Source: Nitrosomonas cryotolerans ATCC 49181
GTDB taxonomy: Bacteria; Pseudomonadota; Gammaproteobacteria; Burkholderiales; Nitrosomonadaceae
Direction: 5' to 3'
Assembly: GCF_900143275.1 (NCBI RefSeq)
Contig: NZ_FSRO01000001.1
Location: forward strand, 620,001 to 684,000
DNA length: 64,000 bases
Numbering within the stretch: the stretch's first letter is position 1; the number at the start of each line of letters is the position of its first letter. Position numbers and translations under genes: made by a program. A model generated the notes under the pieces. The model ran no database searches, was not told the origin of the DNA, and worked only from the letters and a program-made list of their open reading frames with translations. Below are positions 1 to 64,000 of the stretch, piece after piece.

Positions 1-215
1 GGAGAAGAAACGGTACCACAACTAGCCGCTCGTTATCATATCCATCCTACGCAGATTAATAGCTGGAAACGTCATTTGATTGAAAAGCCAGTGATTTGTT
101 TGGCAAGAATAGTGACGCCAATAATAAGAATGGTCATAGTGCCGACGATTTACATCGCGTGATTGGGCAATTGACGGTGGAACGCGATTTTTTAGCCAGA
201 AAGCTCGATCATTAA
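1..215 (+). pseudogene. IS3-family orfA, 3' part, frameshifted
   Basis: Frame 1 reads GEETVPQLAARYHIHPTQIN, the helix-turn-helix of an IS3 OrfA, up to about base 80. It then becomes nonsense. The frame that starts one base earlier continues with ASDLFGKNSDANNKNGHSAD and ends in TAA at 213-215. This needs a one-base deletion near the A-run at about 85-88. OrfA supplies the DNA-binding part of the OrfAB transposase, so this copy is probably unable to move by itself unless the shift is a sequencing error. Confidence 0.75.
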
Positions 216-235
216 GTGTTGCTGAGCGCAAAACA

Positions 236-1063
236 ATGATCGAGCACCACGAGAAACTAAGTCAATCGCGTCAATGCCATTTACTGGGTGTTGCACGCTC
301 GTCGTATTATTATCAGCCACAACCCACAGATGGAAGTGAGTTAATCTTGTTGCGTCAAATGGATGAGCAGTATTTGAAAACACCACAGTATGGTTCACGC
401 AGTTATGCCACGTGGTTCAGGCGCCAGAGGAGGATGATAGGCCGCAAGAAAGCAACTTCAATGATGAAGATACTGGGCATTATTAGCACAGCACCAAAGC
501 CCAAAACCAGTATTCCGGCCAAGCAGCACAAGAAGTATCCTTATCTGCTCAAAGGTAGGACCATTAGTCGTCCCAACCAAGTTTGGGCGACCGATATCAC
601 TTACGTGCCGATGGAAAAAGGTTTTGGCTATCTTGTTGCTATTATGGACTGGCATTCGCGTAAAGTATTGAGCTGGCGCATATCCAACACACTGGACGCT
701 GATTTCTGTGTCCAGGCTTTGGAAGCTGCCATTCAGGATCATGGCTGTCCGAAAATCATGAATAGTGATCAGGGTGTGCAGTTTACCAGCGAGGCATTTA
801 CATCAATGCTAAAAACCAATGGTATACAGATCAGCATGGATGGCAAGGGCTGCTACTATGACAATATTTTTGTTGAACGATTATGGCGTACAGTCAAATA
901 CGAACACCTATATACTCGGGAATTCAACAATCTAAAGGAGGTAAGGAAAAGTTTAAATATTTGGTTCAATTGGTACAATCAGGAACGTTTTCATCAAAGT
1001 CTTGATGATCTAACACCAGATGAAGTTTACTATCAGAAGTATGCAATTCCTCAAGCTGCCTGA
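236..1063 (+). CDS. IS3-family transposase OrfB (DDE integrase core)
   Basis: This is a 275-residue integrase-like transposase subunit. The DDE catalytic triad is visible: D in VWATDITYVP (about residue 120), D in MNSDQGVQFTS (about 180) and E in NIFVERLWRTVKYEH (about 216). An HTH_21-type N-terminal region and a C-terminal YNQERFHQSLDDLTPDE segment are typical of IS3 members. The reading frame is open upstream of the ATG (SVAERKTMIE), so the natural product is probably an OrfAB fusion made by -1 frameshifting. The coding region looks intact although its orfA partner is broken. Confidence 0.93.
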   Translation: MIEHHEKLSQSRQCHLLGVARSSYYYQPQPTDGSELILLRQMDEQYLKTPQYGSRSYATWFRRQRRMIGRKKATSMMKILGIISTAPKPKTSIPAKQHKKYPYLLKGRTISRPNQVWATDITYVPMEKGFGYLVAIMDWHSRKVLSWRISNTLDADFCVQALEAAIQDHGCPKIMNSDQGVQFTSEAFTSMLKTNGIQISMDGKGCYYDNIFVERLWRTVKYEHLYTREFNNLKEVRKSLNIWFNWYNQERFHQSLDDLTPDEVYYQKYAIPQAA

Positions 1064-1150
1064 GCTTGATTAACCAGCCATGTTAGAGCTTAATTTATCT
1101 TCAGGTTGTCTAGTTAATGGGGGCCACTTCAGGATAAGCGATAGCAATCC

Positions 1151-1993
1151 TTATAAAATCGCTTTATTCTTTACCGAAATTCTTTCATAAACTTCTTCCA
1201 TCACTTCAACAAAGGAATGATCCAGGTCCCAGAAAGGCGGGTAGTCACCTTGTTTCCTAATTAATGCAGCTGAAACGAGCGGACTGGATGCACTTGTTTC
1301 CGGTAATGGCGGTGCGGACATGTGCCAGAATTGTTTGAGGGTAATGTCCTGGTAATTTTGATAACAGGGTTGGGTGTAACGATGTTGTGCGTATTCCATT
1401 GGGATTGCATCAGGCTGAGTAATTTGCGCCAGCAGTGCTTTGCCCAGAGGGGAATCAGCAAGCACTTGGTGCAGTGTTGCTTTGTCCATTCCGCGAAGTT
1501 CGAATATCAGAAATGGGTCACGATCAAGCATAGAGGCAACTTTATAGTAAGTGCCGGCAATATGTTTGCATGGATTTGACCAATCGGGACAAGAGCAATC
1601 CGTTATAAGGTCGCCAGCATGATTTCCGGGCAGCAAGTCAACGCCATGTTTTGCAAATGCCTGCTGAATATTATCGGGCATTTCGTTCATCATCAGGCGT
1701 GATAACCAAGCAGCGTTGCCAGCAATTTCTTTAATAATTGCTTTCCATTTTTCCTGGCTAATCGTTTTTAGTTTTATAGATATCTTATATTTAGGTTCTT
1801 TATGAACGCCAAAATAAGCGTTAATATTGCCACGTATCTTGGCTTTGATTTCCTTACCTTCAATACAAAAATCCAACATTCTGTTTGGGCCAGCATATGC
1901 GCGGCCTCGGCTGAGGCGGCCAGGGTCAATACGTTGTTGCAAAGCATCCAGAAATCGTTCGCCCCACCAGGTACGTGTAATTTTACGTGCCAT
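1151..1993 (-). CDS. SWIM zinc-finger protein, partner of the adjacent SNF2 helicase
   Basis: A 280-residue protein with a SWIM zinc-binding motif, CSCPDWSNPCKH (about residues 133-144), matching the CxCx(n)CxH pattern. SWIM domains bind DNA or protein. In many bacteria a protein of this kind is encoded beside a SNF2-type ATPase; the Bacillus subtilis ywqB/ywqA pair is the familiar example. The N-terminus TRTWWGERFLDALQ is also common to this family. The gene starts one base after the stop of the SNF2 gene on the same strand, so the two are almost certainly one transcript and probably translationally coupled. Cellular role unknown; DNA repair or resistance to foreign DNA are possibilities. 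Confidence 0.85.
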   Translation of the reverse strand: MARKITRTWWGERFLDALQQRIDPGRLSRGRAYAGPNRMLDFCIEGKEIKAKIRGNINAYFGVHKEPKYKISIKLKTISQEKWKAIIKEIAGNAAWLSRLMMNEMPDNIQQAFAKHGVDLLPGNHAGDLITDCSCPDWSNPCKHIAGTYYKVASMLDRDPFLIFELRGMDKATLHQVLADSPLGKALLAQITQPDAIPMEYAQHRYTQPCYQNYQDITLKQFWHMSAPPLPETSASSPLVSAALIRKQGDYPPFWDLDHSFVEVMEEVYERISVKNKAIL

Positions 1994-1994
1994 T

Positions 1995-4900
1995 TTAGGC
2001 CTCCAAAATTGTATTTTTATTCAGTTGTATTAATGCGCGGAATGCATCATTGTCCAGTTCGGTGAGCCAGGATTCATCATTGCCGATAATGCTTTCTGAG
2101 AGCTTCTGTTTCTCTTCCAGCATTTGATCAATACGTTCTTCCAGTGTGCCTAACGCGACCATTTTATGTGCGAATACGGTCTTGGTTTGCCCGATACGAA
2201 ATGCGCGATCTGTTGCTTGATTTTCCACCGCTGGATTCCACCATCGGTCAAAATGGAAGACATGATTGGCACGGGTTAAGGTAATGCCCACGCCACCGGC
2301 TTTCAATGAAAGAACAAAAATCGACGCGGGCGCATCTTCATCCTGGAATTGTTCAATCATCTGTGCGCGGCGTTTACGCGCTGTGCCGCCATGTAGATAA
2401 TAAACCGGGTAGTGATAGTTTTCACGCAAGTGTTTTTCCATTGCGGCACCAATTTCAGTGAATTGCGTAAATATAAGCATGCTGTCACCCTCAGTAATGG
2501 CTTCTTCAACCATTTCACTGACACGCGCCAGTTTGTGTGAACGAAGGGTACTAAAGTCACTGTCATCCTGTAAAAACTGTGCAGGGTGGTTGCAGATTTG
2601 CTTCAGCTTCATCAATGTGGAAAGCATCAAGCCTTTGCGCTGAATGCCTTCAGCTTGCGCCAATTCCACCTGGATATCATCAACCACTGCTTGATATAGG
2701 GAAGCTTGTTCTTGTGTCAGATTGCAGTAAACTTTTTGTTCGATTTTATCAGGCAGGTCTTTGATAATTGATTTGTCCGTTTTCAAGCGACGTAGAATAA
2801 ATGGTGTAATTAATTTCTTGAGTTGTGTTGAACGCAGTGTGTCACTATCGCGCTGAATCGGGGTTTCATATGTTTTTTTGAATTGGGTTGAGGTGCCCAG
2901 GTAGCCTGGATTTAGAAAATGGAAGATGGACCACATATCCATTAAGCGATTTTCTATCGGGGTTCCGGTCATGGCTAATCGATGTTTTGCGTTGAGCCGG
3001 AAAATGGCTTTGGCCTGTGCCGACTGGGGGTTCTTTATATTTTGTGCCTCATCAATAACAACTCGATGCCAATCAATCGGATTAAACAAACTGGCATCCC
3101 TGCGTACCAGTGAAAAAGATGTGATCACAACATCTTTGTCGGCAATGTCCTGTTTAAATTGTGCAGGTGTTTGGGTGCGGGTTGCGCCATGATGGAGTAC
3201 AGTCGCCAGTTGTCCGGCAAAACGTTCAATTTCTTTCTGCCAATTTCCCAATACAGAGGTTGGTGCAATTAATAATGTGGGGGCAAGTGATTCTGTTGAT
3301 TGTGCTCGTTCCTGAACAAGTCTGGCGATGACCTGAATTGTTTTTCCCAGCCCCATGTCATCGGCTAAGCAAGGATGCAGGCCTAATGACTCCAGATAAA
3401 CAAGCCACGACAATCCGCGCTTTTGATACTCACGTAAGTCTCCATTTAATGCTTGTGGCGTATCCAATAACTGTAGTCGCTGGTTATCACGCAAACGTGA
3501 CAGAATCTCGGAGAGTGTGTCGTCAAAACTATAGATTTGAGTTTGTTCATCTGCTTCAGCTGCTTGCCTGAGCATGTCAGTCAATGTCACTGTCTCATCA
3601 GCACTTTGTTGTTTCTTCCATAAAGCTAATAAGCTCTCCATCTGCTCTTTATCAATTTCCATCCACTCCCCACGAAAGTGAATCAATGGCGATTTAGCAT
3701 TTACCAGTAACTCCCATTCATCTTCAGTGACGACTTGCTCACCAATCGAGAGTTGATAGTCATATTGCAAGATTGAAGTTAGGTTAAATTGCCCATCACT
3801 CTTTTCCTGGCCTGGTGTGGAATGTACGGATGCTTTAGTACGAATTTGTGCACGTCGTCGTCCTTTTGGTGTCCACCAGGATGGCAGGCTAATCTTGAAT
3901 CCTGCATCCTCCAATACACCCGCATCATTCTTAAGAAATGCAAACGCTGCTTCCATATTGAGCGTCAGCCCAACGGGTCGGTTTGATTCCAGCCCGTCCC
4001 AAAGTAGAGGGCAAATGCGAGCAGCCTGTCCGAGTCCCAGCAGCAGGTTCTTTTCAAAATCATGGTCGAGAAAATGTTTATAGGCACTCTTATCACAGTC
4101 TGGATGCCAATAATCTGTCAGTGACAGTTTGAGTGATGGATCTTGTCGCGATTCAACAAAGAATCTTAATAACCAAGCATCGGGTGAGCTGGGCTCCGCC
4201 TGTTGCAATCGAATTCCCAGATTGAAACCGTTTTGCTTTTCCTGCCCCAATAATCCCTGTTTCCAACTTCGCCATTGACGCCATTGCTCTGATGTAATGA
4301 ATGGCCATTTCTGAGAAGCGTTTATCAGGCGACCAAAAAAATTATCATCAAATTGATTTTGAAGTTTCTTGGTAAAGTCGACGTTCTGTATCAACATTTC
4401 CAGCATTTGTTCAGAGAAATGCCGTAGTAATTGCTCGCGATCCAGTAAGCTCGGAGAGTCAGTTTTCTCCTTATCGCCCATTTGTTCCTGAACGGCGACA
4501 CAAGCCAAGGGCATAATGCTGGAGAAATCAGCAATCAATTGCTCATAGGTTGTTGCCACGGGTTCCCAGCCAGTCGAGATTTTAAGATTCGGTTGCGTTG
4601 TTTTTTTAGCGGGTGCTTCCAGGTAGCATCGTAATGATGGGATATATTGGTGTCTGCGCACAATTTCCCCAAAACTGCGTGCATAATCTATCCAGAATTG
4701 CATATCACTTCCCAGGCGAAATTGGTCCGTTTTATGTAATGCTAAGAAACGGATTTCCCTTAAGAATAATAAAGGCTTCTCCAAGGATAAGCCAAAGATC
4801 TTCCAGCTCTGCCAGTCAAATTCTTCGGGTATCATTTCACCGGTAATTAATGCCATTTCAGGGCTTGGCAGTGGGATATCGTCCTGACTGGGAAGCGCTA

Positions 4901-5132
4901 TGTAGAAATGGGATGGCTGTGGATTTAATACACTGACAAGTGCTGTTTTTAGCGGGAATTCATCAATAAAGAACTGTTGTAACTGTTTTTTTTGAAAAAC
5001 AGTGCCAGCATGGGTATTGGCAGGCGTTTTGTCTTTAGATTTAGATTCCGTTTCAGCCCAAAATATAAAGCGGCCTGAATTATCGAAATATCCCGGGTTA
5101 TCGGGAACCCAGCTAGTATGAAAGATGTACAT
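1995..5132 (-). CDS. SNF2/Rad54-family DEAD/DEAH-box ATPase
   Basis: A large DNA-translocating ATPase, 1045 residues from the chosen start. The C-terminal half has the two-lobed Swi2/Snf2 motor: Walker A in DDMGLGKTIQ (about 590), DEAQ box in VIDEAQNIKN (about 690), motif III MTGTPIENRLMDMW, and motifs V-VI in AGGVGITLTRANH and QATDRAFRIGQ (about 940-975). The N-terminal 500 residues resemble the SNF2_assoc/HepA-type extension of bacterial members. The frame stays open to an ATG at 5174, but the extra 14 residues lie in the arm of an inverted-repeat element that begins at 5134. I therefore prefer the ATG at 5132. The gene is followed directly by the SWIM protein. Confidence 0.9.
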   Translation of the reverse strand: MYIFHTSWVPDNPGYFDNSGRFIFWAETESKSKDKTPANTHAGTVFQKKQLQQFFIDEFPLKTALVSVLNPQPSHFYIALPSQDDIPLPSPEMALITGEMIPEEFDWQSWKIFGLSLEKPLLFLREIRFLALHKTDQFRLGSDMQFWIDYARSFGEIVRRHQYIPSLRCYLEAPAKKTTQPNLKISTGWEPVATTYEQLIADFSSIMPLACVAVQEQMGDKEKTDSPSLLDREQLLRHFSEQMLEMLIQNVDFTKKLQNQFDDNFFGRLINASQKWPFITSEQWRQWRSWKQGLLGQEKQNGFNLGIRLQQAEPSSPDAWLLRFFVESRQDPSLKLSLTDYWHPDCDKSAYKHFLDHDFEKNLLLGLGQAARICPLLWDGLESNRPVGLTLNMEAAFAFLKNDAGVLEDAGFKISLPSWWTPKGRRRAQIRTKASVHSTPGQEKSDGQFNLTSILQYDYQLSIGEQVVTEDEWELLVNAKSPLIHFRGEWMEIDKEQMESLLALWKKQQSADETVTLTDMLRQAAEADEQTQIYSFDDTLSEILSRLRDNQRLQLLDTPQALNGDLREYQKRGLSWLVYLESLGLHPCLADDMGLGKTIQVIARLVQERAQSTESLAPTLLIAPTSVLGNWQKEIERFAGQLATVLHHGATRTQTPAQFKQDIADKDVVITSFSLVRRDASLFNPIDWHRVVIDEAQNIKNPQSAQAKAIFRLNAKHRLAMTGTPIENRLMDMWSIFHFLNPGYLGTSTQFKKTYETPIQRDSDTLRSTQLKKLITPFILRRLKTDKSIIKDLPDKIEQKVYCNLTQEQASLYQAVVDDIQVELAQAEGIQRKGLMLSTLMKLKQICNHPAQFLQDDSDFSTLRSHKLARVSEMVEEAITEGDSMLIFTQFTEIGAAMEKHLRENYHYPVYYLHGGTARKRRAQMIEQFQDEDAPASIFVLSLKAGGVGITLTRANHVFHFDRWWNPAVENQATDRAFRIGQTKTVFAHKMVALGTLEERIDQMLEEKQKLSESIIGNDESWLTELDNDAFRALIQLNKNTILEA

Positions 5133-5133
5133 A

Positions 5134-5265
5134 GGTATTGCCAAGTTAAGTAAATTTGCATAAAAACTAGTCAATGCACGAATTTTTAACTCATTGATTG
5201 TTAAATATTCATAATACTGACTCGAGGTGGAAAATCAGTCCAATTTGACTTAACTTGGCAATACC
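5134..5265. repeat. 132-bp miniature inverted-repeat element
   Basis: The ends are inverted copies of each other. The left arm is ggtattgccaagttaagt plus AT-rich bases, and the right arm ends acttaacttggcaatacc: 18 exact base pairs, extended after a one-base indel. It encodes nothing and looks like a MITE. It lies immediately before the SNF2 start codon, so the gene now takes its 5' leader from the element. I see no clear target duplication and no related transposase in the window. Confidence 0.7.
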
Positions 5266-5313
5266 CCAAAAACTAATTTAAAGTTCAGCTATTTCAATGC
5301 TGAATAAAAAAAA

Positions 5314-5592
5314 TTACTTCTCATGCCGCTTGAGATCGCGATAAAAATTCTCGTGGGGCCCGAAGACCAGTAGTTTCAAGCTATCCTTATCGAGAATACG
5401 ATATGCCAGCATGCACAATTGGTTTGATAAACGGAATTTATAGACACGGATGCCAAGCAGGTCGCCTACTTTTGCTTCACCACATTGAGGATTTGATGCA
5501 ATGGCACGCACTGCTTCATCAAGATCAGGTTTTTGCTGTGGATGCAGCTTCTTTACAGCGCGCTCAAATGTGGGCGTGACATATAACCGCAT
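5314..5592 (-). CDS. RelE/ParE-family toxin of a type II toxin-antitoxin pair
   Basis: A 92-residue protein of typical RelE/ParE size and layout: an N-terminal helical hairpin (TPTFERAVKKLHPQQKPDLDEA) followed by a beta sheet containing GIRVYKFRLSNQLCMLAYRI and a C-terminal LLVFGPHENFYRDLKR. The closing segment, with aromatic and basic residues, is where RelE ribonucleases carry active-site side chains; ParE relatives instead poison gyrase. The sequence alone does not decide between them. Its start overlaps the antitoxin stop by one base, the usual coupling. Confidence 0.82.
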   Translation of the reverse strand: MRLYVTPTFERAVKKLHPQQKPDLDEAVRAIASNPQCGEAKVGDLLGIRVYKFRLSNQLCMLAYRILDKDSLKLLVFGPHENFYRDLKRHEK

Positions 5593-5801
5593 CAGCCGAA
5601 CTGGTACTCACCCGTTGACTCTTCCTGATCGGCAATCAGTATGTCGCGGATCATGGTAAACGGCAAATCAGGATTCTCCTCTGCAATCTTGCCAATCTGC
5701 GACCAGTATTCGATCTGCTTGGGTAGCGAGCGATGCTGTGTTTGCGCGTAGCGCTTGGCCTCGGCCACCAGGCTCTCTGATAGTTTTACGTTTACAGACA
5801 T
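5592..5801 (-). CDS. ParD-like antitoxin
   Basis: A 69-residue protein beginning MSVNVKLSESLVAEAKRYAQ, which looks like a short ribbon-helix-helix DNA-binding region, followed by SLPKQIEYWSQIGKIAEENP, a hallmark of the ParD-like antitoxin family. The acidic C-terminus (ADQEESTGEYQF) would wrap the toxin. The gene precedes the toxin, as expected for an antitoxin made first, and probably represses the shared promoter just upstream, where a short palindromic stretch (ttccttaaaggaa, 5841-5853) could be its operator. Confidence 0.8.
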   Translation of the reverse strand: MSVNVKLSESLVAEAKRYAQTQHRSLPKQIEYWSQIGKIAEENPDLPFTMIRDILIADQEESTGEYQFG

Positions 5802-5882
5802 GGCAATCTCCTAGTCAAAGGTTTATTTTAGCTCAATTAGTTCCTTAAAGGAACCTGGCGAGGATTTGATCATTAATTTTAT

Positions 5883-7185
5883 CATCTCAACTTCCGGAAA
5901 ACCCCGGTCTTAAGGCCGGGGATGGATAGGGAGTCAGCTTCGCTGATACTAAAGCCTGTTTTTTCACCTATTTCTGTTACAGTGTGTTAATGGAAATTAA
6001 GCGCGCATACAAATTCAGGTTTTACCCAACTTTTGAGCAAGAAACTATTCTGGCTCAAACATTCGGGTGTGCTCGGTTTGTCTATAATCGCATGTTGCGC
6101 GTTCGTTCTGATGCTTGGTATACCGAGAAAAAAAGAATCGGGTATCATGCTACCTCCTCTTTGTTGACCGAGTTAAAAAAAGAGCCTGAATTTGAATGGC
6201 TGAACAAAGTTTCCAGTGTTCCTGTGCAGCAATCTCTCCGCCACCTGCAAACGGCATTTGGTAATTTCTTTGCCAAACGAGCCAAATACCCGTCATTCAA
6301 AAGCAAGCATGAGAAGCAATCGGCTGAATACACGTCCAGCGCCTTCAAGTGGGACGGTAAGTCTCTGAAACTGGCGAAGATGAAAGATCCACTGAATATC
6401 AGATGGTCGCGCACCCTTCCTAAGGCAACAAAACTAACGATTGCAACAGTCTCTAAAGACTCAGCGGGTCGATACCATGTTTCTATGCTTTGCGACGACT
6501 CTGTTGCGCGAAAGCCAAGGGTTAGCGGCAAAGTCGGCATTGACTTAGGATTAACGCACTTCGCTATTCTTTCTACGGGCGAGAAGATTGCGTCTCCTAA
6601 CACGCTACGAAAGAATGAAACCAGGCTTGCTAAGCTGCAACGCAAGCTATCTAAAAAGCGCAAAGGGTCGGCCAATAGACAAAAAGCCAGACTGAAAGTA
6701 GCGCGACTACATGCAGGAATTGCTGATGCTCGTAAAGACTTTCTACATAAACTCTCAACACGGCTAGTGAACGAAAACCAAGTGATAGCTGTAGAGTCTT
6801 TAGCTGTTAGCAATATGAAGAAAAATCGTTGCCTCGCAAAATCAATTTCCGATGCAGGATGGGGTGAATTTGTGCGGCAATTAGAATACAAGTCGCTGTG
6901 GTACGGGCGAGAGCTTGTAGGTATTGACCGATGGTATCCAAGCAGCAAACGCTGCTCGGGATGTGGGCATACCGTAAACAAGATGCCTTTGAATGTGCGT
7001 GAATGGACTTGTCCGGAATGCGGATCAATCCATGATCGAGACATCAACGCAGCGCGTAATGTTTTGACCGCTGGACTGGCGGTGTCAGCCCTTGGAGAAT
7101 CTATAAGTCCTGTTTGCATTTAGGTGCGTCCGGGTTGGATTCGTTGAATTGGGAATCCCCTTCGTTTACGGAGGGGAGCAGTCAA
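5883..7185 (+). mobile_element. IS605-type element carrying tnpB only
   Basis: The left end has a hairpin (ccccggtcttaaggccgggg, 5902-5921). The right end has the hairpin tccccttcgtttacgga-gggga (7156-7177) followed by the cleavage tetranucleotide TCAA at 7182-7185. The same right-end design occurs in the complete element at 22330-24115. The pentamer TTTAT (5878-5882) precedes the proposed left end in both, so it is a candidate target/TAM. There is no tnpA, so movement would need one in trans; the tnpA at 22391 is a candidate. End positions are inferred by comparing the two elements. Confidence 0.7.
5990..7123 (+). CDS. tnpB: TnpB, RNA-guided nuclease of an IS200/IS605-type element
   Basis: A 377-residue TnpB with all expected catalytic parts. 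The RuvC-like residues are D in GIDLGLTHF (about 185), E in IAVESLAVSNM (about 268) and D in IHDRDINAARNV (about 351). The zinc-ribbon cysteine pairs are CSGCGH and CPECG. The N-terminus MEIKRAYKFRFYP and the FRKNETRLAKLQRKLSKK region are diagnostic. A GTG two codons upstream (5984) is an alternative start. TnpB proteins cut DNA using a guide RNA made from the element's right end. Nothing is truncated, so the nuclease may be active. It is related to, but clearly diverged from, the TnpB at 22838. Confidence 0.93.
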   Translation: MEIKRAYKFRFYPTFEQETILAQTFGCARFVYNRMLRVRSDAWYTEKKRIGYHATSSLLTELKKEPEFEWLNKVSSVPVQQSLRHLQTAFGNFFAKRAKYPSFKSKHEKQSAEYTSSAFKWDGKSLKLAKMKDPLNIRWSRTLPKATKLTIATVSKDSAGRYHVSMLCDDSVARKPRVSGKVGIDLGLTHFAILSTGEKIASPNTLRKNETRLAKLQRKLSKKRKGSANRQKARLKVARLHAGIADARKDFLHKLSTRLVNENQVIAVESLAVSNMKKNRCLAKSISDAGWGEFVRQLEYKSLWYGRELVGIDRWYPSSKRCSGCGHTVNKMPLNVREWTCPECGSIHDRDINAARNVLTAGLAVSALGESISPVCI

Positions 7186-7205
7186 GACTCACCAATGTGA
7201 CAGGC
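7124..7205 (+). ncRNA. Predicted right-end guide RNA region of tnpB element 1
   Basis: In IS605-type elements the reRNA/omega RNA covers the end of tnpB and the right-end hairpin and continues into flanking DNA as the guide. Here that scaffold would end at TCAA (7182-7185), and the guide would begin with gactcaccaatgtgacaggc (7186-7205). The 5' boundary is unknown and probably lies within tnpB. This is an inference from family knowledge and from the element end. Confidence 0.45.
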
Positions 7206-7458
7206 GTTGTTGGAAGGAACATGACCTAGGTTAATGCTATTATGGGATCCTGAATCTGTTTAAGTCAAAGCGGTATTGTGACATTTGCAAGTATTTCAGG
7301 TAAAAACAGCAATTATTGTTTTATTTGAGTGTTAGTTTTTTTGCCCTGTAATCGATCTAGCCAGAACATGCAGCTTGTCCCCGATTTCGGGTGCTCAAGG
7401 GGTTATATAATATACTGCACCAACAATTCTTTTTCTCACGATAAAATTAGGAGGTTAG

Positions 7459-7812
7459 ATGCATTGCGTTATTTCCACGACTTGGGGTCCAACGGATGTT
7501 ACTCGGGCTGCGCTACCATTCGTTTTTGCCGCCTCTGCCCTACAAGCAGGCGATACTGTAATGATTATGTTGTTTCATGATGCGGTAACTGTCGCACTCG
7601 ACGGCACCCATCAGAAAATGATTCCTTTCGGGCCACCTTCAAAATTTGCAGAAATATTTTCAAACCTCAACGCCAAGGTTCTCGTGTGCAAACCTTGCGC
7701 TGAAATCCGTTCCATCAGCGAAGAAATGCTGGTGAAGAATGCCTCATTTGGTGGCATGAACGACCTGCATCAGCATACATCCCGGCCAGATGCGAAATTC
7801 ATCAGTTTCTAA
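7459..7812 (+). CDS. DsrE/DsrF-like family protein
   Basis: A 117-residue single-domain protein. The N-terminus (CVISTTWGPTDVTRAALPFVFAASAL) has the alternating strand-helix start of DsrE-fold proteins. This is followed by GDTVMIMLFHDAV, a KVLVCKPCAEIRSI segment with two cysteines, and FGGMNDLHQHT. The family includes sulfur-relay proteins, where such a cysteine carries persulfide, but many DsrE-like proteins have no known role. A good ribosome site, aggagg, lies before the ATG. A DUF1993 gene follows 143 bases downstream and may be co-transcribed. Confidence 0.75.
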   Translation: MHCVISTTWGPTDVTRAALPFVFAASALQAGDTVMIMLFHDAVTVALDGTHQKMIPFGPPSKFAEIFSNLNAKVLVCKPCAEIRSISEEMLVKNASFGGMNDLHQHTSRPDAKFISF

Positions 7813-7955
7813 CCAGGGGGCTTTCGATGGTAACGCTGATATTGCCGGGAAATTTGTATTAGAATCTTTACTAACGAGTAGCCAAATTGGCTGCGAATCT
7901 CAGAGCGCAGATGTTAATTCCGGAGTAAAAAGTATCAATTAACCAAGAAAAATTT

Positions 7956-8468
7956 ATGACTACTACTTATATGCACAAAACGTCCGTGCCCGTTTTCAAA
8001 CAGTTATTGAGCAGCCTAAGCGCCATTTTGACCAAGGCTGAAGCACTCGCCGCTGAGAAAAAATTTGAACCAACAGTGCTGCTGGACTCTCGGCTTTTCC
8101 CTGATATGTTTCCCTTAATCCGCCAAGTGCAAATCGCCACCGATTTCGCCAAGAGCGTGTCAGCGCGGCTGGCAGGTGTTGAGGTGCCGGTGTATGACGA
8201 CAACGAGCAAACCTTTGCTGATTTGAAGGCACGAATTGGCAAGACATTGTCGTTTATCGAAAGCCTAACGCCCGCGCAATTCGAAGGCAGCGAAACGCGT
8301 GAAATCGTGTTACGCCCGGACACACCGAAAGAGAAAAAAATGGTTGGTCACACCTACCTGTTCAACTACGGTTTGCCGCAATTTTTCTTCCATGTCACCA
8401 CCGCCTATGCGATTTTGCGGCACAATGGTCTGGAAGTCGGCAAAGGCGATTTTATGGGTGCCTATTAG
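7956..8468 (+). CDS. DUF1993 family protein
   Basis: A 170-residue soluble, largely helical protein of the DUF1993 family. Characteristic stretches are LLDSRLFPDMFPLIRQVQIA, a central AGVEVPVYDDNEQTFADLKA, and a C-terminal YLFNYGLPQFFFHVTTAYAI with RHNGLEVGKGDFMG. The fold resembles four-helix DinB-like bundles, but no reaction is established. Length and both ends fit the family. It follows the DsrE-like gene on the same strand and is the last gene before the tRNA-derived boundary at 8752. Confidence 0.85.
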   Translation: MTTTYMHKTSVPVFKQLLSSLSAILTKAEALAAEKKFEPTVLLDSRLFPDMFPLIRQVQIATDFAKSVSARLAGVEVPVYDDNEQTFADLKARIGKTLSFIESLTPAQFEGSETREIVLRPDTPKEKKMVGHTYLFNYGLPQFFFHVTTAYAILRHNGLEVGKGDFMGAY

Positions 8469-8751
8469 ATCCTGTCGCACTAGTACGTATACTATCTTGG
8501 TCAATTTCAAACTTGCAGAGGTGATAAGTTTTTAGTTTTCGTTAACAGGCTATAATGCGGATCAAGTGTTTTTTGCATGAAAAATTATCTGAATCCATTT
8601 TTTGTTAATACCTCACACCTCACAAAATGCATATAAATCTGTTCCGCAAATAAAAGCTATTCTGCATGAACATTGGGTCTTAAGACGGTAATTTTGCCCT
8701 TTTTGCGGAATGAAAAATGATGTAACTGATTGATATTAATATGTTATAGAG

Positions 8752-8800
8752 TGGACTCATAATCCCTTGGTCGCTGGTTCGAGTCCAGCCAGACCCACCA
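8752..8800 (+). pseudogene. 3' fragment of a CAU-anticodon tRNA (att-like site)
   Basis: The 49 bases contain an anticodon loop CTCATAA (CAU at 8758-8760), a perfect T arm (gctgg-ttcgagt-ccagc) and the acceptor 3' strand cagaccc followed by ACCA. The matching 5' acceptor strand (gggtctg-like), D arm and a pairing anticodon stem are absent upstream. Tyrosine-recombinase elements integrate into tRNA 3' ends and leave such fragments at the far boundary. By polarity, the intact tRNA and the integrase should lie to the left of this window. Confidence 0.72.
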
Positions 8801-8807
8801 GTAAATC

Positions 8808-8841
8808 AAGCGCTTAGACAGTAATGTTTAAGCGCTTTTTT
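8808..8841 (+). terminator. Rho-independent terminator after the tRNA fragment
   Basis: A perfect 9-bp stem (aagcgctta / taagcgctt) with a 12-base loop is followed by six T. Its position 8 bases after the CCA end suggests it is the original terminator of the tRNA gene, which supports the idea that the DNA from here on is the ancestral chromosome. Confidence 0.85.
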
Positions 8842-8880
8842 CTACTGATTAGTTGTCCTGGTGGCGGTGGGCTGTTATTT

Positions 8881-9276
8881 TCATAGTTGCAGTTTCGCCG
8901 TATTGCATTGCATATCTATCATGTAGTTTGTTCTATCAAATCGATTCCATGCACCAGTAACGGCACCATCAACAAGTAGAATCGATATTAGACCAAAATC
9001 AATTAATAGTCCCAATAGCGTAGTGGCATCAAATGATTTTGATGCGGCTATACTGGTATCATTACAACCGTCTTTTCGCGCTGTAATTACATAATCATCC
9101 TTCTTCCTGAAGACTGCTACGCCATTTCCTGTACCGATAAACTCTTCATTGGCATATATTTTTGCGTCTTGCACATTCGACCTCACGGATACTTGTTGCG
9201 TAGTTCCATTAATCATTGCAGCACAACCGGACAATAAAGTGATTGCGGTTAATGCGACACAGGTAATTCTCTTCAT
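8881..9276 (-). CDS. Small outer-membrane-type lipoprotein, function unknown
   Basis: A 131-residue protein with a lipoprotein signal peptide: basic MKR, a hydrophobic core and the lipobox LLSGC (Cys 18), followed by AAMINGTTQQVSVRSN. The region VSVRSNVQDAKIYANEEFIG then GVAVFRKKDDYVITARKDGC resembles a PEGA-like beta-sandwich seen in surface lipoproteins. A short hydrophobic stretch, LLGLLIDFGLISILLVDGAVTG with conserved-looking WNRFD after it, follows. A Shine-Dalgarno-like aaggaaaaacg precedes the ATG. No operon partner; role unknown. Confidence 0.65.
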   Translation of the reverse strand: MKRITCVALTAITLLSGCAAMINGTTQQVSVRSNVQDAKIYANEEFIGTGNGVAVFRKKDDYVITARKDGCNDTSIAASKSFDATTLLGLLIDFGLISILLVDGAVTGAWNRFDRTNYMIDMQCNTAKLQL

Positions 9277-9882
9277 CGTTTTTCCTTCTTATTGGTAATA
9301 GATGTTTTCCGATCGATAGTTTGCAAGCATAAAAGATATCGTCTTGCAACCAACTCTGGAATAGTCGCAAGTTGTCCGGTCTCTTTTATAGATGCACTAA
9401 CCCAGAGTTGATTGGATAGTTGCTGGCTTTTTTAGGTATCTGCTAGTTTGAATTTGAGCTAGTGAGGCATGCTGATTTTCAGGGCGTAAAAAGCTTCATA
9501 AAATCAAGAGATGGAATGGAGGAAAAAAGCCTGTCGAATAGCGATAACAAGTTTCTATTCCCTCAAACAACACGTGGAGAAGATTTTATTTGGCCTTTCT
9601 CAGGCGCAAAATTATTGAGACTATTTAAAGTGGATAAGATGACTGTCGTCAGATACTAAACAGCTTACGACCACAGGTGTAATGGTGAGACAATAATGAA
9701 TCCGGCCTTGAACATATTTTTGCAAGTATCATTGCTTAAAGGCCGCTTTTTTATTGCAGTGATCTTGGTGCTGCCTATGCGATTGAATGTTTTATGGAAG
9801 AGTAGAAAGTATCCAATAAAAAAACAGTGAATCCTGATTTTAGATTGACGAAAATAATAATAAAAAGTGAAAAAAAGAACGT
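9277..9882. other. Intergenic region upstream of hsdM
   Basis: About 600 bases without a convincing gene. A 65-codon open frame at 9462-9659 has no homologue I recognise and no ribosome site. A terminator-like hairpin (cggcctt, 9703-9709, pairing with aaggccg, 9739-9745, then six T) has a 29-base loop and reads on the plus strand. The last 130 bases are AT-rich and presumably hold the hsd promoter. Confidence 0.4.
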
Positions 9883-11355
9883 ATGACGGATAGTAAGTTA
9901 ACAATCTCAGCGCTTGAACAATATTTATCTAAAGCAGCATGGATACTGAAAGGTCCTGTCGACGCATCCGACTTTAAGGTCTACATTTTTCCGCTATTGT
10001 TCTTCAAGCGTATATCTGATGTTTACGACGAAGAATATGCAAGCGCACTAAAAGAAAGTGATGGCGACACTGAATATGCGACCTTTGCCGAGAACCACCA
10101 TTTTCAAATACCTGAGAGAGCGCATTGGAATGACGTGCGCGAAACCACGGTAAATATAGGCCAAGCATTACAAAATGCGATGCGAGCTATAGAGCAAGCG
10201 AACCCAGATACCTTATACGGCATCTTTGGTGATGCTAGCTGGACCAATAAAGAGCGGCTCTCTGATGAGATGCTCACCAATCTTATCGAGCATTTCTCAC
10301 AGCACAAGCTTAATTTAAGCAACGTGCCCGACGACAAACTTGGTAATGCCTACGAATATTTAATAAAAGAATTTGCCGACGACAGCGGCCATACCGCAGC
10401 GGAGTTTTACACCAACCGCACCGTGGTTAAGCTCATGACCATGATTATGGACCCACAACCGGGTGAATCTGTATACGACCCCACTTGCGGTTCAGGAGGA
10501 TTGCTACTGAATTGTGCCTTGCACTTAAAAGAGGAAGGTAAGGAATACCGCACACTCAAACTTTATGGCCAAGAAATAAATCTACTCACCTCCGCTATTG
10601 CCCGCATGAATATGTTTATGCACGGCATCGAAGAGTTCGACATCGTGCGTGGCAATACCTTGGCCAACCCCGGTTTACTCGAAAATGACGAACTGAAAAA
10701 ATTCAACATCATCCTCGCTAATCCGCCGTACTCAATTAAATCATGGGATAGAAAAGCCTTTGAAAGCGATCCGTATGGCCGCAATCTCTGGGGCGTACCA
10801 CCGCAAGGATGTGCTGATTATGCCTTTCAGCAGCATATTCACAAAAGCCTAGATCCTGATAATGGTCGTTACGCAATTCTGTGGCCTCACGGGATTTTAT
10901 TCCGTGACATGGAAGCGGCCATGAGAAGAAAAATGGTTGAAACAGATGAAATAGAGGCTGTAATAGGATTGGGGCCGAACCTGTTTTACAACTCACCTAT
11001 GGAAGCTATGATTCTGGTTGGCAACACCAACAAACACGCCAAGCGAAAGGGCAAGGTTTTGTTTGTGAATGGCAAAGATGATGTGATTGAAAACAAAGGG
11101 CAGGCTTATTTGACACCAGCTCATATAGAAAAACTATATCGAGCCTACAAAGATTTCGTCGATATACCGCACTTTGCCAAAGTCGCTGCACTTGAAGAGA
11201 TCATGGCCTTTGACGGCAATATGAACATCAATTTTTATGTTAAACCAGATAACTCGAACAGTGGGGCTAGTTTCTCTGAGACCCTAAAAAATTGGGAGGA
11301 GGCAGGCGATAAGCTGAAACTTTCAATGCAAAACTTATTGGGAGAGTTGAGCTGA
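9883..11355 (+). CDS. hsdM: Type I restriction-modification DNA methyltransferase subunit HsdM
   Basis: A 490-residue N6-adenine methyltransferase. The helical HsdM N-terminal domain (ALEQYLSKAAWILKGPVDAS) precedes the SAM-binding motif I DPTCGSGGLLLN (about 199-210) and the catalytic motif IV ANPPYS (about 279-284). HsdM methylates the sequence chosen by HsdS and forms the M2S core of the R2M2S complex. It is the first gene of an hsdM-hsdS-hsdR operon with gaps of only one and two bases. No frame damage is visible. The ribosome site is weak and A-rich. Confidence 0.96.
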   Translation: MTDSKLTISALEQYLSKAAWILKGPVDASDFKVYIFPLLFFKRISDVYDEEYASALKESDGDTEYATFAENHHFQIPERAHWNDVRETTVNIGQALQNAMRAIEQANPDTLYGIFGDASWTNKERLSDEMLTNLIEHFSQHKLNLSNVPDDKLGNAYEYLIKEFADDSGHTAAEFYTNRTVVKLMTMIMDPQPGESVYDPTCGSGGLLLNCALHLKEEGKEYRTLKLYGQEINLLTSAIARMNMFMHGIEEFDIVRGNTLANPGLLENDELKKFNIILANPPYSIKSWDRKAFESDPYGRNLWGVPPQGCADYAFQQHIHKSLDPDNGRYAILWPHGILFRDMEAAMRRKMVETDEIEAVIGLGPNLFYNSPMEAMILVGNTNKHAKRKGKVLFVNGKDDVIENKGQAYLTPAHIEKLYRAYKDFVDIPHFAKVAALEEIMAFDGNMNINFYVKPDNSNSGASFSETLKNWEEAGDKLKLSMQNLLGELS

Positions 11356-11356
11356 C

Positions 11357-12499
11357 ATGAATGCCTTAATTGAAAAGATCATAGATGGGCTGAAGCTGGA
11401 TCGCAGCGAGTGGAAGCTGGTTAAATTCGGTGATGTTGCAATACAGCAAAAAGACTCAGTAGACCGCGAAAATTCAGAACTAACTCGCTATGTAAAAGGC
11501 GAGCACATGTATTCAGAAGATCTTCATCTTCGGGAATGGGGTGAGCTTGCTGATGAATACTTGGGGCCTGCCTTCATAAGGAAATTCGAGGAAGACGATA
11601 TTTTGTATGGATCGCGCCGTACCTATCTGCGGAAAGTAGTCATTGCACCATTTGATGGCATTACATCCAACACCACTTTTGTGATCAAAGCCAATGAAAA
11701 GAAAATTGATAAACGTCTGTTGCCGTTTGTGATGATGTCTGAAGGCTTTGCTCAGCATTCGATTCGTAACTCTAAGGGCTCTGTAAACCCATATGTAAAC
11801 TGGAAAGATTTATCTGGATATGAGTTTCTTCTTCCGCCGAAAGATCAACAAGCTCAATTGGCTAAATTGTTTTGGTCAGTAGACAATGTTTTACAAAAAA
11901 ATATTAATGCTTTTCGGAAAGCGATAATAACAAAACAAGTCTGTTTCGACAGTGGAGTTGCAAGTTCTAGTGGTAAGGAGTATGTCTTGTCCAAAATATT
12001 GATGCCCAAAAAGAGTAAAAGTTTGGCTCCTCATTCTAGGTCAAAGTACATTGGTTTAGAACATATAGAGTCGGGTTCCTTTAGTTGTACAGAATATGGC
12101 GAATCAAAAGACGCATTAGCTCAGTGTAACTTGGTTGATAGTGGGGATCTTTGTTATAGCAAGTTACGGCCCTATTTAGATAAAGCATTTATTGCTGATT
12201 TTGATGCAGTATCCACAACAGAGTTACTCGTTTATGGAACTACGTTAGCTTCAAAAAAGTACATTCTTTATCACTTACATAGTAAACCATTTATTAATTT
12301 TGTGACTGGGCAAGGATTTGGTACAAAAATGCCAAGGGTTAGCCATAAAATTATTGGTGAGTATGTAGTGAAGGTGTTAGATGATGAAAAATCATTGCTT
12401 GATGAGATGACTGAATACGAAAATATAGAAAAAGCATTCTCAGAGAAGATTAAATCTACAAAAATATTGATTACTAGCTTAATAAACCAGGTATTTTAA
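11357..12499 (+). CDS. hsdS: Type I restriction-modification specificity subunit HsdS
   Basis: A 380-residue specificity subunit with two target-recognition halves. The first (about 1-190) ends in the conserved helix WSVDNVLQKNINAFRKAI; the second (about 205-380) ends in a helical EYENIEKAFSEKIKSTKI. Each half contains the usual landmarks, such as VNPYVNWKDLSGYEFLLPPKDQQAQ in the first and KMPRVSHKIIGEYVVKV in the second, so it should read a bipartite site. The second half is visibly richer in A and T than hsdM or hsdR, which suggests a separately acquired recognition domain. It starts one base after hsdM and ends two bases before hsdR. Confidence 0.92.
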   Translation: MNALIEKIIDGLKLDRSEWKLVKFGDVAIQQKDSVDRENSELTRYVKGEHMYSEDLHLREWGELADEYLGPAFIRKFEEDDILYGSRRTYLRKVVIAPFDGITSNTTFVIKANEKKIDKRLLPFVMMSEGFAQHSIRNSKGSVNPYVNWKDLSGYEFLLPPKDQQAQLAKLFWSVDNVLQKNINAFRKAIITKQVCFDSGVASSSGKEYVLSKILMPKKSKSLAPHSRSKYIGLEHIESGSFSCTEYGESKDALAQCNLVDSGDLCYSKLRPYLDKAFIADFDAVSTTELLVYGTTLASKKYILYHLHSKPFINFVTGQGFGTKMPRVSHKIIGEYVVKVLDDEKSLLDEMTEYENIEKAFSEKIKSTKILITSLINQVF

Positions 12500-12501
12500 A
12501 T

Positions 12502-15471
12502 ATGCCATTCACCGAATTAAATAGTGTAGAGCACTACATCATTCATCAGGTGAGTGGTGTGAACCTCAACCAAAATCTAATTTCTGAGCCGCCTAAAAAA
12601 CCCTATGGCGCAGGGTGGCAATACCAATCATCAGAGCAGCTTGGCCGTGGTGTGAATGAGGTAATGGTGGAAGCGGAAGTTAAAGCCGCTTTGCTACGCC
12701 TCAATCCTGAGATCAGCCAAAAACCTGAATTGGCTGATGAAGTGATCTACAAGCTCCGCTCGATTTTAATTTCGGTGAATCAAATTGGATTGGTGAAAGC
12801 CAATGAAGAGTTCTTTAAATGGCTTACCGGCGAAAAAACCATGCCTTTTGGTGAGAACAATCGTCATGTGCCGGTGCGCTTAATCGACTTTTATAATTTA
12901 ACCAACAACCATTACATCATCACCAACCAGTTCCGCATTCATCATCGTGAAACCAAAATACCTGATGTCGTATTGATGATAAACGGCATACCTGTGGTGG
13001 TGGGTGAAGCCAAAACGCCGATACGCCCATCGGTAAGCTGGTTAGATGGTGCACATGAAGTCCACAACATTTACGAGAATGTTGTACCGCAATTGTTTGT
13101 GCCGAATATTTTATCCTTTGCTACCGAAGGTAAAGAGTTATTCTATGGGGCTATTCGATGCCCATTAGAGTTTTGGGCGCCTTGGCGTATTGAGGATGAT
13201 GAGAATGTCATAGCAAAAAGCCTCGGCTTAGGTGAAGTGGGTAAAGAGTTAACCGATTTGCTCAAACCTGCTCGCTTGCTCGACATTATGCGCAACTTTT
13301 CTTTGTTTACCACTAATAATAAAAAACAACGCATGAAGGTAATTCCCCGTTTTCAACAATACGAAGGGGCCAATAAAATTGTTGAACGAGTCATTGAAGG
13401 CAGGATTAAAAAAGGTTTGATTTGGCACTTTCAAGGTTCGGGTAAATCACTATTGATGGTATTTGCCGCTCAAAAGCTACGCCGTGAGCCGAAACTGAAA
13501 AGTCCTACGATAATTGTATTGGTAGACCGCACCGATTTGGATACTCAAATCAGCGGCACTTTTAATGCCGCCGATGTGCCCAATGTGGAAAGCACCGATA
13601 GCATCAAAGAATTGCAAACTTTATTAGAGCGGGATACCCGCAAGATCATTATCTCGATGATCCATAAGTTTCGCGATGCCAAGCCCGATATGAATGCCCG
13701 CGACAATATTATTGTGCTGGTCGACGAGGCCCACCGCACCCAGGAAGGTGACTTAGGCCGCCAAATGCGTGCGGCATTGCCCAATGCCTTCTTGTTTGGT
13801 TTAACCGGCACACCCGTTAACAAAGCCGATAAAAATACTTTTTGGGCTTTTGGCGCAGAAGAAGACTCAGGCGGCTATATGAGCCGCTACACTTTCCACG
13901 ATTCCATTCGTGATGAAGCGACATTGCCACTGCACTTCGAGCCGCGTTTGGTGGATGTTCATGTCGACAAAGAGTCGCTTGATAAAGCCTTTGCCGAATT
14001 TAAAGAAAGCACTGCATTAAGTGATGAAGAAGCGGATGCGCTCAATCAACGATCCGCCAAAATGGCCGCGTTTTTAAAAGCGCCCGAGCGGGTAGAGAAA
14101 ATCGTCCAGGACATTGCCACACATTTTAAAGAGAAAATTGCTCCGCAAGGCTTTAAAGCAATGATCGTGACCCCTGATCGCCAGGCCTGTGCGCAATATA
14201 AGGAAGAGCTGGATAAACACTTCCCCGAGGAAGCGAGTAAGGTGGTGATATCCACCACCGCTAATGACGGTTTTAATTTTAAGAAGAAGTGGGGGATTGA
14301 TAAAGGCCAACAAGAGAAAATCATTGATGAATTTAACGATACGCAATCAGAGCTTAAATTTCTGATCGTAACCGCCAAGCTGCTCACCGGTTTTGATGCG
14401 CCGATATTGCAAACCATGTATCTGGATAAATCTATAAAAGATCACACGTTGCTACAAGCGATTTGCCGCACCAATCGTTTGTACCCACACAAGACCTTTG
14501 GTCGCATAGTGGATTACTTTGGCGTATTTGACGATGCCGCTAAAGCACTGGAGTTTGATGAAGAGAGCGTGAAAGAAGTCATAACCAATCTAAGTGAACT
14601 ACGCAAAATATTTCCACAAGCCATGCAAGATGCATTGGCACACTTTTCTGGCGTAGATAGAGCGCTAGAAGGTTTCGAAGGCCTGGAAGCAGCACAAAAT
14701 GCAATAAATACTAACGAAAAGAAAGATGCCTTTGCCCGTGATTTTAAATACCTTGCCAAGTTATGGGAATCGCTTTCTCCAGATAATATGCTGAATTTAT
14801 ATAACCCGGATTACAAGTGGTTGGCGCAGGTGTATGAATCAGTAAAACCTGCGTCGGACAATATCGGCAAGCTATTGTGGTTAACCCTTGGCGCGCAAAC
14901 TACGCAACTGATTCACGATAATATTCATGTAGGTGCTGTACATACCTTGGAAGAGTTTGTGCTGGATGCGGATGTGATTGAAGGTATCTTCAATAACCCA
15001 GACCCAAAAAAAGTTAAACAGCTGGAAAAGGTAATGATAGCTCGCTTTAAAAAACATGGGGATTTGTCTGTGTTTAAATCCCTAAGTGAGCGTTTGGAGG
15101 CGTTGAGAGATAAAGCCGAACAGGGATTAATAAGTTCTATCGAATTCGTCAAAGAACTATGCAAAATTGCCAAAGAAACGGTTCAGGCTGAAAAAGATTT
15201 AGAGCCGGAATTTCAAGAAAAAACACCGCAAGCGGCACTCACCGAATTGTTCTTAGAATTAAAAACTGACGAAACACCAGCAGTGGTAGAGCGTATAGTC
15301 ACCGACATAGATGCTATTGTTCGTGTGGTTCGCTTCCTTGGCTGGCAAAATACCACCAGTGGCGAGCGTGAAGTACAAAAATCGCTGCGTAAGGCGTTGT
15401 TGAAGTATAAGTTGCATACGGATCAGATACTGTTTGATCGGGCCTATGCGTATATTAAGGAATATTATTGA
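12502..15471 (+). CDS. hsdR: Type I restriction endonuclease subunit HsdR
   Basis: A 989-residue motor-nuclease subunit. The N-terminal PD-(D/E)xK nuclease is seen in IPDVVLMINGIPVVVGEAK (about 153-171). The superfamily 2 translocase follows, with Walker A in FQGSGKSLLM (about 310), the DEAH box VDEAHRTQEG (about 405), FGLTGTPVNKAD, and the later motifs LTGFDAPILQTMYLDK and LLQAICRTNRLYP. The C-terminal helical region binds the methyltransferase core. All three subunits look intact, so an active restriction system is likely. The reading frame ends in tight TGA at 15469-15471. Confidence 0.95.
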   Translation: MPFTELNSVEHYIIHQVSGVNLNQNLISEPPKKPYGAGWQYQSSEQLGRGVNEVMVEAEVKAALLRLNPEISQKPELADEVIYKLRSILISVNQIGLVKANEEFFKWLTGEKTMPFGENNRHVPVRLIDFYNLTNNHYIITNQFRIHHRETKIPDVVLMINGIPVVVGEAKTPIRPSVSWLDGAHEVHNIYENVVPQLFVPNILSFATEGKELFYGAIRCPLEFWAPWRIEDDENVIAKSLGLGEVGKELTDLLKPARLLDIMRNFSLFTTNNKKQRMKVIPRFQQYEGANKIVERVIEGRIKKGLIWHFQGSGKSLLMVFAAQKLRREPKLKSPTIIVLVDRTDLDTQISGTFNAADVPNVESTDSIKELQTLLERDTRKIIISMIHKFRDAKPDMNARDNIIVLVDEAHRTQEGDLGRQMRAALPNAFLFGLTGTPVNKADKNTFWAFGAEEDSGGYMSRYTFHDSIRDEATLPLHFEPRLVDVHVDKESLDKAFAEFKESTALSDEEADALNQRSAKMAAFLKAPERVEKIVQDIATHFKEKIAPQGFKAMIVTPDRQACAQYKEELDKHFPEEASKVVISTTANDGFNFKKKWGIDKGQQEKIIDEFNDTQSELKFLIVTAKLLTGFDAPILQTMYLDKSIKDHTLLQAICRTNRLYPHKTFGRIVDYFGVFDDAAKALEFDEESVKEVITNLSELRKIFPQAMQDALAHFSGVDRALEGFEGLEAAQNAINTNEKKDAFARDFKYLAKLWESLSPDNMLNLYNPDYKWLAQVYESVKPASDNIGKLLWLTLGAQTTQLIHDNIHVGAVHTLEEFVLDADVIEGIFNNPDPKKVKQLEKVMIARFKKHGDLSVFKSLSERLEALRDKAEQGLISSIEFVKELCKIAKETVQAEKDLEPEFQEKTPQAALTELFLELKTDETPAVVERIVTDIDAIVRVVRFLGWQNTTSGEREVQKSLRKALLKYKLHTDQILFDRAYAYIKEYY

Positions 15472-15551
15472 GGAAAATATATTGCTTTAATATTATGGAG
15501 TTTTTGTTTAGCTAAAGGCTTTACTTACAATCCAAAGCAGATGTCGATATT

Positions 15552-15583
15552 GAAAAAATTGAGGGACATAATCGTCCCTCAAT
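15552..15583 (-). terminator. Rho-independent terminator of the RHH-EVE gene
   Basis: A perfect 10-bp stem (attgagggac, 15558-15567, with gtccctcaat, 15574-15583) has a 6-base loop. On the minus strand it is followed by a run of six T (A-run at 15552-15557). It lies 22 bases past the stop of the minus-strand gene that begins at 16256. Confidence 0.85.
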
Positions 15584-15605
15584 AGAGCAACTTTGAAGCC
15601 ATCAA

Positions 15606-16256
15606 TTATTTAATTGATTCATTTATTTTTGTGATAATCGCTTTGCCTTGTTCTTTAGTTAAAGGAACCATCGTTTTGCGAAAGATTAAATTGGATTTTG
15701 TAATATCTTTGCAGACTTTAGCTGTTATTACCTTAAAATCTGAAACGAAATTATGTAACTTCCGCGCATACCACTGCTCTTTGTTGCCGTTGTGATCCCT
15801 AATAATTAGTTCTTTATCGGCATACCCATATCCACAAATACCATGGCCGCTGTGATATAGGAAAACAACGTCATTTTCTTTTAGGTTTTTGATATTTTTT
15901 TTCCAGTTCCCATAAAATGCAGAGGCTTCGCCATTTTCTAACATCGTAAAGTGGTCAGATTCAGAGTTGTTGTAATTTGTATTTAAAAGGAAATATCTGG
16001 GAGATTCTTCATTATCCCTAGCTTCAATAATATCTTCTTCTTTATTGTTGTTATCTTTCTCTTCTAATTGCCTCACTAATTCACTTATGCCGCCATTGAT
16101 AAAGACAGTAATTAGTTCAGAACGCGTTCTGTCGAGTTCAGACGCAAGCTCGTCAATTTGATTTACAGTTGAAGGGGGCATGCGTATTGATAGTAATTGG
16201 CTTTCTGGCATTGATTGATTGTTTAATAGGTTTTTGATTTGAGTTTCATATGACAT
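15606..16256 (-). CDS. Ribbon-helix-helix / EVE-like (PUA-fold) fusion protein
   Basis: A 216-residue protein with two visible parts. Residues 20-65 (LLSIRMPPSTVNQIDELASE, then LDRTRSELITVFINGGISEL) are a clear CopG/MetJ-type ribbon-helix-helix. After an acidic, asparagine-rich linker (about 66-85), residues 88-216 resemble an EVE domain: an opening YFLLNTNYNNSES, a W in FYGNWKKNIKNL, and ENDVVFLYHSGHGICGYGYA, the usual EVE core pattern. EVE domains are PUA-fold modules that read modified bases in DNA. A DNA-binding RHH fused to one, next to a type I R-M operon, suggests a modification-sensing regulator or restriction factor. It is convergent with hsdR and has its own promoter and terminator. 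The EVE call is by pattern only. Confidence 0.6.
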   Translation of the reverse strand: MSYETQIKNLLNNQSMPESQLLSIRMPPSTVNQIDELASELDRTRSELITVFINGGISELVRQLEEKDNNNKEEDIIEARDNEESPRYFLLNTNYNNSESDHFTMLENGEASAFYGNWKKNIKNLKENDVVFLYHSGHGICGYGYADKELIIRDHNGNKEQWYARKLHNFVSDFKVITAKVCKDITKSNLIFRKTMVPLTKEQGKAIITKINESIK

Positions 16257-16288
16257 ATTCTTCTCCGTATGTTGTTTTGTGTATACAA

Positions 16289-16317
16289 AATATAATCTAT
16301 ATTATTGTATGCGTCAA
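16289..16317 (-). promoter_or_regulatory. Sigma70-type promoter of the RHH-EVE gene, with possible operator
   Basis: On the minus strand TTGACG (16312-16317) and TATATT (16289-16294) are separated by exactly 17 bases, near consensus, about 33 bases before the start codon. Two direct copies of attgtatg (16304-16311 and 16317-16324) surround the -35 box, and tttgt...acaaa arms lie just downstream of the -10. These are plausible sites for self-repression by the RHH domain. Confidence 0.7.
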
Positions 16318-16324
16318 TTGTATG

Positions 16325-16898
16325 ACAAAACACACATCATAATTATAATATTTTGCAGAGCCGATACTCAAATCCAATGTGCCAAATTAAGACGTAAATA
16401 ACAGTGATTAGAGCATGTTAGAACTATTTTTAGCTCTGATGAATATTTTAACTATCGGATTGTTAAGTTTAAATGTATTTAATCACGTGCTTCGTAATCG
16501 GAAGGATATCAAACTAAATTTCAAACTGATAGAAAATGAGGGGTGAGGGATATTTTTTTTGCAATACATCTTAATCTTTCTATTTTTCGATCCATGCCAA
16601 AGCCTGCCAGTGCAGCTTGATCCAGCACAAATCAACACAAAAAATCTCCGAAAAATCGGAGAGAGAAACACTCCTTGATGGACAATCGGTCTGGGTGAAA
16701 AAGATTTGAGCTCAAATCTAAACTGGTGAGCATTTAAAGAATAGGCAATTGCTAGATCAGGCTTAAGCCAGCACACTCAAGAGCAAGCTTGACTAAATGT
16801 GTGGCCTAACATATATTTTAGAGCATGGCAAAAGAGGGTGTTTGTATCTTTTATACCTCAATTAACAGCCAATTAGATATATTTGATAGGAGTTCGCT
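16325..16898. other. Intergenic region between the RHH-EVE gene and the TetR gene
   Basis: About 570 bases with no supported gene. It contains a short hairpin without a T-run (tctccgaaaaatcggaga, 16645-16662). An open frame on the minus strand at 16483-16776 has a composition unlike a protein and no ribosome site. The TetR promoter should lie in the last 100 bases. Confidence 0.4.
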
Positions 16899-17480
16899 TT
16901 GGCGAGAACGCGTGAGTTTGACGTTAATGATATTCTGGACAGAGCGATGTATTTGTTCTGGGAAAAGGGCTATGTCGAGACTTCAGTGCGCGATCTGGTT
17001 AAGTGTACAGGTGTTGCCCATGCGGGTCTGTATTCTGCGTTCGGGGATAAAGAGGGGCTCTTTAAGGCTGCCGTTAGAAAATATTGTCTCAAAATAGCCA
17101 ATGAGACGTTCGGTGCTCTTGATCGCAGTCATGCCGGGCGTGCTGAAGTTGAGCATGTTTTTGAGCTCATCCGGCAAATGAATAAAGATGGGCGCTTACG
17201 TAACGGTTGTATGTTGCTCAATACGGCTGTTGAGTTTCCTGGAACAGATGAAGAGCTTAAAGATCTGGTATTGGGCAACTTTAACAGACTGGAGGAGGGG
17301 TTGAGTAGGGCATTAACGCATGCTGTGGCAGCCGGAGAAGTCCGAGCCGATCTCCCTGTCAAAAGGATCGCCATTTCGATGGCAACAACTATCCACGGCC
17401 TCGCCGCGCTGTCTCGAGCCGGAATATCATTCTCTATAATAGAAGAAGCCGTACAGGCTGCGCTTGAACAATTGGATTAA
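16899..17480 (+). CDS. TetR/AcrR-family transcriptional regulator
   Basis: A 193-residue repressor with a TTG start preceded by taggag at 16887-16892. Residues 1-50 form the TetR DNA-binding domain: FDVNDILDRAMYLFWEKGYV, then the helix-turn-helix TSVRDLVKCTGVAHAGLYSA and FGDKEGLFKAAVRKY. The C-terminal part fits a TetR_C-type ligand-binding domain, with GCMLLNTAVEFPG being a motif of the NemR/YxaF-like subgroup. It precedes the exporter operon on the same strand across a gap of about 380 bases that contains a miniature element, so it may control that operon and itself. Confidence 0.88.
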   Translation: MARTREFDVNDILDRAMYLFWEKGYVETSVRDLVKCTGVAHAGLYSAFGDKEGLFKAAVRKYCLKIANETFGALDRSHAGRAEVEHVFELIRQMNKDGRLRNGCMLLNTAVEFPGTDEELKDLVLGNFNRLEEGLSRALTHAVAAGEVRADLPVKRIAISMATTIHGLAALSRAGISFSIIEEAVQAALEQLD

Positions 17481-17561
17481 AAAATTTATCTATTCAAGAT
17501 TGAACGATCTTTAATTTGTGATATAGTCCGTGCAGATATTGATAAAAATAGGTCCGGAATT

Positions 17562-17752
17562 TTAATCCAGACTTTCCATTAGCAATTTACTAATGACGAG
17601 AAACCAATCAAATAAGCCACTTCTAACAATATTGTTTGGAAGAAAAGCTGGCAAGGTCTAGTCATTATGATCTATAAAAATCATAATATATTCAATAAGT
17701 TTATCTATCGGTTTCCATTAAAGAATGCGTTTGTTGGAAACCGGGGTTTAAT
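17562..17752. repeat. TTAA-flanked miniature element, about 190 bp, copy 1
   Basis: This segment aligns along its whole length with 61519-61709. Both begin and end with TTAA, carry a left end like ccagactttccattag, share an interior block gtattcaata-like followed by a ttccatta repeat, and finish in a g-rich terminal repeat. Copy 1 is the more degraded: its terminal repeats match imperfectly. No coding capacity. It separates the TetR gene from the exporter. Confidence 0.7.
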
Positions 17753-17861
17753 CAAAATCTTTTGGTTTCAAGTAGCTATTTGTTGTGTTTGGTTGTGTTT
17801 GGCACGCAGATTTTAAAAAAATTTAACAATAAAAGATCTATTGATCTTAAATGGAGGCATA

Positions 17862-20246
17862 GTGAGTGCAGTTAGAAGCGAAACCAAGCAATTAAACAAA
17901 ACTGATCGTTTTGCACTTCAATGGGCAGAATTCGTCATTAAAAATCGTCTGAAGACCATTTTTTTCGCAATTATCGTCTTTTTGGTTCTTGCCGCTGGCT
18001 TGATGCACATTCAGACTTCGCATAATTATCGCGTCTTTTTTAGCGATAAAAATCCCGATCTGCTTACATTTGAGAAGTTTGAAGAGACTTATACAAAAAA
18101 CGACAATTTTCTTTTTGTTGTTAAACCGAAATCAGGCACGATTGATCAACCGTTTGTTGCCCAGGCCATTGAAGCATTTACCGCACGCGCCTGGACGGTT
18201 CCATTCGCGATACGGGTCGATTCAATCACGAATTTTCAACACACCTATGCAATAGATGACGATTTAATTGTAGAAGACTTGATTGAAGATGCAGCCAATC
18301 TTTCACAGGCAGAAATAGCCAAGCGGGTTGACATCGCGCTTAAAGAACCCTTACTTGCCGGCAGTCTTGTCGCGCTTGATCGTGGCGCATCAGGTATCAA
18401 TGTAACGTTGCAATACCCGGGGCTCAGTGAGGGTGAGCTGCCAGAAGCCATTCATTTTGCCCGCGCACTTGTAACCGAATTCGAGCAGGATTACCCCGAT
18501 CTGAAGATCGCACTCACGGGGATATCGGCGCTCAATGCTGCTTTTTTTGAGGCCACAATCAATGATGCAGAGACGCTCTATGGGCCCATGTTTTTGGTGC
18601 TGGTTCTTATCACATGGTTAATCGTACGGAATTTTTCTGGTGTCATTTCAACTGTACTCGTTATTACATTTGCAACAATAGCTGCGATGGGTTTTGCGGG
18701 CTGGGCAGGCATCACCATTTCGCCATTCTCGGGCAGCGCGCCGGTTGTGATCCTAACACTGGCGATTGTGGACTCTATTCATATATTGATCACGATGGCA
18801 CAGCGCATGCGTGTAGGCGATGACAAAATTACGGCCATTAAGGAAAGTATGCGCGTTAATTTTCTGGCTGTTTCAATTACCAGTTTAACGACGGTTATCG
18901 GCTTTTTAGCGCTTAATTTTTCCGATGCGCCACCATTCAATGCGCTGGGAAATATTGCGGCCGTCGGGATTACAGCCGCCTGGTTTTATTCGCTTACATT
19001 TCTGCCGGCATTATTAACGATTTTGCCATTTAATGTACAAACCTATGCAGATAAATCTCGAGGACCACTTCAGGAAGCAATTAATAAACTTGCCGAGTTC
19101 GTTATTGCTAGAGCACGTGCTACGCTCGTAGTTGTCGGTCTTATTTTCATTGGTTTGGCTGCCGCTATACCGACAATTAACCTGAATGATCAATGGGTTG
19201 AATACTTTGATGATAGGGTGGAATTTCGTGGTGATGCGAAGTTTGCTATCAATCATCTGACAGGGCTTTATATTCTGGAATACTCAGTACCTGCTGGGGC
19301 ACCTGGTGCCATCAGCGAGCCTAAATATCTGCAAGACCTGGATGACTTTGCGATCTGGCTACGGGAATATTCAAAAGTACGCCATGTTTATTCATATACG
19401 GACATCATCAAGCGGCTGAGCAAAAATATGAATGCCGATGACCCGGCCTATTATCATATTCCCGGCGAACGCGAGCTGGCTGCACAATATCTGCTGCTCT
19501 ATGAGTTGTCATTGCCATACGGATTGGACTTAAATGACCGCATAGACATTGATAAATCATCAACCCGGGTTTCAGTTACGCTGGATGAGATTACGACAGG
19601 AGAGACGCGACAATTCCTAAAAGATATTGATGCCTGGTGGGATTCCCGTTCACCGGGGAATGAAGTATATGGCACTGGCGCAACCTATCTGTTTTCCTTT
19701 ATCTCTGAGCGCAATATACAGGACATGATTGGCGGCAACATCGTCGCTGTTATTTTGATTTCCATTGTCATGATGATCGCGTTGAGAAGCTTCAGTTTTG
19801 GACTTCTCAGTTTGATTCCAAATATTGCACCACTCATTATGACGTTCGGCGTATGGGCATTGTTAGTGGGAGAAGTGGGTATGGCTGCAGCGACAGTATC
19901 CGCTACTTCTCTCGGTATTATCGTCGACAACACGGTCCATATCCTGACGAAATACCAGCGTGCTCGTGAAGAATTGGCACTCTCCATTGAGGACGCGATT
20001 CGTTACACCTTTGATACCGTCGGGGCTGCCGTTGTGGCGAATGCGCTGATTCTGGCGTTTGGCTTTAGTGTGCTCATGTTTTCATCATTCAAGATTACCG
20101 GTGATATGGGAACGCTGACTGCACTCGCCATTCTTATCGCCTTGATTGTAGATCTGTTGTTGTTACCAGCGCTGCTTATGCTACGCGCTCAACCTAAAAC
20201 AAAAGGAGCTTCATATGCTAATACTGAAAAAACACAAACAATTTAA
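17862..20246 (+). CDS. MMPL/RND-superfamily exporter, inner-membrane protein
   Basis: About 794 residues from the GTG at 17862, which has ggagg five bases upstream; a TTG at 17841 would add seven residues. The layout is that of an MMPL-type RND protein: one N-terminal membrane helix (TIFFAIIVFLVLAAGLMHI), a large periplasmic loop, five more helices including VVILTLAIVDSIHILITMAQ, then the same pattern repeated with a second loop and a final helical block (SATSLGIIVDNTVHILTKYQ). The D in LAIVDSIHI and IIVDNTVHI fits the proton-relay position. Such proteins export lipids or hydrophobic compounds by proton motive force. The next gene overlaps its end by 32 bases. Confidence 0.88.
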   Translation: MSAVRSETKQLNKTDRFALQWAEFVIKNRLKTIFFAIIVFLVLAAGLMHIQTSHNYRVFFSDKNPDLLTFEKFEETYTKNDNFLFVVKPKSGTIDQPFVAQAIEAFTARAWTVPFAIRVDSITNFQHTYAIDDDLIVEDLIEDAANLSQAEIAKRVDIALKEPLLAGSLVALDRGASGINVTLQYPGLSEGELPEAIHFARALVTEFEQDYPDLKIALTGISALNAAFFEATINDAETLYGPMFLVLVLITWLIVRNFSGVISTVLVITFATIAAMGFAGWAGITISPFSGSAPVVILTLAIVDSIHILITMAQRMRVGDDKITAIKESMRVNFLAVSITSLTTVIGFLALNFSDAPPFNALGNIAAVGITAAWFYSLTFLPALLTILPFNVQTYADKSRGPLQEAINKLAEFVIARARATLVVVGLIFIGLAAAIPTINLNDQWVEYFDDRVEFRGDAKFAINHLTGLYILEYSVPAGAPGAISEPKYLQDLDDFAIWLREYSKVRHVYSYTDIIKRLSKNMNADDPAYYHIPGERELAAQYLLLYELSLPYGLDLNDRIDIDKSSTRVSVTLDEITTGETRQFLKDIDAWWDSRSPGNEVYGTGATYLFSFISERNIQDMIGGNIVAVILISIVMMIALRSFSFGLLSLIPNIAPLIMTFGVWALLVGEVGMAAATVSATSLGIIVDNTVHILTKYQRAREELALSIEDAIRYTFDTVGAAVVANALILAFGFSVLMFSSFKITGDMGTLTALAILIALIVDLLLLPALLMLRAQPKTKGASYANTEKTQTI

Positions 20247-21042
20247 TCTATTTAACCATAGGCTTTTAACGGGCGCTTTCATGTTGCTAAGCTTTGCGCT
20301 GCCGGTTTCTGCAGAAGATCTCGATCAAAAGGGGTTTGATATTGCTGCGCGTTCCGACCGTTCAGATCGAGGCTTTAATAACAGCCGCGTAGAGCTTGAA
20401 ATGGTGCTGAAAAATGCCTCAGGTGCAGAATCCCGGCGTGTACTTGAGCAATCAACCCTGGAACTTCCGGACGAGTCTGTCGGCGATAAAAATCTGATTG
20501 TTTTTTTCTCACCCGCAGATATTGAAGGTACGGCGTTACTTTCTTACGCCAAAATATTGGACCCGGACGATCAGTGGCTTTATCTGCCAGCGCTAAAGCG
20601 CGTGAAGCGTATTTCATCAAAAAACAAATCCGGCCCGTTTGTCGGTTCAGAATTTGCTTTTGAAGATATTACCGGTCAGGAGCTTGAGAAATATGAATAT
20701 ACCTGGTTGCGCGAAGAAGCTTGTGGAGAGCTGACCTGTGATGTTGTCGAACGGCGTCCACTTTATAAAGATTCTGGTTATACACGGCAAATTGGATGGG
20801 TTGATCAGGCTGATTATCAAGCGCGCAAGATTGAATATTACGATCGCAAAGGCAGCCTGCTGAAAACCCAGCTGTTTGAAGATTATCAACTTTATGATGA
20901 TAAATACTGGCGGGCGCATGTGTGGCGCATGGAAAATCATCAAACGGGTAAAAGTACGGATCTTTTTTTCAAGGCATATGAATTTAATGTAGGCCTCGGC
21001 GACGGAGATTTTGTCAGAGGTGCGCTGTCGCGTCAGCGTTAG
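20215..21042 (+). CDS. Periplasmic LolA-like outer-membrane lipoprotein-sorting family protein
   Basis: A 275-residue secreted protein. A signal peptide is present (hydrophobic GAFMLLSFALPVSAE, cleavage probably after VSA at about residue 33). The mature part contains IVFFSPADIEGTALLSYAKI, DDQWLYLPALKRVKRISSKN and GSEFAFEDITGQELEKYEYT, all landmarks of the LolA-like PF17131-type family, a half-barrel that binds lipid chains. It overlaps the end of the MMPL gene, with aaaggagct before its ATG. The pairing of an MMPL exporter with a LolA-like carrier is widespread and points to lipid or lipoprotein movement across the periplasm. Confidence 0.85.
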   Translation: MLILKKHKQFNLFNHRLLTGAFMLLSFALPVSAEDLDQKGFDIAARSDRSDRGFNNSRVELEMVLKNASGAESRRVLEQSTLELPDESVGDKNLIVFFSPADIEGTALLSYAKILDPDDQWLYLPALKRVKRISSKNKSGPFVGSEFAFEDITGQELEKYEYTWLREEACGELTCDVVERRPLYKDSGYTRQIGWVDQADYQARKIEYYDRKGSLLKTQLFEDYQLYDDKYWRAHVWRMENHQTGKSTDLFFKAYEFNVGLGDGDFVRGALSRQR

Positions 21043-21073
21043 AGAACGTTAGATTAGCAAGTGTCATGAAAAA

Positions 21074-22315
21074 TTGCGAAAGGTTATTGTATCGATGCTT
21101 ATTTTAATCAAGGCACTTGCTGTTTTGTTTCTTTTCAAGTTATCCGTGGTTTCGGCACAATCATTCGACTTTAGCGGTCAGGCCGCTTTAGAGCTGCGTG
21201 GGTTTCCTGAAGCATCATTATGGCCTGGTCAGGTTGAAGGGGTGCAGTTCTCAAGTTTGCTCGAACCAGAATTTCGCTGGCGCAATGCAGACCGCGATTC
21301 ATTGTTAAAATTTACACCCTTCATTCGCGTAGATGCCGCAGATGATAAACGCACCCATTTTGATATCCGGGAGGCAAATTGGCGAAAAATTGCGGGCAAA
21401 TGGGAATTTCTGGTGGGTGCCACGCGTATATTCTGGGGAGTGACAGAATCCCGTCATCTGGTTAATATTATCAATCAGATTGATGCGGTTGAAGACATCG
21501 ATGAAGAAGATTTTCTTGGCCAACCCATGGTGCAGATGGGCCATCAGTCAGATTTCGGCCGATTTGATGTCTTCTTAATGACCGGATTTCGTGAACGAAC
21601 CTTTCCCGGGCGCGATGGCCGACTTAGGACGCCCTTTCCGGTTAAAACAGGAGATGCTGTTTATGGTAACAGCGCTGAACAGTGGCACCCTGATGTCGCC
21701 TTGCGTTATTCCCATTTTTTTGGTGATTTTGATCTGGGGTTGCATGTCTTTCGCGGCATCAATCGTGAACCTTCCCTTGTTTTATCGGCTGATAACCAAA
21801 GTTTTACACCCCATTACGCCTTAATTACCCAAGCAGGTATTGATCTTCAATTGACTCACGATGCCTGGCTTTGGAAGTTTGAAGGTATCGTCCGTGAAGG
21901 GCAAGGTGATACTTTTGCCGCGGTGGTAGCCGGATTGGAATATACCTTCTTCCAGGTTGCCGCAAGTGACATTGATCTTGGTCTCATTGTGGAGGGATTG
22001 TATGACGGCCGGGATAAACTGAGTTTTAATGACATTCGGGACAAACAGATTTTTCCTACAATTTATGACAAGGATATTTTTCTGGGTACGCGCCTCGCCT
22101 TTAATGACGTTCAGGATTCATCTGTTCTCGTCGGTTTTGTAACTGATATTGAAGATGGGCCAGCAACCTTGCGTGTTGAAGCTGAACGCCGTCTCGGTGA
22201 GGACTTGAAAATCGAGCTTATTGGGCAGGCATTTTTTGAAGAAGCGCCTAAGAATCCGGTGTCTTTCTTCAGGCAGGATAATTTTGTTACCTTGAGGTTG
22301 TCTAAATTCTTTTAG
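21074..22315 (+). CDS. Predicted outer-membrane beta-barrel protein of the exporter operon
   Basis: A 413-residue protein with a signal peptide (MLILIKALAVLFLFKLSVVS followed by AQS). The rest is rich in alternating, aromatic-edged strands, for instance WKFEGIVREG, EYTFFQVAASDIDLGLIVEG and TLRVEAERRL, and it ends in an aromatic residue (LRLSKFF), the usual sorting signal for barrel assembly. The start may be the TTG at 21074 or the ATG at 21095; neither has a strong ribosome site. It follows the LolA-like gene by 31 bases, so the three genes probably form a chain from inner to outer membrane. No named family recognised. Confidence 0.72.
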   Translation: MRKVIVSMLILIKALAVLFLFKLSVVSAQSFDFSGQAALELRGFPEASLWPGQVEGVQFSSLLEPEFRWRNADRDSLLKFTPFIRVDAADDKRTHFDIREANWRKIAGKWEFLVGATRIFWGVTESRHLVNIINQIDAVEDIDEEDFLGQPMVQMGHQSDFGRFDVFLMTGFRERTFPGRDGRLRTPFPVKTGDAVYGNSAEQWHPDVALRYSHFFGDFDLGLHVFRGINREPSLVLSADNQSFTPHYALITQAGIDLQLTHDAWLWKFEGIVREGQGDTFAAVVAGLEYTFFQVAASDIDLGLIVEGLYDGRDKLSFNDIRDKQIFPTIYDKDIFLGTRLAFNDVQDSSVLVGFVTDIEDGPATLRVEAERRLGEDLKIELIGQAFFEEAPKNPVSFFRQDNFVTLRLSKFF

Positions 22316-22390
22316 TTTAATCAATTTATCAAATAGCGCGTAAAACTTCGTCCTTCAGGGCGGAGATATAAGCGCACAAGCGAAGCCTGT

Positions 22391-22819
22391 TTAATGCGGT
22401 CTTTGCTGTTGTTCAATATATTGCTTAATAATCGAGAGTGGTGCTCCACCACAACTACCCGCAAAATAGCTTGGACTCCAAAGCATATTACCCCAAAGCT
22501 TATTTTTAATTTCGGGATAATTCTTTTTGCGAATAAGTCGGCTTGAAACGCCTTTCAAACTATTTACCAAGTTAGAAATAGCAATTTTTGGTGGATAGTT
22601 AACTAAAAGGTGAATATGATCATGCTCACCGTTAAATTCCACCAATTCTGCTTCAAAATCCAAACACACGTTTTTAAATATTTCTTCCAAATCAATTAAT
22701 ACCCTTCCGGAGAAAACATCTCTACGGTATTTTGTTACAAAGACCAAATGAACATGAAGATTAAAAACGCAATGTCTTCCTGTTCTTACATCGTTATTAA
22801 CTTGCATAGACCAATTCAT
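22391..22819 (-). CDS. tnpA: IS200/IS605-family TnpA, single-strand HUH transposase
   Basis: About 142 residues from the ATG at 22819; a longer open frame to 22894 runs into the tnpB side and gives an atypical N-terminus. The core is VFNLHVHLVFVTKYRR, the HUH motif in EHDHIHLLVNYPP (about 70-80) and the nucleophilic tyrosine region IIKQYIEQQ near the C-terminus. Length matches the family (about 130-155). TnpA excises and inserts the element as single-stranded circles at TTTAT-like or TCAA sites and could also act on the tnpB-only element at 5883. Confidence 0.93.
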   Translation of the reverse strand: MNWSMQVNNDVRTGRHCVFNLHVHLVFVTKYRRDVFSGRVLIDLEEIFKNVCLDFEAELVEFNGEHDHIHLLVNYPPKIAISNLVNSLKGVSSRLIRKKNYPEIKNKLWGNMLWSPSYFAGSCGGAPLSIIKQYIEQQQRPH

Positions 22820-22837
22820 TTTTGTATAATTATAACC

Positions 22838-24070
22838 ATGAAGCAGATTATACGCAAAGCCTTTAAATCTCGACTCAATCCAAATTCTGACCAAGTACAG
22901 AAGATGGTTGAGTTTGCGGGTGCTAATCGGTTTGTTTGGAATAAAGCCTTAGCAATGAATCTGTTCAGATTAGAGCAGAAACAGCCATTGCTTTGGTACA
23001 ACGAGTTGTCATTTTGGTTAAAGCTATGGAAATCCTCAGAAGATTATGGATTTCTAAAAACCGTTCATTCTCAACCGTTGCAACAAGCCTTAAAAAACTT
23101 AGAAAAAGCGTTCAAAGACGGTTTTGATAAGAAACAGCCTTTAAAACGGATTCCAAAATTCAAGAAAAAAGGTTTGAGTGACAGCTTTCGTTATCCACAA
23201 GGATTTAAGCTGGAGCAAGAGTCTAGCAAAGTGTTCTTGCCTAAAATCGGTTGGGTGAAATATCGTAATTCACGCCAAGTCATTGGTGACGTTAAAAATA
23301 TGACGATTTCCCGTAAAGGCGGTTATTGGTACGTGTCGATTCAGACTGAGTACGAGACCGAGCTAAAGCGTCATAGCTCAACCAGTATGATTGGTGTTGA
23401 TATGGGCGTTACCCGCTTTGCAACCTTGTCAGACGGCTCATACGTAGAACCTTTAAACAGTTTCAGAAAGTTATCAAAGAAACTGGCTTTTGAACAGCGT
23501 AAGCTGTCTAAAAAAGTCCGTTTCTCTGCTAACTGGAAAAAGCAGAAACAAATCATTACCCGACTGCATGAGCGTATTGCCAATGCTCGTTTAGACTTCT
23601 TACACAAAACCTCAACCGAAATCAGCAAAAATCACGCAATGGTCGTAGTTGAGAATTTAAAGATAGGAAACATGTCTAAGAGTGCCAAGGGCAGTGTTGA
23701 AAAGCATGGTAAAAACGTCAAAGCGAAATCGGGTCTAAACAAATCCATTCTTGACCAAGGATGGGGAATGTTCGTTTCGTTCTTGGAGTATAAACAGGCT
23801 TGTTCAGGCGGGGATGTATTGAAGGTAAACCCTCAATACACCTCTCAAACCTGCCCTAGATGTCAACATGTTAGTCGTGACAATCGCAAAAGCCAAAGTG
23901 CTTTTGAATGTACAGAATGTGGATTTAAAGCCAATGCCGACTTGGTAGGTGCCTTGAATGTACTTGAGCGAGGACATCGCTTGTTAGCCTGTGGAGTTGA
24001 AACGTTAGTTTCGTCTAAGAAGCAGGAACCAGTAGGCAGTAGCAATACAAACCTACTCTTAACGGCTTAA
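22838..24070 (+). CDS. tnpB: TnpB, RNA-guided nuclease of the IS605-type element
   Basis: A 410-residue TnpB starting MKQIIRKAFKSRLNPNSDQV; the open frame extends 30 codons upstream, but only this ATG gives the family N-terminus. Catalytic residues: D in GVDMGVTRFATL (about 188), E in VVVENLKIGNM (about 272) and D in KANADLVGALNVLERG (about 368). Zinc ribbon: CPRCQHVSRDNRKS and FECTECGF. The protein is perhaps 45 percent identical by eye to the TnpB at 5990 over the RuvC region and is a different lineage sharing a very similar right end. Probably active. Confidence 0.94.
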   Translation: MKQIIRKAFKSRLNPNSDQVQKMVEFAGANRFVWNKALAMNLFRLEQKQPLLWYNELSFWLKLWKSSEDYGFLKTVHSQPLQQALKNLEKAFKDGFDKKQPLKRIPKFKKKGLSDSFRYPQGFKLEQESSKVFLPKIGWVKYRNSRQVIGDVKNMTISRKGGYWYVSIQTEYETELKRHSSTSMIGVDMGVTRFATLSDGSYVEPLNSFRKLSKKLAFEQRKLSKKVRFSANWKKQKQIITRLHERIANARLDFLHKTSTEISKNHAMVVVENLKIGNMSKSAKGSVEKHGKNVKAKSGLNKSILDQGWGMFVSFLEYKQACSGGDVLKVNPQYTSQTCPRCQHVSRDNRKSQSAFECTECGFKANADLVGALNVLERGHRLLACGVETLVSSKKQEPVGSSNTNLLLTA

Positions 24071-24135
24071 TAAGTCGCTAGGAATCCCCTTCGTTTAGGA
24101 AGGGGAGGATGTCAACGATATGGTTGGTATATAGC
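24071..24135 (+). ncRNA. Predicted right-end guide RNA region of tnpB element 2
   Basis: By analogy with known tnpB elements, the scaffold would cover the right-end hairpin up to TCAA (24112-24115), and the guide would start with cgatatggttggtatatagc (24116-24135). The 5' end is unknown and may lie inside tnpB. Confidence 0.45.
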
Positions 24136-24447
24136 GGGTGGTTGATTGTATTACTGACTCTTTTTGTTTTCATAGAGTGGATGGTATTTGGCCGCTCGCT
24201 CCATTTACATTGTCCAGGTGGCGGTTGATGCTGTATTTCAGGCGAATATCCTGATCGACATTGGATGGCCAGGGGCGTAAGGTGGTTAACCCGATGACAG
24301 CCTGTTTGCTTTCTGTCAAACTTTTGTTGCGAGTGGTCACTTCACTTTTTAGAGAATTGCGATATATTGCTGAATACATCCAAACACAAACCGGCTGGTG
24401 AGGTTAACGCCCAATAGACCCGCGTTAAAAACAGGAGAAGCTGAAAA
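24136..24447. other. Intergenic region before the alcohol dehydrogenase
   Basis: About 310 bases. A 69-codon open frame on the minus strand (24170-24379) has no ribosome site; its tail, KYSINRHLDNVNGASGQIP, could be a decayed gene end, but I cannot name a family. The promoter of the dehydrogenase presumably lies in the last 80 bases. Confidence 0.35.
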
Positions 24448-25455
24448 ATGAGTACAGTTCATGCGTATGCAGCGAGTAAAGCCAATGGTGTCTTAGAACC
24501 ATTTGAATATCAGTTGGGGGCGATTGGCCCACAAGAAGTCGATATCGCCGTGGAGTTTTGTGGCATTTGTCATAGCGATCTCAGCATGCTCGAGAATGCT
24601 TGGGGAATGACGCAATTTCCACTGGTTCCCGGCCATGAAGTGGTTGGCAAAGTCAAAGCCGCTGGCGATCAAGTGTCGCACCTTTCGGTCGGAGAGCGCG
24701 TTGGTTTGGGTTGGCATGCGGGATATTGTATGACTTGCGATCAGTGCTTCGGTGGGCATCACAATTTGTGTTCAGATGCGCAGCCCACGATTGCGGGTCG
24801 TCACGGTGGGTTTGCTGATACTGTTCGCGCTCATAGTGCCAGTGTTGTCAAATTGCCTGATAACCTTAACGCCAAGAAGGCGGGTCCATTGTTCTGTGGC
24901 GGCATGACGGTGTTTGATCCTTTGGTGCAGTTTGGCATTTCGCCTACAGGCAGGATTGGGGTCATCGGGATTGGCGGCTTAGGACACCTGGCTTTAAAGT
25001 TCGCGCGGGCTTGGGGTTGCCATGTCACTGCCTTTACGTCTGGGGAGGGGAAAGAACAAGCAGCGCTGGACTTTGGAGCGCACGAGGTGATTAATTCGCG
25101 TGCACCGAACGCCATCAAGGGTGCCACCGGTCGCTTTGATTTGTTGCTCTCGACCGTCAACGTCAAGCTTGATTGGAATAGCTATATTGGTTTGCTCAAA
25201 CCGCGGGGTCGATTACACCTGTTGGGTGCAGTCACAACGCCTCTGGATTTAAACCTTATCCCCATGATGTTTAGCCAGTTGTCAGTGAGTTCATCACCGG
25301 TCGGCAGTCCCGCAACCATGCGTAAAATGCTGGAATTTGCTGCGCGTCATGATGTAACGCCCGTGACTGAGCATTTTCCAATGGATAAAGTCAACGATGC
25401 GATGGAGCACCTTCGCTCTGGTAAGGCGAGATATCGAATCATCCTGGATCGGTAG
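24448..25455 (+). CDS. Zinc-dependent NAD(P) alcohol dehydrogenase, cinnamyl-alcohol/YahK-like
   Basis: A 335-residue medium-chain dehydrogenase. Catalytic zinc ligands are C in [10 protein letters not shown] (about 39) and the H-E pair in [10 protein letters not shown] (about 60). The structural-zinc cysteines are in [16 protein letters not shown] (about 92-106). The Rossmann motif [17 protein letters not shown] follows at about 172. The family reduces aldehydes and oxidises alcohols, often with NADPH. A strong ribosome site (aggaga) precedes the ATG. It is a single gene bounded downstream by a terminator hairpin. Confidence 0.9.
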
Positions 25456-25601
25456 TCAATTCAATGTTCAATGCGGTTGATAGAGCCACAATTATTTTTT
25501 TCAATTGAATCGGCTTCCCGCTTCCCGCAGCAGTTTCACGAGCGCTGGGAGGTTGTTGAGTACATCATCTGGCTTGACACCGTCAAAATGCTATTTAGAG
25601 G

Positions 25602-25641
25602 AGTAGCGCTTCTCTTGAAGCCGTGAAAAGCGCTACTTTTT
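25602..25641 (+). terminator. Rho-independent terminator between convergent genes
   Basis: Stem agtagcgctt (25602-25611) with aagcgctact (25628-25637), a 16-base loop, then five T on the plus strand. It sits between the convergent dehydrogenase and ATPase genes and would stop transcription from the former. Confidence 0.75.
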
Positions 25642-25647
25642 AATTGC

Positions 25648-28600
25648 TTAGCTGAAAATAGCTTTAGCTTTAGCCTTGGTTTTGGAAACAAAGGCTGAAA
25701 TTGTCCCCCCTGGTTTCTTGCTGGCCAATATCAGAATTTTTTCTCTCGGCACCTGTTTTGCCTGTATCAGGGAAGCGTCTGCTTTAATATGATTCACTTT
25801 GCCATCTTGTATGGCATGAAATTCGCCTGTTGATTGAGTAGGTAACTTATTCGCCGCGTCTTCTTGCGAATCATTAAACATCGGACGTAATTTATCCAGT
25901 GCGGTTTTTTCTTTAATGCGTCCAAGGAACCAGGAAGAAATCTGATCGCGGGATTTGTAATCCATGTCACCGGGGCTCTGTGTCGCTAACATCAATCCAA
26001 TACCGGCAGAGCGGGCACGTTTGAGCAAGCCTTCCAGCAGTTCTTTTGTGGCTGGTTTGGATTGAGCGGGTAAATAAAGGTCAGCCTCGTCAAATAAAAT
26101 GACTCCCTGCAACTTGTCACTGGGTGATTTTGTAGCAAAACGCCCTATGTCCAGCAAAAGCTGCGAAACCCAAAACAGAATATTGTCATTATTGCCCAGA
26201 AATTCCGTGCTAATAATACTCAAACGGGTTTTATGTGTGCCCGTCTTGTTATCAGACGAAGACGATCGCCCGAATAGACTTTCTGTATTTAATAACTCAC
26301 CCGATTGAGCAAAAAGATTACCATTTGCCAGGCTCAATGTTTGTAAATCCTCAACTAATCGATTAAATAATTTAGCATCTAATTTCCCGATTGCATTCAG
26401 TAATGATGGATCCTTTTTATCAATGAAATCCATCAAATCACCGAGTGTTAGCGATTTATCTGGATGCAATTCACTGAAGATCGAGATTGCCTGTCCTAAA
26501 ACGGCGACATTTTGTTTGTCTTGACGGCTCTGATCTTTGTACCCCATGATCTTTCCCAGTGAAAATGCAGCATGATTCGCCAGTTGCGAACGCGCTTCTG
26601 ATGACAAATTGCCTAATCCATTGGGCACGACAGGAATACCTAATGTCCGCCCTTGGCCTGCAATAGCGCCCGGCGTGTAAATAACCGTTTCTATTTTGTC
26701 ACGTAATTTGTCACGCATTTGTTTGCGCTCTGGATCAGTTATTGGGGTTCGCCATGCTTCCTCTAGCGCATAACTACAGAGATCTCCTTTACGATCCAAT
26801 AAAATGGCCGGAATACCCTGAAGCAGTAGTTGTTCGATAATATTCAGTGCCAGAGTCGTTTTTCCACTGCCAGAGCCACCGAGGAAAGCAGCGTGGCACA
26901 CCAATTTGTCCGTCGCGATCTTGTATGGATCTTGTTGATGACCTTGGTTGATACCGATTTTAATTCTTGAAAGTGGCGGTGGCGGCGGTGGCGGTGGTTT
27001 AGGCGGACGAGGTTCGTTGATAATGTCCAGTATCTGTTGAAACGCAGGTAAACCGAGTAAGGGTTGCTCAATATGTAACCAGTTCAGAAACTCGGGATTT
27101 GCTTCATGTTCCCTACGAAAAGAGTCCATTGCCACCATAGCGCGCCAATCGGAATCCGAGGCGACGACGCGTTTGCCCCCCGCTGCTATAAATTCACCTA
27201 GTCGTACGGCAATTTTAGTTTTGGGATTAGAAGGAAAATCAGTAGATCGTACAGCAATCGCTGTGTGCGTCCCTGCAATTGTTTGCAGCTGATCGATCTG
27301 ATTAGCGAGTGCGCCACCTTGCGACGTTTTTTGGCATAATCCGGCGATGAATTGCCGTTCTTCAGCATGATCGATCGCATTTTGAATGTGGATATTCAGA
27401 TAATGACCCTGTTGAACGCATCGAAATTGAACTGTGCTGTTTAATTCAATAATACAATGTGTCATGGAACGGTCGAGCAATTGCAGCATCTCACTTTCAG
27501 TTTCGGGTACGAGATGTGAACCGGCAAGAAAGTCATTCCAAAATTGACTAAGCAGCGGGTCTGGTTCCGGGTCTGGTTTCGGGTCTGGTTCCGGGTCTGG
27601 TTCCAGGTCCGTCGAACCAGGCAACCTTGGCGGTAGGCCGGTTTGTATTGATTGCTCGCGTTCTTGTCGACACCAATCAAGTACATGGCGGGTGCTCATG
27701 TTTGCTAATTCTGAAGACGTTCCGTCTTGAAAAGGATAGATGGGCTGGCCATCTTTTAAACCCATGCGTTCGCTTTCATAAAGGTCCTGTAAACGAATCG
27801 TGATGAGATCTTGTATTGCTGCTTCATCACGTTTTGCATTTAAATAGATCTTATCGGGATCCAGTTCAATACGGTCAACCTGAGGCTTCGGTAAGTCCTT
27901 CCTAAGCATTTGATATATGTCGTCCAGACAGGCAATCACAACGATGACGTTGGGTATTTGTGCCAATTTGATCACGGTTTCCATGGCACGTCGGAATTTT
28001 ATTCCTGCCTCAGGTGCGGGATGGATATCTTCCAGTTGATCGAGACAAATAATCAGAGCACCTGAATCGATTGCCCTGATCAAATGCGCCAGTGCTTGCA
28101 ACAAGCGTTGTGGGTCTTCTTCTTGTATTCTGGGCTTGATACCGCCCAGTATTTCACAATCATATTCAGGCAAATCTTCGCAGCGAAGATATTTGCTTAC
28201 CTTAGAGTGAATAGCGGGGTGATCATTTTGTAAATAAAGTAACGCACGAACCAGATCCAGATCGATTCCTTGAAATTTTTCTTTTGTTTTGTACAGGATA
28301 TCATCAGCAATTTTGTAGATTAAATTGGTTAATTCATCTCGATTTAATGCATTACTTCGGAGTGAATTGCGGGTTTCTTGTGAAACAGTATTGCCGCTTT
28401 CGATTAATGCATTAGACAAACGCATTAACCCTGTCATGCTTCCGTTCGATTCATAATAGGGCTTATCGAGCGAATCTATCGTGTAATGAAGTGCATAACG
28501 GGCATAATTTGAGAAAGACGAGGTCATTTGCATATAGGCGAAATAACCTAACGCTTTTTCATGCGTAAAATTACGAAATGCGCGCATAAGATGCGTTTTG

Positions 28601-28833
28601 CCTGCGCCCGATTCACCCAGTAGTAACATGATCCGACCTGCATTAGAAGATTCGGGCATGTTGATACGATTTAATAAGCGCTGAAAGCAATCACGACTGT
28701 CTTGATGTATGCTTTCTATATCATAAGGGTCCGGTTGCCAGACCTGATTGTGATGGGTGATGGCATGAAATACATCTTCCTTTACCCGCGTGCAAAAAAT
28801 CTTTAAATGCGGGTCTGTTGCTTTATCTGACAT
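25648..28833 (-). CDS. Dual P-loop ATPase: AAA+/Orc-like domain plus HerA-like translocase
   Basis: About 1061 residues from the ATG at 28833 (GGAG seven bases upstream; an in-frame start at 28869 is less likely). The N-terminal module has Walker A GESGAGKTH (about 73-81) and a Walker B-like ALIICLDQLED (about 260-270), like STAND/Orc-type AAA ATPases. A linker of E/K-P-D-P repeats (about 410-425) and a middle domain follow. A run of eight prolines near 625 leads into a HerA/DUF87-type motor: Walker A GGSGSGKTTLALNI (about 651), LLDRKGD, Walker B VILFDEADLYLP (about 911) and ATQSPGDMDYKSRDQ. HerA motors pump DNA, usually with a nuclease partner. The gene overlaps the preceding one by 11 bases. 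No named system recognised. Confidence 0.8.
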   Translation of the reverse strand: MSDKATDPHLKIFCTRVKEDVFHAITHHNQVWQPDPYDIESIHQDSRDCFQRLLNRINMPESSNAGRIMLLLGESGAGKTHLMRAFRNFTHEKALGYFAYMQMTSSFSNYARYALHYTIDSLDKPYYESNGSMTGLMRLSNALIESGNTVSQETRNSLRSNALNRDELTNLIYKIADDILYKTKEKFQGIDLDLVRALLYLQNDHPAIHSKVSKYLRCEDLPEYDCEILGGIKPRIQEEDPQRLLQALAHLIRAIDSGALIICLDQLEDIHPAPEAGIKFRRAMETVIKLAQIPNVIVVIACLDDIYQMLRKDLPKPQVDRIELDPDKIYLNAKRDEAAIQDLITIRLQDLYESERMGLKDGQPIYPFQDGTSSELANMSTRHVLDWCRQEREQSIQTGLPPRLPGSTDLEPDPEPDPKPDPEPDPLLSQFWNDFLAGSHLVPETESEMLQLLDRSMTHCIIELNSTVQFRCVQQGHYLNIHIQNAIDHAEERQFIAGLCQKTSQGGALANQIDQLQTIAGTHTAIAVRSTDFPSNPKTKIAVRLGEFIAAGGKRVVASDSDWRAMVAMDSFRREHEANPEFLNWLHIEQPLLGLPAFQQILDIINEPRPPKPPPPPPPPLSRIKIGINQGHQQDPYKIATDKLVCHAAFLGGSGSGKTTLALNIIEQLLLQGIPAILLDRKGDLCSYALEEAWRTPITDPERKQMRDKLRDKIETVIYTPGAIAGQGRTLGIPVVPNGLGNLSSEARSQLANHAAFSLGKIMGYKDQSRQDKQNVAVLGQAISIFSELHPDKSLTLGDLMDFIDKKDPSLLNAIGKLDAKLFNRLVEDLQTLSLANGNLFAQSGELLNTESLFGRSSSSDNKTGTHKTRLSIISTEFLGNNDNILFWVSQLLLDIGRFATKSPSDKLQGVILFDEADLYLPAQSKPATKELLEGLLKRARSAGIGLMLATQSPGDMDYKSRDQISSWFLGRIKEKTALDKLRPMFNDSQEDAANKLPTQSTGEFHAIQDGKVNHIKADASLIQAKQVPREKILILASKKPGGTISAFVSKTKAKAKAIFS
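27556..27608. repeat. 12-bp tandem repeat coding a P-D-P linker
   Basis: Four to five copies of a unit close to ggttccgggtct lie in the ATPase gene and encode alternating Glu/Lys-Pro-Asp-Pro on the minus strand. The units are nearly identical in DNA, which suggests recent copy-number change by slippage rather than selection on the protein alone. Confidence 0.75.
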
Positions 28834-29905
28834 CGAATGACTCCAAACGTATAAAATGGAATACTGCATTCAGACAGGCTGTTTCTGATGCGGAAACGTC
28901 CTGCGAATTCATGGCGTAAGTTAGATCAGCATGGATCAGACTGACCAGCCCTTTATTATTGGCAAGGCAAAGACGATGTTTGAATTGGTCAATGTTCAGT
29001 CCAAACTGTTTGCCATCAAGCCCCATCTGTCGCCAGACATGTGAGATGAATATTTTGTTATCACCAAATCTGCCGGTCTGGCAGCGATTCGCGGATTTTA
29101 TTACCTGCGCAGCAAAAGTTTCCAATGTGAGTTCAGACTCAGACTCAGGCTCAGTCTCAGACACAGACACAGGCTCAGACTCAGATTCAGGCTCAGACTT
29201 TTGTGTGGCGATTTTCAGAATAGCCACCCGCAGCTCTTCCAGACTTGTGCGCCGTGCATTGACCGCTTTTGCTACCAGTTGTTTCAGGGCGGATTCCCAA
29301 GGCAATGCACGTTCTGCACCTAGCAGATCGTTCAGCAGCAAAGTCATCACGGAACCTTGCGTAAACGGTTTGAAATGCTGAATATTGGGAGCGGACAGTT
29401 TTTTCTGCAAGCGTGCCGTTACGGATGTGTTAGTCAATTGCTGCCAGAGTAAATTATCCCGTGCTCTTGTTAATGTAGGGTAAGCCCCTGCTGATAATGG
29501 GTAGGTGTTGACCAAAATGCTGGCTCTAAGCCCATCAGCGCTGGCAATGTATTGGCGATCACGATCATTTACAAGTGGAGGCAGTCCCATCGCGTATGCA
29601 ATCAGGTAGGCATTTTTCAATGTTTGCCACCGTATATTGGAAGGTGGCGAAGATAAACCCAATAACTGCAACACAGGGGCTCTTCCCTGAGGTGTTAGTT
29701 GATAACGAGCCCTGCCAATCATTTGTAATGCGCTTTCATTGATTAATCGCTGAATTTCATCTGACCATTCATTATTAGCCGGTGGGTTGAAGAAAAAAGG
29801 GTTCAGTGATTTTTTTAATTCACTCAAGATCAACCCATTGCGAGGTGAAGATAGAAATCGAGCCAGAATAAGGTCCCGGAGTATTAGGTTTTTCATTTTA
29901 TTCAT
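28823..29905 (-). CDS. Unknown protein with N- and C-terminal winged-helix-like domains
   Basis: A 360-residue protein I cannot assign to a named family. Residues 5-78 look like a winged helix: LILARFLSSPRNGLILSELK, then WSDEIQRLINESALQMI and a wing ending YQLTPQGRAPVL. The C-terminal 90 residues (GDNKIFISHVWRQMGLDG, then IDQFKHRLCLANNKGLVSLI) suggest a second winged helix. Between them is an acidic Ser-Glu linker (ESESEPVSVSETEPESESE, about 235-255). It lies between the nuclease gene (12-base gap) and the ATPase gene (11-base overlap). It could be the adaptor that places nuclease and motor on DNA. Confidence 0.6.
   Translation of the reverse strand: MNKMKNLILRDLILARFLSSPRNGLILSELKKSLNPFFFNPPANNEWSDEIQRLINESALQMIGRARYQLTPQGRAPVLQLLGLSSPPSNIRWQTLKNAYLIAYAMGLPPLVNDRDRQYIASADGLRASILVNTYPLSAGAYPTLTRARDNLLWQQLTNTSVTARLQKKLSAPNIQHFKPFTQGSVMTLLLNDLLGAERALPWESALKQLVAKAVNARRTSLEELRVAILKIATQKSEPESESEPVSVSETEPESESELTLETFAAQVIKSANRCQTGRFGDNKIFISHVWRQMGLDGKQFGLNIDQFKHRLCLANNKGLVSLIHADLTYAMNSQDVSASETACLNAVFHFIRLESFDVR
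29125..29197. repeat. 6-bp tandem repeat coding a Ser-Glu linker
   Basis: About eleven imperfect units of the kind gactca/ggctca lie in the 360-residue protein gene and give an alternating Ser/Pro-Glu stretch on the minus strand. Such hexamer arrays change length in frame, so the linker may vary between strains. Confidence 0.75.
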
Positions 29906-29917
29906 ATGAGCATTCTC

Positions 29918-31144
29918 TTATTTTATTTTTTCACGACGAAACTGTAATACATGGCGAATTGTTTCAATAATCTCTTCTAATCCAGATACAACTTCTTCTG
30001 CCAGAAAACGTAAGATCAACACGTTATGCATCTGTAATATCAAATCCTTACGACGATCCCGGCGCCAATTCTCTGATGCTTGAAAATGATAATAACCATC
30101 TATTTCAACCGCAATTTGATCAGTAACTGCAAATAAATCAATTTCCATCGGTTGATGGCCGAATGAAAAAGGCATTTTGACATTTAATTTAAAAACACCC
30201 CGCGTATCCGGGACGAGCTCTAAAATATGGAATAGAAACAACTCAGCCTGGCTACGGAAAATTGAATCATCATATTGCTTTTCAGCAGCAAGATGTGCCA
30301 GAGAGTGAGCTTCGTCAATTAATAGGGCAGGTGCATCATATTTACACAAAACATGGTTTATTTCAGCAGACAAACTGTTGCGGGTGTTTTTATCTGGATG
30401 TACAGCTATTAATCCATTTTTCAGCATGGATTTAAATCGTGACTCCGGCGCATTTGTGAAATAAGCTTTCAACGTTGCGGGCTGAATCGATAATGCGATT
30501 GGAAGGCCTGGCAGGTGTTCTGCTGTTTTCATTAATTTGGCAGCTAAAGCTGAATTCGCTAAATCGACGTCAATGACTTCTATTAATAGGCCCGGCAAAA
30601 TATTTTCTGGCAATATTTCCTTGAACACTAAAATGCCATGAGGTAAGAATTGTTCATCCTCTAATTTTATATTCTGCAATAAATCCGCAGCCGAGCCGAC
30701 TACTGATTTTCGGGATAAAGCAATCTGCGCCAGAAACCAATGTAAAAGCAACCGGCCATGAGAGGAAATGCTCGCCGTTAATTGTTGTTGAAAAATTTCC
30801 AACTCATAGCTCGATTTATTCATGACTCCAGAGTAGATTCGATCTGTAGGACACTGCTGAATCTCTGCGAGATACTGTAGGAATTGATGAGTCAGATCGG
30901 GTTCGGCCAGTAAACTTTCCAGCCAGCTAATGGATAATGACGCGGACTGGGTTGGAGACCAGATTGCTGTCGTTCTACCGGCTTCTTTTATCCATTGGCA
31001 CCAAAGTGCCTGATTAGCATCAGGTGTGCCGCTTAGGGTTGTCAGGGTTGGAATGCCTTGATTGCGCCAGTGTGAATGAATGTCAAGATAAGATCGTGGA
31101 GAGCCTTGGAATTTATCGTGGTCAATATTATTGTTTTTTTCCAA
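29918..31144 (-). CDS. DUF559/Vsr-like PD-(D/E)xK nuclease with a large N-terminal domain
   Basis: A 408-residue protein with a TTG start preceded by aggaagg. The last 90 residues fit the DUF559 group of Vsr-like nucleases: an upstream E in RSQAELFLFHILE, D in PMEIDLFAV (about 333), the E-x-D of IAVEIDGYYHF (about 343-349), the R-R-D-x-x-R-K-D helix of NWRRDRRKDLILQ and VLILRFLAEEVV. The N-terminal 300 residues have no family I know; TLSGTPDANQALWCQWIKE near residue 35 faintly recalls a degenerate P-loop. First gene of the minus-strand operon with the winged-helix protein and the HerA-like ATPase. Confidence 0.7.
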   Translation of the reverse strand: MEKNNNIDHDKFQGSPRSYLDIHSHWRNQGIPTLTTLSGTPDANQALWCQWIKEAGRTTAIWSPTQSASLSISWLESLLAEPDLTHQFLQYLAEIQQCPTDRIYSGVMNKSSYELEIFQQQLTASISSHGRLLLHWFLAQIALSRKSVVGSAADLLQNIKLEDEQFLPHGILVFKEILPENILPGLLIEVIDVDLANSALAAKLMKTAEHLPGLPIALSIQPATLKAYFTNAPESRFKSMLKNGLIAVHPDKNTRNSLSAEINHVLCKYDAPALLIDEAHSLAHLAAEKQYDDSIFRSQAELFLFHILELVPDTRGVFKLNVKMPFSFGHQPMEIDLFAVTDQIAVEIDGYYHFQASENWRRDRRKDLILQMHNVLILRFLAEEVVSGLEEIIETIRHVLQFRREKIK

Positions 31145-31393
31145 TAGTGCCTTCCTCTATCATTTATATTCACTTATGTTTTCTGGCTGAGATTCAAATT
31201 GTAGCTAATTTGAATACTTTCCACCAAAGCGGCCGATTCACAATATCCAGCCGAAATATTATCCGCTATCAACGTGGGGAGGTGATGATTCTGGATAGGA
31301 TTAGACTGGAAAGTGTTTTTTGCCGATGTGATCGCAATGATAAAGAAATTGATTAACGTATCATGGGCTAAAGCAATGCTCTCCCGTTTTTTG

Positions 31394-32050
31394 TCAGGCG
31401 GCACAGCAGAATACGGCGATGTAATGACATGTGGTGCCGATTAAAACAAATAAATACCAAATCAAGTGGCCATACAGCAGCCGTGAATCAGTTGCAAAAA
31501 AGCATACTCCGACGGTGTAAGACAATCCGCCTAAGACCAACCAAAACAAGCCTTCTGTTGGTACTTTGGCAAGCAATGGGTCGGCCGCAATCACGATCAG
31601 CCATCCCATCAGCAGATAAAGAATGACAGAAAGAATGGAATGGGCCTTTTTCTCTAAAACGGTTAGCGCTACTCCCGCTACAGCAAGGCCCCAAATAATG
31701 CCGAAAAGCGTCCAACCCCACGCGCCCCGCAGTACGCCGAGCGTGAAAGGCGTATACGTGCCCGCGATAAGAAGGAAGATGGCCGAATGTTCAATGACCT
31801 TAAAAACGCGCTTGGATTTGCCCCTTGGCAAGGCATGATAAAGTGTGGAAGCAAAGTATAAAAAAATCAGGGTGCCACAGAAGATACTCACGCCAGCAAT
31901 AAATCCGGCATCCCCTTGCCGTGTTGCGTTAATGATGAGAAAAGGCATTCCTATGAGTGCGGCGACTAGCCCTAACCCGTGACTAATGCTATTCGCAATT
32001 TCCTCCGGTTGCGATTGCAAACGGTGGGTATTTTTAGGGAATATCTGCAT
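31394..32050 (-). CDS. Hemolysin III family integral membrane protein (YqfA/PAQR type)
   Basis: A 218-residue protein with seven predicted membrane helices. Family hallmarks: EEIANSISHGLGLVAALIG at the start, YFASTLYHALPRGKSKRVFK, EHSAIFLLIAGTYTPFTLGV, and HLIWYLFVLIGTTCHYIAVF at the end. The E/S-H...H-D/S...H-x-x-x-H positions correspond to the metal-binding residues of the PAQR/hemolysin III superfamily, which includes CREST hydrolases. The bacterial function is not firmly known. Start has the ribosome site aaagagg. Monocistronic by context. Confidence 0.9.
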   Translation of the reverse strand: MQIFPKNTHRLQSQPEEIANSISHGLGLVAALIGMPFLIINATRQGDAGFIAGVSIFCGTLIFLYFASTLYHALPRGKSKRVFKVIEHSAIFLLIAGTYTPFTLGVLRGAWGWTLFGIIWGLAVAGVALTVLEKKAHSILSVILYLLMGWLIVIAADPLLAKVPTEGLFWLVLGGLSYTVGVCFFATDSRLLYGHLIWYLFVLIGTTCHYIAVFCCAA

Positions 32051-32329
32051 ATAGCCTCTTTTTATGGCCTGGCACCTCGATAGCCGAAAGTTTAAAAAAG
32101 CTTTTGCATTGCGCCAACCCGGTTTGAAGTTCTCGGATGCATTAACTCGTTTGATATCATACTACTAAAAAAGATTTAAATGATCATGCGGTCAATGCGC
32201 CTGATTGATCGAAAGCGTTGCAAGCAAGGATTATTGGAGTTTTTTGCGCGCCGTGGGGCTGGCTGATTGCAATAGCGGCATGTGGTCGTGCGCACTGGTG
32301 ATGGCGTAAATCGATGGCGCTGGATCATG

Positions 32330-32590
32330 AAGTCAAAAATGATCCATGCCAGGTTTGTGGTATCTGTGGATCATGTACAGTGAGCCGTTGGACGATCCGG
32401 TTTCTATCACTACTGGAGGAAAGAATTTTCAAGAAATATAAACACCTGGTTGGTGGAAGCCGACGGATGGACGAAAGCTATATTAGGGTCAAAGGTATTG
32501 GGTATTTGGAAATATCTCTATCGCGCCGTCGATGGGGACAGTAAAACGATGGGCTTTCTATTAGAAATCGAGGCTAATGGAGAATCTGAA
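32330..32590 (+). pseudogene. IS6-family transposase remnant
   Basis: Two overlapping frames together read like the middle of an IS6-type transposase. One frame gives SRRMDESYIRVKG (the first catalytic D of the DDE triad); after a frameshift the other gives IWKYLYRAVDGDSKTMGFLL. Both ends of the protein and the terminal repeats are missing. The flanks 32051-32329 and 32591-32795 hold no gene that I can support. Confidence 0.65.
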
Positions 32591-32795
32591 TTAAACATTC
32601 ATGATGAATGGATGGCCATAAAACTGACCGAGCAAAGTAAGCGATCGCCTGATATTAGCTTTGTTGGGAAATCTGCATCACCCTGAAGATAACCGATTGG
32701 TATCTGACATTAATCAAGGGGATTTTATGCTGCAAAGACGCTGACTTCGCAAGGTCATACAATAGCCTTATAGGAGCATAAATTCTCCTGACTAA

Positions 32796-32921
32796 TTAGT
32801 CTGCCGATCTCTCAAGTGCTTCGCCTCCTTTTTGAACGTCCTTCCCTACGCCACTCAAAGTGTTGCATGCAAGCAATTGGGTAACGGCAATGAGGGCAAT
32901 CATCAAGGTTAAGATTTTCAT
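32796..32921 (-). CDS. Entericidin EcnA/B-family lipoprotein
   Basis: A 41-residue protein: a signal segment MKILTLMIALIAVTQLLAC with the lipobox LLAC (Cys 19), then NTLSGVGKDVQKGGEALERS, which is the entericidin family pattern (NT..G.GkDvq..G..i...A). These are tiny outer-membrane lipoproteins linked to stationary phase and osmotic stress; EcnB is called a bacteriolytic lipoprotein and EcnA its antidote. Only one such gene is present here. A ribosome site (agagg) precedes the ATG. It belongs to a cluster of small envelope genes. Confidence 0.88.
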   Translation of the reverse strand: MKILTLMIALIAVTQLLACNTLSGVGKDVQKGGEALERSAD

Positions 32922-33003
32922 AAGGCCTCTTTTAAATTTAATGGCATTACTCAGTGAAAAATAATTAAACAACGATACCTGAATGCTTATTTCAGGATGA
33001 AAG

Positions 33004-33159
33004 TTAGCGTCTTCCCGTTAAAAAGAAAAAGACGGCCATAATAATGCCGATCACAAATGCAATCCAGGCTATTTGGGTTGCTGTGCCAGCAATGCCAGAG
33101 AAACCTAGTACACCTGCAATAAGTGCGATGATCAAGAATGTAACTGCCCAGCCAATCAT
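33004..33159 (-). CDS. DUF1328 family small membrane protein (YtjA type)
   Basis: A 51-residue protein with two membrane helices: [20 protein letters not shown] followed by SGIAG and [19 protein letters not shown], ending RR. Length and the GFSGIAG turn are diagnostic of DUF1328. The function is unknown; relatives are often stress induced. A good ribosome site (aaggaga) lies before the ATG. It is in the same orientation as the entericidin-like gene, 82 bases from its start. Confidence 0.9.
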
Positions 33160-33283
33160 ATATTTTCTCCTTGTTTTTTAATATTTAGCCTAACAAGCAA
33201 TCGAATAAAAATATACGGATGCTTGTTGCCATGACGTTACACCCAGCTTCTGTTTAGTTGTTGGATGCAACCTCAAAAACTAA

Positions 33284-33565
33284 TTAATAATTTCCCTTCT
33301 TTTCTGCTCCTGACGGGGTATCTCTCTCCATCCCAGCAGGTTTGTTTATATTACGATCAGATTGATCAGAAAAACTTTTTTCGCTTTTATCTTCATTGCT
33401 CTTTTTCTTAGAATCAGTATTGGATTGTGATTGCTTGTCTGCATCTTGCCTGTCATTTATTTTATTCTGTGTTTGAGAATACTCAGCAATTGCGGATGTA
33501 CTGGCTACCAAAAAAACCATGCTGATAACAAAAGCGATCATTGCGGTTCCTTTAACTTGAATCAT
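33284..33565 (-). CDS. Secreted hydrophilic protein, function unknown
   Basis: A 93-residue protein with a signal peptide (MIAFVISMVFLVASTSAIAE, cleavage after AIA at about 27). The mature 65 residues are almost all charged, Ser, Asn and Gln (KQSQSNTDSKKKSNEDKSEK), with no hydrophobic core, so it is probably disordered in the periplasm. A strong site, aaggag, precedes the ATG. Same strand as the DUF1328 and entericidin-like genes. No family recognised; a stress-type hydrophilin is one possibility. Confidence 0.6.
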   Translation of the reverse strand: MIQVKGTAMIAFVISMVFLVASTSAIAEYSQTQNKINDRQDADKQSQSNTDSKKKSNEDKSEKSFSDQSDRNINKPAGMERDTPSGAEKKGNY

Positions 33566-33798
33566 GATAAAACTCCTTGTGATTAAATCGAATGCCAGAT
33601 CCCGAAACTGGGTCTGGAACCGAAATAGTCCTCCTAAGGTTTATGCCGGTCTGTACGCTGCCGTACATTCGGATGTAATTGAGAAATATCAGTGGTCTGT
33701 TCAGTTAAATCGTATCAATGAGGCTAATCGCCAATTGGAGAATGGTCTGCGCGTATTAAGCCTCAGCTCGTATTTTGATGAAGAATTATTTAGAGGGA

Positions 33799-34587
33799 TC
33801 AAATAAGTGATCTTCTTGTCAGTGGTTTTTTGATTTCTTGATGAGGCTGATTAAATGGTGACTTGTCGGGAAGCAGGCGATCGTATTCCTCCTTAACCAC
33901 TTGATAGCACTCGCAGACGGCATGCTCTAATTCCAGCCGATCAAGTAAGGTGATGTGGCCTCGGTGGTATTCGATCAGGCCCGCGTTTTGTAATTTACGG
34001 GCTGCTTCGGTGATGCCTTCGCGGCGCACACCGAGCATATTGCTGATCAATTCTTGCGTCATGATCAGTTCGTTTGAGGATAAACGGTCAAAACTTAGCA
34101 GTAGCCAACGGCAAAGTTGCTGTTCTATCGAGTGATGTCGATTGCATACCGCTGTCTGCGTCATTTGCGTGATTAGCGCCTGGGTGTAACGGAGAAACAG
34201 GTGTCGAATTGCTATGGAAGAATTAAATGCGCGTTTCAGTAAATCCCCTTTCATTCGATAAGCAAACCCACCGCTTTGTACCACACTTGTATTCGGCATG
34301 GTTTCTCCGCCCATAAAAAGGGCTAACCCAATTAATCCCTCATTGCCCACTATCGCGATTTCAGTCGAGGAGCCATTCTCAGTGATATAGAGCAGTGACA
34401 CAATCGCCGTTGTAGGAAAATAAACGTGACTCAGCTTACAGCCAGACTCGTAAAGAACCGTACCAAGCGGCAAGGACATCAATTCCAGATTGGGACGTAG
34501 TTGTTCCAGTTCATGCACCGGCAACGCTTTGAAAAGGTAATTCTGGCTTAGGCTATGAGGAACAGAAGTGTTTATTGTCGTCGACAT
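33799..34587 (-). CDS. Crp/Fnr-family transcriptional regulator
   Basis: A 262-residue regulator from the ATG at 34587, preceded by GGAGG; the frame opens four codons earlier. Residues 20-140 are a cyclic-nucleotide-binding-type beta roll (LMSLPLGTVLYESGCKLSHV, then YFPTTAIVSLLY). Residues 145-225 form the dimer helix and winged helix, with recognition region MTQELISNMLGVRREGITEA. There is no N-terminal cysteine cluster, so oxygen sensing of the Fnr kind is not expected, and the cAMP-contact residues are not obvious. It sits between small stress genes and a divergently oriented desaturase and may control either. Confidence 0.88.
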   Translation of the reverse strand: MSTTINTSVPHSLSQNYLFKALPVHELEQLRPNLELMSLPLGTVLYESGCKLSHVYFPTTAIVSLLYITENGSSTEIAIVGNEGLIGLALFMGGETMPNTSVVQSGGFAYRMKGDLLKRAFNSSIAIRHLFLRYTQALITQMTQTAVCNRHHSIEQQLCRWLLLSFDRLSSNELIMTQELISNMLGVRREGITEAARKLQNAGLIEYHRGHITLLDRLELEHAVCECYQVVKEEYDRLLPDKSPFNQPHQEIKKPLTRRSLI

Positions 34588-34924
34588 CCATCCTCCCATT
34601 AAATTTAAAAATTTATTTTATATTTAATCAATTGGTTACGACAGAATAAATGCGCGAAATCTGGTGCTCATTATACATAAAAATAGCTATGTTCGATATC
34701 GCACAGAGAAAATAGGTGATTTGGCGTATCTCTTTATTATCTTTTTATTACTTGAATAAGAAAATGTTGAGGAGATGCAGAGATGTGATTTTTCAGCGTT
34801 TTGCTTTGAAGCAATATTCTTTGTCTAATTATTTCGCAATTGATTAACAGGGAAGAAATTACGAAGTAATAAAGGGGAATAGGTGTTTCTGATGCCTATT
34901 ACATTTTAATAAAGGATTTAAATT
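34588..34924. other. Divergent promoter region, Crp/Fnr gene and desaturase gene
   Basis: About 340 AT-rich bases between divergent start codons. It contains several short AT palindromes (for example aaatttaaaaattt near 34606) but no site that I can assign to a regulator. Promoters for both genes must lie here. Confidence 0.4.
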
Positions 34925-36115
34925 ATGCAATCGTTTTTGCAATTTGGTTTACTTGATCTTCCTTGGTGGGGTTATGTGATAGTTACATTGATCATGACAC
35001 ACATGACGATTGCTTCCGTAACAATTTTTTTACATCGACATCAGGCACACCACGCGTTGCAGTTACATCCTGTTGTGAGCCACTGCTTCCGCTTTTGGTT
35101 GTGGCTTACTACTGGAATGGTTACCAAAGAATGGGTGGCCATTCATCGTAAACACCATGCCAAATGTGAAACCATCGATGATCCGCACAGCCCACGAGTT
35201 CATGGCATAGGAAAAGTGTTGTTTAAAGGTGCCAAACTCTACTGCAATGAGGCCGATAACCTGGCCACGCTCGAGAAATACGGTCACGGAACCCCCGATG
35301 ATTGGAGCGAACGTAATCTCTATTCGAAGCATGTCGTGCTTGGTATCGGCATCATGTTGGTTATTGATTTTGTTTTATTCGGCCCGATTGGGTTCATTGT
35401 GTGGGGCGTTCAGATGTTGTGGATCCCTTTCTTTGCCGCAGGTGTCATCAACGGTGTTGGCCACTATTATGGATATCGTAACTTTGCGCCGAATGACACC
35501 TCCACCAACATTGTGCCGTGGGGAATCCTGATCGGAGGTGAGGAGTTGCACAACAATCACCATGCTTACGTGAGCTCTGCCAAGCTGTCCAACAAGTGGT
35601 GGGAATTCGACATCGGGTGGGTGTATATCCGCATTCTGGAATTGCTGGGTTTAGCCACAGTTCGCAAGGTGGCACCTAAAGTACACTTTAATCAGGCTAA
35701 AACTCCCTGTGACGAAGCCACTCTGCAGGCTGTAATTACCCATCGTTACGACGTGCTCGCCAAGTTTGCCAAATACCTAAAAAAAACCATAGTGACGGAA
35801 ATTCGTAGTTTGCGGGCCCGGACTACTCTAGGCTTGCAAGATGCCCAGGTACCTGAAACTGTTAAATATTGTCTGCAAAATGATGTAGGTGATATGGGGG
35901 AAAAAGAACGGGTTGCTTTGAATCAGGCGCTTCATTCCAGCCAAGTACTGAGGACTATCTATTCCATGCGCCAAGATCTAACTGCTTTATGGAGCAGCTC
36001 CACCATATCCAAGAAAGAGTTGATAGATCAACTGGAAAACTGGTGCCAGCGTGCCGAGGGGAGTGGAATTAATGCATTGCAAGAATTTTCAAGGAAATTA
36101 CGTTGTTACGACTAA
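34925..36115 (+). CDS. Membrane fatty-acid (acyl-CoA-type) desaturase
   Basis: A 396-residue di-iron membrane desaturase. The three histidine boxes are HRHQAHH (about 37-43), HRKHHAK (about 75-81) and HNNHHAY (about 208-214), separated by hydrophobic helices such as HVVLGIGIMLVIDFVLFGPI. It introduces a cis double bond, probably delta-9, into acyl chains and so adjusts membrane fluidity. The last 110 residues are a soluble helical extension (KEELIDQLENWC-like) seen in DesA-type proteobacterial members and absent from minimal desaturases. It has a weak ribosome site (aaagga). A DUF3309 gene follows within 25 bases. Confidence 0.92.
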   Translation: MQSFLQFGLLDLPWWGYVIVTLIMTHMTIASVTIFLHRHQAHHALQLHPVVSHCFRFWLWLTTGMVTKEWVAIHRKHHAKCETIDDPHSPRVHGIGKVLFKGAKLYCNEADNLATLEKYGHGTPDDWSERNLYSKHVVLGIGIMLVIDFVLFGPIGFIVWGVQMLWIPFFAAGVINGVGHYYGYRNFAPNDTSTNIVPWGILIGGEELHNNHHAYVSSAKLSNKWWEFDIGWVYIRILELLGLATVRKVAPKVHFNQAKTPCDEATLQAVITHRYDVLAKFAKYLKKTIVTEIRSLRARTTLGLQDAQVPETVKYCLQNDVGDMGEKERVALNQALHSSQVLRTIYSMRQDLTALWSSSTISKKELIDQLENWCQRAEGSGINALQEFSRKLRCYD

Positions 36116-36136
36116 CCGTTGGAAAGGAGAAATAAA

Positions 36137-36295
36137 ATGACACTAGGAACAATACTGCTAATCATTCTGATACTGATGCTGCTGGGTGTGATTCCAACGT
36201 GGCCATATAGCAGGGGTTGGGGTTATACCCCAAGCGGCATTCTCGGAGCAGTGCTGCTGATTTTGCTCATTCTAATGCTGATGGGCCGAATATAG
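36137..36295 (+). CDS. DUF3309 family small membrane protein
   Basis: A 52-residue protein: a helix MTLGTILLIILILMLLGVIP, the conserved centre TWPYSRGWGYTPSG, and a second helix GAVLLILLILMLMGR. This is the DUF3309 pattern. A ribosome site (aaaggaga) lies before the ATG, 21 bases after the desaturase stop, so it is probably in the same transcript. Function unknown; it joins other two-helix membrane proteins of this region. Confidence 0.9.
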   Translation: MTLGTILLIILILMLLGVIPTWPYSRGWGYTPSGILGAVLLILLILMLMGRI

Positions 36296-36559
36296 CCGCT
36301 TTGATCTGATCAGTGTGTGCGTAATGATGCGCTATCTTCACCGGCCGAGATCGGCAAGACCCAGGATCGTGCCGCACGCGTGGACTGATTCTTATCCAGT
36401 CCGTGCAATGTTAAAAATGGACGGTAATTTTCACAAAGTGCGGTATCGTACAGACGGCGCTTGATGCGGTCATTAGAATTCAATCATTGGTTAGGAAACC
36501 ATGTGTTCAGTGGGAATGGCTCGGTGGACACAATCCAATCGAAAAATGGAGAAATGAAA

Positions 36560-36817
36560 ATGAGACCTTATTATTTTTTTATATTTATGATCGTTGCAAT
36601 GATTCTAGTATTACCTGCCTGTGATCAAGCACAAACAGGTACCGACAAGGTGATGAATAAAGTTGATGACGCGCTTGACCGTCGACCCGGCGAAAAAGCT
36701 CGGGATGCAACCGAAGATCTTGGTCATGAGCTCGAAGATGCGGGTGATGAAATCAAAGAAAGCGCTAAAGATGCCGGTGAGGAAATCAAAGAAAGCGTTA
36801 AAGATGCCACTAATTAG
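36560..36817 (+). CDS. Small lipoprotein with a charged repeat tail
   Basis: An 85-residue protein from the ATG at 36560 (ggag at 36548-36551). An adjacent ATG at 36554 and a longer frame from 36461 are less likely. The signal MRPYYFFIFMIVAMILVLPA is followed by the lipobox Cys of LPAC. The mature tail has a duplicated 12-13 residue unit (DEIKESAKDAGE / EEIKESVKDATN) and would form an amphipathic helix, as in CsbD-like or YtxH-like stress proteins. No exact family named. Confidence 0.65.
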   Translation: MRPYYFFIFMIVAMILVLPACDQAQTGTDKVMNKVDDALDRRPGEKARDATEDLGHELEDAGDEIKESAKDAGEEIKESVKDATN

Positions 36818-36883
36818 CCTGCGCACGACACGCCGTCTTTTCTCTGATCTTCGGTATTGCAGAGGGCGCGTCATATATAAACA

Positions 36884-36985
36884 GAGACTTTTGCAAAAGC
36901 CCTCGCCAGAAGTTTTCGACTATTGAGGTTTTGCAAAGGTCTCAAATAGTTAATCATTCAATTATTGGGGCTTTGCAAAGGTCTG
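36884..36985. repeat. GAGAC-family miniature element, copy A (102 bp)
   Basis: Ends gagacttttgcaaaagccc and ggggctttgcaaaggtctg are inverted copies, flanked by the exact 5-bp duplication aaaca (36879-36883 and 36986-36990). It contains an extra internal copy of the end sequence (gaggttttgcaaaggtctc). No coding capacity. Confidence 0.85.
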
Positions 36986-37029
36986 AAACAAGGTATTCCT
37001 AATTGCCGATAAACCAGAGGAGAAACTAA

Positions 37030-37272
37030 TTGGACTATACAGGATTGCTAATTTTTATCGTGCTCGGTGCCGCTGCTGGTTACTTGGCTGGAATATTGAT
37101 GAAAGGAAGCGGCTTTGGTCTGGCCGGTAACATAATTATTGGCATTATCGGTGCCATTGCTGGCGGTTTTTTGTTTGGTTTATTGGGACTCATTGGTTCA
37201 ATAGTGACGGCTGTAGCTGGAGCCGCAATATTGCTATTTTTGGCTTGGGTTATCACGAGGTCTTGGAGTTAA
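37030..37272 (+). CDS. GlsB/YeaQ/YmgE-family stress-response membrane protein
   Basis: An 80-residue, three-helix, glycine-rich membrane protein starting with TTG (aggag eight bases upstream). Family pattern: IFIVLGAAAGYLAGILMKGS, GLAGNIIIGIIGAIAGGFLF and a last helix VTAVAGAAILLFLAWVI. Relatives belong to the transglycosylase-associated (GlsB) family and are induced by general stress; the mechanism is not known. It is followed 30 bases later by the Sll1863-like gene. Confidence 0.88.
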   Translation: MDYTGLLIFIVLGAAAGYLAGILMKGSGFGLAGNIIIGIIGAIAGGFLFGLLGLIGSIVTAVAGAAILLFLAWVITRSWS

Positions 37273-37302
37273 GCCTGAATTCATTAAAAAGGGAGATACG
37301 TT

Positions 37303-37605
37303 ATGAGCACAAAAGATGCATACAAACAAAAAATAGAAGCCGAGGTTGAATTGGCGCAGGCCAAACTGGCAGAATTAAAGGCGGAAGCGAAGAATGCTTC
37401 AGCTGACACCCGTATCGAATATGATAAGCAAATTGGAGAACTTGAGCAGAAGGTTGATGCTACGAAGGAAAAACTGAAAGAACTGGGTGAAGCTAGCGAG
37501 GATGCGTGGGAACATCTTAAGGAAGGTGCAGAACATGCTTGGGATAAACTAAGTAGCGCTGTTCGAGAGGCTTCCGAAAAGTTGAAGAATAAGTTTAAAG
37601 ATTAA
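37303..37605 (+). CDS. Sll1863-family stress-response coiled-coil protein
   Basis: A 100-residue, highly charged, almost entirely helical protein: KQKIEAEVELAQAKLAELKA, then DKQIGELEQKVDATKEKLKE and a tail with AWEHLKEGAEHAWDKLSSAV. Heptad spacing and the WxxLKxGxExAWxxL tail match the Sll1863 family. It is cytoplasmic by lack of a signal, and the tail could be amphipathic and membrane-associated. Strong ribosome site (gggaga). Likely co-transcribed with the GlsB-type gene. Confidence 0.82.
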   Translation: MSTKDAYKQKIEAEVELAQAKLAELKAEAKNASADTRIEYDKQIGELEQKVDATKEKLKELGEASEDAWEHLKEGAEHAWDKLSSAVREASEKLKNKFKD

Positions 37606-37852
37606 ATGCAACTTAGCCTGAAGCTGTCAATCCGCGTAACTACCATCATTCGCGTTCATTATGAGCAAGGATAGGTAGTTTATAAAGAGAACAGTGAGTA
37701 GTTTAATTGGAGGCAGCAAGGTGCTTAAAATAAGCGAATTAGCTGGGCGTTGATTAATGTGGGCTTATTCCACTATTTACAACACAGTAGGCTCACATAG
37801 AGATTATGTTGTGGATATGGCGGTCTTTATATCAACTGAAAAAGGAAATCCA

Positions 37853-38005
37853 ATGAAAAACTTAGAACTGTTTACAGTAGCCTTGCTGGTGGCTGGAATG
37901 ACGGGTTGTTTATCGTTTAGTTCAAGCGAGCCCGGTCCACAAGGTCCGCAAGGGGAATCTGGAGCCCAAGAAACGATTATTATCGTGCCCGAGAATGAGA
38001 GGTGA
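37853..38005 (+). CDS. Small lipoprotein with a collagen-like GPQ segment
   Basis: A 50-residue protein from the ATG at 37853 (aaagga upstream); the frame is open further upstream without good starts. The signal MKNLELFTVALLVAGMTGC ends in the lipobox MTGC. The mature part SFSSSEPGPQGPQGESGAQE includes Gly-Pro-Gln triplets as in collagen-like tails, then ETIIIVPENER. Homologues of this type are seen as tiny lipoproteins of unknown role beside stress genes. Confidence 0.68.
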   Translation: MKNLELFTVALLVAGMTGCLSFSSSEPGPQGPQGESGAQETIIIVPENER

Positions 38006-38130
38006 ATCTAAAATGTTAATCAACATACAAAAATTGCCAAGAAAAGATTTGAATCAACATTACAGATTTTTCACCTGATTGGGGCATTCTCTTTGAAAAT
38101 AGAATGGCTCGAATAACACCGAATAGCTAA

Positions 38131-40407
<2,277 letters not shown>

Positions 40408-40425
40408 TCTTGATGGAAAAAAGTA

Positions 40426-40536
40426 AAGACTGCTGCATAACTGTGTTTTTGAGCTTTTCTGATTACTTACAGCATTGATAAATCAAACACTTAAAAATCT
40501 TGCTCAGCCCGAGATAACCGGTTATGCAGTGGTCTT
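40426..40536. repeat. Miniature IS5-type element (111 bp)
   Basis: Inverted ends aagactgctgcataactg and ttatgcagtggtctt are flanked by the exact 5-bp duplication aagta (40421-40425 and 40537-40541). The ends match those of the full IS5-family element at 41051-42325 (aagacctctgcacaact), so this is probably a nonautonomous derivative moved by its transposase. It lies 19 bases after the katG stop. Confidence 0.82.
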
Positions 40537-40842
40537 AAGTATTTAAAAAACACAGCAAAATCTTTTCATGACCCATGGAAGCATGAGACAACGGTGTTTA
40601 ATCTGCTGCGGGAGGATGTTCAGAATCCCGCGTGAAACCCGTTGCGGTCTTTTGTGTAATAAAAACGCTGACCGGCATAATCATGCGCATCCACGGCCAG
40701 ATGTATCTTGGTGTTCAGCTTCCTTTTGTGCGACTCATGTCTTGATTTCCGCCTCCGGCTCCGGTGGCATGGGGATGAGTCTTGTAATGGCTGGCATTAA
40801 TCATGAGCCACTCGTAATCCAGATCGTCAATCAAGACTCCCA

Positions 40843-40931
40843 GAGACTCTTGCAAAGCCCCAATGATTAAAAAATTAACCTTTTATAATCAATAGCAGAA
40901 AACTTCTGGCGAGGGCTTTTGCAAAAGTCTC
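40843..40931. repeat. GAGAC-family miniature element, copy B (89 bp)
   Basis: Ends gagactcttgcaaagcccc and agggcttttgcaaaagtctc are inverted repeats, with the exact 5-bp duplication tccca on each side (40838-40842 and 40932-40936). It is inserted in the IS427-group transposase remnant, so it moved after that IS arrived. Confidence 0.88.
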
Positions 40932-41050
40932 TCCCAATAATTTTTCCCAGATGCCCTTGTCGCGCCAGCGGATAAAACGGCGGTACATATTGCTCCAATC
41001 CCCCATAATCCGGCGGCAAATCCCGCCACAGTACGTCCGTACGCATAATT

Positions 41051-42325
41051 AAGACCTCTGCACAACTGCGTAAATTTACTGTGACAATGGAAAAAATGCC
41101 CAAATGACATTTTTTATGCGTGTTATCTTGGAAAAAAATGAGGTTTTTTCTCTTTTTAAAGGGAATTTCCCCCTTTATGTAGCATTTGGACGGACTACTC
41201 CCCTTGGTGGCTTGTCCACGAAAATTTTGTTGGCCGCTTTTTTTAGATTCATGCAGATACTTTTCAGCATAACTTGGGCGTTGACTTTTGCCGTGCCGAA
41301 GTAGCTGGCGCGTCCCATCCCGAATAGGCGTTTGGCCGTGCCGAAACACTGTTCAACAATATAGCGTTTTTTGCTGATCAATTTATTCGCCAGCTTCTGG
41401 CGTGCCGAGAGTGGCTTGTTCTTGTACGCACGATGCATGATTGCGCTCTTGATTTTGTGATTTCTTAGAAACTGCCGATTGGCGTTGCTGGCTGATCCTT
41501 TGTCGGCATATACCCGATTTGCCTCAAGGTGCGCACCCTCGATAGCTGCTTCGAAATGTATCATTTCGCTCTGGTTGGCAGGGGCAGTGTGAACTCCACG
41601 CACATAGCCGTCTTGCGAGTCCACTATCAGGTAACTGCGATAGCCAAATTGCGACTTCTTGCCTTTTTTTAGCCAGGCCGCATCTGGATCCGCGCTTTGT
41701 TCTTCAATACAGGTGATTCCTGGTCGGCTGCCATCCTCAAATTGAACAGCCTTACCTTCGGTATCCACTTCAAGCAGGATAGCCTTTTTGGGGCGTGCCG
41801 CTGACTCAATCAGCGTGGCATCAATTACCGCTCCCGTTGCGCCCTTGATCATCAATCCGTGTGATTGAAGCTGTTCATTGATCGAGGCTAGCAGATCATC
41901 TAACCGATCGCCGGACACCAATCGGTTGCGAAACCGACACAAGGTGGTTTCGTCCGGTATCGCATCCGACAAGGACAAACCACAAAATTGTAGAAAATCA
42001 ATCCGAACATACAGTGCTTGCTCCAACGCAGCATCCGACAAACTATGCCACTGTCCCAGCAGGATCGCCTTGAACATCATCAACCTATCAAATGGTTCCT
42101 GTCCTCCACCATGCGATAACTCGCGCTTGTATAAACCTGTAAGCTTCGAACGTAACTCCTCCCAGTCAATCAGGACATCAATCTTCATTAGCACACTGTC
42201 TCGTCTCAATCGCTGTGCCAATTCCAGTGTTCCAAAACTTATCTGCATCTCTTGTTCCAAATGTCTTTTACTTGTCACTATTTTAGTCGGTTATCGCGCT
42301 GACGGGGGAGTTGTGCAGTAGTCTT
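41051..42325. mobile_element. Complete IS5-family insertion sequence
   Basis: Terminal inverted repeats aagacctctgcacaact (left) and agttgtgcagtagtctt (right) match at 15 of 17 positions. A perfect 5-bp repeat, taatt, flanks the element (41046-41050 and 42326-42330). One intact transposase gene fills most of its 1275 bp. It interrupts the remnant of an IS427-group element. Confidence 0.88.
41175..42278 (-). CDS. IS5-family transposase
   Basis: A 367-residue DDE transposase. The N-terminal domain contains LSHGGGQEPFDRLMMFKAIL and LSDAIPDETTLCRFRNRLV, typical of the IS5 group. The catalytic residues are D in GAVIDATLIESAARP (about 147), D in NRVYADKGSASNANR (about 245) and E in RYIVEQCFGTAKRLFGM (about 317), the last in the Y-(2)-R-(3)-E-like setting. 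The frame is undamaged. It may move itself and the matching miniature element at 40426. Confidence 0.94.
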   Translation of the reverse strand: MTSKRHLEQEMQISFGTLELAQRLRRDSVLMKIDVLIDWEELRSKLTGLYKRELSHGGGQEPFDRLMMFKAILLGQWHSLSDAALEQALYVRIDFLQFCGLSLSDAIPDETTLCRFRNRLVSGDRLDDLLASINEQLQSHGLMIKGATGAVIDATLIESAARPKKAILLEVDTEGKAVQFEDGSRPGITCIEEQSADPDAAWLKKGKKSQFGYRSYLIVDSQDGYVRGVHTAPANQSEMIHFEAAIEGAHLEANRVYADKGSASNANRQFLRNHKIKSAIMHRAYKNKPLSARQKLANKLISKKRYIVEQCFGTAKRLFGMGRASYFGTAKVNAQVMLKSICMNLKKAANKIFVDKPPRGVVRPNAT

Positions 42326-42499
42326 TAATTCATAAAACGATATATTAATGAACTGGCGGCTATCTCTAGCTATGCCTCCCCAAACAGCTTGACGGCCAGA
42401 CGAATGAGTCTCAAGTAGCGCCGATACCCTGTCTGATATATCATGCCTGCGATGTGAATGTGTCATATGAGATCCTTTCGCTTTTAATAAGCGTCTCAT

Positions 42500-42902
42500 A
42501 TTTTTTCTTTTCGTGACTGCGCTATTTAATTTGGAAATGAGAGAATGGCTTACATGAATGAAATTAGCGCGATTTTCTTAGTTACTAATTTGGAAAGGTG
42601 GCGCTAATTGTGTGGCATTGGCTAAGTCAGCAGTTTCTGCCAGCTGTGTAGCTGGCTTGGGATGGGAGAAATATTGGATAAGCGCTTAAAGGAAGAAATA
42701 GGGCGGTTTCCATCAGTCAACCGAACTTGTTTTCATCATAGTTTGTATTATCTTTGATATCTTTTAAAGCATAAAACATAAAACATATTGGCGTTTGTTG
42801 TTCCCCTGAGAACGAAAAACGAATCAGTCAGGGTTGGACAGCTGTATGCTGATCATGTAGTTTTGTCTGCTTTGACCAACAACTCAAAAAAGGGTATGCC
42901 CC
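42500..42902. other. Intergenic region upstream of the D,D-carboxypeptidase gene
   Basis: About 400 bases. It contains a perfect 9-bp inverted repeat (aattagcgc, 42562-42570; gcgctaatt, 42601-42609) and two copies of taatttggaaa around it. Their role is unknown. A weak promoter for the next gene must lie nearer 42780-42880. No small gene is supported. Confidence 0.4.
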
Positions 42903-44147
42903 ATGTTTGCTCTAGAACGCAGAAGGAGAGAGATTTTTTTTGTCCTGGCTGTATTTTTTTTATTCCTTTTGGTGAATCCGGTAGAGGCAAATCCCCGCTA
43001 TGCTTCTATCGTAATCGATGAGAATACAAACCAAGTGCTGCACGAATTCCGGGCTGATGCGAGCCGTTATCCGGCCTCTTTGACCAAAATGATGACGCTC
43101 TATCTGCTATTCGAGGCGATGAAGCAAGGTAAAATGACGCTGGATAGCCGGATGGAGGTGTCGACTCATGCCGCATCCATGCCGCAAACCAATATTAGTC
43201 TGCGGCGAGGTGATGCGATCAGCGTGCGAGAGGCGATTCTGGCGTTAATTGTGCGTTCTGCTAACGATGTTGCAGCGGTGGTGGCTGAGGCGCTGGGTGA
43301 TACCGAAGCCAATTTCGCACGTATGATGACTGATAAGGCCCGTAAACTAGGTATGCATGCGACCACTTTCCGCAATGCTTCCGGTCTGCCCAATGGCGAA
43401 CAAAAGACCACAGCTCGGGACATGGCAACGCTATCCGCCAGATTGATGAAAGATTTTCCTCAGCATTATCATTATTTTTCGACCCAGTCGTTTAGTTACA
43501 AAGGCACTACCTATAAGAGTCACAATCGGATGGTGCGTAATACGCCGGGTGTGGATGGTCTGAAAACTGGCTATATTCGAGCTTCGGGATTTAATATGGC
43601 GACTTCCGCCAAGCGAGGTAATCGAAGAGTGATTGCAGTGGTAATGGGCGGACAAACCGGTACCTCTCGTGATCAACACATGGCTGAATTGCTGGACCGC
43701 AGCTTTACTGCTCGATCAACTGCGATTCAGCTGGCCAGGAATACTGGCAGTGCCAATACGATGCCGGCCGTAGCCATGAAGATCGATACTCCGGCTCCTG
43801 TACCTAAACCCACCCTTTTATCGGAAAACATACCCGATGAGCCGGTCATAATAGAGCGAATCGTTCAGCCGGAGATTAGCATTGAACCACAGGATAGAGC
43901 CGTGGAAGATAATAACGACTGGGCGGTGCAGATAGGTTCTTACCTGGTGCAGGATCGAGCCGAAGCACGGGCTCAGGCGGCGACTCGCTGGGTGCCGGGT
44001 GAAGTCATGGTGACCGAGGTAGAAATTAGTAATCGTAAATTATACCGGGCCCGATTGGTAGGTTTTGAGGAAAAGCAAGCCCGCAAAGCCTGTCGAAATT
44101 TGACTCGACAGGGGATAGAATGCCTGGTAGTCCGATCGCACGGCTAA
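42903..44147 (+). CDS. D-alanyl-D-alanine carboxypeptidase (PBP5/6 type) with C-terminal SPOR domain
   Basis: A 414-residue exported enzyme. A signal segment (IFFVLAVFFLFLLVNPVEA) precedes the penicillin-binding fold: S-x-x-K in YPASLTKMM (about 57-62), S-x-N in VRSANDVA (about 118) and K-T-G in GLKTGYIRAS (about 220). It trims the terminal D-Ala of peptidoglycan stem peptides. After a proline-rich linker, the last 80 residues (NDWAVQIGSYLVQDRAEARA, ending QGIECLVVRS) form a SPOR domain, which binds denuded glycan at the division septum. That fusion replaces the membrane anchor of PBP5 and suggests a division role. Confidence 0.92.
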   Translation: MFALERRRREIFFVLAVFFLFLLVNPVEANPRYASIVIDENTNQVLHEFRADASRYPASLTKMMTLYLLFEAMKQGKMTLDSRMEVSTHAASMPQTNISLRRGDAISVREAILALIVRSANDVAAVVAEALGDTEANFARMMTDKARKLGMHATTFRNASGLPNGEQKTTARDMATLSARLMKDFPQHYHYFSTQSFSYKGTTYKSHNRMVRNTPGVDGLKTGYIRASGFNMATSAKRGNRRVIAVVMGGQTGTSRDQHMAELLDRSFTARSTAIQLARNTGSANTMPAVAMKIDTPAPVPKPTLLSENIPDEPVIIERIVQPEISIEPQDRAVEDNNDWAVQIGSYLVQDRAEARAQAATRWVPGEVMVTEVEISNRKLYRARLVGFEEKQARKACRNLTRQGIECLVVRSHG

Positions 44148-44383
44148 TATTATTAGTATGACATGAGCCGGGAGGGCAAGTAAGGCGGCGTAATCGGACG
44201 TTGCTTTATCGAGAATGTTAAAACTCTGTATAGCTGCCATTATGAGGGGTGTGGCAAAACGATATTTCGCTTCGCTGCTGTGCGATGGTAGAACTTCAAG
44301 CAAACCGGAAGTGTCCGGTGCCGTCGAGGCGATAACTTGATATAACTGAAAGTATGCTGCCGATAATCTTATAGCGAGGTATT

Positions 44384-45037
44384 ATGATGCGGATTACACA
44401 AATTCTAGTCATCGTTTTATTGGTAGCTTTATTTTCAGATAATGTCTTGGGCGCATCCATTACTTATAATGGATTAAAATGCCGGGATGCTGTCAATATC
44501 AATGACCCTACTTTTTCAGAGATTCCAATACAAAGCAGATTTCAGGTAACGGAAGATGTTGGCAATGGGATATTTCGCTTAAATTTGACGGGTGGTTTAC
44601 CCAGATTTGTTAATGATAATCAGAATGTGTGTATTGATAGTGATACGGCAATCGGGTTTTCTGGAATTCCGGCTCTGGATGGTCTGCCCAGGCGATTGAG
44701 TTCAATTAGTGCGGTCGCATATTTTGATGGTCGAGACCTCATGATTACTGTGAATTCAATTCATTCAGATCTGAGTGCAGGCCGCGGTGCGCTTTCAACA
44801 TTTAGTACCAGTTTTATATTGCCAATCTCAAATACTTTGATACTGGAATATAATCCACAGGGGTCATCATTTAGATTGAAAAAATTGATACATAATAGGG
44901 GGCTTGTTCATACGAGCGGTTCAACCAATTCATTAATTCCGTTCTTTGAAACGGTATTACCATTCTTTAATAACTCAACGCGAGATGAGCCGAGAGTCCT
45001 CATTCCGGTATCCAATATCGAATATATTCTGGAGTAA
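44384..45037 (+). CDS. Secreted protein, function unknown
   Basis: A 217-residue protein with a signal peptide (ITQILVIVLLVALFSDNVLG, cleavage probably before ASITYNG). The mature part is beta-rich with two widely spaced cysteines (KCRDAVN and NVCIDSD) that could form a disulfide. It ends SNIEYILE with no membrane anchor. No family recognised. The ribosome site is gaggt before tandem ATG codons. It lies alone between the carboxypeptidase gene and another small secreted protein. Confidence 0.6.
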   Translation: MMRITQILVIVLLVALFSDNVLGASITYNGLKCRDAVNINDPTFSEIPIQSRFQVTEDVGNGIFRLNLTGGLPRFVNDNQNVCIDSDTAIGFSGIPALDGLPRRLSSISAVAYFDGRDLMITVNSIHSDLSAGRGALSTFSTSFILPISNTLILEYNPQGSSFRLKKLIHNRGLVHTSGSTNSLIPFFETVLPFFNNSTRDEPRVLIPVSNIEYILE

Positions 45038-45184
45038 CCGAAGGTAAAAGTAGTGAATTCAAACGGAATTTTGTTTGGTAACGCTTGTTGACTATTATAG
45101 GGATAGAATTCATTGGGTGCATAGAAGCCCGAATATGTTTCCCCCCGTTCTAATTATAAAGTCGTTTAAGAGGGATTCACATTG

Positions 45185-45568
45185 ATGAAAAGATTATTAT
45201 GTCTGGCTTTTCTAATGTTTATTGTCATGTCGGCACAGGCCGAGTGGATTATGCTAGAAACTGAATTAAGACCTGGCGAGGCGCATTATTTTGATTCGGA
45301 GAGTGCAGAGGAAAAGGGCGATTTTAGAAAAATCTGGGTGTTATCCAGTTATGACCAGGAGCAAGTGGGCGGATACCATTCGGTAAAAACATTTTATGAG
45401 TTTGATTGTAAGAAGGGGAGAGCGAGAGCATATACCATGCTGCTTTATTCCGATATAAAAGCATCCGGTGATGTGATCGGCGCTCACCATGATAAGACCA
45501 AGGACTGGTTTTATTATCCACCTGACTCAACCTTTAATCGTATATCCGATACTGTGTGCGCAATATAG
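45185..45568 (+). CDS. Small secreted surface-adhesin-E-like protein
   Basis: A 127-residue protein from the ATG at 45185 (agaggga upstream). The signal MKRLLCLAFLMFIVMSAQA precedes EWIMLE. The mature part, with YFDSESAEEKGDFRKIWVLS, then KTFYEFDCKKGRARAYTMLL and a final SDTVCAI, has the strand order and the two-cysteine pattern (about C81 and C125) of the small Adhesin_E-like beta proteins. Function in non-pathogens is unknown. A miniature element follows within 80 bases. Confidence 0.65.
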   Translation: MKRLLCLAFLMFIVMSAQAEWIMLETELRPGEAHYFDSESAEEKGDFRKIWVLSSYDQEQVGGYHSVKTFYEFDCKKGRARAYTMLLYSDIKASGDVIGAHHDKTKDWFYYPPDSTFNRISDTVCAI

Positions 45569-45646
45569 ATAAACAATGAAGCTGAGTGACTGCCGCGAAG
45601 TGCGGACGTTACGTAGAGGAAAATAAAAGGATATCGCATATTGTGG

Positions 45647-45767
45647 GACTGTCTCGTAATAGGAGACCTTTGCAAAAGACTCAATAGAATTTACAAAAAT
45701 TTCAATTGTTAATAATCAATAAGTTGTATAGTAAAAAAATGGGTGAATCCTATATTACGAGACAGTC
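45647..45767. repeat. GACTGTCTCG miniature inverted-repeat element (121 bp)
   Basis: Ends gactgtctcgtaata and tattacgagacagtc are exact 15-bp inverted repeats. The interior is AT-rich with no gene. It is itself interrupted by a 20-bp copy of the GAGAC family (45663-45682). It ends eight bases before the stop codon of the minus-strand TonB-like gene. No target duplication is clear. Confidence 0.75.
45663..45682. repeat. GAGAC-family element, copy C, reduced to 20 bp
   Basis: The sequence gagacctttgcaaaagactc is two terminal repeats fused head to head with nothing between, flanked by the exact 5-bp duplication aatag (45658-45662 and 45683-45687). It lies within another miniature element, so the order of insertion is clear. 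Confidence 0.75.
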
Positions 45768-45774
45768 TCATTAT

Positions 45775-46644
45775 CTATCGGCCGTGCGATATGGTATGCC
45801 GGCCAAAAAATTCACGCATTAGAAAGTCTTCTAGTCCTGAATTATCTTTTACACGTGCAGATAGCACAATGATGCTGTTGAGTCGTTGTGATTCCCAATT
45901 AAAATCACCTTGGTGATATTGGCGAATCAACTGAATCATCCTGCGAATAATTGCGCGTTCGACGTCGCCGCCTGCTCCCGCATCAACTTGAATGAGCTCA
46001 AGCCGGGGGGTGCTCATGCTTGTCGTCCAGGCGCGGAATGAAAATTCGGCAGTCCGCGGCCCCATTCTAATAATATGAAATATGCCATTGGTACCAGGCG
46101 TTTGGAGATTGCGCCTGATATTAGCCATTCTAATTTCATCTTCTGAAGGTGAAGGCTTGGAGGCAACAGGATTGGTCTTTTCAGGATCATCAAAAATTCC
46201 GGCTGTACGGCGCCGTGCCCGGGCCTGATTAATGTAGTCGGTTAAATCTGTAGGCGGTGTTGCCGAATTGGATTCGGATGGTGGATTGGATGGGGCCTGA
46301 ATTTTCGCTTTTTTCTGATTGGGGGTGGGTGGCGGGTTGAGCGGGGTTTCCATCTTTGCCTGATTTTGTTTAAGTAGAGGCTGTTTTGGTTTTATTTTTT
46401 TGATACTTTCCGGTTTAACCTGGGGTTGAATTTGAGGGTTTTTGCGAGGAGGTAATGCGGGCTTTTCTGCTAGCTTTGATTCCGGTAATTCAACAAAACG
46501 CGCTTCGATTGGCGGTGGAGTTGCAATTTCTATCTTTGGTGATGTTAGAAAAAATCCAAATCCCCATATTATGGTCAGCCAGACAAGCACAGCCAGTGGT
46601 AATGGCCACCAGAAATGAATTTCTACTGATCTAGAGCTGCGCAT
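45775..46644 (-). CDS. TonB-like energy-transducer protein
   Basis: About 289 residues from the ATG at 46644; an in-frame TTG at 46674 overlaps exbD. One N-terminal membrane helix (PLPLAVLVWLTIIWGFGFFL) anchors the protein. A long proline/lysine-rich stretch follows (KPESIKKIKPKQPLLKQNQA and similar, about 55-150), as in TonB rods. The C-terminal domain (about 190-289: IRRNLQTPGTNGIFHIIRMG, then ERAIIRRMIQLIRQYHQGDF) is not the canonical TonB fold that I know. Third gene after ExbB- and ExbD-type proteins, so it probably transmits proton-motive energy to an outer-membrane partner not in this window. Confidence 0.72.
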   Translation of the reverse strand: MRSSRSVEIHFWWPLPLAVLVWLTIIWGFGFFLTSPKIEIATPPPIEARFVELPESKLAEKPALPPRKNPQIQPQVKPESIKKIKPKQPLLKQNQAKMETPLNPPPTPNQKKAKIQAPSNPPSESNSATPPTDLTDYINQARARRRTAGIFDDPEKTNPVASKPSPSEDEIRMANIRRNLQTPGTNGIFHIIRMGPRTAEFSFRAWTTSMSTPRLELIQVDAGAGGDVERAIIRRMIQLIRQYHQGDFNWESQRLNSIIVLSARVKDNSGLEDFLMREFFGRHTISHGR

Positions 46645-46654
46645 ATTATTCAGA

Positions 46655-47056
46655 TTATTTATGTTGCACCGCAATTAAGAATTGCTGGGCGCCGGCGGCT
46701 CGCGCTTGTAACATTGCCTGCACTACAATACCTTGTGGCGCTTCATTATCTGCGGATACGATTAGTTGCTGTTGTGAATCGTGGAGTAATGGCTTGAGCG
46801 TGGCGGCCAGCGTTTCTAATGTGACGGATGTCCGGTTAATAAATATTTTGCTATCGCTTGTCAGTGTCAATGTTACCGGCGTGTCGGTACTGAGTTTTTC
46901 AGCTTTTCCTTGTGGCAGGTTGACCGGTAATGAGTCGAGATGCTGCATGGATAATGAAGCAAGAATAAACGTTGCCAGCAGGAAGAACATGACATCAATC
47001 ATAGGAATAATTTCGATTCGGCCCTTGCGAGCCATTCTGGATTTACGCAGTTTCAT
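46655..47056 (-). CDS. ExbD/TolR-family biopolymer transport protein
   Basis: About 133 residues from the ATG at 47056, which overlaps the end of the ExbB-like gene. The single helix with the essential Asp is in IIPMIDVMFFLLATFILASL (about 17-36), followed by the periplasmic domain (LPVNLPQGKAEKL, then QQQLIVSADNEAPQG). ExbD works with ExbB as a proton-driven motor. The longer open frame upstream lies inside exbB and lacks family features. Confidence 0.9.
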   Translation of the reverse strand: MKLRKSRMARKGRIEIIPMIDVMFFLLATFILASLSMQHLDSLPVNLPQGKAEKLSTDTPVTLTLTSDSKIFINRTSVTLETLAATLKPLLHDSQQQLIVSADNEAPQGIVVQAMLQARAAGAQQFLIAVQHK

Positions 47057-47690
47057 GGTTATCATCCTGCTGATCCAAACGGATATGATCAATGAGTCGT
47101 GTTCCCAAGCGCTCCATTTCATCCATTGTTTGTGATTCCAGACGAGAAAAGTAATTAAAGCCAAATAATGCAATCAATGCGATCAGTAAGCCCACTACTG
47201 TTGCAATGAGTGCCTCAGCGACGCCGCCGGTTACCACCGTAGGATTTACAATGCCATCACTGCCAATTATTTGGAAAGCACGCATCATGCCAAGAACCGT
47301 CCCGACTAGCCCGAGCAAGGGTGCGGCTGTGACGATGGTCTCTAGTACCCATAGTCTCCGAGCGAGTGCTGCTTCAATTAACTGGGCTTCATCAGCGGCA
47401 CGAGATTCGGTCCACCATGATGGTCGATGTCGGTTGGAGATGACTACCTCAAAGAACCGCTTATAATAATGGCGTTTATCCAGTCCCGACAGTATTTTTT
47501 CCAGATCTTCCCATTTAAAGCCATAAGTCTCAACAAGATTCAATAAATCATGAGACAGGCGAGCGAAGCGCCAATAAAGAAATGCTTTTTCAAGCATAAT
47601 TGTTAAAGCGATGATCGCCAGTAAAGATAGCGGCAGAATAATTACCCCACCGAGTTTGAGTGTGAGCCAGGCTTGATTGAATGCTTCCAT
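47043..47690 (-). CDS. ExbB/TolQ/MotA-family proton channel protein
   Basis: About 215 residues from the ATG at 47690 (GGAG upstream); a TTG four codons earlier is possible. Three membrane helices are visible: GGVIILPLSLLAIIALTIML, IVTAAPLLGLVGTVLGMMRA and VAEALIATVVGLLIALIALF. The LLGLVGTVxGM and GxxEALxxTxxGLxxAI patterns are family signatures. It forms the motor with ExbD and energises the TonB-like protein. No tolA, tolB or pal genes are nearby, so the set is ExbBD-TonB rather than Tol-Pal. Confidence 0.92.
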   Translation of the reverse strand: MEAFNQAWLTLKLGGVIILPLSLLAIIALTIMLEKAFLYWRFARLSHDLLNLVETYGFKWEDLEKILSGLDKRHYYKRFFEVVISNRHRPSWWTESRAADEAQLIEAALARRLWVLETIVTAAPLLGLVGTVLGMMRAFQIIGSDGIVNPTVVTGGVAEALIATVVGLLIALIALFGFNYFSRLESQTMDEMERLGTRLIDHIRLDQQDDNHETA

Positions 47691-47702
47691 AATGATCTCC
47701 AA

Positions 47703-48137
47703 ATTGGACGTATTGTCCCAGGTGCTCTCAGCTAGTTAGAAAATTTATTGATACCAGAATTAGAACCTTTGATTCAATCTGGGGTATATCGAGTCAAATT
47801 CTACTATCGTTTCAGATTTAATAAAGATAGGCTGCTTTGCTCGATCAGGATTGATGTATTTCTTAAATGTTTTTTGCAAATATCGCCTATGTGCTTAACT
47901 GTGAAACCTAGCTCCGTTCACTAGGATTTCGTGACCTATTTCAGAGCACTATTTCGACGATCAGAGGCCTTTGCAAAACCCCAATAGTTGAAAAATTAAC
48001 CCTTTGAGACTTTTGTAAAAGCCTCGATCAGTTAAACGGGTGCGATGTAACAGCGTCTGAGTGCTGAGAGTCAGTATCGCCTGGTCAGGTTTTATAACGA
48101 TCACATATTAGGTAACAATTTGATGGTGTAGTACGAA
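47703..48137. other. Intergenic region between exbB and cysG
   Basis: About 430 bases with no gene. It contains GAGAC-family copy D (47964-48025). The promoter of the exbB operon should lie in 47700-47820, which is AT-rich but has no box that I would single out. Confidence 0.4.
47964..48025. repeat. GAGAC-family miniature element, copy D (62 bp)
   Basis: Ends gaggcctttgcaaaacccc and gagacttttgtaaaagcctc are inverted repeats, with exact 5-bp duplication gatca on each side (47959-47963 and 48026-48030). The interior is only about 25 bases. Confidence 0.85.
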
Positions 48138-49559
48138 TTAGTTTGATGGTGATGTGCTTGACTGAGACGTATTTTCTATTGGCTGGAACCAGGTAAGTTT
48201 GGGGTGCAATTTGACGACCTCACCTACGATTATAAGCGTGGGGGGAGTTAGGTTAGCAGCGGCTGTGAGGTCGGGAAGTGTTTTGAGCGATCCAATGATG
48301 ATCTTTTGTTTTTGGGTTGTTCCTTGCTGAATAATAGCAGCAGGCATTGTGTCGGGTAATCCATGGGATATCAATTGCTGACACAAAACGGGCAACCCGA
48401 GTGATCCCATGTAAATTACGATCGTCTGCTGTGGCCGAGCCAGCGTAGGCCAATCCAGATTGATACTGTCGTTTTTTAGGTGACCGGTTACGAAGATGCA
48501 TGATTGTGCATAGTCTCTGTGGGTGAGTGGAATGCCGGCATAAGCAGCAACACCTGAGGCAGCTGTAATGCCTGGTACGACTTGGAATGGAATATGATGA
48601 TCAGTTAAAGTTTCAATTTCTTCACCACCACGACCAAAAATAAAAGGATCGCCCCCTTTGAGTCTTAATACGCGCTTACCTTCTTTGGCTAACCGTACGA
48701 GTAAGTTATTAATGGATTCTTGAGGTATCGTATGCTTATTGCGTTCTTTTCCCGCATAAATACGGGATGCGTCCCGACGTACCATGTTGAGGATCGCAGG
48801 TGAAACGAGACGATCATAAACGACTACATCTGCTTGTTGCATTAAACGCATGGCGCGAAAAGTAAGTAGATCCGGGTTCCCAGGTCCTGCACCGACCAGA
48901 TAAACTTCTCCTGGTGGGATATCGTCTATCTCGCCTTGCAATGCATTCGCGAGATAGTTTTTGGCTGCTTGGTCCTTTCCAGCGAGTACCATTTCAGAAA
49001 ATGACCCTTGTAAATGTTTCTCCCAGAATAAGCGTCGTTTTTGTGGATGAGAAAAATGTTGTTTTACCTGTTCCCGAAACTGAGCAGCATAGTTGACTAA
49101 GCGGCCATATGCTTCCGGTATTATCGTTTCCAGATGTGCACGTAGCAATCTTGCTAGTACAGGTGATTTGCCGCTACTGGATACAGCAATCAGCAATGGC
49201 GAACGATCGACAATTGACGGCATGATAAATGAGCACAAATCTGGATTATCGACTACATTTACGGGGATACGTAGTATTTTTGCAGATTCTGAAACCAGTT
49301 GATTGGTCGCACGATCATTGGTGGCTGCGATGACTAAGATAACATTCGCAAGGTGCTCTGGATGAAAATATTCTGCGCGATGCGTAATATTACCCTGGTT
49401 TAATTGTGCATTTAATTTTTCATCCAGTTCAGGTGAAACAACAATAACGTGTGCATTTGCTTGTAGCAAAAGTGTAACTTTACGAGCTGCAACTTCTCCA
49501 CCACCAACGACCAAGCAGTTCTGGTTCTTGATATTGATAAAAATAGGCAAGAAGTCCAT
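48138..49559 (-). CDS. cysG: Siroheme synthase CysG (three activities)
   Basis: A 473-residue fusion protein. Residues 1-210 are the precorrin-2 dehydrogenase/ferrochelatase, with the NAD-binding VVGGGEVAARKVTLLL and the region VSSSGKSPVLARLLR. Residues 215-460 are the uroporphyrinogen-III C-methyltransferase, with VYLVGAGPGNPDLLTFRAMR, VVYDRLVS, KGGDPFIFGRGGEE and VPGITAASGVAAYAGIPLTH. It converts uroporphyrinogen III to siroheme, the cofactor of sulfite and nitrite reductases. Monocistronic here; pstS lies upstream on the same strand, 137 bases away. Confidence 0.97.
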   Translation of the reverse strand: MDFLPIFINIKNQNCLVVGGGEVAARKVTLLLQANAHVIVVSPELDEKLNAQLNQGNITHRAEYFHPEHLANVILVIAATNDRATNQLVSESAKILRIPVNVVDNPDLCSFIMPSIVDRSPLLIAVSSSGKSPVLARLLRAHLETIIPEAYGRLVNYAAQFREQVKQHFSHPQKRRLFWEKHLQGSFSEMVLAGKDQAAKNYLANALQGEIDDIPPGEVYLVGAGPGNPDLLTFRAMRLMQQADVVVYDRLVSPAILNMVRRDASRIYAGKERNKHTIPQESINNLLVRLAKEGKRVLRLKGGDPFIFGRGGEEIETLTDHHIPFQVVPGITAASGVAAYAGIPLTHRDYAQSCIFVTGHLKNDSINLDWPTLARPQQTIVIYMGSLGLPVLCQQLISHGLPDTMPAAIIQQGTTQKQKIIIGSLKTLPDLTAAANLTPPTLIIVGEVVKLHPKLTWFQPIENTSQSSTSPSN

Positions 49560-49696
49560 TTATCCCCAAATTAAAGTTTTGCTACAAGCTTCAGTATAGG
49601 AACGTCGTCCTCCAAAAGCAGATATTGATTCACGTTAGTCAGATTTAGCTCATAGTAAAAAGATAGTCAGTTCGAGTTTTAATTCTGGAGAATTTT

Positions 49697-50701
49697 CTAG
49701 AAACGACTCTCTCGTTTGAGCACTTCATTAATCTGGACGCCTATTTCAGATTGGCCATTAAATACCGTGCCTGTTTTTTGTTTGTTAAGATGCTCAATAT
49801 TGAGATGATATATCTCAGTTGGCAGGGGAAAGTATTTTACTTCCGTGACGAGTGCAGGCGCATTATCCATATAATATTTTATAAATTCTTTAATTTCCGG
49901 TTTTTTTGTAGACTTGGCATTAACATAGATAAAAATGGGTCGGGATAAAGGCTGATAACTGCCATCCTCTACTGATTTAGCGGAAGGAAGGACACCACCT
50001 TTACCGCCGTCTACCGCGACAGCGCGAATTTTTTTCTGGTTTTCAATGTAGTAGGCAAAACCAAAGAAACCTAAAGCATACATGTCGCTTGCAACGCCTT
50101 GCACCAGTACGTTGTCATCTTCAGAGGCAGTATAATCACCACGACTGGACTTAGGTTTACCGACGACCGCTTCAGTGAAATATTCAAATGTACCAGAGTC
50201 CGCACCGGGGCCAAAGAGTTTAATCCGTTTATCAGGCCACGCTTGATTTACTTGGTTCCAGTGGCTAATTTTACCCTGAGCAGCCGGCTCCCAGATTTTC
50301 TTTAATTCTTGAATAGTAATGCTTTGACTCCACAAATTTTTAGGATTAACTGCTATGGTTAGTGCATCAAATGCTATGGGCATTTCAATATAGTGTATGC
50401 CTGCAGCTTTGCACGTATCCATTTCTAACTTTGTAATTGCCCGTGAAGCATTCACAATATCTATTTCATCTCGGCAGAATTTCTTGAAACCACCACCGGT
50501 TCCAGAAATGCCAACCGTAACCCTAATGGCGCCGCGCTTGGCTATTTGAAAGTCTTCCGCGACCGCTTCTGTAATTGGATAGACAGTACTGGAGCCATCA
50601 ATTTTAATGATTGGGCTGGCATTCGTAGTACTAATGCTAAACCATATTCCAAGTATGATGATTGCTACAACATATATTCTGGGGCTTATTAAATTTAACA
50701 T
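49697..50701 (-). CDS. pstS: PstS-family phosphate-binding protein
   Basis: A 334-residue periplasmic binding protein with a signal peptide ([20 protein letters not shown]). Phosphate-contact motifs are [19 protein letters not shown] near the mature start, [20 protein letters not shown] and [17 protein letters not shown]. The sequence is closest in style to the PstS/SphX group that feeds the Pst importer. The pstC, pstA and pstB genes are not adjacent, so this is a stand-alone receptor gene. Its ribosome site is good (ttggaga). A Pho-box-like site lies about 95 bases upstream. Confidence 0.92.
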
Positions 50702-50793
50702 TTTTATTCTCCAAATTGTTATAGGATGCAGTAGCTATCTAGTATAAAAGTGTCTTTGTACATTTTTTGAAATAGGTATGGTAAGTCAAAAGT

Positions 50794-50811
50794 ATTACAG
50801 AATTGTGACAA
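50794..50811 (-). promoter_or_regulatory. Pho-box-like site upstream of pstS
   Basis: On the minus strand the sequence is ttgtcacaattctgtaat: two TGTMA-type half-sites 11 bases apart, close to the PhoB consensus of direct ctgtcat repeats. It fits phosphate-starvation control of pstS. The core promoter between it and the gene is not obvious. Confidence 0.6.
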
Positions 50812-50951
50812 TCGAATTATTAGTTATAGAGTGCCTGATGAGAGTAGTGGTAAAAAAGCCCGCTTAAGTTACTGCTTTAATCAGGTTATAAAATAAAGAA
50901 AATAGCAACAATATAACCTGTTAATGTTTATTGAATATAATTGCTTTGTTT

Positions 50952-52316
50952 TTATTCTGTTACGCTGGCATTTTGTACGGTATTGGCTATTTGTTCTGCC
51001 CAATAGTTAACTTTCTGTTTTAATTTCCCTTCTACCATAACGCGTATCAGAGGCTCGGTGCCTGATGCACGTAACAGTACACGCCCATTGACACTAAGAT
51101 CACTTTCGGCTTCTTTTTGGATGGTAGTGATGGCTTGACTCATACGAAAGTTAAATTTCCCCGGAATTTTTACATTGATGAGACATTGTGGATAAAGTGT
51201 AATGTCACGCACTGATTCAGCCAATGTCTTGCCGGTATCACGTAGCGCATATAGGACCTGTAAAGCAGAAATAATACCGTCACCTGTGGTATGCTTATCG
51301 ATACAGATAATGTGCCCGGAGCTTTCACCCCCTAATTGCCAGTTTTTTTCTTGCAGTAATTCTAATACATAGCGGTCGCCAACATTGCTACGGAGAAAGG
51401 GGATATCTAATTCTCTGAAACTATTTTCTATGGCAAGGTTAGTCATTAGGGTGCCGACTATTCCACCTTTGAGCAGATCTTTCTGCTGTCGGTGTCTGGC
51501 AATAATATAGATTAGCTGATCACCGTCATAAGGCGTACCTTCACTATCGACCATGATTACACGATCGCCGTCACCATCAAGTGCGATACCGAGATCAGCA
51601 TGATGTGATTTGACCGCTTTTTGTAGTGTTGCGCTATATGTAGCGCCACATTCATGATTAATATTCAGACCATCGGGTTGTGCTCCGATAGTGATTACGT
51701 CTGCTCCTAACTCGTGTAGTACATGTCCTGCTATGTGATATGCTGCTCCATTGGCGCAATCAACCACAATACGTAAGCCACGCAGATCAAGATGGTAAGG
51801 GAAAGAGCTTTTACAGAATTCGATATAACGTCCTGTCGCATCTTTAAGGCGCTGTACTTTACCAAGCTGTGCAGAGGATTCGATCTGTATGGGCGCGCTT
51901 AGTCCGGCTTCAATTTTTTGTTCCATTGCATCAGGTAGCTTGCTGCCTTCAGCAGAAAAGAACTTGATACCATTATCTTCGAATAGATTGTGCGAAGCTG
52001 AAATTACAATTCCTGCCTGTAGCCGTAGTGCGCGGATAAGATAAGCGATTGCTGGAGTAGGCATGGGCCCAGACAAAAGTACATCCACTCCAGCCGCAGA
52101 TAGTCCAGCCTCTAATGCTGATTCCAGCAGATAGCCGGATACGCGGGTGTCTTTTCCGATCAGGACAGTGGGCCGCTCTCCTTTTATTAAATGCCAATCA
52201 GATGCGATCAACACTTTGCCCGCAGAATAGCCAAGATGCATGATAAATTCTGGCGTTATAGGTTCTTTCCCTACGCGACCTCGTATACCGTCTGTACCAA
52301 AATATTTTTTAGCCAA
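50952..52316 (-). CDS. glmM: Phosphoglucosamine mutase GlmM
   Basis: A 454-residue enzyme converting glucosamine-6-phosphate to glucosamine-1-phosphate for peptidoglycan and lipopolysaccharide precursors. MAKKYFGTDGIRGRVGKEP at the N-terminus is diagnostic. The phosphorylated serine is in GIVISASHNLFEDNG (about 107). The metal-binding DGDGDRVIMVD is at about 250 and the sugar-binding GGESSGHIICID at about 333. The phosphate-binding RASGTEPLIRVMVE lies near the C-terminus. It follows folP with a gap of 75 bases; glmM-folP-ftsH order is widely kept in proteobacteria. Confidence 0.98.
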   Translation of the reverse strand: MAKKYFGTDGIRGRVGKEPITPEFIMHLGYSAGKVLIASDWHLIKGERPTVLIGKDTRVSGYLLESALEAGLSAAGVDVLLSGPMPTPAIAYLIRALRLQAGIVISASHNLFEDNGIKFFSAEGSKLPDAMEQKIEAGLSAPIQIESSAQLGKVQRLKDATGRYIEFCKSSFPYHLDLRGLRIVVDCANGAAYHIAGHVLHELGADVITIGAQPDGLNINHECGATYSATLQKAVKSHHADLGIALDGDGDRVIMVDSEGTPYDGDQLIYIIARHRQQKDLLKGGIVGTLMTNLAIENSFRELDIPFLRSNVGDRYVLELLQEKNWQLGGESSGHIICIDKHTTGDGIISALQVLYALRDTGKTLAESVRDITLYPQCLINVKIPGKFNFRMSQAITTIQKEAESDLSVNGRVLLRASGTEPLIRVMVEGKLKQKVNYWAEQIANTVQNASVTE

Positions 52317-52391
52317 TTTGGGAAATCTATAAATAGTGAATAGGAGATAAATAAAAACACAGACGAAGCATACCTACCAGCTGTTTACATA

Positions 52392-53213
52392 TCAATCATT
52401 CAATGCAGTATACACAGCAAGTGCCGCTCTAGTTGCTTTGACATCATGTACACGCACAATTTTGGCACCTTTGATTACGGCTAGCAAGGCGGCGGCAACA
52501 CTTTCATGAATACGCTGACCTACCTCATTGCCGGTAATGGCGCCTAACATAGATTTACGTGATAATCCAACCAGAATAGGGACTCCGATGCTCATAAAAT
52601 CATCAAGATGGCGCAGTAATTCAAGATTATGTTGTAGTGATTTACCAAACCCAAAACCTGGATCGATGAGTAACCGATCGCGTGAGATGCCGGCGTTTTG
52701 TACTACGCTCAGGCGTTGTCGCAGAAAATTCATGACTTCTGTTACAACATGTGTATATTGAGGATCTTTTTGCATACTGTGAGGCTGACCCTGCATGTGC
52801 ATGAGACTAATGAATACATTAGTTTGGGCAATCGCTTCTACTGCACCCGGTGTACGCAGCGCATTGATATCGTTTATCATGGAAACACCGGATTCTATTG
52901 CATGTTTCATTACCTCGGGTTTGGAGGTATCGATCGAAATTGGTATATCTGTTCCAGTAAGCGCCTCTATTACAGGAATAACACGACTGAGTTCCTCTGC
53001 TACGGTGATGGATTGGCTACCTGGACGGGTTGATTCGCCACCGATGTCGAGTATATCTGCTCCTTCTTCAATTAAACATTTTGCATGGATAATGGCTTGT
53101 TTGGTGGAAACATAGCGTCCCCCATCCGAGAAAGAGTCGGGCGTGATGTTGATGACTCCCATGATGAGTGGGCGGCCAGAGGAGAAAAATTTAGTTAGCC
53201 GTAGTAAAGACAC
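52392..53213 (-). CDS. folP: Dihydropteroate synthase FolP
   Basis: A 273-residue TIM-barrel enzyme that joins p-aminobenzoate to the pterin pyrophosphate in folate synthesis; it is the sulfonamide target. Signature motifs: MGVINITPDSFSDGGRY (about 19-35), ADILDIGGESTRPGSQ (about 55), ISIDTSKPEVMKHA, and DPGFGFGKSLQHNLELLR (about 190). The start is GTG at 53213. It lies between ftsH, from which a terminator separates it, and glmM. The C-terminal R-V-H (KIVRVHDVKAT) contacts pterin phosphate. Confidence 0.98.
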   Translation of the reverse strand: MSLLRLTKFFSSGRPLIMGVINITPDSFSDGGRYVSTKQAIIHAKCLIEEGADILDIGGESTRPGSQSITVAEELSRVIPVIEALTGTDIPISIDTSKPEVMKHAIESGVSMINDINALRTPGAVEAIAQTNVFISLMHMQGQPHSMQKDPQYTHVVTEVMNFLRQRLSVVQNAGISRDRLLIDPGFGFGKSLQHNLELLRHLDDFMSIGVPILVGLSRKSMLGAITGNEVGQRIHESVAAALLAVIKGAKIVRVHDVKATRAALAVYTALND

Positions 53214-53242
53214 GATAAAGAAGAGAAAGCTGGAGGAAGAGG

Positions 53243-53293
53243 AAAAAAAACAGGATACGAAGAATATACTTAGTTATCTCGTATCCTGTTTTT
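53243..53293 (-). terminator. Terminator between ftsH and folP
   Basis: Stem caggatacga (53251-53260) with tcgtatcctg (53279-53288), an 18-base loop, and flanking A8 and T5 runs. On the minus strand it ends in eight T, 12 bases past the ftsH stop. It may act in both directions. Confidence 0.85.
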
Positions 53294-53304
53294 ATACTTC
53301 TTGA

Positions 53305-55212
53305 TTAATCTGTTTCTTTTGCTATTTCCTGCGGCGCCGCATCAGTTGCTGCTGCCTCCGGAGGAGGAGCATCATCCTTAGGTGGCGTTGATGTTGATAC
53401 GGGCTCAGGTGGGCGTGGAGGACGACCTTCCATGATGTCTTTAATCTGATCGCTGTTAATCGTTTCCCATTCCAATAAAGCTTTAGTCATTGCTTCTATT
53501 TTATCTTTATTTTCCTCAATTAATTTCCGCGCCAAGGTATATTGTTCATCGACAATTCGTCGAATCTCAGCATCAACCTTTTGCATGGTGGCTTCACTGA
53601 CATTTTTATGAGTAGTCACCGAGCGACCCAGAAAAACTTCGCCCTCATTTTCACCATATACCATGGTACCAAGAGAGTCTGACATTCCCCATTGAGTAAC
53701 CATGCGTCGCGCCATATCTGTTGCGCGTTCAAAGTCGTTAGAAGCTCCCGTAGTCATCTGCTTCATAAATACCTCTTCAGCAATGCGTCCACCAAACATT
53801 ACGGCAATGCTTTGTAGGATTTCTTCACGATCCATACTGAAACGATCTTCAGTGGGCAATTGCATGGTTACACCCAATGCCCGGCCACGTGGAATAATGG
53901 TCACTTTGTGCACCGGATCGGTCCTGGGTAGAAGTTGTGCTACTACGGCATGCCCTGATTCGTGGTAGGCAGTATTACGGCGCTCACGTTCCGGCATCAC
54001 AACAGAACGTCGTTCAGCACCCATAAATATTTTATCCTTAGCACGTTCAAAGTCGTCCATATCCACCAGTCTCTTATCACTACGTGCAGCGAATAAGGCG
54101 GCTTCGTTGACTAAGTTGGCTAAATCAGCACCCGACATACCAGGTGTTCCGCGTGCCAGAATATCTGCTTTAACATTAGGTGAAAGTGGTACCTTGCGCA
54201 TATGTACATGGAGTATCTGTTCGCGCCCACGTATATCAGGAAGTGGCACTGTTACCTGTCGGTCAAAACGTCCAGGACGTAGCAACGCAGGATCAAGGAC
54301 ATCTGGACGGTTGGTTGCTGCAATCACAATTACCCCGGCAGCACCTTCAAAACCATCCATTTCTACCAGCAACTGATTGAGCGTTTGTTCGCGCTCATCG
54401 TTGCCACCGCCTAATCCGGCACCGCGCTGACGACCTACTGCATCAATTTCATCAATAAAAATAATGCAAGGTGCATGCTTTTTAGCTTGTTCGAACATGT
54501 CTCGAACTCTTGATGCACCTACACCGACAAACATTTCGACAAAATCAGATCCAGAAATACTGAAAAATGGAACTTGAGCTTCGCCAGCAATGGCACGAGC
54601 TAAGAGTGTTTTTCCGGTTCCAGGGTTACCAACCATTAATACCCCGCGCGGAATACGTCCACCTAATTTCTGAAATTTGGTTGGGTCACGCAAGAATTCT
54701 ACAAGTTCCGAGACCTCTTCCTTAGCTTCTTCGCAGCCTGCAACGTCATTAAATGTGACTGGGTTGGCTGCTTTATCCAGCATACGCGCTTTACTTTTGC
54801 CAAACGAAAATGCGCCACCACTACGTCCGCCACCTTGCATTTGGCGCATAAAGAAAATCCATACCCCAATCAGTAGAAGCATGGGGAACCATGAGACGAA
54901 AATACTCATCAGCATGGATGGCTCTTCTTCCGGTTTTGCTTCAATAGCGACGCCAGATTTAAGTAAATCACTTACCATCCAGGGATCAGAAGGGGCGTAG
55001 GTAGTAAAGCGTCGACCATCGGACTTAGTGCCTCGTAATGTACGACCTTCAATAACCACCTTCGCAATCCTACCTTGCTTCAATTCATTAATGAATTGAG
55101 AATATTCCATTGGTACCTGTGCGGGCTGACGTACGCTGAACTGATTAAATACTGTCATCAGTACTAGTGCAATCACTAGCCAAATGGCCATATTTTTAAT
55201 TAGATTATTCAA
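53305..55212 (-). CDS. ftsH: ATP-dependent zinc metalloprotease FtsH
   Basis: A 635-residue membrane AAA protease that removes damaged membrane proteins and short-lived regulators. Two N-terminal helices ([18 protein letters not shown] and [19 protein letters not shown]) bracket a periplasmic domain. The AAA part has Walker A GNPGTGKT (about 195), Walker [16 protein letters not shown] and the second region of homology [19 protein letters not shown]. The protease zinc site is [10 protein letters not shown] (about 418-427). The C-terminal proline/alanine-rich tail is typical. Gene order rlmE-ftsH-folP-glmM is conserved in proteobacteria. Confidence 0.98.
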
Positions 55213-55360
55213 AATAGCTCCTTGTCCTTGGTTTGCACCTTAACTTGCTTGATGCGTCATTCTAACCCCATTTTGTAATTTATAACAGAATGGGTTATGT
55301 ATACTTGCATTAAAACGGATGATTCTGTTTGAAACTTTCCCATGCCACAGGCCATATATT

Positions 55361-55996
55361 TTAAAATTCAGTGATCAGATCTTTTTTGCCAGTTCCCAAT
55401 AAATATAATTCATTACTACGGTCACGAGAGGCCTTTGGTTTTCTTACCAGTACTTTGTTGAATCCTTTTCGCATATTACTTAAATAATCTTCAAAACCAC
55501 GACCTTGAAATACTTTGACAAGAAAACTTCCGCCGTAGTTCAAATGCTGCATAGAAAATGCTAAGGCGAGCTCTGCTAAGTGCATGCTACGTGCCTGATC
55601 ACTTATTACGATACCGCTTAAATTGGGGGACATATCTGAAATTACAAGATCAAGTTGACGTTCTTTTAAATTTCTTTCCAATTCAATCAAAATACTTTCT
55701 TCTCTGAAATCTCCCTGGATAAAAACTACACCTGGTAGCGGCACCATATCTAAAATATCTAATGCAATCACTTGGCCTCGATTACCTATTTTTTTTGTGA
55801 CTACCTGAGACCAACTGCCGGGCGCAGCACCGAGATCAACTACCGTCATACCGGATTTCAGTAAATGATCACGTTCCGAAATGTCAAGTAGTTTGTAGGC
55901 GGCACGTGATCGATAGCCCTCTTTTTTTGCTTGTTTAACAAAAAAATCATTTACATGCTCTTTCATCCATGCTTTACTGGTTTTGGCAGGCTTCAT
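55361..55996 (-). CDS. rlmE: 23S rRNA 2'-O-ribose methyltransferase RlmE (FtsJ/RrmJ)
   Basis: A 211-residue SAM-dependent enzyme that methylates U2552 of 23S rRNA late in 50S assembly. Motifs: the SAM loop [15 protein letters not shown] (about 54-68), [22 protein letters not shown] (catalytic D, about 127) and [12 protein letters not shown] (catalytic K, about 167). The N-terminal [20 protein letters not shown] and RAAYKLLDI are family marks. It is divergent from yhbY, whose start is 30 bases away, as in many proteobacteria, and lies upstream of ftsH with a gap of 148 bases. Confidence 0.97.
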
Positions 55997-56026
55997 CGAG
56001 TAGAATCAGATTTTTTAATAAATTTT

Positions 56027-56380
56027 ATGTTAACGCTAACCATTACACGTCGTCGCGAGCTTGTTGCATTAGCCCATGCTATCAATCCGGTTGTTATGAT
56101 AGGAAAGATTGGATTATCAACCGCAGTTATTGATGAGCTGGATCGAATGTTATTAAGTCACGAGTTAATTAAAGTCAAAGCACTGATCGGCGATCGAAGT
56201 GCGAGGGAAACATTGCTTGAAGCAATCTGTCAGCAACTTAATGCTGCACCTGTGCAGCATATAGGTAAGGTATTTGTCATTTATCGTCCCAGGCCAGAAG
56301 AAATAGAGAAAACAGATATTGTGCCTGTTTATAGGAAAAAGAACAAATTACGTCGTACAAAGCGTAGTTTTCAAACCTGA
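56027..56380 (+). CDS. yhbY: Ribosome-assembly RNA-binding protein YhbY (CRM domain)
   Basis: A 117-residue protein from the ATG at 56027; the open frame extends upstream into the divergent rlmE but without family character. The CRM/KH-like RNA-binding domain starts at TRRRELVALAHAINPVVMIG and carries the GxxG loop of MIGKIGLS. HELIKVKALIGDRSARETLL and KVFVIYRPRPE complete it. E. coli YhbY binds pre-50S particles. The basic tail KKNKLRRTKRSF may add RNA contacts. It converges on greA. Confidence 0.95.
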   Translation: MLTLTITRRRELVALAHAINPVVMIGKIGLSTAVIDELDRMLLSHELIKVKALIGDRSARETLLEAICQQLNAAPVQHIGKVFVIYRPRPEEIEKTDIVPVYRKKNKLRRTKRSFQT

Positions 56381-56406
56381 TTGTTGCCTTTAATGTACAC
56401 AGTAGC

Positions 56407-56883
56407 TTATATGTATTTTACATCCAGAATTTCATACTCCCGAATGCCACCCGGGGCATGGACTTCTGCAACGTCACCCGAATACTTGCCAATCAAGGCA
56501 CGAGAAATGGGAGAGCTGATAGAAACTTTTCCTTTCTTTATATTGGCCTCATCATCGCCTACGATTTGGTAGGTGACTGTATCACCACTTTGTAAGTCTT
56601 CTAGCTCAACGGTCGCACCAAATACACAAGCACCATCCGCATTAATTAATGCAGGATTGATAATCTGCGCACTGGAAAGCTTGCTTTCCAGTTCAGCAAT
56701 GCGTCCTTCAATAAACCCTTGTTTTTCCTTAGCTGCATCATATTCGGCATTCTCAGAAAGATCCCCGTGTGCACGTGCTTCAGCTATCGCTGCAATTACT
56801 GCAGGACGATGTACCGTTTTCATTTCGTGTAATTCATTGCGCAGATCTTCCGCGCCAGCTACGGTTAATGGAATTGTACTCAT
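56407..56883 (-). CDS. greA: Transcription elongation factor GreA
   Basis: A 158-residue factor. The N-terminal antiparallel coiled coil ([20 protein letters not shown], then [20 protein letters not shown]) has the acidic D/E tip residues of [14 protein letters not shown] that reach the polymerase active site and stimulate cleavage of backtracked RNA. The C-terminal FKBP-like domain reads [20 protein letters not shown] and ends YEILDVKYI. Standard length. It follows carB on the same strand with a 63-base gap and is probably co-transcribed. Confidence 0.97.
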
Positions 56884-56946
56884 GGCATATTTTTACTCTT
56901 CATCTTTATTTTATTTCGTAATATTTGGAGAAAGTTTTGCTGTTTT

Positions 56947-59900
56947 CTAGGAATGTAGTTTTTGCAGATTATAAGCCTGCAATTCCTGCATATTAGTCAT
57001 ACCAACACAAGCGGCTCGTGCACCGGCCAATGTTGTATAGTAAGTTACTCTTGCTTGCAATGCGGCATGGCGAATTGAATAAGAATCACGTATTGCGCTG
57101 CGTTTATTGTTTACTGTATTGATAATTAGGCTGATTTCACCATTTTTAATCATGTCCACGATATGCGGACGTCCTTCTGCTACCTTATTGATAGCAATTA
57201 CATCCAGTCCCGCATGTGTCATAGATGCAGCCGTGCCTCGTGTAGCATAAAGGGTGAAACCAAGCTCTGCAAGATTGCGGGCAATTTCTATGGCCTCCAA
57301 TTTATCAGTATCACGAACGCTAATGAAAATCTTTCCAGAAGTAGGTAAACGAATACCCGTAGCTAATTGTGATTTAACAAATGCTTCAGCAAAAGTGCGT
57401 CCTACCCCCATGACTTCACCAGTGGATTTCATTTCGGGACCTAGTATCGTATCAACACCCGTTAGTTTAATAAAGGGGAACACGGCCTCTTTTACTGAAT
57501 AATAAGAAGGGGAAACCTCTTGCGTTATACCCTGATCTGCCAGTGTCATGCCAGCCATACAGCGTGCTGAAATCTTTGCTAATTGTAGCCCCGTGGCTTT
57601 AGATACAAAGGGCACCGTACGTGATGCTCTGGGATTTACCTCAAGTACGTATACGGTATTATCCTGGATAGCAAATTGTATGTTCATTAATCCGACTACT
57701 TTTAATGCGCGCGCCAATTCCCTGGTTTGTCGGCGCAATTCATCTCGCATAGCAGGTAACAGATTAAAGGGGGGAAGCGAGCAGGCTGAGTCACCCGAGT
57801 GTACGCCAGCTTGTTCAATATGTTCCATTATGCCGCCGATTAGCACGGTCTCGCCATCATAAATCGCATCAATATCAACTTCTGTGGCATTATTGAGAAA
57901 ATGATCAAGGAGTACAGGCGAGTCATTGGATACTTTAACAGCTTCGCGCATATAGCGCTCCAGATCACTTTGTTCATGCACAATTTCCATGGCGCGACCA
58001 CCGAGTACATAGCTAGGCCGTACTACTAGTGGGTAGCCAATTTCATTGGCTGCGGCAAGGGCAGCTTCCGGATTACGTGCGGTGCGATTAGGCGGTTGCT
58101 TCAGTTTGAGCCGCTGCAGCATTTTCTGAAAGCGCTCACGGTCTTCAGCGCAATCAATCATATCGGGACTGGTACCAATAATAGGCACACCATTTGCCTC
58201 AAGGTCGCGAGCAAGTTTCAATGGAGTCTGACCCCCATATTGCACGATAACACCAAATGGTTTTTCTACTGTAACGATTTCTAGTACATCCTCTAAAGTC
58301 AATGGCTCAAAGTATAAACGGTCAGAGGTATCATAGTCGGTCGAAACGGTTTCTGGATTGCAATTAACCATGATGGTTTCGAAACCGTCTTCACGCAAGG
58401 CGAGTGCGGCATGAACACAGCAGTAATCAAACTCAATACCTTGACCAATACGGTTAGGGCCACCACCTAACACCATAATTTTCTTTTTGTTAGTAGGGAG
58501 TGCTTCGCATTCGTCTTCATAAGTCGAATACATGTAGGCAGTATGAGTAGCAAATTCAGCTGCACAGGTATCGACGCGTTTGTATACGGGATGTAGGTTC
58601 AACTGATGGCGCTTAGTGCGAATCTCCGTTTGTCCTGTGTTTAATAGCGTAGCTAATCGCCGGTCAGAAAAACCGCTGCGCTTTAATTTACGTAATGTAT
58701 GTTGACCAAGTGTCTGGAGGGTTTGGCCAATTAATGCTGCCTCTTGCTTTACGAGATCTTCAATTTGCGCAAGAAACCAGTGATCAATACGGGTGAGGCT
58801 ATAAACTTCATCTATTGCTATGTTGCAACGAAAAGCATCCGCTACATACCAGATACGTTCTGGTCCAGGATTGCTTAATTCGGCCTTAATCACCTCGATA
58901 TTATCTGATTTTTCATCCAGGCCATCGACGCCTGTTTCTAATCCCCTTAAGGCTTTTTGAAATGACTCTTGGAAAGTTCGTCCAATAGCCATAACCTCAC
59001 CTACTGATTTCATTTGTGTGGTCAGGCGATCATTCGCTTGTGGAAATTTCTCAAAAGCAAAGCGAGGTATTTTTGTAACAACATAATCTATGGTTGGTTC
59101 AAATGATGCGGGTGTGATGCCTCCAGTAATATCGTTCCCCAGCTCATTGAGTGTGTAGCCAATGGCCAGCTTGGCGGCTATTTTGGCAATCGGAAAACCG
59201 GTTGCTTTAGAGGCCAATGCGGAAGAACGTGATACACGCGGATTCATCTCAATTACCAGCATGCGTCCATCCGCAGGATTGATGGCAAATTGGACGTTTG
59301 CTCCCCCGGTTTCTACGCCAATCTCGCGCAATACTGCAATTGAGGCATTACGCATCAGTTGAAATTCTTTGTCAGTTAATGTCTGTGCTGGCGCAACAGT
59401 AATGGAGTCACCAGTATGAACCCCCATAGCATCAAGATTTTCGATGGTGCAGACAATGATGCAGTTATCCTGCTTGTCACGGACAACCTCCATCTCAAAT
59501 TCTTTCCAGCCGATAACCGATTCTTCAATTAATAATTCTTTAGTAGGCGATGCATCCAGTCCACGCTCACATATGTCTAGAAATTCCTCACGATTGTAGG
59601 CAATTCCTCCTCCGCTGCCACCCATAGTGAACGAAGGACGGATGACCACCGGATAGCCCACCATGGCTTGAACCTGTAAAGCTTCTTCCAGGCTATGTGC
59701 AACCGTGGAACGGGCTGAATTAAGTCCGATTCGAGACATCGCTTGCTTAAATTTCTCACGATCCTCAGCTTTATCTATCGCCTCACGTGATGCACCAATC
59801 AGCTCAACCCCATATTTTTTTAATACGCCATGTTTGGCAAGATCCAGGGCACAGTTAAGTGCTGTTTGTCCACCCATTGTTGGTAGTAGTGCTTCAGGGC

Positions 59901-60144
59901 GTTCGATAGCAATAATCTTTTCTACCATGTTCCAGGTGATTGGCTCGATATAGGTTGCATCAGCCATTTCTGGGTCAGTCATGATAGTGGCAGGATTGGA
60001 ATTAACTAGAATAATGCGATAGCCTTCCTCACGCAATGCCTTGCAGGCCTGCACGCCGGAATAATCAAATTCACACGCCTGACCGATAACAATCGGTCCA
60101 GCACCGATGATCAGAATGGAGTTTATGTCGGTACGTTTAGGCAT
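56947..60144 (-). CDS. carB: Carbamoyl-phosphate synthase large subunit CarB
   Basis: A 1065-residue subunit with two homologous ATP-grasp halves. The carboxyphosphate half opens with [20 protein letters not shown] and contains [14 protein letters not shown]; the carbamate half opens with [19 protein letters not shown] and contains [13 protein letters not shown]. The last 130 residues ([20 protein letters not shown]) are the MGS-like allosteric domain. It uses ammonia from CarA, bicarbonate and two ATP to make carbamoyl phosphate for arginine and pyrimidines. Follows carA by 62 bases. Confidence 0.98.
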
Positions 60145-60206
60145 AATTTTCTAACCGGACGAGATTTAGGAGAGTATTGGAAATTTTTGAGTATATTTTT
60201 TATGGC

Positions 60207-61349
60207 TTAACTTTTTGATTGATTCATCATTTCAATGAATCGATCAAATAAATAATCAGCTTCATGCGGTCCCGGGCTAGCCTCAGGATGGCCTTGGAAA
60301 CAAAATGCCGGCTTGTCAAGTAACTCAAATCCCTGCAGACTGCCATCGAATAACGATATATGTGTAATACGTGCATTATCTGGTAGTGTATCCGCATCTA
60401 CGGAAAAACCATGATTTTGGCTGGTAATAATCACGCGTCCATTACGCACATCCTGTACCGGATGATTTGCGCCATGGTGACCAAATTTCATTTTACGGGT
60501 GCGCGCACCGACTGCTAATCCTAATAGCTGATGTCCCAGGCAAATACCAAAAACAGGTATCTCCTTTTCAAGCAGTCTTCTGGTCGTGGAAATCGCATAA
60601 TTACATGCTTCGGGATCTCCAGGCCCATTGGAAAGAAATATTCCATCAGGCTGCGAAGCAAGGATGTCATCAGCAGAAGTTTTTGCGGGATATATGGTTA
60701 CCTGACACCCCCGTTGTGCTAGCTTGTGCAAAATATTACGTTTAATACCGAAATCAAATGCCGCTACTCGGTAGCGCGAATTTTTCTGAATTTGATGGCC
60801 GTGATCAAGCGTCCATTCTCCTTTATTCCATTCATAAAAATGATCGCAACTAACGTTCTGAGCAAGATCCATACCATTGAGGCCTGGAAATTCCATGGCG
60901 TGTTGCAGTGCTGCGGCTTCGTCAATTTGTCCTGCCATAATACAGCCCGATTGAACACCTTTCTCTCGTAGAATCCGGGTGAGCTTGCGAGTGTCAATGT
61001 CAGCTATTGCTACGACATTTTGTTCTCTAAGGAACTCGGGTAATGTTTGAGTTTGGCGCCAATTACTTGAAGCTAAAGGTATGTCGCGAATAACTAACCC
61101 CGCCGCAAATACTTTTTTGATATTACCAGATTCGTAATCATCGAGATTAATACCGGTATTTCCAATATGAGGATAAGTAAGAGTAATAATTTGCTGGCAA
61201 TAAGAGGGGTCAGTCAATATTTCTTGATAACCAGTCATTGCGGTATTAAACGCAATCTCCCCTTTACTGGTGCCTTCTATACCGATGGATATGCCGCGAA
61301 AAACGGTGCCATCAGCAAGTGCAAGGATGGCATTCGGGCGTTGTGGCAC
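60207..61349 (-). CDS. carA: Carbamoyl-phosphate synthase small subunit CarA (glutamine amidotransferase)
   Basis: A 380-residue subunit that releases ammonia from glutamine and channels it to CarB. The N-terminal CarA domain contains [20 protein letters not shown]. The class I amidotransferase domain contains the catalytic Cys in [16 protein letters not shown] (about 269), [21 protein letters not shown], and the His/Glu pair in [18 protein letters not shown] (about 353-355). The start has the site aggaga six to ten bases upstream. First gene of the carA-carB-greA set on the minus strand. Confidence 0.98.
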
Positions 61350-61518
61350 AGGAGACTCCTTGGATGCTGGGCAGATTCGGATTAATTGGGCAAGAAATTT
61401 ATCGTGCCCGTACGTGGAAACAGCTATAGATTATACTTGAAAAAATATTAAATTTCTATGGGTGGTTTTGATCTGGAGTTTATTTATTTGTGAGGCTTGG
61501 TAAAAAAGGTAAGGGGTA

Positions 61519-61709
61519 TTAAACCCAGATTTTCCATTAGGAATTTCCCAATAACGAAAAACTAATGGAATGAATAGCCTACATCAAAACAATCAGGAAG
61601 AAAAACTTGCAAATTAAAGCAACCATAATTTAGAGAATTCCAAATGTATTCAATAGGTTTTTCTAATGGCTTCCATTAGGAAATTCTCCTAATGGAAAAT
61701 TTGGGTTAA
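61519..61709. repeat. TTAA-flanked miniature element, about 190 bp, copy 2
   Basis: The left end acccagattttccattagga and the right end tcctaatggaaaatttgggt are inverted repeats matching at 19 of 20 positions, each preceded or followed by TTAA. The interior aligns with 17562-17752. This is the better-preserved copy. TTAA may be a target duplication. Confidence 0.8.
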
Positions 61710-62086
61710 ATCATGATTCTGAGTGATATTTTAGCTGACTGCTACTTTCTTTTTCTGTGAACCATAAGAGACAGGGCAGCTAGAGATTTATTCTTGTGTG
61801 CTTATGGTTATTATTTGAAGTGAATATTTATATTGGTCAGTGAATTAATCGTATGGCCTGGAATGAATTTGTTTTGTGGATTATGTAATCAGAACAGGTG
61901 TACTATGCGGCTGTGTGGTGGGCGCTCTGTTACCAAGTGAATGAAAATATTTTATTTTTGCTGTAATCTAATAGTACCTTTATCCGAAAGTGCACGGGTT
62001 TTTAAATAGTCATTTCGTATCTAAAAGCCGGAAATATCTGGTATGGTGGCGTGGCGATCTTTGTGTGTTGTTATAGAATACCAGTA

Positions 62087-62174
62087 GAGGCTTTTGCAAA
62101 AACCCTCGCCAGAAATTTCGATTATTGATTATAAAAAATTAATTTTTCAGTCATTGGGGTTTTGCAAAGATCTC
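62087..62174. repeat. GAGAC-family miniature element, copy E (88 bp)
   Basis: Ends gaggcttttgcaaaaaccc and ggggttttgcaaagatctc are inverted repeats with exact 5-bp duplication cagta (62082-62086 and 62175-62179). The interior matches copy B closely, including tcgccagaa and a tattgattataaaa block. Confidence 0.88.
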
Positions 62175-62426
62175 CAGTAAAATAAGAAGCTGATGCCTAT
62201 TTAGCTGATCATCTTCCTTTCTGGTAGGCTGAATCTGTCATAAGGTTTTAGTAAGTGGTTAGCTGTGATTGTTGGTAATTTCTAACATATGCTGGCTACT
62301 TAAGTGGTCCGATGTTTATTTTGGTGCTTTTTGTTTCTGCTGGTTGCGTTTAATTATATATATGTGGCAGGCTGCCAGATTTGAGGCTCAGGTCATGAGT
62401 ATATATAAACATATTTTAAATCTATA

Positions 62427-62455
62427 TTGACTTGTGAATATATTATATTCATAAT
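62427..62455 (+). promoter_or_regulatory. Promoter of the tRNA-tuf cluster
   Basis: TTGACT (62427-62432) and CATAAT (62450-62455) are spaced by 17 bases and end 16 bases before the first tRNA. This is a strong stable-RNA-type arrangement, although the usual GC-rich discriminator is not marked. Confidence 0.72.
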
Positions 62456-62471
62456 CGATGGTTTCTCGTTT

Positions 62472-62556
62472 GGAGGGGTTCCCGAGCGGTCAAAGGGATC
62501 AGACTGTAAATCTGACGGCTTAGCCTTCGAAGGTTCGAATCCTTCTCCCTCCACCA
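62472..62556 (+). tRNA. tRNA-Tyr (GUA)
   Basis: An 85-base class II tRNA with encoded CCA. The acceptor is ggagggg with tccctcc, the anticodon GTA is at 62506-62508 in the loop ctgtaaa, a long variable arm follows (cggcttagccttcg), and the T arm is aaggttcgaatcctt. First member of the cluster leading to tuf. Confidence 0.97.
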
Positions 62557-62716
62557 AACTAATTTGCGAGTTAGTAACAGTAAATAAAAAAAGAATATAG
62601 CAGCGACAGAAAACAACAAGGTAAGATAAATAATAAAGCAATAAGGCGCGTTGGATTAGGGATGAAGTCGCTTGAGATGCGGGTGCTTTTCTCTGCTCTG
62701 TAAGCCACATAGAAAC

Positions 62717-62790
62717 GCGGGTGTAGCTCAATGGTAGAGCAGAAGCCTTCCAAGCTTACGATGAGGGTTCGATTCCCTTCACCCGCTCCA
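62717..62790 (+). tRNA. tRNA-Gly (UCC)
   Basis: A 74-base tRNA. The acceptor is gcgggtg with cacccgc, anticodon TCC at 62749-62751, and T arm agggttcgattccct, ending TCCA with encoded CCA. It lies 160 bases after tRNA-Tyr. Confidence 0.96.
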
Positions 62791-62835
62791 GGTAAGTTGT
62801 ATAGGTAATTGAAGATTTGAGTGGCAGTGATACTT

Positions 62836-62910
<75 letters not shown>

Positions 62911-62957
62911 ATCGGTAAAACTAAAATGATAAAAGCACTCTAAGAAGGGAGTAGATC

Positions 62958-64000
62958 ATGGCAAAAAGCAAGTTTGAGCGATCAAAGCCGCACGTTAACG
63001 TGGGCACGATAGGTCACGTGGATCATGGTAAAACTACGCTGACAGCAGCGATTACAACAATATTGACGAAGAAGTTTGGTGGTGAAGCGAAAAGCTATGC
63101 GCAGATTGATTCGGCCCCTGAAGAGCGTTCGCGCGGGATTACTATCAATACCTCGCATGTGGAATATGAAACAGATAATCGTCATTATGCGCATGTAGAT
63201 TGCCCAGGTCATGCTGATTACGTTAAGAATATGATTACAGGTGCGGCACAGATGGATGGGGCGATATTAGTGGTGTCGGCTGCTGATGGCCCGATGCCGC
63301 AAACGCGTGAACATATATTGTTAGCCCGCCAGGTGGGGGTGCCTTATATTATTGTTTATATGAATAAGGCAGACATGGTCGATGACGCCGAGCTATTAGA
63401 GCTGGTGGAAATGGAGGTACGTGAGCTGCTATCCAAATATGATTTTCCTGGTGACGATACGCCGATTATTATAGGGTCGGCATTAAAGGCCATTGAAGGT
63501 GATCAAAGTGAGATTGGCGAGCCGTCTATATTGAAGCTGGCAGAGGCATTGGATAGTTATATACCAAATCCAGAGCGTGCAATCGATGGCGCGTTTATTA
63601 TGCCAGTGGAAGATGTTTTCTCAATCTCTGGACGTGGAACGGTTGTAACAGGACGTGTCGAGCGTGGTATTATTAAGGTCGGTGAGGAAATAGAGATTGT
63701 TGGATTAAAACCTACACTAAAGACGGTGTGTACGGGTGTAGAAATGTTCCGGAAGTTATTGGATCAGGGCCAAGCGGGCGATAATGTCGGAGTATTATTG
63801 CGCGGAACCAAGCGTGAAGATGTTGAGCGGGGGCAAGTTCTGGCTAAACCAGGAAGTATTGCGCCACATACTAAATTTACTGCTGAGATCTATGTGCTTA
63901 GTAAGGAAGAAGGGGGGCGGCATACTCCATTTTTTCCAGGGTATCGCCCTCAATTTTATTTTCGTACCACGGATGTAACTGGTGCGATAGAATTGCCGTC
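62958..64000 (+). CDS. tuf: Elongation factor Tu, 3' end beyond the window
   Basis: The first 347 codons of EF-Tu, open to the window end. It delivers aminoacyl-tRNA to the ribosome with GTP. Motifs: G1 GHVDHGKTT (about 18-26), G2 [15 protein letters not shown]3 DCPGHADYV (about 81), G4 NKADMVDD (about 136) and G5 SALKAIEGD (about 174), then domain II beginning [19 protein letters not shown]. The ATG has the site aaggga 11 bases upstream. Placement behind tRNA-Tyr, -Gly and -Thr is the classical tufB arrangement. Confidence 0.98.

Follow-up and report, generated by a model that had tools for sequence, protein, structure and literature searches.

Three tightly packed genes of Nitrosomonas, here called P1, P2 and P3, are a real conserved unit. 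Their association is beyond chance because the genes recur together, in the same order, in 11 Nitrosomonas genomes and in another phylum. They encode a DUF559 nuclease, a probable winged-helix adaptor and a double ATPase. The reading we favour, and consider probable, is that the trio is a mobile anti-invader module of the HerA/FtsK-capture type.

Layout of the operon

The trio lies at positions 25648–31144 of the window (the whole stretch of DNA analysed, 64,000 nucleotides). The initial annotation had described three packed minus-strand genes with a gap of 12 bases between P1 and P2 and an overlap of 11 bases between P2 and P3, and the ORF coordinates agreed with this. The ORF listing gives 28869 as the start of P3; 28833 was used instead because it is favoured by six homologues and a GGAG ribosome site. 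The features were as follows:

31150..31157, minus strand: ribosome-binding site GAGGAAGG, 5 bases upstream of the TTG start codon of P1 (direct sequence reading)
29918..31144, minus strand: P1, 408 aa, C-terminal DUF559 nuclease behind ~300 N-terminal residues of no recognised fold
28823..29905, minus strand: P2, 360 aa, adaptor, probably with a winged helix at both ends
25648..28833, minus strand: P3, 1061 aa, dual ATPase

Promoter-like sites showed no excess (10, shuffle mean 14.0), and there were 12 terminator-like sites (shuffle mean 6.2, sd 2.6). Four families of direct repeats were counted in the operon: one consists of two 14-base copies, and the other three fall within the low-complexity linkers of P2 and P3. 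Five inverted repeats were also counted.

The three proteins

Six domains or regions were delimited within the trio:

29945..30142, minus strand: DUF559 stretch of P1, residues 335–400 (Pfam PF04480)
29666..29881, minus strand: N-terminal winged-helix region of P2, residues 9–80, approximate (weak profile matches and the pattern of alignment A11)
28841..29056, minus strand: C-terminal winged-helix-like region of P2, residues 284–355, approximate (conservation; fold from the alignment pattern)
27634..28776, minus strand: Orc/STAND-like AAA module and lid of P3, residues ~20–400 (AAA_16, AAA_22, conservation)
27019..27552, minus strand: middle domain of P3 between the ATPases, residues ~428–605 (no Pfam family)
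25744..26961, minus strand: HerA/DUF87 motor of P3, residues ~625–1030 (DUF87, HerA_C, PADLOC mad8, 8wiv)

The C-terminal DUF559-type nuclease claimed for P1 was borne out. Its DUF559 stretch scored 26.6 bits, which exceeds the Pfam cut-off of 20.6, and the P1 family profile (eight rows) matched the solved structure 3hrl (E 8.7e-9). Conservation of the DUF559 residues, which the initial annotation had made a condition of its proposal, was complete at D336, E347, D349, H353, D363, R364, D367 and R379, which were invariant in the eight family rows and also in ten Nitrosomonas rows. Together with S298, E301, N321 and G350, these make up the 12 residues that stayed constant at 19–23% identity. P1 thus looks like an active nuclease, judged by its sequence. 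Outside the nuclease region its conservation was poor. In one of the 11 Nitrosomonas genomes P1 was broken by a single in-frame stop, and in Xanthobacter the nuclease end lay in a different frame from the preceding ORF.

P2 alone matched no family at E ≤ 1 in Pfam and other profile searches, including PADLOC. It probably carries a winged helix at each end, as the initial annotation had proposed. The weak backing for these domains came from one homologue that matched DUF6293_C (0.0011, below the family cut-off), from the family profile against chain 5zr4 (0.013) and from the pattern of alignment A11. The acidic linker described between them exists in the window copy, but it is not conserved among homologues.

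For P3, the proposed combination of an Orc/STAND-like AAA module with a HerA/DUF87 motor was confirmed by Pfam matches in both halves. The AAA module matched AAA_16 (9e-13) and AAA_22 (6.5e-10) and has a Walker A motif, GESGAGKT, and a Walker B-like motif, IICLDQLE. Weak STAND-like matches (nSTAND_NTPase5, 1.9e-5; NACHT, 1.2e-4) were both below the cut-offs. By general similarity, the module appears to be like the Orc type rather than STAND. The motor half matched DUF87 (5.1e-7) and HerA_C (1.2e-7), with Walker A GGSGSGKT and Walker B ILFDEAD. R941 and Q952, the HerA/FtsK-type arginine and the sensor glutamine, were invariant in homologues. The HerA half was closest to HerA models and structures from defence systems (PADLOC mad8, 9.2e-22; 8wiv, 8ziq and 8xau), and the P3 profile matched the solved HerA 8wiv at 4.5e-15.

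The middle domain of P3 is a candidate inactive PD-(D/E)XK domain. It matched no Pfam family and had no convincing PDB profile match. No catalytic triad was conserved across its homologues, and no winged helix was recognised after it.

Distribution and evolution

The co-occurrence that the initial annotation had set as a check was found. Beside the 11 Nitrosomonas genomes, where the trio sits in eight or nine genomic contexts (blastn of the flanks), the order P1-P2-P3 was present in Methylobacterium, Nonomuraea, Tsukamurella (WP_068741542.1, WP_068741541.1 and WP_068741540.1) and genome G514. The trio therefore spans two phyla. Full-length P3 was found in 7 of 101 genomes, and P1 was present in all seven. 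Wider counts gave 5 of 398 genomes (one of them the genome of the window itself, another with a partial match to HerA only) and 1 of 385 (G514 itself); both are lower bounds and too low because only two candidates per genome were scored. With up to five candidates per genome scored, the count was 1 of 376 (G694 itself).

The distances of P1, P2 and P3 were correlated (r 0.90–0.95 in ten genomes; none of 9999 permutations was as high). All three genes are under purifying selection, with a dN/dS of 0.12–0.34 for each of them (four pairs). Between loci L029 and L030, the synonymous distance was far larger for P3 (0.398) than for P1 (0.054), and hence parts of the cassette may recombine instead of always travelling jointly. 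The site of locus L032 is otherwise shared with a genome that lacks the trio. It is a replaced site and not a clean empty one, because 2.55 kb of other genes occupy it in that genome. The HlyIII neighbour was dropped as a probe for empty sites, being sporadic itself (4 of 61 genomes). A tblastn search of P1 and of P2 against a plasmid collection gave no match.

Most neighbours were not defence genes, for which the initial annotation had suggested looking for an enrichment. A clear defence gene lay within ~10 kb at 3 of the 11 Nitrosomonas loci (raw count), among them Thoeris-like genes at 1.9 kb (L029) and an HNH restriction enzyme at 2.0 kb (L036). If unplaced BrxHI-like and SngC matches are left aside, clear defence neighbours were absent from the remaining eight.

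Comparison with known systems

The initial annotation had called the trio a candidate undescribed defence system. This stands in so far as no named system of PADLOC-DB 2023 covers all three proteins. The kind of system is not new, because its parts list resembles that of the 'HerA/FtsK capture' systems predicted from sequence analysis in PMC10853773 (Rakesh, Aravind, Krishnan 2024). According to its main text, which is also the basis of the differences given here, these bring together an AAA+ of the Orc/CDC6 type, HerA/FtsK, winged helices and two nuclease domains, one inactive and one active. In the Orc/CDC6 class, the active REase comes from one of two families, one of them shared with AbiJ, and the inactive REase separates the AAA core from the winged helix at its C-terminus. 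The trio resembles these systems in its Orc/STAND-like AAA module, in a nuclease that looks active and in the winged helices that are probable in P2. P3 has both the features of an Orc/CDC6-type AAA+ (AAA_16, AAA_22, Walker A and B) and the sensor-1 glutamine with its upstream arginine. Unlike the systems in that main text, P3 is a single chain that holds the two ATPases and, between them, an extra domain, the winged helices sit in a separate gene, and the nuclease is a DUF559, a word absent from the main text.

A BREX-related capture system (BRC) has PglZ, DUF6079, DUF4007 and a separate HerA in the part of PMC12839542 used here. Like BRC as presented there, the trio unites Orc/Cdc6 AAA, HerA/FtsK and winged helices. 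PglZ, DUF6079 and DUF4007 were absent among the Pfam matches listed for P1–P3 (for P3, 25 of 46 families).

DndFGH and DptFGH also have a HerA/FtsK ATPase, with nuclease and winged-helix partners as given in the main text of PMC10853773. The trio proteins are much smaller. The HerA end of P3 matched DndH weakly (2.9e-5), over residues 1596–1682 of the 1715-residue model only; a short DndF stretch matched at 0.028, and P2 matched no PADLOC model. For MADS, mad8 is the model closest to the HerA half of P3. None of the mad models was matched by P1 or P2 at E ≤ 1, the match of P3 to mad3 covered only 22 residues at Walker A, and the neighbours of ten loci had no mad match (scan at 1e-15).

HerA motors are paired with an effector partner in HerA-SIR2, HerA-DUF4297 and archaeal HerA-NurA. 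The trio differs from these in its DUF559 effector, in the AAA module added to the motor and in its third, adaptor gene; SIR2, DUF4297 and NurA were not matched by P1 or P2. Tn7-like TnsABC, in which the DDE transposase TnsB accompanies the AAA protein and a TnsA-like nuclease, was also rejected, as the operon has no transposase and the 11 loci share no flanking gene (blastn). A limited literature search found no paper that places DUF559 with HerA/DUF87 or with the ATPases of an anti-phage operon.

Proposed function and alternatives

As an anti-invader module, the trio would work as follows. Recognition of foreign or abnormal DNA, or loading onto it, would fall to the winged helices of P2 and the AAA half of P3. 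The HerA half, probably a hexameric ring, would move this DNA, and P1 would dock onto the P2-P3 complex and cut the DNA with its DUF559 domain. In this scheme the assembly of the complex, the hexameric ring, the cutting of DNA, its target and the role in defence are inferred, as are the winged helices of P2. The module is supported by the invariant catalytic and Walker residues, the conserved gene order, the tight packing, the many sites, the correlated distances and the purifying selection, as well as by the defence HerAs closest to its motor, the defence genes near L029 and L036 and the likeness to the predicted capture systems. Points against it are the eight loci with no clear defence neighbour, the interrupted P1 copies and the unequal distances between L029 and L030.

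What also cuts against defence is a second bacterial family. There, the P2 profile was found in 93 of 103 genomes, and P3 directly followed P2, without P1, in all 15 loci fetched. These loci were mostly syntenic, and an upstream CAP-domain gene was retained in most of them. The pair without P1 is thus near-universal in this family, which is unusual for a defence module, and the nuclease is therefore not obligatory. These observations speak for a machine of DNA maintenance comparable to archaeal HerA-NurA, which would serve segregation or the processing of breaks or replication forks. In it, P2 and P3 would load onto the cell's own DNA and travel along it, and P1 would trim or resolve this DNA in some lineages. 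However, the trio is sporadic, occupying many sites in Nitrosomonas and patchy elsewhere, P1 is poorly conserved beyond its nuclease, and the closest matches of the P3 motor half are HerAs from defence systems. We regard maintenance as rather unlikely.

A broader view takes in both situations and is put forward tentatively, as a possibility that should not be expected to hold. P2-P3 would be a general two-engine DNA-capture machine. Joined by a DUF559 cutter, it would make up a restriction-like system that works without DNA modification. One family would have dropped the cutter and domesticated the pair as core genes, while elsewhere the whole trio would still be spreading as a defence system without a name.

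STAND sensors commonly act as triggers of cell suicide. The weak nSTAND_NTPase5 and NACHT matches beside a nuclease effector could thus point to abortive infection, where the AAA module would sense infection and release P1 on host DNA, and the cell would die. P3 showed no sensor repeat domain, the operon has no antitoxin-like partner, and simple suicide seems not to need a HerA motor. None of these points is decisive; still, we consider this improbable.

A self-spreading device for mobility or transfer, belonging to a transposon or a conjugative element, is a very improbable reading of the trio despite its many insertion contexts and the weak resemblance of its motor to coupling proteins (TrwB_AAD_bind, 3.7e-4, slightly below the cut-off), as the operon lacks transposase, integrase and relaxase, blastn of 6-kb flanks showed nothing in common for most of the 11 loci, and no relative was found in the viral contigs scanned or the phage records searched.

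Implications

If the trio turned out to be a DNA maintenance device, defence predictions from HerA neighbourhoods would need more caution. If it is an anti-invader module, it would be a motor-based restriction system without its own methyltransferase. At 5.5 kb, it would be small enough for rebuilding in the test tube and would allow the 'HerA/FtsK capture' idea to be tested directly. The core pair without P1 is a natural experiment on the same machine without its nuclease.

Gene organisation and distribution

The window covers 64 kb of a Nitrosomonas genome (contig positions 620001–684000). P1, P2 and P3 are tightly packed on the minus strand, and the ORF positions, the gap and the overlap bear out the arrangement described in the initial annotation:

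29918–31144, minus strand: P1 (408 aa), C-terminal DUF559 nuclease; start codon TTG, five bases 3' of GAGGAAGG (direct sequence reading)
28823–29905, minus strand: P2 (360 aa), probable winged-helix adaptor; 12 bases downstream of P1
25648–28833, minus strand: P3 (1061 aa), dual ATPase; overlaps P2 by 11 bases

The start of P3 was set at 28833 and not at 28869 (ORF list), because homologues and a GGAG site favour the former.

Among 101 genomes (the window's own and 100 relatives), P3 was matched in 33 at E ≤ 0.001 and at full length in 7; the other 26 had short pieces, mostly of the HerA region. P1 was matched in nine of the 101: over most of its length in the same seven genomes, and by its nuclease end only in two others. 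A P2 profile gave three matches in 300 genomes of the order, all within these seven. A separate genome scan reduced 44 pattern matches to nine loci, all from Nitrosomonas and all with the order P1–P2–P3 (in locus L035 the contig end truncates P3). Five of these loci overlap the first set, which leaves 11 distinct Nitrosomonas genomes, the window's own among them. P1 of one of these (G044) contains an in-frame TAG.

P3 had four matches in the plasmid collection, all outside Nitrosomonas. Open P1, P2 and P3 frames occur in the same order in Methylobacterium (L041), Nonomuraea (L042) and Tsukamurella (L043), and genome G514 also carries the trio. The three genes recur together in these genomes and in the 11 from Nitrosomonas. 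In Xanthobacter (L044), P2 is present, P3 lies next to IS3 genes and is shortened to 455 aa, and the P1 nuclease end (9.3e-5) is out of frame with the preceding ORF. The Nonomuraea and Tsukamurella 'plasmid' records look chromosomal, given a size of 11.85 Mb and ribosomal protein genes. The Tsukamurella trio lies with a PIN/VapB toxin–antitoxin pair between rplN and rpsQ (3522–9242 of L043), an unusual insertion in a ribosomal cluster.

Domains of the three proteins

Pfam matches to AAA_16 at the N-terminus of P3 (9e-13) and to DUF87 (5.1e-7) and HerA_C (1.2e-7) at its C-terminus agree with the earlier reading as an AAA module plus a HerA/DUF87 motor. The HerA half was closest to mad8, the PADLOC model of the MADS system (9.2e-22), and among solved structures to HerAs (8wiv, 4.5e-15). 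R941 and Q952, the arginine and glutamine typical of HerA/FtsK, are invariant among homologues. The middle domain (~428–605) had no Pfam family except a chance-level match (0.24), yielded PDB matches only to weak chains, de novo proteins among them, and showed no conserved catalytic triad in the alignment. Its pattern is compatible with a candidate inactive PD-(D/E)XK domain.

In P1, DUF559 was matched over residues 335–400, above the Pfam cut-off. An eight-row family profile matched the solved endonuclease-like 3hrl (8.7e-9); its match to 3r3p, a mobile-intron protein, was weak (0.16). The first 300 residues gave no convincing match (Pfam AAA_22, 0.061; PDB 2pop, 0.03), and the description of P1 as a DUF559-type nuclease end behind ~300 residues of unrecognised type stands. 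The nuclease residues are conserved in homologues: 17 P1 residues are invariant across the eight rows from two phyla, including S298, E301, D336, E347, D349, G350, H353, D363, R364, D367 and R379.

Family-profile searches with P2 itself gave no match at E ≤ 1, nor at 10. Wing-like domains had been proposed for both ends; there are slight indications of the N-terminal winged helix, and the C-terminal one is putative, read from the pattern of a protein alignment (A11).

Selection, recombination and genomic context

Pairwise distances of P1, P2 and P3 were correlated in 10 Nitrosomonas genomes (r 0.90–0.95; 0 of 9999 permutations as high), which would also arise from shared vertical descent alone. 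dN/dS was 0.12–0.34 for every trio gene (four pairs). Between L029 and L030, the synonymous distance was 0.398 for P3 (10001–13153) versus 0.054 for P1 (7699–8928), a difference that may point to recombination within the cassette.

The 11 Nitrosomonas loci were aligned by blastn over 6 kb of flank on each side, except that one flank was limited to 668 bases in L031 and one to 76 in L035. At 1e-20 and >300 bases, only L031/L032 (left flank) and L017/L032 (downstream gene) were shared. At 1e-5 and 150 bases, two more short matches appeared: ~290 bases directly upstream of P1 in L033/L035, and 298 bases at unlike positions in L029/L035. This gives 8 or 9 contexts, although diverged flanks could escape blastn. 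In genome G021, the flanks of L032 are present (84% and 79% identity), with 2.55 kb of different genes in place of the intervening 5.93 kb.

The PADLOC scan (1e-15) comprised 82 proteins from the neighbourhoods of ten Nitrosomonas loci and 10 from the P1-less loci L053 and L054; these 10 are the part covered of the 52 neighbour ORFs of loci outside Nitrosomonas. L029 has a Thoeris-type ThsB 1.9 kb and a ThsA-like protein 3.2 kb from the trio, and L036 an HNH restriction enzyme at 2.0 kb. A BrxHI-like helicase and one SngC match were also found among the scanned proteins. In the window, where 20 neighbour ORFs were searched by Pfam only, a type I restriction-modification operon (HsdM, HsdS, HsdR; 9883–15471) lies 10 kb from the trio. 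A clear defence gene was therefore nearby in 3 of 11 Nitrosomonas loci, as a raw count.

The type I operon is followed by a 216-aa minus-strand protein (15606–16256) with weak ribbon-helix-helix and EVE-domain matches, possibly a modified-base reader. Two TnpB-type genes (5984–7123 and 22748–24070) match IS605 OrfB with a Cas12f1-like TNB domain. A 396-aa ORF (34925–36115) matches a fatty-acid desaturase (13–216) and an ISL3 transposase (274–393), apparently a fusion made by insertion. The window also encodes a 1059-aa SNF2 helicase with DUF3670 (1995–5174); such helicases sometimes occur near defence genes.

The P2–P3 pair without P1

Genomes G694 and G584 carry P2–P3 with no adjoining P1. 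P1 was not found elsewhere in either genome (E ≤ 0.01), nor was a nuclease family among eight neighbour proteins of the pair. In the family of G694, the P2 profile matched 93 of 103 genomes at 1e-6, some in part only. In the best 15 of these, the N-terminal half of P3 directly follows P2 (15/15; the loci stop before the HerA half), and P1 was not seen in up to 1.5 kb upstream. A CAP-domain gene lies upstream of the pair in 14 of 16 loci (the best 15 and L054), one being a partial match at the edge; in the P1-less loci (L053, L054, L072–L086) it is mostly adjoining and divergent. The pair seems restricted to few lineages, because G694 was itself the sole match in a class-level sample of 376 genomes, with at most five candidates scored in each.

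The tree of the AAA half had 24 rows, including 8 of the 11 Nitrosomonas genomes and 11 of the 17 P1-less loci, with a midpoint root and a program warning on long branches. All 11 P1-less rows form one group (99/97), also after the long Xanthobacter row was dropped (96/97). Because trios occur on either side of the deepest split, loss of P1 would be the simpler history under this root.

Mechanism and relation to published systems

In the best-supported mechanism, the AAA half of P3 would, together with P2, load onto target DNA, the HerA half would pump it and P1 would cut it. The initial interpretation, a motor–adaptor–nuclease complex, is supported in part: the trio is a recurrent unit, but P2–P3 is near-universal without the nuclease in the family of G694. 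Such a pair, almost always present and largely in conserved synteny, is unlike a typical defence system. The main rival is a DNA maintenance machine in which P1 would be a dispensable trimming enzyme. A role in abortive infection is less probable.

Among published proposals, the closest one found is the HerA/FtsK capture systems of the Orc/CDC6 class (PMC10853773), themselves predicted by sequence analysis; BREX-related capture systems are described in PMC12839542. DUF559 is absent from the main text of both, and the trio may already be among the systems catalogued there. The claim of an undescribed defence system is narrowed accordingly: the kind was already predicted in PMC10853773. Two of the five defining features are clear in the trio and the other three (the nuclease family, the inactive nuclease domain and the winged helices) are candidates, so it is not classed as a proven member of the Orc/CDC6 class, but we predict that it probably works like one. 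Rakesh and colleagues (PMC10853773) suggest that capture systems target intermediates of an invader's replication or transfer, and by analogy the loading step of the trio could recognise such intermediates.
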